A stretch of DNA of 19,697 nucleotides, from positions 1 through 19,697 of the forward strand of contig VBKY01000231.1 in NCBI GenBank assembly GCA_005879255.1, written 5' to 3'. The position numbers and the translations under genes are program-made. Below the pieces are notes generated by a model. That model was not told the DNA's origin. It saw only the letters and a list, made by a program, of their open reading frames with translations, and made no database searches. Position 1 is the first letter of the stretch, and each line of letters opens with the position of its first letter. Positions 1 to 19,697 of this stretch are shown one piece after another. The DNA comes from Deltaproteobacteria bacterium. GTDB taxonomy: Bacteria > Desulfobacterota_B > Binatia > UBA9968.

Positions 1-443
1 CCAACTTTGGTCACCGGCACTGAGAAAGATTCCGCGAGAGTATCGCCGCCTTTCTCTACTCCCGGTCTGCGTCTGAAATAGTAAAGGACAAAAGAGGGAA
101 TTTTCAGCTCGACCTGGCCGCTCTCATAGGTAGTCAGAAGGAGGGTTACTTCGGTAAATTTTTTGGCGCCGCCGAAGGAGCCTTGCCGCACGCTGATGTC
201 TCGCACTATGAATGGCGCTAGATTCAGGCTTTCCTTCTTCAGTTGATCTAAAACAAACTCGACATCGGGATCATGCCAGGCCCTCACGGTATAGCGTAAC
301 GTGACGCCGACAAACATCGCGGTTTTGTCCAGATGGGTTGACACGGTGATTGCGGGCGCCTTGGCGGTTTTGGCGACCGGCGCGGCCGCGCCAAGCATTA
401 TCAGAGCGAACAGCAGCAAACTCGATGATGCGATGACTTTCAT
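1..443 (-). CDS. BatD-like exported protein, N-terminal part (cut by window edge)
   Basis: An open frame of 147 codons runs from an ATG at 441-443 off the left edge with no stop. The ATG overlaps the TGA of the DUF58 gene in an ATGA arrangement, which implies translational coupling. The protein begins with a short basic start and a hydrophobic stretch (residues about 4-22, SSLLLFALIMLGAAAP), read as a Sec signal peptide. A beta-rich segment follows (ITVSTHLDKTAMFVGVTLRYTV), like the opening beta-sandwich of BatD/oxygen-tolerance proteins, which are periplasmic and membrane-anchored. Its position after MoxR, DUF58 and VWA genes is where BatD often occurs in such operons. The BatD label rests mainly on context; most of the protein lies outside the window. 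Confidence 0.6.
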   Translation of the reverse strand, partial: MKVIASSSLLLFALIMLGAAAPVAKTAKAPAITVSTHLDKTAMFVGVTLRYTVRAWHDPDVEFVLDQLKKESLNLAPFIVRDISVRQGSFGGAKKFTEVTLLLTTYESGQVELKIPSFVLYYFRRRPGVEKGGDTLAESFSVPVTKV

Positions 444-1324
444 TTACGTCTCTTGCGGGCTAGAAAAAAACCGATAATCGGATCCAGAAATGGCTTTTCC
501 ACATGAAGAAACAAATGATCCAAGTTCAAACCATAGAGCGCGCGCTCGAGGGCGACCTTTCGTTCCAGCATCATGGATCGGTAAAGGCTTTTGTTCCTTC
601 CGGTTAAATTGAGCACCATCGTGCCGCCCGATTCCGCGTCGCGCAGACGCATGAAACCCCGCCCACCGGGCAAGGCCTCCTCCCAGCTGTCTTCGAGGAT
701 GACGGGAACGAGATCGTGCTTGCGCGCCAGATGCCTGAGAGCGTGAGAATGAAGAGCGCTCTCCACCTCGATGAAGTCAGAGATAAGAAAGAGTGTAGTG
801 GAAGTCTTGAGCCGGGCGAACAGATGCTCGAAGGGAAGCGACAAATTCGTCTTGATAGAGCTAGGTTTGACGTCCCACAGAGACTCCAAAATCTTCCAGG
901 TTTGCCTGGAGCCCTTCTTAAGCGGAATGTCCAGCTCGATCTTGTCGGTGAACGCCAGCAGCCCCACTTTCATATTGTCGCTGGTTGCGGAGAAAGCCAA
1001 GATCGCGGCGACCCGGACAAGCAACTCCCGCTTCGATTGGTCCGTGCTGGCAAATTCCATCGAGCGGGAAAGGTCGGCAATGATCACAGCGCTCAGTTCT
1101 TTTTCTTCAAAATCCTTTTTGACAAAAGGGTAACGCATGCGCGCGGTGGCGTTCCAGTCGATCTGCCGGTAGTCATCGCCATGTTGGTAGCGCTTGTGCT
1201 GATCGAATTCGAAGCCCCTGCCTCGCAAGGGGCTTCGATAATCGCCAACCTGGTGATCCCTCACCGCTTTTCGAATGTAGATCTCGACGTAGCGAAGCTC
1301 TTCCATCAGTGCTCTAGGAAGCAT
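440..1324 (-). CDS. DUF58 domain protein (MoxR/Bat-cluster partner)
   Basis: A 294-residue soluble protein with no signal peptide. The DUF58 signature is clear at about residues 35-62: GRGFEFDQHKRYQHGD followed by DYRQIDWNATAR. A von Willebrand A-like fold follows, with an intact MIDAS start DLSRS (D84, S86, S88) and a later FLISDF strand. DUF58 proteins are regularly encoded beside MoxR ATPases and VWA proteins and are thought to work with them as cytoplasmic metal-dependent adaptors in assembly or maturation of envelope complexes; the client here is unknown. The ATG at 1324 is used; an in-frame ATG at residue 7 (1306) is an alternative, and neither has a strong ribosome site. Its stop overlaps the next gene's start by 4 bp. 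Confidence 0.9.
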   Translation of the reverse strand: MLPRALMEELRYVEIYIRKAVRDHQVGDYRSPLRGRGFEFDQHKRYQHGDDYRQIDWNATARMRYPFVKKDFEEKELSAVIIADLSRSMEFASTDQSKRELLVRVAAILAFSATSDNMKVGLLAFTDKIELDIPLKKGSRQTWKILESLWDVKPSSIKTNLSLPFEHLFARLKTSTTLFLISDFIEVESALHSHALRHLARKHDLVPVILEDSWEEALPGGRGFMRLRDAESGGTMVLNLTGRNKSLYRSMMLERKVALERALYGLNLDHLFLHVEKPFLDPIIGFFLARKRRK

Positions 1325-1353
1325 ATTTATCGTCCACCCCGAAAATGATTCTC

Positions 1354-1462
1354 ATCACGAAGGTCACGAAGATCACGAAGGGTTTTTCTCATGTGTTTCA
1401 TGCGTCCGAGGGCGCGATCAATCGCGCCCCTACTTCGTGCACTTCGTGGTCTTCGCGGTGAT
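1354..1462. repeat. CACGAAG-type imperfect palindrome, copy 1, with a nested GC hairpin
   Basis: The left arm (1354-1382) holds three CACGAAG units and the right arm (1430-1462) holds their reverse complement (CTTCGTG, CTTCGTGG, CTTCGCGGTGA). The centre contains a second inverted repeat, AGGGCGCGAT ... ATCGCGCCCCT (about 1409-1430). The element fills most of the 174-bp spacer between the MoxR and DUF58 genes. It is related to the elements at 14566-14653 and about 8100-8158. Confidence 0.85.
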
Positions 1463-1498
1463 ACTCCGTTTTGTGACTTCTCATTCCGCAGCTATCTT

Positions 1499-2518
1499 CT
1501 ACGGGATCGCGACCTTCCCAAGCATTTCCTCGATAATTTCATCCGGCGAAATATTCTCCGCCTCCGCGCGCACAGTGCGGATCAAACGGTGCCTGAGCGC
1601 GTCCGGAGCGATTCGTTTGACGTCGGCAGGGAGCACGTAATCTCGGCCCGAGAAAAAGGCGGTGGTGCGCGCTACGGCGAGAAGATGCTGGGCCGCCCTG
1701 GGCGACGCGCCGTGCAACACCATTTCACTGACCAGCGACAGATTTGCAGGCAGGCCGTTACGCGTGGCGCGAACGATGCGGATGACATATTCGCGAATGG
1801 AATCGCTGACAAAGATTTGGCCGATATGCTTGCGGATGCGAATCACGTCTGCCGGCGTCATGATCGGGTTGACCGTCACTGCGCTCAAGTTACGCGCCAG
1901 CATTGCGGCTTCGTCCGCATGGGAAGGGTACTCCACTCTCACTTTCAGGGAAAAACGATCAACCTGGGCCTCCGGCAGGGCATACACGCCTTCTTGTTCA
2001 ACCGGATTCTGCGTCGCCAAAACCCAGAAAGGCTCCTCAAGGGGAAAGGTTGTTTCACCAATGGTAACCTGCCGTTCCTGCATCGCCTCCAAAAGCGCGC
2101 TCTGGGTTTTTTGCGTGGCGCGATTGATCTCATCGGCCAAAATCAGGTTGGCGAAGATGGGGCCCTTTTCGGTGCGAAAAGCGCTGAGCGCCGTGTCGAA
2201 GATGCGGGTGCCGATGATATCGGCGGGCAATAAATCCGGAGTGAATTGAATCCGTTGAAACTTAGCGCTGATCGTGTTGGCAAGAGTCATCACCGTCAGC
2301 GTTTTGGCGAGTCCAGGAACGCCCTCCAGCAATACATGGCCATAGCCCGATTTCTCTTCCTCGTCCCGTTTGAAGGAATAGGGGATCTCGGAGAACAGAC
2401 CGATCAACAGACGCTCAATCAGCCACTCCTGGCCGACGATAACTTTGTTGATCTCTCGCACCACGGCCTGGATGGCGTCGAAGACCTTGTCCGAGTGTAT
2501 TTCTTCAAGAGCCGTCAT
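1499..2518 (-). CDS. MoxR-family AAA+ ATPase
   Basis: A 339-residue protein of the usual MoxR length, with Walker A GVPGLAKT (residues 66-73), Walker B LILADE (125-130) running into the MoxR hallmark DEINRA, sensor-1 ATQNP (168-172), and PEAQVDRF, the usual MoxR arginine-finger region. The C-terminal helical lid contains the ASPRAAQ motif. MoxR ATPases act as chaperone-like remodelers that help assemble metal- or cofactor-containing complexes, usually with VWA and DUF58 partners, which flank this gene on both sides. The start is ATG at 2518; the upstream ribosome site is weak (GGTAGAGA). The spacers on each side contain palindromic repeats, so co-transcription is likely but not tight coupling. 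Confidence 0.95.
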   Translation of the reverse strand: MTALEEIHSDKVFDAIQAVVREINKVIVGQEWLIERLLIGLFSEIPYSFKRDEEEKSGYGHVLLEGVPGLAKTLTVMTLANTISAKFQRIQFTPDLLPADIIGTRIFDTALSAFRTEKGPIFANLILADEINRATQKTQSALLEAMQERQVTIGETTFPLEEPFWVLATQNPVEQEGVYALPEAQVDRFSLKVRVEYPSHADEAAMLARNLSAVTVNPIMTPADVIRIRKHIGQIFVSDSIREYVIRIVRATRNGLPANLSLVSEMVLHGASPRAAQHLLAVARTTAFFSGRDYVLPADVKRIAPDALRHRLIRTVRAEAENISPDEIIEEMLGKVAIP

Positions 2519-2547
2519 CGGTTCATGTCTCTACCGACTGTTACACT

Positions 2548-2619
2548 TGGAGTACTGGAGTGGTGGAGTAATGGAGTGATGTATTTAAAACCCAATACTC
2601 CAACATTCCAACACTCCAT
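2548..2619. repeat. TGGAGTA-type imperfect palindrome
   Basis: The left arm (2548-2579) is built from repeated TGGAGT units (TGGAGTACTGGAG, TGGTGGAGTAATGGAG). The right arm (2594-2618) is the reverse complement type (ATACTCCAACATTCC, AACACTCCAT). A 14-base AT-rich centre separates them. The element takes up most of the 112-bp spacer between the VWA and MoxR genes and is AT-richer than its surroundings. No second copy occurs in the window. Confidence 0.8.
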
Positions 2620-2630
2620 TTTCCTCATCC

Positions 2631-3632
2631 CTATATTAACAACGCTGCCAGAAAAATCCCGGCTGCCGCCAGCAAAAGCTGGTGATAAAAATCCTCGTAT
2701 TCGAGGGTGTTCTTGAATCCCGTAATTTCTCTCTCTTTCAGAGCGATTTCAGAAAAGGTTTTGTCCAGCTCATAGCCGCTGATCGTACGGTAGAATTTTC
2801 CGCCGGTCTGTTCGGCAATCCAACGCAGGGTCTTCTCTTCGAATCGAGTAATGATCTTGTTTCCCTTATCATCCTCGAGATAGACGGGACGACCGCGCTC
2901 GGATCCGATCGGTATCGGCGCGCCTTCCCGGGAACCGATGCCGATCGCATGGACTTTAACGCTTTCCTTTCTCACCTCACCCAGAGCAGCGTCCAGCTCA
3001 GAGCTGTTGTCTTCGCCGTCGGAGAGCAGCACAAAGACTTTCTTATTGCGCGCCGTTTCAGGACTCACCTCGGTTTCTTTTCTAATCACCGTCAGCCCGT
3101 TTCTCAGCCCGCGCCCGATGTTGGTTCCGTGATTCACCGTGGCATCGTCTTTGAGAAAATCAAGGTAGTAGAGAATGTTGTTAGAGTCTTCGGTGAGGTA
3201 CGAGATGATCATGCTGTTGCCGGCGAATGAGACCAGTCCGACACGGTCATGCTGAAGCTTCGTGCGCGAGAACGCGCCGATCACGTCCAAGGCACGCTCC
3301 AGACGTGACGGTTGAATATCACGGGCTCTCATGGACGGAGAGGTATCGAGAAGAAACACGATGTCGAGCACGCCCGGCTGGGGCACTTTCCTCTCCTGGA
3401 TGCGTTGCGGATGAGCCAGGGCGAGGATGATTGCCGCCATGACAAAATTCAAAAACAAGCATCGGATGAATTCTTTCCGCAACGAAGGAAAATGGGAAAT
3501 TCGCGTAAGTGCACGCTTAACGCCGAGGATTTTGCGCGTATGGTGCTTACTGTAAAGAAAATAAAGCCAACAGGGCAGCAAGGCCAGCAGCAGGTAAAAA
3601 AGCTTGAGATACTGGGGATACAAAAATTTCAT
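2631..3632 (-). CDS. VWA-domain membrane protein, BatA/BatB-like
   Basis: A 333-residue protein with two N-terminal membrane helices (about residues 10-27 and 57-73), a von Willebrand A domain (about 88-290) and a C-terminal membrane helix that reaches almost to the stop (HQLLLAAAGIFLAALLI). The MIDAS is complete: DTSPS (D96-S100), the GTN threonine at 170, and LLSDGED with D205. This topology and length match BatA/BatB of Bacteroides-type aerotolerance operons, inner-membrane proteins with an exposed metal-binding VWA domain. ATG at 3632 is preferred over an in-frame TTG three codons upstream. The gene begins 14 bp after the TPR gene stop, indicating an operon. Only one VWA copy is seen, whereas many Bat operons have two; a second could lie beyond the left edge. 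Confidence 0.92.
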   Translation of the reverse strand: MKFLYPQYLKLFYLLLALLPCWLYFLYSKHHTRKILGVKRALTRISHFPSLRKEFIRCLFLNFVMAAIILALAHPQRIQERKVPQPGVLDIVFLLDTSPSMRARDIQPSRLERALDVIGAFSRTKLQHDRVGLVSFAGNSMIISYLTEDSNNILYYLDFLKDDATVNHGTNIGRGLRNGLTVIRKETEVSPETARNKKVFVLLSDGEDNSSELDAALGEVRKESVKVHAIGIGSREGAPIPIGSERGRPVYLEDDKGNKIITRFEEKTLRWIAEQTGGKFYRTISGYELDKTFSEIALKEREITGFKNTLEYEDFYHQLLLAAAGIFLAALLI

Positions 3633-3646
3633 CGAAAGCAATCGCT

Positions 3647-4264
3647 TTATCCGCGCTTCTCCGGGGCCAGTTCCTGACGCGAGGGCTCTTGGGGGCGCAT
3701 TTTTTCAATAAGCGTTTTCACTTTTTGTTCTTGCTGTTGGCGATTTCGATCTTGTTGCGCAAAGATGTGGCGCACCAGCTCGTAATTGAATTTGAGATCC
3801 CAATCGTCAGGCTGAGCAACGAGCCCCTTTTGATATTCGGATAACGCGCCTTTGAGAGCATTCACCGAAGACTCCGGATTCTTGCTCTCCACGGCCTGTC
3901 GAAACAACAGGTTGCCCATCCAAAAAGAATAGTCACCGGTCTCGACCAACGACGGATTATCGGCGGGCAGGCCCTCGAGCTTGGCCAAAGCCTCATGGTA
4001 TTTGCCCTGGCTGTAGAGAATGGCAACTGCATTAAGGTTCAAGTGTTCGTACTCTTCTTTGAAAAGCGCCGACATCCAGGGAAGCTTTTGAAACGGGCTT
4101 TCGACACCGCCATAAAACTCGAGCGCCCGCGCACTGTCGCCCTGCCGATACGCATTCTGGGCGCGTTCGAATTGCCGCATCATCCAGCCATATCCTATCA
4201 GCGCCACCGAAATGATGAATAGGAATAGATAGCCCAGGGTTTTCGCATACGTCCTTGTCGGCAT
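3647..4264 (-). CDS. Membrane-anchored TPR-like protein of the Bat cluster
   Basis: A 205-residue protein with one N-terminal membrane helix (about residues 9-29, LGYLFLFIISVALIGYGWMM) followed by helical, TPR-like repeats (AQNAYRQGDSARALEFY, AILYSQGKYHEALAKLEG, LSEYQKGLVAQPDDWDLKFN). The C-terminal tail is charged and glutamine-rich (about residues 168-205). TPR proteins (BatC/BatE or TPR fused to BatB) commonly accompany VWA proteins in these clusters and probably scaffold the complex in the periplasm. Start ATG at 4264 has AGAGGCG about 8 bases upstream. It is the first gene of the Bat-like group and lies only 14 bp before the VWA gene. The TPR assignment is from helix pattern and context, without a strong motif. 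Confidence 0.75.
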   Translation of the reverse strand: MPTRTYAKTLGYLFLFIISVALIGYGWMMRQFERAQNAYRQGDSARALEFYGGVESPFQKLPWMSALFKEEYEHLNLNAVAILYSQGKYHEALAKLEGLPADNPSLVETGDYSFWMGNLLFRQAVESKNPESSVNALKGALSEYQKGLVAQPDDWDLKFNYELVRHIFAQQDRNRQQQEQKVKTLIEKMRPQEPSRQELAPEKRG

Positions 4265-4310
4265 TTCTAGATCGCCTCTTTTTATTGCGCTAAGACGCCG
4301 CTCAATTGCG

Positions 4311-4503
4311 AATCAAAATCCGAAATTCGAATTTCGAAATCCGAAACAAACTCAAAGTCAAATAAATCTAAAATCCGAGAAATTCCAAAACCCTGAATCC
4401 GCATGAAGCTTGTTTGGGATTTTGTATTTATTGGAATTTGTTTCGAATTTCGGATTTCGTGCTTCGAGTTTTGTTCTCTTTCTTTGCGTCCTTTTGTGGT
4501 TAA
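4311..4503. repeat. Long AT-rich imperfect palindrome (TCCGAAATTCGAA type)
   Basis: The left arm (4311-4392) contains AATCCGAAATTCGAA and AAATCCGAAACAAA. The right arm (about 4412-4476) holds the reverse complements, including TTTCGAATTTCGGATTTCG. A tail, TTCTTTGCGTCCTTTTGTGG (4479-4498), resembles half of a CTTTGCG/CTTTGTGG repeat. The element fills nearly all of the 263-bp spacer between Rhod1 and the TPR gene, and is far richer in A+T than the genes. It marks the boundary between the amidohydrolase region and the Bat cluster. No promoter or terminator was recognised in it. Confidence 0.8.
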
Positions 4504-4527
4504 ATCTTCATTCTTCTTAGTCCGGTG

Positions 4528-5082
4528 TCAGCGGCTCTCCGTCGGCAACTTGCGTTGCGCCCAACCCGAGAAACCGTCTTGCAGGACACTGACATTGCGG
4601 TAACCTTTCCCCCGCAGCGCCAAGTAAGAATAGGCTTCGTCGACGCCTCCGGGCGGGCACGCGCAGTAGAGTATGACCCGGCCGGATTTGGGGATTTCCT
4701 GGTGCCTGTTCTGCAATTCCGTAATCGGAATCGAACGGGCACCCGGCAGGCGCGATTTTTGGAAGTCTCCCGCCGGGCGCAGGTCGACAAATAGGATCTT
4801 CTCGCCTCCCTCCAGCATTGTTTTTACTCTCTCAGGTGGAATGGTATCGATGTATTCCTCGTCGTGACCTGCGCCGACTAACGCCGGTCGAAAAAGCAAC
4901 AGAGATAATAAGGTGAGACCTGTAAATCCCGCATTCGCGAAGCTTTGCGAGGGAAATCGGGAGACCCGAAAGGAGAGTTGGAAAGCGCGAGTGGGGCTGT
5001 ATCGCCATGCGCGCTTCCGGTCGCGGCTTACAGCCTTGAAGTGCTCGGCCCCAGGCGGGGTCTTCTTCTCATTGTCCGTCAT
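4528..5082 (-). CDS. Exported rhodanese-like protein (Rhod1) with CxC active-site loop
   Basis: A single rhodanese domain occupies about residues 78-182: LFVDLRPAGDFQKSRLPGAR, the family's D-x-R and LPGA[RK] features, then RVILYCACPPGG with candidate catalytic Cys140 and a second Cys142. The canonical C-x4-R[ST] loop is not preserved. A hydrophobic export segment (about 55-72, GLTLLSLLLFRPALVGAG) lies after an unusual basic extension of about 50 residues that the paralogues lack, so the true start could be internal, although no better start codon is visible. The ATG at 5082 overlaps the AH1 stop (ATGA), indicating coupling. Rhodaneses move sulfane sulfur via a cysteine persulfide; partner and substrate are unknown here. 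Confidence 0.85.
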   Translation of the reverse strand: MTDNEKKTPPGAEHFKAVSRDRKRAWRYSPTRAFQLSFRVSRFPSQSFANAGFTGLTLLSLLLFRPALVGAGHDEEYIDTIPPERVKTMLEGGEKILFVDLRPAGDFQKSRLPGARSIPITELQNRHQEIPKSGRVILYCACPPGGVDEAYSYLALRGKGYRNVSVLQDGFSGWAQRKLPTESR

Positions 5083-6836
5083 TGTTTTAAGCCATCATAA
5101 ATCACTTTGCCGCCGACGATCGTCATGAGACTGGTGATTTTGCCGATCTCTTCATTTGAAACCGTCAGAAAATCCTGGTCCAGGATTACCATGTCGGCCC
5201 ACTTGCCGGCTTCCAACGAGCCCAGTAGGTTTTGCCGGAGCACGTATTCCGACGCCCAACGAGTTGCCATCATGAGCGCAGTCTTGCGGTCGATGGCGTT
5301 CCGCGCTCCCCAAATTCTGCCGTTTTCATCTTTGCGAGTAATGAGAGTGGAAATTCCGAAGAATGGCTTTATGCCCTGATCCGCATCGTCTTGCTGCCAC
5401 ACCGCTCTTCCACCGGCATCTAGAATACTCTGCACCGGAACCACCCAGCGGTGCGCCGTCGCTTCGTCATAGTCCCGCATCACGTTTTCTGCGCGCAGTA
5501 GGTACTTGGGCGCGCAGCTCCACATAATATTCAGTTTCTTGGCGCGTTCGATTTGGTCGGGCCGCGGGTTCATCGTGCAATGGTCAATGGCGTGGTTTTT
5601 GGCGCGAATCTGCTCCAAGGAAAAACCGGCCTCCGCGCTTGCTTTCTCGATGATGTCCATCAACACGTCGGTGGCTTTGTCGCCCGCGCTGTGCGTCCCG
5701 GCGATGCGCAGCCCGGATTTCACAGCGGCATACGCGGCGCGACCGCGCACGTTGTCGATGGTCAGTCGACAATCCTCGCGTGCTTTGATTTTTGGATTCG
5801 GTGAAAGAGTCGTGCAAACACCCGGGTAGGAAGAATCCGTCGAACCGGACGAAATTCCGATCAGCCAGAAACGGTCAGTGCCATGACCGATCAGATTGCC
5901 AAAGCGGCTGACGAAGCTCTCACCAAAAATGTTGTCTCGGTAACCGGCCTCATTGGTGTAGGCAAGCCGGATCGGCATCTCGCCTTTCTGATCCATGTAA
6001 TGGAACGCAGAGATCGCTTCAGAACCCAGAGAGGACGACCAAGTCGTGATCCCGGCGGCGCCCCAAAGCTCCAACTCTTTGAGGTAGATCGGCGCGAGAT
6101 CTTCGGGTTTGGGCTTGGGAATGATCTCTTCGTAGAAAATCAGACTGACACCGGCACCGATGCGGCCGGTGTATTCGCCCTCGCTGTTTCTAGGGAGCTC
6201 GAGAACTTTCGGATCGTAACGCTTGAGCAATTGCTCTAATGCTTTGGTATTGGCCATGGCCTTGGTGTCGGTGACGTGAACCATGGTCGGGTTGTTCGGC
6301 GCCGCTTTGTCCAAGTCAAGCCGGGTCCGATGGTTGACGAACCCGTCGGCGACGCTGCGCGGGCGAATGCGGGTAATCAGCCACTCTCCGGGCTTCTTTG
6401 TCTTGGCCACCTGCGCTAGGCGCTCGAGCATTTCTTCTTCCGTGCGGCCTTCGATTTTGATCTCCAGCAAGCTTGGATTCATTTCCGCCGCATAGCGATC
6501 GAGTCCATATTCATGGAGGTGGGAATGGGTATCGATGAGACCGGGAATGAGCGCTCGTCCTTGCAGGTTGATTCGCCGCGTGTTGGGACCAGCGAGGGAG
6601 AGAATCTCCGCGTCGCGTCCTACTCTGAGAATTTTACCATCGCGCACGGCGATCGCCTGGGCAATGCTAAAGGTCGCATCGACGGTGATTATCTTGCCGT
6701 TGTGCAGCACCATGTCCGCGTACCGGATGACCTCGGCGGGAAGGGATTGGGCGGCGGCCTGGCCGCTTATTAGAGCGATCGCGATGGCAAGTAGCAAGCA
6801 AAAACTTTTTCTTCTGAAGATCCCTATTGATTTCAT
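5079..6836 (-). CDS. Secreted amidohydrolase, YtcJ-like / amidohydrolase family 3 (AH1)
   Basis: A 585-residue metal-dependent hydrolase with an N-terminal signal peptide (FRRKSFCLLLAIAIALISG, cleavage near AAAQ, residue 30). The small beta-domain starts at VLHNGKIITVD; the HxH metal motif is in IDTHSHLHEY (H104, H106); later candidate metal ligands are H382 (GTHSAGDKA), H419 (AIDHC) and D483/D484. The C-terminal composite domain ends in GKWADMVILDQDF and VGGKVIYDG. The family hydrolyses C-N or related bonds in small cyclic, formyl or acyl compounds; the substrate cannot be read from sequence. ATG at 6836 is chosen because AGGAAGG lies 9-10 bases upstream. It starts 20 bp after SBP1 and overlaps Rhod1 by 4 bp. 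It is the most divergent of the five paralogues here. Confidence 0.9.
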   Translation of the reverse strand: MKSIGIFRRKSFCLLLAIAIALISGQAAAQSLPAEVIRYADMVLHNGKIITVDATFSIAQAIAVRDGKILRVGRDAEILSLAGPNTRRINLQGRALIPGLIDTHSHLHEYGLDRYAAEMNPSLLEIKIEGRTEEEMLERLAQVAKTKKPGEWLITRIRPRSVADGFVNHRTRLDLDKAAPNNPTMVHVTDTKAMANTKALEQLLKRYDPKVLELPRNSEGEYTGRIGAGVSLIFYEEIIPKPKPEDLAPIYLKELELWGAAGITTWSSSLGSEAISAFHYMDQKGEMPIRLAYTNEAGYRDNIFGESFVSRFGNLIGHGTDRFWLIGISSGSTDSSYPGVCTTLSPNPKIKAREDCRLTIDNVRGRAAYAAVKSGLRIAGTHSAGDKATDVLMDIIEKASAEAGFSLEQIRAKNHAIDHCTMNPRPDQIERAKKLNIMWSCAPKYLLRAENVMRDYDEATAHRWVVPVQSILDAGGRAVWQQDDADQGIKPFFGISTLITRKDENGRIWGARNAIDRKTALMMATRWASEYVLRQNLLGSLEAGKWADMVILDQDFLTVSNEEIGKITSLMTIVGGKVIYDGLKQ

Positions 6837-6856
6837 TATAGTCGCCTTCCTAAGTT

Positions 6857-7933
6857 TTATTCCGCAACTTTGGGCAGTCCCCAAATATCGACCGCAATGC
6901 GCTTCATCAAATCATCTTCCCGGTTACGGCAACCCGTGGCGCAAACAGAAACGTTCGCTCCATTGGCTAACTGGTTGGCAAGGGTTTTCTGCACCAGAAA
7001 AGATGCCCTTCCGGGATCCACCGCGTCTAAGACTTGCTGGCCTTCCGGCGAGGCAAGAAACTCGATCCACAAAAGCGCCGTGTGGCGATTCGGCGCGCGC
7101 GCATAAACCGCTTCCGGCTCGTGAAAGGCCGCCGGCAACGGATTGGGAACCAGCTTCTTGATCGGCGCGCTCGGATTTTGTTTCAAGTAACGTTCCGTGG
7201 CGTGCAGGTAAACGCCGCACATAAAAGCAAACTCACCGGCCGCCAGCTTGGTCAACCCTTGAGTGCTGCCGCGCACGATGACTGGATTGTTTTGTTTTAG
7301 CTTCCGGGCATAATCCAGGGTTTTCTCTTCGCCCCAGCGCGCCGCGAGCGAGGCAATCACGTTGGGCTTGCTGTCAACCGTAAACTTGCCGCTCCACTTG
7401 GGGTCGAAACAACTTTCCCACCCGGTTGGCGTGGGCTCCGATGCGATCCGATTGACGTTGTAGACCATGATGCCAATGATGCTCCCGCTCCATATGACTA
7501 CGCCGGATTCATCGATCATTTCCCGCGGGATGTTGAGATGACCGCCCTCGGCCATTTTCTTGAAATCATAATTTCTGAACAGATTGTGGGAAAAATATTG
7601 ACTCCATAAATTGGGAGCGGGGCGGAACGCGTCGACCACCGCTTTTCCTTCGATCAGATCGTCAAGCTGTTTTTTGAAATCAGCAGGCTTCGACCAGACA
7701 ACTTCTTTGACGAAGGGGTATTTTTTCTTGAAGGCCTCGATAAGATGAGGTGTTGTACTGTCTTCAAAACCAGGCGAGACAACGAGCTTTCCTTCCTTCT
7801 TTGCGTCTTCAAGTATGTGCTCTCTAGTGTCGTGGATCATCCCGCCCTGAGATAAAGCTGGGGAGTCAGAGAACCAAGCGACGAAGAAACAGAGCCAGAA
7901 ACCTAACAAAAGTTTTTTTGTTCTGATCGTCAT
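6857..7933 (-). CDS. Periplasmic ABC-type solute-binding protein, iron/small-molecule PBP type 2 (SBP1)
   Basis: A 358-residue protein with a Sec signal peptide (LLLGFWLCFFVAWFSDSPALSQ, cleavage near residue 29). It has the layout of family-1/type-2 binding proteins: EDAKKEGKLVV near the N-terminus, AFKKKYPF, VYNVNRI in the hinge region, GWESCFDPKWSGKF, and LWIEFLASPEGQQVLD near the C-terminus. The closest well-known relatives are Fe(III)/thiamine/2-aminoethylphosphonate-type binding proteins, but the ligand is not predictable here. A close cysteine pair (C331, C335) sits near the C-terminus. ATG at 7933 has GAGG about 12 bases upstream. It probably heads the SBP1-AH1-Rhod1 operon (20-bp gap to AH1). 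No transporter permease or ATPase gene is nearby. Confidence 0.88.
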   Translation of the reverse strand: MTIRTKKLLLGFWLCFFVAWFSDSPALSQGGMIHDTREHILEDAKKEGKLVVSPGFEDSTTPHLIEAFKKKYPFVKEVVWSKPADFKKQLDDLIEGKAVVDAFRPAPNLWSQYFSHNLFRNYDFKKMAEGGHLNIPREMIDESGVVIWSGSIIGIMVYNVNRIASEPTPTGWESCFDPKWSGKFTVDSKPNVIASLAARWGEEKTLDYARKLKQNNPVIVRGSTQGLTKLAAGEFAFMCGVYLHATERYLKQNPSAPIKKLVPNPLPAAFHEPEAVYARAPNRHTALLWIEFLASPEGQQVLDAVDPGRASFLVQKTLANQLANGANVSVCATGCRNREDDLMKRIAVDIWGLPKVAE

Positions 7934-7967
7934 ATCGCCCTACCTCGCCCGCTTAGCATGGGGCCGT

Positions 7968-7991
7968 TTCAATAATTGAACTGATTCAAAT
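7968..7991. promoter_or_regulatory. Possible operator upstream of SBP1
   Basis: TTCAATAATTGAA (7968-7980) is a perfect 6+6 inverted repeat with a one-base centre. It overlaps a second inverted pair, TTGAA-CTGA-TTCAA (7976-7989). The cluster is about 35 bp upstream of the SBP1 start, where a regulator could act. No regulator gene is in the window and no convincing -10 box was found, so this is a weak call. Confidence 0.25.
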
Positions 7992-8099
7992 CTTCTCATT
8001 GAAGCCAACTTTTCTGAGGCTTGAAATTCTTATACTATCCCGCTTTGGCCAGCGTCAAACGACGCAACGCAGATTTGAGTTACTGCTTGATTCTTTGCT

Positions 8100-8158
8100 C
8101 ATCACGAAGAGCACGAAGGTTTTTTTCCTTCTGCGCCCCTTGCATTCTTTGCGGCTCA
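8100..8158. repeat. Decayed CACGAAG-type palindrome, copy 2
   Basis: The left half (CATCACGAAGAGCACGAAGG, 8100-8119) has two CACGAAG units. A T/C-rich middle is followed by a degenerate right half with CTTGCATTCTTTGCGG (about 8139-8154), closer to a CTTTGCG variant. It lies in the spacer between the CopD fusion and SBP1, and looks like an older or hybrid copy of the repeats at 1354 and 14566. The rest of this 284-bp spacer (7992-8099) shows nothing recognisable. Confidence 0.6.
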
Positions 8159-8168
8159 ATTTTCCGCT

Positions 8169-8205
8169 CCTGTTTCCTCCCCCGCATCGCGGGGGAGGAA
8201 ACAGG
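8169..8205. repeat. GC-rich perfect hairpin (CCTCCCCCGC family, copy 1) after the CopD fusion gene
   Basis: CCTGTTTCCTCCCCCGC (8169-8185) and GCGGGGGAGGAAACAGG (8189-8205) are exact reverse complements: a 17-bp stem with loop ATC. It ends 12 bp from the stop of the CopD-cytochrome gene. On the transcribed strand it is not followed by a T tract, so it is not a standard intrinsic terminator, though it could act as a 3' stabilising structure. Related copies sit at 10941-10989 and 15201-15249. Confidence 0.85.
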
Positions 8206-8217
8206 TGGGGGTGACCG

Positions 8218-10251
8218 CTAATGCACATGGTCATCCGGCGCGGGCGCGGATGGTTTCTCTTGATTCAGGCGGTCGATGTCGCGCAGGAGATTTTCCATTT
8301 TGTCCCAACCAGGACCATCGCGAGGAATCCAGCGGGCGCGTACGTAACCCTGGTGGTCGATGATGAATTCCATGTGCGGCGGCACCGGTGGGTCCGGCAG
8401 GGTGCCCTGCTCGGAAAAACTCCGGCGAAATAAAGCGTAGGTGTCGAACGCTTCTCTGCTTCCGTCGGTCACCAGGGACAAAGTTTTGATCGTGCCTCCG
8501 AGCTGCTCGATTGCGCCGATCTCTTGGGGTACAGCGAGGACCTTCACCTTTCTGTCTTGAAGCTGGCTGTGGATTTTTTCAAGCTCCGAGATGCGCGCCT
8601 TCGAATCCGGCAGCGAAAAGAGCACGAGCATGACGATTTCGCTACCGCGATGGTCCTTCAAAGAACCGCTTTCGTCGGTGAGGGTGCGATAGACAAAATC
8701 AGGGGCGACCAGCCACGGGTCGGGTTCCACCAGCGCGCTCATCTGTCGCGCCCGCTCCGCGTAAGACAACGCACGTACAAAATTGATCATATCCCAGCGC
8801 TCTTCTTCTTCCAGGCTCGCTGCGAAGCCGGGCATCGCAGTGTCTTTAACTCCGTAACTGAGCCACCAGAAGAGATCTCCCGCGGTATGATCTGCGGCGT
8901 GCTTGGCGGTTAAGTCAGCGGGTTTGGGCACGAGACCTTTGCGGTTGGGGCCATCGCCATACCCGCCGACCCCGTGACACGCCGCGCAAGTCTCTTGATA
9001 GATATGCGAGCCATTGGCGACCGAGATCGCGTTGTAAGGAACCGACGGACGGAGATAAGTTTTCGGGTAGGCGTCGATGTAGAGCGCGTCATGGGCAATG
9101 AACGCGCCGGAGGCAAGACTCATCAGGCTCGCTCCCAGCGCAAAATAACGTCGTCGCCATACGGCATAGCAAAGCCCAACAGCGCCGGCGATCGCCAGCC
9201 ATTTTGCATCCGACATCTGCGAGCGCGCTCTTCTGTTGGTATCGACGGCGTTCCAACTCCAGCGAAAAGCGAGAGGCCACTCCGGCGGAATGTGGCGCGC
9301 CGGCGGCGTGACGCTCATTGCTCCGACGATCAGAAGAATGCAACTGCCGAGTATGGCTTCCCGCGTGACGTTGCGCTTGAGCCGAGTCACCAAATCGGCG
9401 AGGCCCGAAACAACGCGCTGAACTGCGAGCGCCAGGATGCGCGGCTTCAGTTGCAGCAGGTTGATGGCGGCAATGCCGATCAATGGCAGCAGCAAAGCGA
9501 GCTTTATGAGCAACAGTTTCCCGTAGTTCGTGCCCAGCAAAGGGGGAACGGCGCCGACGAGACTCCATGCGTTCAAAAATCCGGTAGCAACGAGAATAAG
9601 AACGCTGATAAGGCCGAGGAGAGAAAATCGGCGCGTCGCCGACTTGATTACCGCGGGAGCCCAGGCATCAACGACGCCTCTGATCCAGCCAAGGAATAAG
9701 GCAAACACGACGAGCCCGCCAAGCCAAACACCGGCGGCAAGCAGATGCAATGCATCCGCCGTCAATTGGATCATCAGCCAAGTCCCTTCGCCGGCCGCTG
9801 CATGGCCCGAAAGGGCAGGCGTCATAATCAATATTGCGGCAAGGATCAAGGAGACACTACGTGAAGTATCCGACTCGGGATCGCGGCGGAAACCAAGCAC
9901 GGCACCGATCAACAGGATCAACAGCGCGCGGGTGGTCCACACCGCGCCGTACCTGGTTCCAGTTAAAACTCCCGCGATAATTTCAGGATGCAAAGCGTCA
10001 GCGAGCGAGACACCGGCGACGGAGACAATCTGCAGCCAGAAGGCGAGTAGCCCCGACAGGAAAATGATCAGAAGAGTCCATTGAGCGAGCCGGAGCAGGC
10101 GCCGATTGAAAGCGGCGAATTCAGGCGAGCCTTCGCCGCCGACGCTTCTCAGCGCGGGGCGCGATACGAGAAAATAAAACCCCAGCGAGCCAAGAAGAAG
10201 CGCCGATGAGGCCAGGTGAATAAATCTGATAAGGGCCGAGGCAGTGGTCAC
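8218..10251 (-). CDS. Three-part fusion: CopD-like membrane domain, cytochrome c, thioredoxin-like domain
   Basis: A 677-residue protein. Residues about 5-320 are a CopD/copper-export membrane domain with about eight hydrophobic helices and conserved-type histidines (H12, H150, H169). A further hydrophobic segment (350-388) leads to a cytochrome c domain with one haem motif CAACH (422-426) and a likely axial Met in TAMPGF (M473). Residues about 528-660 resemble a redoxin fold (HRGSEIVMLVLFSLPDSKAR, VKVLAVPQ, MEFIIDHQGYVRARW), but the position where TlpA/SCO proteins have CxxC reads SLPDS, so it appears redox-inactive. The tail ends HVH, a possible metal site. CopD normally works with CopC in copper traffic across the inner membrane. 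Start is GTG (10249-10251) with no clear ribosome site. It follows Rhod2 by 108 bp; nothing notable was seen in that spacer. Confidence 0.85.
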   Translation of the reverse strand: MTTASALIRFIHLASSALLLGSLGFYFLVSRPALRSVGGEGSPEFAAFNRRLLRLAQWTLLIIFLSGLLAFWLQIVSVAGVSLADALHPEIIAGVLTGTRYGAVWTTRALLILLIGAVLGFRRDPESDTSRSVSLILAAILIMTPALSGHAAAGEGTWLMIQLTADALHLLAAGVWLGGLVVFALFLGWIRGVVDAWAPAVIKSATRRFSLLGLISVLILVATGFLNAWSLVGAVPPLLGTNYGKLLLIKLALLLPLIGIAAINLLQLKPRILALAVQRVVSGLADLVTRLKRNVTREAILGSCILLIVGAMSVTPPARHIPPEWPLAFRWSWNAVDTNRRARSQMSDAKWLAIAGAVGLCYAVWRRRYFALGASLMSLASGAFIAHDALYIDAYPKTYLRPSVPYNAISVANGSHIYQETCAACHGVGGYGDGPNRKGLVPKPADLTAKHAADHTAGDLFWWLSYGVKDTAMPGFAASLEEEERWDMINFVRALSYAERARQMSALVEPDPWLVAPDFVYRTLTDESGSLKDHRGSEIVMLVLFSLPDSKARISELEKIHSQLQDRKVKVLAVPQEIGAIEQLGGTIKTLSLVTDGSREAFDTYALFRRSFSEQGTLPDPPVPPHMEFIIDHQGYVRARWIPRDGPGWDKMENLLRDIDRLNQEKPSAPAPDDHVH

Positions 10252-10359
10252 TGGAGTGGGAAAAGGGGATGGGGCATTTTATTTGCGAACAGGAAATCAA
10301 ACTTCACGGAGATCTCAATTGCGAAGCGCGGTGAATTTGTGTGGGTCAACGGCGCTCAT

Positions 10360-10812
10360 TCAGTTGGTCTTTGCGCCGGCCTCCGTGGGAAATTTACGTT
10401 GCACCCAGCCTTTGATCCCGTCGGGCATGATCGCGATGTTGCGATAGCCGTGATCATCTTTCAGCACCTGGTAGGCGTCTTGGATAAGAACATTTTGCGG
10501 ACAATCGCAGTAGAGAATCACCCGGCCGGCGCGCGGAATAACGCGAAGGTTTTTGTCCAGTTCATTGATGGGAATGGAACGGGCCCCCGGAAGTCTTTTT
10601 TCCCGGTATTCCTTGGTCGGCCGAAGATCGATGATGGTGACAGTTTCTTTATTGTCGAGGTAATACTTCAATCGCTCCGGCGTGACAGTATCGACAACAT
10701 CTTCCTGGTCATGGGCGGCGTCGCTTGCCGTCGGCCAAGCTATGCAAAGGCTAAGCAGCGCAAGTCCGACAAGCCAAAAATAGCAAACTTGGTGGCGAGT
10801 GTGTTCGATCAT
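10360..10812 (-). CDS. Exported rhodanese-like protein (Rhod2) with CxC active-site loop
   Basis: A 150-residue protein with a hydrophobic export segment (residues about 10-30, CYFWLVGLALLSLCIAWPTA). Its single rhodanese domain contains IIDLRPTKEYREKRLPGARS and RVILYCDCPQ, giving candidate catalytic Cys102 plus Cys104. The ATG at 10812 is supported by AGGAGGT (10822-10828 on the complementary strand) about 9 bases upstream, the best ribosome site among the rhodanese genes. It shares with Rhod1 and Rhod3 the VKMLL/LKYYLDNKE-type N-terminal helix and the C-terminal QRKFPTE block. It is separated from AH2 upstream by 189 bp containing three repeat motifs. Downstream is the CopD-cytochrome fusion. 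Confidence 0.88.
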   Translation of the reverse strand: MIEHTRHQVCYFWLVGLALLSLCIAWPTASDAAHDQEDVVDTVTPERLKYYLDNKETVTIIDLRPTKEYREKRLPGARSIPINELDKNLRVIPRAGRVILYCDCPQNVLIQDAYQVLKDDHGYRNIAIMPDGIKGWVQRKFPTEAGAKTN

Positions 10813-10834
10813 GCCGAATAGACCTCCTGGTTCT

Positions 10835-10857
10835 AGGGCGCAACATTTTGCGCCCCT
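10835..10857. repeat. Short hairpin GGGCGCAA ... TTGCGCCCC
   Basis: AGGGCGCAA (10835-10843) pairs with TTGCGCCCCT (10848-10857) across a short loop. It resembles the hairpin nested at 1409-1430 (GGGCGCGAT ... ATCGCGCCC), so the two may be copies of one dispersed element. It lies just upstream of the Rhod2 ribosome-binding site, so in the transcript it could affect Rhod2 translation. Confidence 0.55.
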
Positions 10858-10890
10858 ACATTTATTCTTTGGAGCCTTTTGCGCCTTTGA

Positions 10891-10923
10891 GTTTAAAGTT
10901 CAAAACGTTCAAGCTGTTCAATC
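10891..10923. repeat. 33-bp dispersed repeat (TTTAAAGTTCAAAAC type), copy 1
   Basis: This stretch matches the reverse complement of 14134-14166 at 30 of 33 positions (counted by eye). Both copies run straight into a pyrimidine-rich, GC-hairpin-like sequence on the same side, so together they look like one composite element. It lies between AH2 and Rhod2. Confidence 0.75.
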
Positions 10924-10940
10924 GCTGTGCTCCGTTCAAT

Positions 10941-10989
10941 CCCCCTCCTTCATCCTCCCCCGCGATGCGGGGGAGGACAGAGGTGGGGG
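10941..10989. repeat. GC-rich hairpin (CCTCCCCCGC family, copy 2) after AH2
   Basis: An 11-bp perfect stem, TCCTCCCCCGC (10953-10963) and GCGGGGGAGGA (10967-10977), with loop GAT, extends outward as an imperfect stem (CCCCCTCCTTCA against AGAGGTGGGGG). It lies 12-60 bp beyond the AH2 stop. No T tract follows on the transcribed strand. Confidence 0.85.
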
Positions 10990-11001
10990 CGAATAGAATC
11001 A

Positions 11002-12765
11002 CTAAAAATTACTCGCCTGGTGCACGATCTTGCCGCCGACCATCGTGAGGAGAGGCTTGATTTTCCTTATTTCCCTTTCCGGCACGCTGAAGTAATCGTG
11101 ATCCAAGATCAAAAGATCGGCCAATTTGCCGCGTTCCAGCGAACCGAGAAGATCCTGGCGTCGCACGTATTCAGCCGCCCAATTGGTAGACATCTTGAGC
11201 GCGCGGACACGGTCGATGCGCTCGCGGCCGTTGTAGACTTTTCCTTCGACTTCGCGATTGACCAGAACGTCGATGTAATGAAAGACGGTTCCTACTTTAA
11301 AGATTTCGTTGTCATCGAGCTCTAGAACGGTTTTCACATTGGCGTCCAGCAGGCTCTTCACCGGCGCGACCCAGCTCAGGTACTTCTCGCCATAGTCCCT
11401 CAGCACCCTGGGACTCTCCTCAATATATTTCGGCGAGCAGCTCATCGTAATGTTGAGCTTCTGCAGGCGCGGGATCTGGTCCGGGCGCGGGTTCATGGTG
11501 CAGTGATCGATGGCATGCCCTTTCGCCTTGATTTGATCCAATGAATAGCCGGCCCGCGCGCTGCCCTTTTCGATCGCGTCCAATGTTAAGTCGAGGGCCT
11601 TATCTCCCGCGGTGTGGGTTCCGGCCCATCTCAAGCCTGAGGCCACCGCATCTTCAATAAAGTCCGTATAGCCTTCGTTAAGAATCTCTCGATCCTTAGT
11701 CTCTTTTGGAATTGCCGGCGGCTCGAGGGTCGTCAATATGCCTGGGTAAGATGCGTCGACGCCCCTCATGCTGGCGGCGACAAACCATAAATAATCGGTG
11801 CCGTAACCGTGCACTCCGAACATCTCAGGAACCACCTGGGCGGGAGTGCCGACGCCCGGCGTGTAGCCGAAGCGGATGCCGATCTCACCTCTTTGATCTA
11901 GGAGCTGATAAGCCGCGAGAATTTTCAACGAGCGCAGGTTGCTCGACCAGGTGGTGATACCATAACTTGCCCAACGAAGATTCTCAGCTTTGTAAATCTC
12001 CGCCAATTTTTCGACGCTCGGGATCAAGTGATCCGATAATACCATGCGGTTGATGGTGTTCGAGGAGAAGCCGTCATCGCGCATTAGATTAGGTTCCATG
12101 CGACCGTGCCAACCGGCGCGGATGAGTTCCTGTGCTTTGCCATTGGTGATCGAAGAGGTCCTGGTACGCAGATAGACAGGATTATTCGGCGCCGCCTTGT
12201 CCAGCTCGACTCGCGTGACGATCTGACTACGCATCGCAGCTTGCACCGCGTCCATCGGTTTGCCGTCTTTCGAAATCGCCTCTCTTGGCAAATCCAGAGC
12301 GATCCACTCGCCCGCTTTGCGTTTGGCGGCTTCTTGACGGACGGCCTCCAGAGTTTTTTGCTTGACGCTCTCCCAGGTGTCGTTCGACTGCGCCCTGATG
12401 CGAATTCGCGGCGAAGCGTCGCCCAGCGAATCCATCGCGTAGTCGAACAGATGAGAATGGGTATCGATAATCCCCGGCACCACGGTGCGTCCTTTGGCAT
12501 CGATCATCCTTGTTTGCGGACCGCGAAGGGAAAGAATCTGCTTATTCGTGCCCGACAACAGAATCTTTCCATCTCTAATTGCCAGAGCTTCGACGACGGT
12601 CCCGACATTCGCAGAGTTGCTCTTGTCATCCATCGTGTAGACCTTGCCGTTGTGCACGATGGTGTCCGGATAGCTAATGACTTCCGGCGGCACGGTCTCA
12701 GCAGCCCACGCGGGCAAAGCCGCAAAGACAAAGACAAGGAATGACCGCATGAAACATTCTTTCAT
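11002..12765 (-). CDS. Secreted amidohydrolase, YtcJ-like / amidohydrolase family 3 (AH2)
   Basis: A 587-residue protein with a signal peptide (MRSFLVFVFAALPAWAAE region, cleavage near residue 22). Metal motif HSH at H103/H105 (IDTHSHLFDY), then H384 (GTHTAGDKA), H421 (AIDHC) and D484/D485 (LELDDNE). The C-terminal end has GKLADLLILDHDYF and VGGKIVHQ. Closest to AH3 in this window: the stretch EIFKVGTVFHYIDVLVNRE is nearly identical there. ATG at 12765 is chosen because GGGAGG (12770-12775) precedes it, though spacing is only 4 bases; ATG at 12750 is a possible alternative. It begins 46 bp after the SBP2 stop, indicating an SBP2-AH2 operon. Predicted periplasmic; the substrate is unknown. Confidence 0.9.
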   Translation of the reverse strand: MKECFMRSFLVFVFAALPAWAAETVPPEVISYPDTIVHNGKVYTMDDKSNSANVGTVVEALAIRDGKILLSGTNKQILSLRGPQTRMIDAKGRTVVPGIIDTHSHLFDYAMDSLGDASPRIRIRAQSNDTWESVKQKTLEAVRQEAAKRKAGEWIALDLPREAISKDGKPMDAVQAAMRSQIVTRVELDKAAPNNPVYLRTRTSSITNGKAQELIRAGWHGRMEPNLMRDDGFSSNTINRMVLSDHLIPSVEKLAEIYKAENLRWASYGITTWSSNLRSLKILAAYQLLDQRGEIGIRFGYTPGVGTPAQVVPEMFGVHGYGTDYLWFVAASMRGVDASYPGILTTLEPPAIPKETKDREILNEGYTDFIEDAVASGLRWAGTHTAGDKALDLTLDAIEKGSARAGYSLDQIKAKGHAIDHCTMNPRPDQIPRLQKLNITMSCSPKYIEESPRVLRDYGEKYLSWVAPVKSLLDANVKTVLELDDNEIFKVGTVFHYIDVLVNREVEGKVYNGRERIDRVRALKMSTNWAAEYVRRQDLLGSLERGKLADLLILDHDYFSVPEREIRKIKPLLTMVGGKIVHQASNF

Positions 12766-12811
12766 GAAACCTCCCAAATGCACGTCTTGTTTGTTATGTT
12801 CTCTCGCCAAC

Positions 12812-13927
12812 TCACTTTTCTGCCCTGGGAAAACCGTACGCGTCGACCACCATCTTCATCCATTTTGGCGTATTCTGAAACGTTCGGTGGTCGTTGACCG
12901 ACACCTTTTTGCCTTTTAGGAGGCGGGCCACTTCTCCATCGGTGTACACGCTGGATTTAATCGGCTCGTAGTCGTCGATAACTTTTTGACCTTCGCGGCT
13001 CGCCATATGCTCGATGAAAAGGAGGGCTGCATGGGGATGAACGGCGCTCTTAACAACGAACTGGTTTTCGCGCAGATAGACCGGCGCCGGCTCGATGATT
13101 TTGCATACGAGGGACTTCGTCGGGTCTTTTCTCGAGGCTTCGACGCAGCTGTTATAAAAGGTCATCTGGTGGACCGGCTGTTCGCCGGTCGCGATGGCGC
13201 CCATGGCGCGGGCATTGCCGCGGATCCAAACCGGTTGCTGATCCTTGATCTGGCGAGCGTATTTGACGACCCATTCCTCGCCCATTCCTGCCATCAGAGA
13301 TGCCATGCACTGCGGCCGCACGTCGGCGACAAATTTTCGCCCCTTGAGTTCAGGTCTGAGAAAGTCCTCCCATTTGTCAGGGACGGCATCTGGCGCAAGA
13401 CGATTTTTATTGTAAGCAATCGAGCAAATGCTGCTCGCCACGGCGACTACGTTGCGGTAATCGGGATCGACCATCTTGGGATTGATTTCAAGCACGCCCT
13501 GCTGCGCCATGCCCAGGAGATCGAACTTCATAGCGTGGGCGGCGTTCTCAACGTAAAATTCCGAGCTCGCCTCAGAGGTGTCGAAATCCTTCACGGTGCC
13601 CGCTTTTAATTCAAGCAAAAAGCGCTGCAAGGCCTCGGGACCGCCGATTTCGTCCATGCGGATTTTGATGAACGGGTATTTCTTGGAAAAGGATTCCATC
13701 ATGGGCTTGAAGGTTCCTCCATCCAACGAGGAGATTACCCGCAGCGTCCCTTCTTGTTTGGCCTTAGCGACGATTTCGTCGCGGCCTGTAAGAAAAAGAA
13801 AACCTTTGCTGTCTGCAGCCTTTTTAACCTCGAGAAGGGCGGAGCTCACTGAGGCGGCATCGACGGCGGAATCCAACATCCAGCAATTTACGACCAGACA
13901 AACGGCTAGGAAAAAACGCATTCCCAT
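12812..13927 (-). CDS. Periplasmic ABC-type solute-binding protein (SBP2)
   Basis: A 371-residue protein with a signal peptide (FFLAVCLVVNCWMLDSAVDA, cleavage near residue 24). It has the same type-2 binding-protein layout as SBP1: IVAKAKQEGTLRVIS, FSKKYPFIKIR, IAYNKNRLAPD, WEDFLRPELKGRKF, ALLFIEHMASREGQKVIDD, and a matching end (MKMVVDAYGFPR against SBP1 MKRIAVDIWGLPK). About 25 extra residues lie between signal and core. ATG at 13927 has GGAGGT (13933-13938) 5 bases upstream; a second ATG two codons on is possible. A plausible promoter lies 20-48 bp upstream. It sits directly before AH2, the same order as SBP1-AH1. The ligand is unknown and no permease is nearby. Confidence 0.88.
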   Translation of the reverse strand: MGMRFFLAVCLVVNCWMLDSAVDAASVSSALLEVKKAADSKGFLFLTGRDEIVAKAKQEGTLRVISSLDGGTFKPMMESFSKKYPFIKIRMDEIGGPEALQRFLLELKAGTVKDFDTSEASSEFYVENAAHAMKFDLLGMAQQGVLEINPKMVDPDYRNVVAVASSICSIAYNKNRLAPDAVPDKWEDFLRPELKGRKFVADVRPQCMASLMAGMGEEWVVKYARQIKDQQPVWIRGNARAMGAIATGEQPVHQMTFYNSCVEASRKDPTKSLVCKIIEPAPVYLRENQFVVKSAVHPHAALLFIEHMASREGQKVIDDYEPIKSSVYTDGEVARLLKGKKVSVNDHRTFQNTPKWMKMVVDAYGFPRAEK

Positions 13928-13946
13928 TACGTACCTCCGTATCCTG

Positions 13947-13975
13947 CCTATATTAATCTTCTAACCAAAGTTCAA
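13947..13975 (-). promoter_or_regulatory. Putative sigma70-type promoter of the SBP2-AH2 operon
   Basis: On the minus strand, TTGAAC (13970-13975) and TATAGG (13947-13952) are separated by 17 bases. The -10 box lies 19 bp before the SBP2 start, with the ribosome site between. Each box matches consensus at four of six positions, so this is a moderate call. The repeat-filled spacer between copC and SBP2 makes an independent promoter here plausible. Confidence 0.4.
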
Positions 13976-13991
13976 CCGCATTCTGTATCGA

Positions 13992-14079
13992 AGTGTCATC
14001 CTGAGGCGATAGCCGAAGGATCTAGTCTTGGTGAGCGGCAGGGAAATGCGAGATTCTTCGCTGCGCTCAGAATGACATT
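13992..14079. repeat. TGTCATTCTGAG-type imperfect palindrome
   Basis: The left arm (13992-14023) reads GTGTCATCCTGAGG ... CCGAAGGATCT. The right arm (14050-14079) reads GAGATTCTTCGCTGCGCTCA then GAATGACATT, which is its imperfect reverse complement. I recognise this motif as a common dispersed repeat in environmental bacterial genomes (recollection, not a search result). It occupies the copC-SBP2 spacer. Confidence 0.85.
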
Positions 14080-14110
14080 TGTGCATGTTTGGCGATTGCG
14101 ACACTGCCTC

Positions 14111-14166
14111 GGCGGGGAAGAGAAGAGGCGGGGGATTGAACGACTTGAAGGTTTTGAACTTTAAAC
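14111..14166. repeat. Composite dispersed repeat, copy 2 (inverted relative to copy 1)
   Basis: Positions 14134-14166 match the reverse complement of 10891-10923 at 30 of 33 positions. The adjoining GGCGGGGAAGAGAAGAGGCG stretch (14111-14130) corresponds to the GC-hairpin side of the copy near AH2, although here only one arm seems to remain. It lies 30 bp beyond the copC stop. Confidence 0.7.
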
Positions 14167-14196
14167 TTATACCAAGGCAGACCGCGAACATTCCGG

Positions 14197-14733
14197 CTAG
14201 TTCTTCGCTTCGCGGATGGTGAACGGAAAACTTTGCTCGACCACGTGCCCGTCGACTGACAGGACGCGAAACTTGACGATGTATTTGCCGGCGGGAAGTT
14301 TCTTGACGCCGATGGCAAGTCGCTTCGGATCTTCGGCCAACACGTGAGCATCGTCCGAATCAACGCGCTTTCCATCCGGATCAAGCACGGAAGCGAAAGA
14401 ATACTTGGGTTCCAGACGCTCGTTGAACCAGAGTTGAATCTTTCCAGGAGAGTTGAAAAGCGTAGCGCGGCTCGCCGGTACGGATTTCACAAGGTAAGCG
14501 TGGGCGAAAGCGACGGCGGGAGTGAGCAGGGAAAGACCAATCAGTGCTATCCCACTGGTTTTTCTCACCACGAAGGTCACGAAGCGCACGAAGGAAAGAA
14601 ATTCAAATGAATCAATTTCCGAATTCTTCGTGTCCTTCGTGCCCTTCGTGGTGCAATGTTTGTTTCGATTTTGGTTGCGACTCGGCCGTGCTGAGATTTT
14701 CGTGGTGAGTATGACAGGGATTCGGGGGTTCAT
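14197..14733 (-). CDS. CopC-like periplasmic copper-binding protein with a repeat inserted in its N-terminal coding region
   Basis: The core is classic CopC: after a signal peptide (SGIALIGLSLLTPAVAFA) comes HAYLVKSVPASRATL, whose first residue (H78) would be the mature N-terminal copper ligand, then IQLWFNERLEP, DPDGKRV, and FRVLSVDGHVVEQSFPFTI with D161 and H163. CopC binds Cu(II) in the periplasm and partners CopD. The chosen ATG (14733) overlaps the Rhod3 stop as ATGA, giving 178 residues. Residues about 27-56 are encoded by an 88-bp CACGAAG palindrome (14566-14653), so the protein has an odd 55-residue leader. A GTG at 14566-14568, on the repeat's edge, would give a normal 22-residue signal peptide but has no visible ribosome site. 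Function depends on which start is used. Confidence 0.82.
   Translation of the reverse strand: MNPRIPVILTTKISARPSRNQNRNKHCTTKGTKDTKNSEIDSFEFLSFVRFVTFVVRKTSGIALIGLSLLTPAVAFAHAYLVKSVPASRATLFNSPGKIQLWFNERLEPKYSFASVLDPDGKRVDSDDAHVLAEDPKRLAIGVKKLPAGKYIVKFRVLSVDGHVVEQSFPFTIREAKN
14566..14653. repeat. CACGAAG-type palindrome, copy 3, inside the copC-like reading frame
   Basis: The outer 11 bases match exactly as an inverted repeat (CACCACGAAGG at 14566-14576 against CCTTCGTGGTG at 14643-14653). Each arm contains three CACGAAG units; the centre is AT-rich. This is the best preserved copy in the window, and the only one within a coding frame. Its translation in the copC frame gives TTKGTKDTKN ... FLSFVRFVTFVV, unlike any CopC sequence I know. 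Confidence 0.9.
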
Positions 14734-15155
14734 CGTTTGCCGCTCTCGACGGGAAATTTTCTTTTTATCCACTCGTCAAAACCATCATCTATAACCGAGA
14801 CATTCGCGTAGTCGTTGTCGCGCAATAGAAAATAGGCATAGGAGTCGTCCCCGGGACGGCACGAGCAGTAGAGGATCACGCGCCCGGTTTTCGGAATCTC
14901 GGTTAAGCGTTTTTCCAGTTCGGCAACGGGAATCGAGCGCGCTCCCGGCAAACGTTTTTGTTGAAACTCCTTGGGCGTGCGCAAATCGACAAAGAAGATT
15001 TTTTCCTTGTTGTCGAGAAGGAACTTCACTCGCTCCATTGAGATCGTCTGAACCGGCTCTTCACCGTGCCCCGCGTAAAGCGGCATCGGACTGTACGAAA
15101 GCATGGCTAGCAGGAGTGCCAGTGCAGCGGTATAGAGATATGTGTTTTGGGCCAC
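14730..15155 (-). CDS. Exported rhodanese-like protein (Rhod3) with CxC active-site loop
   Basis: A 141-residue protein with a clear signal peptide (YLYTAALALLLAMLSYSPMPLYAG, residues about 6-29). Its rhodanese domain contains FFVDLRTPKEFQQKRLPGAR and RVILYCSCRPGDD, with candidate catalytic Cys97 plus Cys99, then DDGFDEWIKRKFPVESG at the end. Its start is GTG (15153-15155) without an obvious ribosome site. It lies 120 bp after AH3, in a spacer containing a GC hairpin, and its stop overlaps the copC-like ATG by 4 bp. Of the three rhodaneses it is the most compact and has the clearest export signal. Coupling with CopC suggests a joint periplasmic role, possibly involving sulfur and copper, but this is inference. 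Confidence 0.88.
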   Translation of the reverse strand: MAQNTYLYTAALALLLAMLSYSPMPLYAGHGEEPVQTISMERVKFLLDNKEKIFFVDLRTPKEFQQKRLPGARSIPVAELEKRLTEIPKTGRVILYCSCRPGDDSYAYFLLRDNDYANVSVIDDGFDEWIKRKFPVESGKR

Positions 15156-15200
15156 GATTTGATTGGTGCGCGTAGCGCATCCTGCGAAGACTCGAGTACC

Positions 15201-15249
15201 CCTACCTCTTTCCTCCCCGCGACGCGGGGGAGGATGAAGGAGGGGGCGG
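15201..15249. repeat. GC-rich hairpin (CCTCCCCCGC family, copy 3) after AH3
   Basis: TCCTCCCCGC (15212-15221) pairs with GCGGGGGAGGA (15225-15235) with one bulged G and loop GAC; flanks ACCTCT and ATGAAGGAGGGGG extend it imperfectly. The flank order is reversed compared with copy 2, as if inserted the other way round. It lies 27-75 bp beyond the AH3 stop, before Rhod3. Confidence 0.8.
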
Positions 15250-15275
15250 TGAATATTGCCACTACTTCGGGATCA

Positions 15276-17036
15276 TCAGAAATTGGGTGCCTGAAAAACG
15301 ATCTTGCCGCCGACCATGGTTAGTACGGGTTTGACCTTTCTGATTTCTCTCTCTGGAACGGTAAAGTAATCGCTGTTCAGGACCAGCAGATCGGCGTACT
15401 TGCCGCGCTCGAGCGTGCCGAGAACGTTCTGTCTGTAGACATACTCAGCGGCCCAGCTGGTAGCGGTCTTGAGCGCCAAGACGCGATCCACTCGTTCCTT
15501 GCCGGCGTAGACCTTGCCTTCCACCTCACGGTTGACCATCGTGTCAAGGTAGTGGAAGACCGTGCCGACCTTGAAGATATCGCGGTCATCGGTTTCGAAA
15601 ACCGCTTTCACACCGGCATCGATGATCGACTTCATCGGCGCGATCCAGCCGAGATATTGTTCGCCGTAATCGCGCAAAACCTCCGGCGAGTCTTCGACAT
15701 ACTTCGGCGCGCAGCTCATGGTAATGTTGAGATTCTTTAAACGAGGAATTTGATCCGGGCGCGGGTTGAGCGCGCAGTGGTCCATCGCATGACCCGCGGC
15801 ACGAATCTGCTCGGGTGTGAGCTTCGCCTTGGCGCTGCCCTTTTCGATCGCATCGAGCATCAAGTCCAAGGTCTTGTCGCCCGCGGTGTGTGTCCCGGCG
15901 ATGCGTAACCCGGATGCGACGGCATTTTCAATAAATTCCGAAAACCCCTCGTTATAAACTTCGCGGTCTTTGACATCCTTCGCTGCGCTGGTGATCGACG
16001 TCAAAATTCCTGGATAAGATTGATCCATGCCGCGCATGCTGGCGCCGGCAAACCAAACATAATCGGTGCCGTAACCGCTCACGCCGTACATCTCCGGCAT
16101 CAACTGAATCGGCGTGCCCAAGCTCGGCGTGTACGCGAGCCGGATGCCGATATCGCCCTTCTTGTCGAGCAGTTGGTACGCCGCCAGCGATTTATGCGAA
16201 CGAAACGAGCTTGACCAAGTGGTCACGCCGTAACTCGCCCAGCGGAAGTTCTCGTCTTTGTAATATTTCGCCAGCTCCTCAAGGCTACCGACCAAGAAGT
16301 CCGAGCCGATGATGCGGTTGAGTGTGTTCGAAGCGAAACCGTCTTCCCGGATAAGATCCGGCTCCATCGGCCCGGCCCAGATGCTTCGGACCAAATCCAT
16401 CGCTTGGCCATTGATGATCGACGTCGTGCGCACTTTGAGATAGACGGGATTATTCGGCGCAATCGCGTCCAACTCCTTGCGATTGACGATCATGCCCCGA
16501 CGCGCCGCGACGATGCCGTCGACGTTTTTGCCGTCCGCGCCGAGTCCTTCACGAGGCAGATCGAGCGCGACCCACTCGCCGGGTTTTTTCTTCGCAACCG
16601 TGTCCTTAACGATCTGAAGAGTCTGTTTTTTAATGCTCTCCCAGCTGTCTCCCGGCTTGGAGCGCACACGAGTGCGCACGGCGGTTTGCTCCTGCGCATC
16701 GAGAGCGTAATCGAACAGATGCGAGTGGGTGTCAATGATGCCGGGTACCACCGTGCGGCCTTTTAAGTCGACCACCTTTGTCTGCGCACCTCGCAGCGCG
16801 AGCATCTGCTGACTAGTGCCCGTGGCTAAGATTTTCCCGTCGCGAATCGCCAGTGCTTGGCTTACCGTTCCGGGATTGGACGATCGATTCTTGTCGTCCA
16901 TCGTGGCGATCTTGCCGTTATGTAAGATCGTGTCCGGATAGTTCACTAGCAGCGGCGGCACGTTCTGCCCCAGCGCCGGGCCACATAGCAAGGCCAAACT
17001 CAAAAGAAGAAGTAGAATTTTCACCGAATGTCTCAT
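15276..17036 (-). CDS. Secreted amidohydrolase, YtcJ-like / amidohydrolase family 3 (AH3)
   Basis: A 586-residue protein with a signal peptide (VKILLLLLSLALLCGPALGQ, residues 5-24). Metal motif H104/H106 (IDTHSHLFDY), H383 (GTHTAGDKT), H420 (AMDHC) and D483/D484 (FETDDRD). The C-terminal domain ends with GKYADLLVLNSDYF and VGGKIVFQAPNF. It is close to AH2 along its whole length, including the shared insertion GTVSQALAIRDGKIL / GTVVEALAIRDGKIL. ATG at 17036 is strongly supported by AAGGAGG about 8 bases upstream; longer in-frame starts upstream have no such site. It lies 193 bp after AH4, with a possible promoter in that spacer, and precedes Rhod3 and copC. Predicted periplasmic; the substrate is unknown. 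Confidence 0.9.
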   Translation of the reverse strand: MRHSVKILLLLLSLALLCGPALGQNVPPLLVNYPDTILHNGKIATMDDKNRSSNPGTVSQALAIRDGKILATGTSQQMLALRGAQTKVVDLKGRTVVPGIIDTHSHLFDYALDAQEQTAVRTRVRSKPGDSWESIKKQTLQIVKDTVAKKKPGEWVALDLPREGLGADGKNVDGIVAARRGMIVNRKELDAIAPNNPVYLKVRTTSIINGQAMDLVRSIWAGPMEPDLIREDGFASNTLNRIIGSDFLVGSLEELAKYYKDENFRWASYGVTTWSSSFRSHKSLAAYQLLDKKGDIGIRLAYTPSLGTPIQLMPEMYGVSGYGTDYVWFAGASMRGMDQSYPGILTSITSAAKDVKDREVYNEGFSEFIENAVASGLRIAGTHTAGDKTLDLMLDAIEKGSAKAKLTPEQIRAAGHAMDHCALNPRPDQIPRLKNLNITMSCAPKYVEDSPEVLRDYGEQYLGWIAPMKSIIDAGVKAVFETDDRDIFKVGTVFHYLDTMVNREVEGKVYAGKERVDRVLALKTATSWAAEYVYRQNVLGTLERGKYADLLVLNSDYFTVPEREIRKVKPVLTMVGGKIVFQAPNF

Positions 17037-17166
17037 AGCATCCTCCTTTTTTGTTTCCGTCGGTTTCTCAGTCGCTCCACTACAATTACTTCCGCGCCGC
17101 AACGGATTGGCTCCCATATAACACATCCTCTTGGTTAGAAAGAAGATGCTGCGCTTGCCGGTCTCA

Positions 17167-17196
17167 CTAATATCGCTTTAACAGCACGCGGTTCAA
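17167..17196 (-). promoter_or_regulatory. Possible promoter before AH3
   Basis: On the minus strand, TTGAAC (17191-17196) and TATTAG (17167-17172) are spaced by 18 bases, about 130 bp upstream of the AH3 start. The same TTGAAC -35 hexamer appears in the putative SBP2 promoter. The match is modest and the long leader is unexplained. No repeat element was seen in this 193-bp spacer. Confidence 0.25.
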
Positions 17197-17229
17197 CGGC
17201 GGTGATTTAATACCACCGAGGCAGCTTTA

Positions 17230-19032
17230 TCACTCCGTGCCGGTTTCCCTCGCCGCCTTAGCCGGTGTGGCGTTTTTTGCGACTCCGCGAATGGCGGGCA
17301 GTTCATAGGCGATCCGACCGCCGACCATGGTGAGCAGCACCTGGGTCTTGCCTATTTCATTTTCGGGGATCGTCATGTAGTCGCGGTCCAAAACCATCAG
17401 GTCCGCCCATTTGCCGGGCTCGATGGAGCCGAGAACATTTTCGCGCAGCACATACTCCGCCGCCCAGCGCGTAAACATCTTGAGCGCTGTAACCCGATCG
17501 ATTTTTTCCTGGAGATTCCAGATCCGGCCGGCAGCTTCGCGCGTGACCAAGATCTGGGTGTAATAAAAAGCGTTCTTGTCCGCCTTCAGACGTGAGTCTA
17601 ACTCGATGACAGGTTTTACGCCGGCATCGATCATACTTTTGATCGGCACATTCCACTTGAGATACTCTTCTCCGTAGTCGCGCAGAATACGCGGAGCGGC
17701 TTCTTCTATATATTTTGGCGCGCAACTTACGATCATGCCCAGTTTCTTGAGGCGCTGGATCTGATCGGGCCGCGGATTGATCGTGCAGTGGTCCGTGCTG
17801 TGACGCTTTTGGCGGATTACATCCGCACTCAATCCAGCCTTCTTGCTGGCGTCTTCGATCGCGTCCATCAGATCGTCCAATGCCCGATCTCCGGCGATGT
17901 GCAGGCCCGTTACGCGATTGCCGGATCGGACGATCGCCTCGATTCCTTGTCTTTTGAACTCTTGCGGACCGGCAAAGCATTGCTCGCGCTCCTTGATCGG
18001 TCCACGCGCTTGGATCGAGGTACAGACGTTAGGATAGCTTCCATCGATGTTGCCGGGACTTGCGCCAATGGCCCAAAGAAAATCGGTCCCATGCCCTTGG
18101 ATAGCGCCCAGACGTTCGTAGAATCCGGCCGCGTTGGGAAAGGAAGTAAAACCCTGACCGTGAGTGTAACCGAGTCGCACGGTCATTCTTCCTTCTCTAT
18201 CAAGCTCGGAAAGAGCTTCGAAAGCTTGCAGGGGCTGAATCGATGACGACCATGTGGTAATGCCAAATTTCGCTAGATCGTTGAACGCCTTAAAATAGCT
18301 TTCTTTGAGCAGTTCTTTTCTTCCGTCCATCATCAGATCGGCCTGAATCACGCGGATCACCTCGGCGCGAAAACGTCCGGTAATTTGACCGTCTTTATCG
18401 ACCAATCCGGGAAGCCGAAGCAACTCACTCTCAAAGCCGTACTTCTTCTTCAACAGCTCGAGTCCTCGTGAAGTCATCAGGCCTCTCGTGCCCAGATTGA
18501 TAAACACGAGCTTATCCGCGGCGATTTTATCCAGATCCCGGTAAGTGTGTTTGAGCCAAAAATCATTGGCCACGTCGATTGGCTCGAGACGGATCATGAG
18601 CCATTCGTCCGGCTTGGCTTTCGCCGCCAGCGATTCGACTCCCTTTAAAAGTTCTTGAAAAGTATTTCCATTGACTGTTTTCATGCGCAGTTCGGGCAGC
18701 GAATCGGAAGCATATGCATCAAGACTGTACTCGTGGGGATGCGAATGGGTGTCGATGAAACCGGGAAGAACCGTTCTTCCTCTTAAATCGATCCTGACTG
18801 TCTTGGGCCCCGCGAGCCGGAGGATTTCCGCATTTGTCCCGACGGCGAGAAGTTTTCCCTGCCTTACGGCGAGCGCTTGTGCGATCGTCGCGCTATCGTT
18901 CATGGTGACGATTTTGCCGTTATGCAGAATCGTTTCCGGATAATTGATTAGCTCCGGCGGCACGCTTTGCGCCGCCGCTCGACCAGTGAAGAAGCCCGAA
19001 AATAAGAACACTAAGATTGCAATCCGACGCAT
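17230..19032 (-). CDS. Secreted amidohydrolase, YtcJ-like / amidohydrolase family 3 (AH4)
   Basis: A 600-residue protein with a signal peptide (RRIAILVFLFSGFFTGRAAAQ, residues 2-22). Metal motif H96/H98 (IDTHSHPHEY), H378 (GLHIAGDRA), H415 (TDHC) and D479 (IELDSR). Compared with AH1-AH3, the second His motif reads LHIAGD instead of THxAGD, and the Asp is single rather than a DD pair. The C-terminal tail (RGVAKNATPAKAARETGTE) is longer, and shared only with AH5. ATG at 19032 is supported by GGAGG about 8 bases upstream. It lies 130 bp after the AH5 stop and 193 bp before AH3, with neither SBP nor rhodanese immediately attached. It is very similar to AH5 over the overlap available. Confidence 0.9.
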   Translation of the reverse strand: MRRIAILVFLFSGFFTGRAAAQSVPPELINYPETILHNGKIVTMNDSATIAQALAVRQGKLLAVGTNAEILRLAGPKTVRIDLRGRTVLPGFIDTHSHPHEYSLDAYASDSLPELRMKTVNGNTFQELLKGVESLAAKAKPDEWLMIRLEPIDVANDFWLKHTYRDLDKIAADKLVFINLGTRGLMTSRGLELLKKKYGFESELLRLPGLVDKDGQITGRFRAEVIRVIQADLMMDGRKELLKESYFKAFNDLAKFGITTWSSSIQPLQAFEALSELDREGRMTVRLGYTHGQGFTSFPNAAGFYERLGAIQGHGTDFLWAIGASPGNIDGSYPNVCTSIQARGPIKEREQCFAGPQEFKRQGIEAIVRSGNRVTGLHIAGDRALDDLMDAIEDASKKAGLSADVIRQKRHSTDHCTINPRPDQIQRLKKLGMIVSCAPKYIEEAAPRILRDYGEEYLKWNVPIKSMIDAGVKPVIELDSRLKADKNAFYYTQILVTREAAGRIWNLQEKIDRVTALKMFTRWAAEYVLRENVLGSIEPGKWADLMVLDRDYMTIPENEIGKTQVLLTMVGGRIAYELPAIRGVAKNATPAKAARETGTE

Positions 19033-19060
19033 AATCAATTCCTCCGTCCAACTCAGCATC

Positions 19061-19080
19061 GAGGAAGGTCGAGGAAGGTC
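19061..19080. repeat. Two tandem copies of GAGGAAGGTC
   Basis: Two exact adjacent 10-base copies lie in the 130-bp AH5-AH4 spacer, 29 bp upstream of the AH4 start. This is probably a small replication-slippage product. The rest of that spacer shows nothing recognisable. Confidence 0.6.
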
Positions 19081-19162
19081 GTCCTGTCAGCTCAGTCAGC
19101 GCGTTCTGCCGTTTTCTAATCTTTGTCGCTCTGTTCTCTATCCCATCGCCGTCTTTATGTTG

Positions 19163-19697
19163 CTATTCTTCCGTGCCGGTCTCCTTGCCAGCTTTGGCCG
19201 GCACCGTACTCTTATCTATGCCCCGAACCGCGGGCATTTCATGGATGATCTTGCCGCCGACCATCGTCAGCAACACCTGGATTTTACTCATCTCATTCTC
19301 GGGAATGGTCATGTAGTCGCGATCTAAAACGATAAGATCGGCCCATTTCCCGGGCTCGATGGAGCCGAGAACATTCTCGCGCATCATGTACTCCGCCGCC
19401 CAGCGAGTGAACATCTTGAGAGCCGTCATCCGGTCGACTTTTTCGCTCAAGTTCCAGACTTTTCCCGCCGCCTCGCGGGTGAGGAGAAGCTGCATGTAGT
19501 AAAACGCGTTCTTCCTCGGAGTGAGATGAACATCCAGTTCCATTACCGTTTTGACCCCGGCGGCAATGAGACTTTTTACCGGCACGTTCCACTTCAAATA
19601 CTCCTCACCGTAGTCACGCACGATGCGCGGTGAGACGTTTTCGATGTATTTCGGCGCGCAGCTGGCGAACATGTTGAGCTTTTTCATACGCTCGTAC
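19163..19697 (-). CDS. Secreted-type amidohydrolase, YtcJ-like, C-terminal part only (AH5)
   Basis: The frame is open from the right edge to a stop at 19163, giving about 178 residues of the C-terminal part. It begins at YERMKKLNMFASCAPKYIEN, which aligns with IQRLKKLGMIVSCAPKYIEE in AH4 (about residue 425 onward). The candidate metal Asp is in MELDVHL. Near identity with AH4 continues through NAFYYMQLLLTREAAGKVWN, MFTRWAAEYMMRENVLGSIEP, GKWADLIVLDRDYMTIPENE, and the tail PAKAGKETGTE. The HxH and other His motifs and the presumed signal peptide lie outside the window. The Phe-Ala in MFASCAPKY replaces Ile-Val in AH4. It looks like a recent tandem duplicate of AH4. Confidence 0.88.
   Translation of the reverse strand, partial: YERMKKLNMFASCAPKYIENVSPRIVRDYGEEYLKWNVPVKSLIAAGVKTVMELDVHLTPRKNAFYYMQLLLTREAAGKVWNLSEKVDRMTALKMFTRWAAEYMMRENVLGSIEPGKWADLIVLDRDYMTIPENEMSKIQVLLTMVGGKIIHEMPAVRGIDKSTVPAKAGKETGTEE

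What the first reader, a model, noticed from the sequence alone, without database searches (positions are those of the whole stretch)
14566..14733. A dispersed palindrome sits in-frame inside the copC-like gene, ahead of its signal peptide
The copC-like ATG is coupled to the Rhod3 stop (ATGA), yet the signal peptide begins about 55 codons later, after an 88-bp CACGAAG palindrome that stays in frame. Its edge also supplies a GTG exactly where a normal 22-residue signal peptide would start. Either the protein has a repeat-encoded leader, or the repeat created a new start and uncoupled copC from Rhod3. This would be a visible case of a palindromic repeat reshaping the start of an exported protein.
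Basis: partly seen in the sequence, partly recalled or inferred. Interest (0 to 1): 0.7.

Follow-up and report, generated by a model that had tools for sequence, protein, structure and literature searches.

The report
Mobile palindrome split a signal peptide
A short palindromic repeat, scattered widely in related bacteria, appears to have landed inside the export signal at the front of a copper-binding protein gene, so that the signal now begins some 55 codons later at the repeat's edge, while the finished protein stays the same.

Summary
copC (minus strand) has an ATG overlapping the rhodanese stop (ATGA, 14733-14730). An 88-bp CACGAAG palindrome (14566-14653) stays in frame, and its edge gives GTG (14568), where a 22-residue signal peptide begins.

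In relatives the palindrome is dispersed and extragenic (1 of 61 clusters inside coding DNA in a G001 sample).

Relatives give a before-and-after series. L002 and L018 lack the repeat; their signal peptide starts at the coupled ATG. Eight of 120 homologs start MKARL without an extension; P0002, with the window's leader and an identical mature protein, starts MKARLPVIL and then repeat. So the ATG end is most likely the old signal-peptide start, cut off by the insertion (inferred). P0001 and P0002 carry the palindrome flipped: 30 of 30 residues match the inverted DNA, 15 of 30 the window's. P0003 lacks one arm; P0005 has another leader.

Which start is used is not shown. Conservation favours GTG; neither start has a Shine-Dalgarno site and GTG folds into a stem. 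In-frame palindromes, and a repeat forming part of a signal peptide, are already in print.

The parts
14730..15155 (-). rhodanese-like gene upstream of copC; its stop overlaps the copC ATG as ATGA
   Evidence: PF00581 E 2.1e-14
14707..14733 (-). codons 1-9 (MNPRIPVIL) from the coupled ATG: probable remnant of the old signal-peptide start; codon 9 (CTC) already lies in the element's edge
   Evidence: P0002 (same leader, identical mature protein) reads MKARLPVIL here; 8 of 120 listed homologs without extension start MKARL; P0121 MKARLPFIYLFLLAPSVAFA-His
14564..14709 (.). inserted composite element, 146 bp, exact 11-bp inverted ends CTCACCACGAA / TTCGTGGTGAG; its palindrome-then-hairpin order reads on the + strand
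14566..14653 (.). 88-bp CACGAAG palindrome (arms 14566-14593, 14626-14653), in frame with copC
   Evidence: family 459 arm sites in G001, control 0
14670..14693 (+). second dispersed motif TTTGGTTGCGACTCGGCCGTGCTG (hairpin module)
   Evidence: 1 match in window, 0 expected; 130 sites in G001 with up to 2 mismatches against 2 for the control
14566..14571 (-). GTGGTG at the palindrome edge; candidate start codons (14571, 14568)
14503..14568 (-). 22-residue signal peptide VRKTSGIALIGLSLLTPAVAFA read from GTG
   Evidence: no signal-peptide predictor was available
14197..14502 (-). mature CopC, 101 residues beginning with His, and stop
   Evidence: PF04234; aligned from its first residue to chains 5icu and 9c14, which begin with His

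Best explanation
A dispersed, normally extragenic, composite palindromic element (146 bp) inserted into the signal-peptide region of copC. It left the first 8-9 codons of the old signal peptide at the rhodanese-coupled ATG. The working signal peptide now lies downstream and most likely starts at the GTG of the element's edge, with a basic n-region next to that edge, then an h-region and a fixed AxA-His cleavage site. The stretch between ATG and GTG is repeat DNA that keeps turning over (flips, loss of an arm, other repeats) because the mature copper-binding protein is not affected. Shown: identity and dispersal of the element, repeat-free relatives, both palindrome orientations, constancy of the mature protein. 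Inferred: insertion inside the old signal peptide, GTG as the start used, origin of the new n-region from the repeat's exit. If ribosomes start at the ATG, cleavage at the same site could still give the same mature protein.
For: Element family: 459, 258, 18 and 12 arm sites in four relatives, reversed control 0 in all; strict edge in 15 of 148 genomes of G001's class, 150 in G001; 1 of 61 and 0 of 17 clusters inside coding segments in the G001 and G128 samples. Repeat-free state: L002 (TAATG overlap with a Pfam rhodanese) and L018 (TGATG). Old start: MKARL. Flip: 30 of 30 residues for P0001 and P0002 against 15 of 30 unflipped. Mature domain 101 of 101 identical in P0002, P0003 and P0005, 100 of 101 in P0001, while leaders differ. 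Residues 1-27 against 56-178, window versus P0002: 5 of 27 and 0 of 123 changed, P 1.4e-4. Leaders are repeat DNA: 15 of 32 long leaders hit dispersed places, mature controls 32 of 32 hit one place.
Against: Neither start has a Shine-Dalgarno-like site (ATG -3.0, GTG -3.7 kcal/mol; background median -2.9), while several other genes of the window do. The GTG is paired in the predicted RNA stem (-69 kcal/mol, z -4.36). Reading out of the element, long frames are not commoner in the GTG frame (11 of 94) than in the other two (15, 18), nor in G128 (9, 9, 10 of 32), so the family is no general start donor. Window versus P0001 gives only 2 of 27 against 1 of 123 changes, P 0.08. The DNA of P0001-P0137 was not seen, so GTG codons and exact insertion ends in homologs are unverified. 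No target duplication is visible.
Confidence: 0.68

Rival explanations
1. Translation starts at the coupled ATG, runs through the element (opening its hairpin) and makes a 178-residue precursor with a repeat-encoded leader; the internal signal sequence is recognised and cut at the same site.
For: The frame is open from ATG to the mature protein; ATGA coupling is kept; the GTG is buried in a stem that a translating ribosome would open. All four leaders of this type keep the frame (window, P0001, P0002, P0003).
Against: The leader changes while the mature protein does not; conservation across homologs begins at V(x)K(I/T). An open frame is weak evidence: 51 of 84 palindrome readings from G001 and G128 are open in the GTG frame anyway, and leaders out of frame would not be listed as such by a gene caller.
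Confidence: 0.25
2. The element matters as a regulatory hairpin (terminator, RNA processing site or attenuator) that sets copC expression apart from the rhodanese, and the coding effect is a by-product.
For: Strong hairpin; L001 carries a different repeat arrangement between the same two genes with the frame broken.
Against: No bias to gene ends in relatives: 53 3' and 41 5' gene ends within 250 bp in G001, 17 and 16 in G128. No Rfam match.
Confidence: 0.15
3. An assembly artefact placed or turned the repeat.
For: The homologs are metagenomic and their DNA was not seen.
Against: The same leader occurs in clusters from ENA and JGI with 23, 2 and 8 member sequences; the flip carries the arm mismatches with it, so it would need an overlap of only about 11 bases (inference).
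Confidence: 0.03

Closest known systems
[quoted passage not shown] passages of PMC2759123, and PMC2229807)
   Same: Small dispersed palindromic repeat fused in frame at the front of an exported protein, contributing hydrophobic residues to a predicted signal peptide.
   Different: Here the protein is a CopC with relatives in the repeat-free, split, flipped and replaced states; the repeat sequence and host group differ.
Rickettsia palindromic elements (RPE) (passages of PMC10969869, and PMC2229807)
   Same: About 100-150 bp, palindromic, open in frame, inside a conserved gene with the product apparently kept.
   Different: RPEs are reported inside genes for nearly half of the copies; here 1 of 61 and 0 of 17 clusters lie inside coding DNA. 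The insertion is in the removed signal peptide, not the mature protein.
REP/BIME elements moved by RAYT (Y1) transposases (recalled)
   Same: Extragenic, palindromic, high copy, patchy between relatives.
   Different: Longer units; only 1 of 19 Y1_Tnp loci has an arm site nearby.
Intragenic invertons (recalled; searches gave 0 and 4 papers, seen as listings only)
   Same: Inverted-repeat-bounded DNA inside a gene, seen in both orientations.
   Different: The flip leaves the downstream protein unchanged; no recombinase was sought or found.

Membership tests
RPE-like in-frame palindromic element | palindromic, dispersed, open reading frame through the element | tested here: met
   window frame open; 51 of 84 readings open in relatives
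RPE-like in-frame palindromic element | frequent insertion inside genes | tested here: not met
   1 of 61 and 0 of 17 clusters inside coding segments (home-made caller)
RPE-like in-frame palindromic element | sequence kinship with RPE families | not tested
   no RPE sequences were compared
MITE | terminal inverted repeats | tested here: met
   exact 11-bp CTCACCACGAA / TTCGTGGTGAG
MITE | target-site duplication | tested here: inconclusive
   flanks GTCATA and AAAAAC show none by eye; no empty site of a close allele in DNA
MITE | cognate transposase with the same ends | not tested
   only Y1_Tnp was sought
REP/RAYT system | Y1 (RAYT) transposase beside the repeat | tested here: not met
   1 of 19 Y1_Tnp loci in four relatives has an arm site; loci were 1.6-3.3 kb
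Inverton | both orientations of one locus in a population | tested here: met
   protein level only: P0001 and P0002 against window and P0003
Inverton | site-specific recombinase and effect on expression | not tested
   -
CopC | CopC domain with mature N-terminal His | tested here: met
   PF04234; alignment from His1 to 5icu and 9c14. That His1 binds copper is recalled

The most novel reading that the evidence does not exclude
The palindrome is a portable signal-peptide kit. In its GTG frame one arm reads as a basic stretch (PRRxRRxRR or TTKxTKxTK) and the other as a hydrophobic stretch (FVxFVxFVV) ending in GTGGTG, so an insertion at the start of an exported protein can supply start codon, n-region and h-region at once. 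In CopC homologs P0021, P0028 and P0105 the repeat arm is the only candidate h-region. In the L092 ORF the arm (VLFVFFVV) aligns with the ordinary h-region (VLLIFAIL) of a TctC-like relative. The front of copC would then be a place where dispersed palindromes repeatedly rebuild a signal peptide.
Probability: 0.35. Interest if true: 0.72.

Novelty: new variant of a known kind. Interest (0 to 1): 0.52.

Why it matters
A repeat-derived part of a signal peptide has been proposed before from a locus whose relatives had unrelated signal sequences (PMC2759123, passages). Here one short exported protein, with an unchanged mature domain and a fixed first residue, is seen with a plain signal peptide, with one apparently split by a repeat, with the repeat flipped, with an arm lost and with other repeats in its place. 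That makes it possible to test how mobile palindromes move start codons and rebuild export signals without harming the protein. It also warns that gene callers will annotate repeat DNA as protein N-termini.

Tried and rejected
Tried without result: viral contigs for P0002 (no relative). A protein search with residues 16-62 of P0001 found only P0001 and P0002, so no other protein of 0.55-1.75 times that length shares this leader at that sensitivity. A phylum-level search for plain copC found only G001 (1 of 395, at E 1e-20). Plasmids: one short match. Rfam: none. Paper searches for motif letters: one search listed 15 of 68 papers, none relevant by title; one search found 0. One search (Binatota and palindrome) found 2, not relevant by title and abstract start.

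Rejected: the family as a general start donor; RAYT-driven REP; terminator role as sole explanation. Not claimed: the number of independent insertions, because only 6 of 127 inner branches of the tree are well supported.

Caveats on counts: one search used 135 of 141 rows; L001_x was lost because I translated it from a wrong position, and P0073, P0076, P0111, P0115 and P0129 were dropped by my rule of at least 14 residues before the mature His (list). The arm and edge labels and the 22 n-region 4-mers were picked by eye for a VV(x)KI look, so the P of 4e-9 is partly circular. The 42 elements include two shifted duplicates. The 40 G001 stretches were chosen because they hold the motifs, so densities are not genome-wide. 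The caller is a home-made hexamer scorer. One search covers the 120 listed of 2329 hits.

Full report
WHAT IS THERE. On the minus strand a rhodanese gene (15155-14730) is followed by copC, whose ATG overlaps the rhodanese stop as ATGA. Pfam gives Rhodanese and CopC. The CopC domain begins at residue 78 of the 178-residue frame. The mature protein begins with His, as do the aligned chains 5icu and 9c14. The signal peptide that fits is VRKTSGIALIGLSLLTPAVAFA, 22 residues from the GTG at 14568, the last codon of an 88-bp palindrome (14566-14653).

THE HOST. No whole genome is held for the window. The nearest loci are MAGs titled Deltaproteobacteria bacterium, and one close homolog, P0008, is named Candidatus Binatia by its source. 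The window's own taxon is inference.

THE REPEAT. In relative G001, arms are two or three CACGAAGnn units, outer edges TTCACCACGAA...TTCGTGGTGAA, often with a TTCGGA...TCCGAA loop; 35 paired copies were found in 387 kb of motif-bearing stretches. Of 59 outer edges read, GTGGTG is followed by A in 55. Arm sites: G001 459, G128 258, G124 18, G002 12, reversed control 0 in all four. The strict edge occurs in 15 of 148 genomes of the class, 150 times in G001 and 105 in G127. A second dispersed hairpin, GGTTGCGGCTnnGCCGCGCTA, has 130 sites in G001 (control 2). In the G001 sample 8 of its 24 sites are followed by TTCGTGGTG within 16 bases and 9 of 24 are preceded by it within 45. In the window the unit is palindrome plus this hairpin, 14564-14709, 146 bp, with exact 11-bp inverted ends. 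Its order reads on the + strand, opposite to copC.

WHERE IT NORMALLY LIES. With a simple coding caller, 1 of 61 clusters in the G001 sample and 0 of 17 in the G128 sample fall inside coding segments, though about 80% of that DNA is called coding. The copC case is unusual. Reading outward from 94 edges in G001, frames of 60 or more codons are not commoner in the GTG frame (11) than in the other two (15, 18); in G128 the counts are 9, 9 and 10 of 32. So the family is not a general donor of starts. Y1 transposase genes have an arm site nearby in 1 of 19 loci.

BEFORE THE INSERTION. In L002 a Pfam rhodanese ends in TAATG and the signal peptide starts at once. In L018 a short upstream frame that resembles the rhodanese end by eye, without a Pfam hit, ends in TGATG in the same way. 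L001 has a different repeat arrangement between the two genes, with the frame broken; copC can start at an ATG or at a GTG edge in frame with it. Of 120 listed homologs, 65 have 17-24 residues before the mature His and 41 have exactly 22; 28 have 36 or more. Eight of the 120 begin MKARL with no extension; P0121 begins MKARLPFIYLFLLAPSVAFA-His.

AFTER THE INSERTION. P0002 has the window's leader but begins MKARLPVIL, then TTKISARP; P0005 begins MKARLPGIL and then other sequence. Because plain signal peptides of this family can start MKARL, the ATG end of the window's frame (MNPRIPVIL) is most simply the old signal-peptide start, cut off at codon 8-9. This is an inference through P0002. The mature domain is identical (101 of 101) in the window, P0002, P0003 (15 codons of one arm missing) and P0005 (another leader and signal peptide), and 100 of 101 in P0001.

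THE FLIP. Across residues 28-57, P0001 and P0002 each match the window in 15 of 30 residues, and match the window with its 88 bp inverted in 30 of 30. Window and P0003 carry one orientation, P0001 and P0002 the other. The exchange takes the arm mismatches along, so it reaches the outer edges. P0008, P0009, P0016, P0017 and P0041 carry a WLR..FVV stretch that reads like the hairpin module in the same orientation as copC. Whether that is an inversion of the same insertion or a separate one cannot be told without their DNA.

THE LEADERS ARE REPEAT DNA. Of 32 long leaders (window included), 15 hit places in the G001 and G128 samples, from 1 to 19 places each; 17 hit none. Each of 32 mature-domain controls hits one place. 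Between window and P0002, residues 1-27 differ at 5 and residues 56-178 at 0 (P 1.4e-4); against P0001 the counts are 2 and 1 (P 0.08).

WHICH START. For GTG: conservation begins at V(x)K(I/T) and the 22-residue length fits. The residues after VV resemble exit peptides of the repeat (22 against 72 sequences, P 4e-9; the 22 were picked by eye for that look, so this is partly circular). An exit reading FVVNKINWT exists in G001, and 7 near-copies of its DNA lie in G001 but none in G128, G002 or G124. Against GTG: no Shine-Dalgarno-like site and pairing in a strong stem. For ATG: coupling and an open frame, though 51 of 84 palindrome readings are open anyway. Either start could give the same mature protein.

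REPEAT ARM AS SIGNAL SEQUENCE. In the GTG frame one arm is basic and the other hydrophobic (median best 9-residue Kyte-Doolittle value 2.6 over 84 readings). In P0021 and P0028 the stretch after the element scores 0.2 and 0.7, so the arm (2.3 in P0028) is the only candidate h-region. P0105 is weaker (1.7), and a plain signal peptide scores 3.7. The L092 ORF (6693-5467) has no Pfam hit but is 31% identical (E 5e-46) to the L114 ORF, a weak TctC match below its cut-off. In that alignment the repeat arm VLFVFFVV of L092 lies against the ordinary h-region VLLIFAIL of L114. No signal-peptide predictor was available.

KNOWN KIND. [quoted passage not shown] I saw passages of PMC10969869, PMC2759123 and PMC2229807. 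Intragenic invertons are recalled; two searches gave 0 and 4 papers, seen as listings. The searches made showed no account of this repeat or of this before-and-after series; most subscription papers are not in that library.

Noticed in passing
window 4528-19687, minus strand: Tandem paralogs: five amidohydrolase (Amidohydro_3-type) frames, the last cut by the window's edge and not scanned, with three rhodanese genes and two solute-binding proteins between them.
   Followed up: partly
window 1355-1458 and 8102-8118: Other CACGAAG sites of the same family; in the first, another hairpin (GGGCGCGATCAATCGCGCCC) sits in the loop of the palindrome.
   Followed up: partly
L097 14481-14639; L068 6692-6954; L080 1796-1933: In G001 other dispersed hairpins are nested inside the loops of CACGAAG palindromes, as if loops were preferred landing sites.
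   Followed up: no
window 8164-8214, 10942-10992, 15199-15249: A third dispersed GC-rich palindrome (CCTCCCCCGC...GCGGGGGAGG) in three copies between genes.
   Followed up: no
NC_020157.1 169637-169669: A 34-base match (94%) to the palindrome on an Anabaena cylindrica plasmid; similar arms may exist far outside this group.
   Followed up: no
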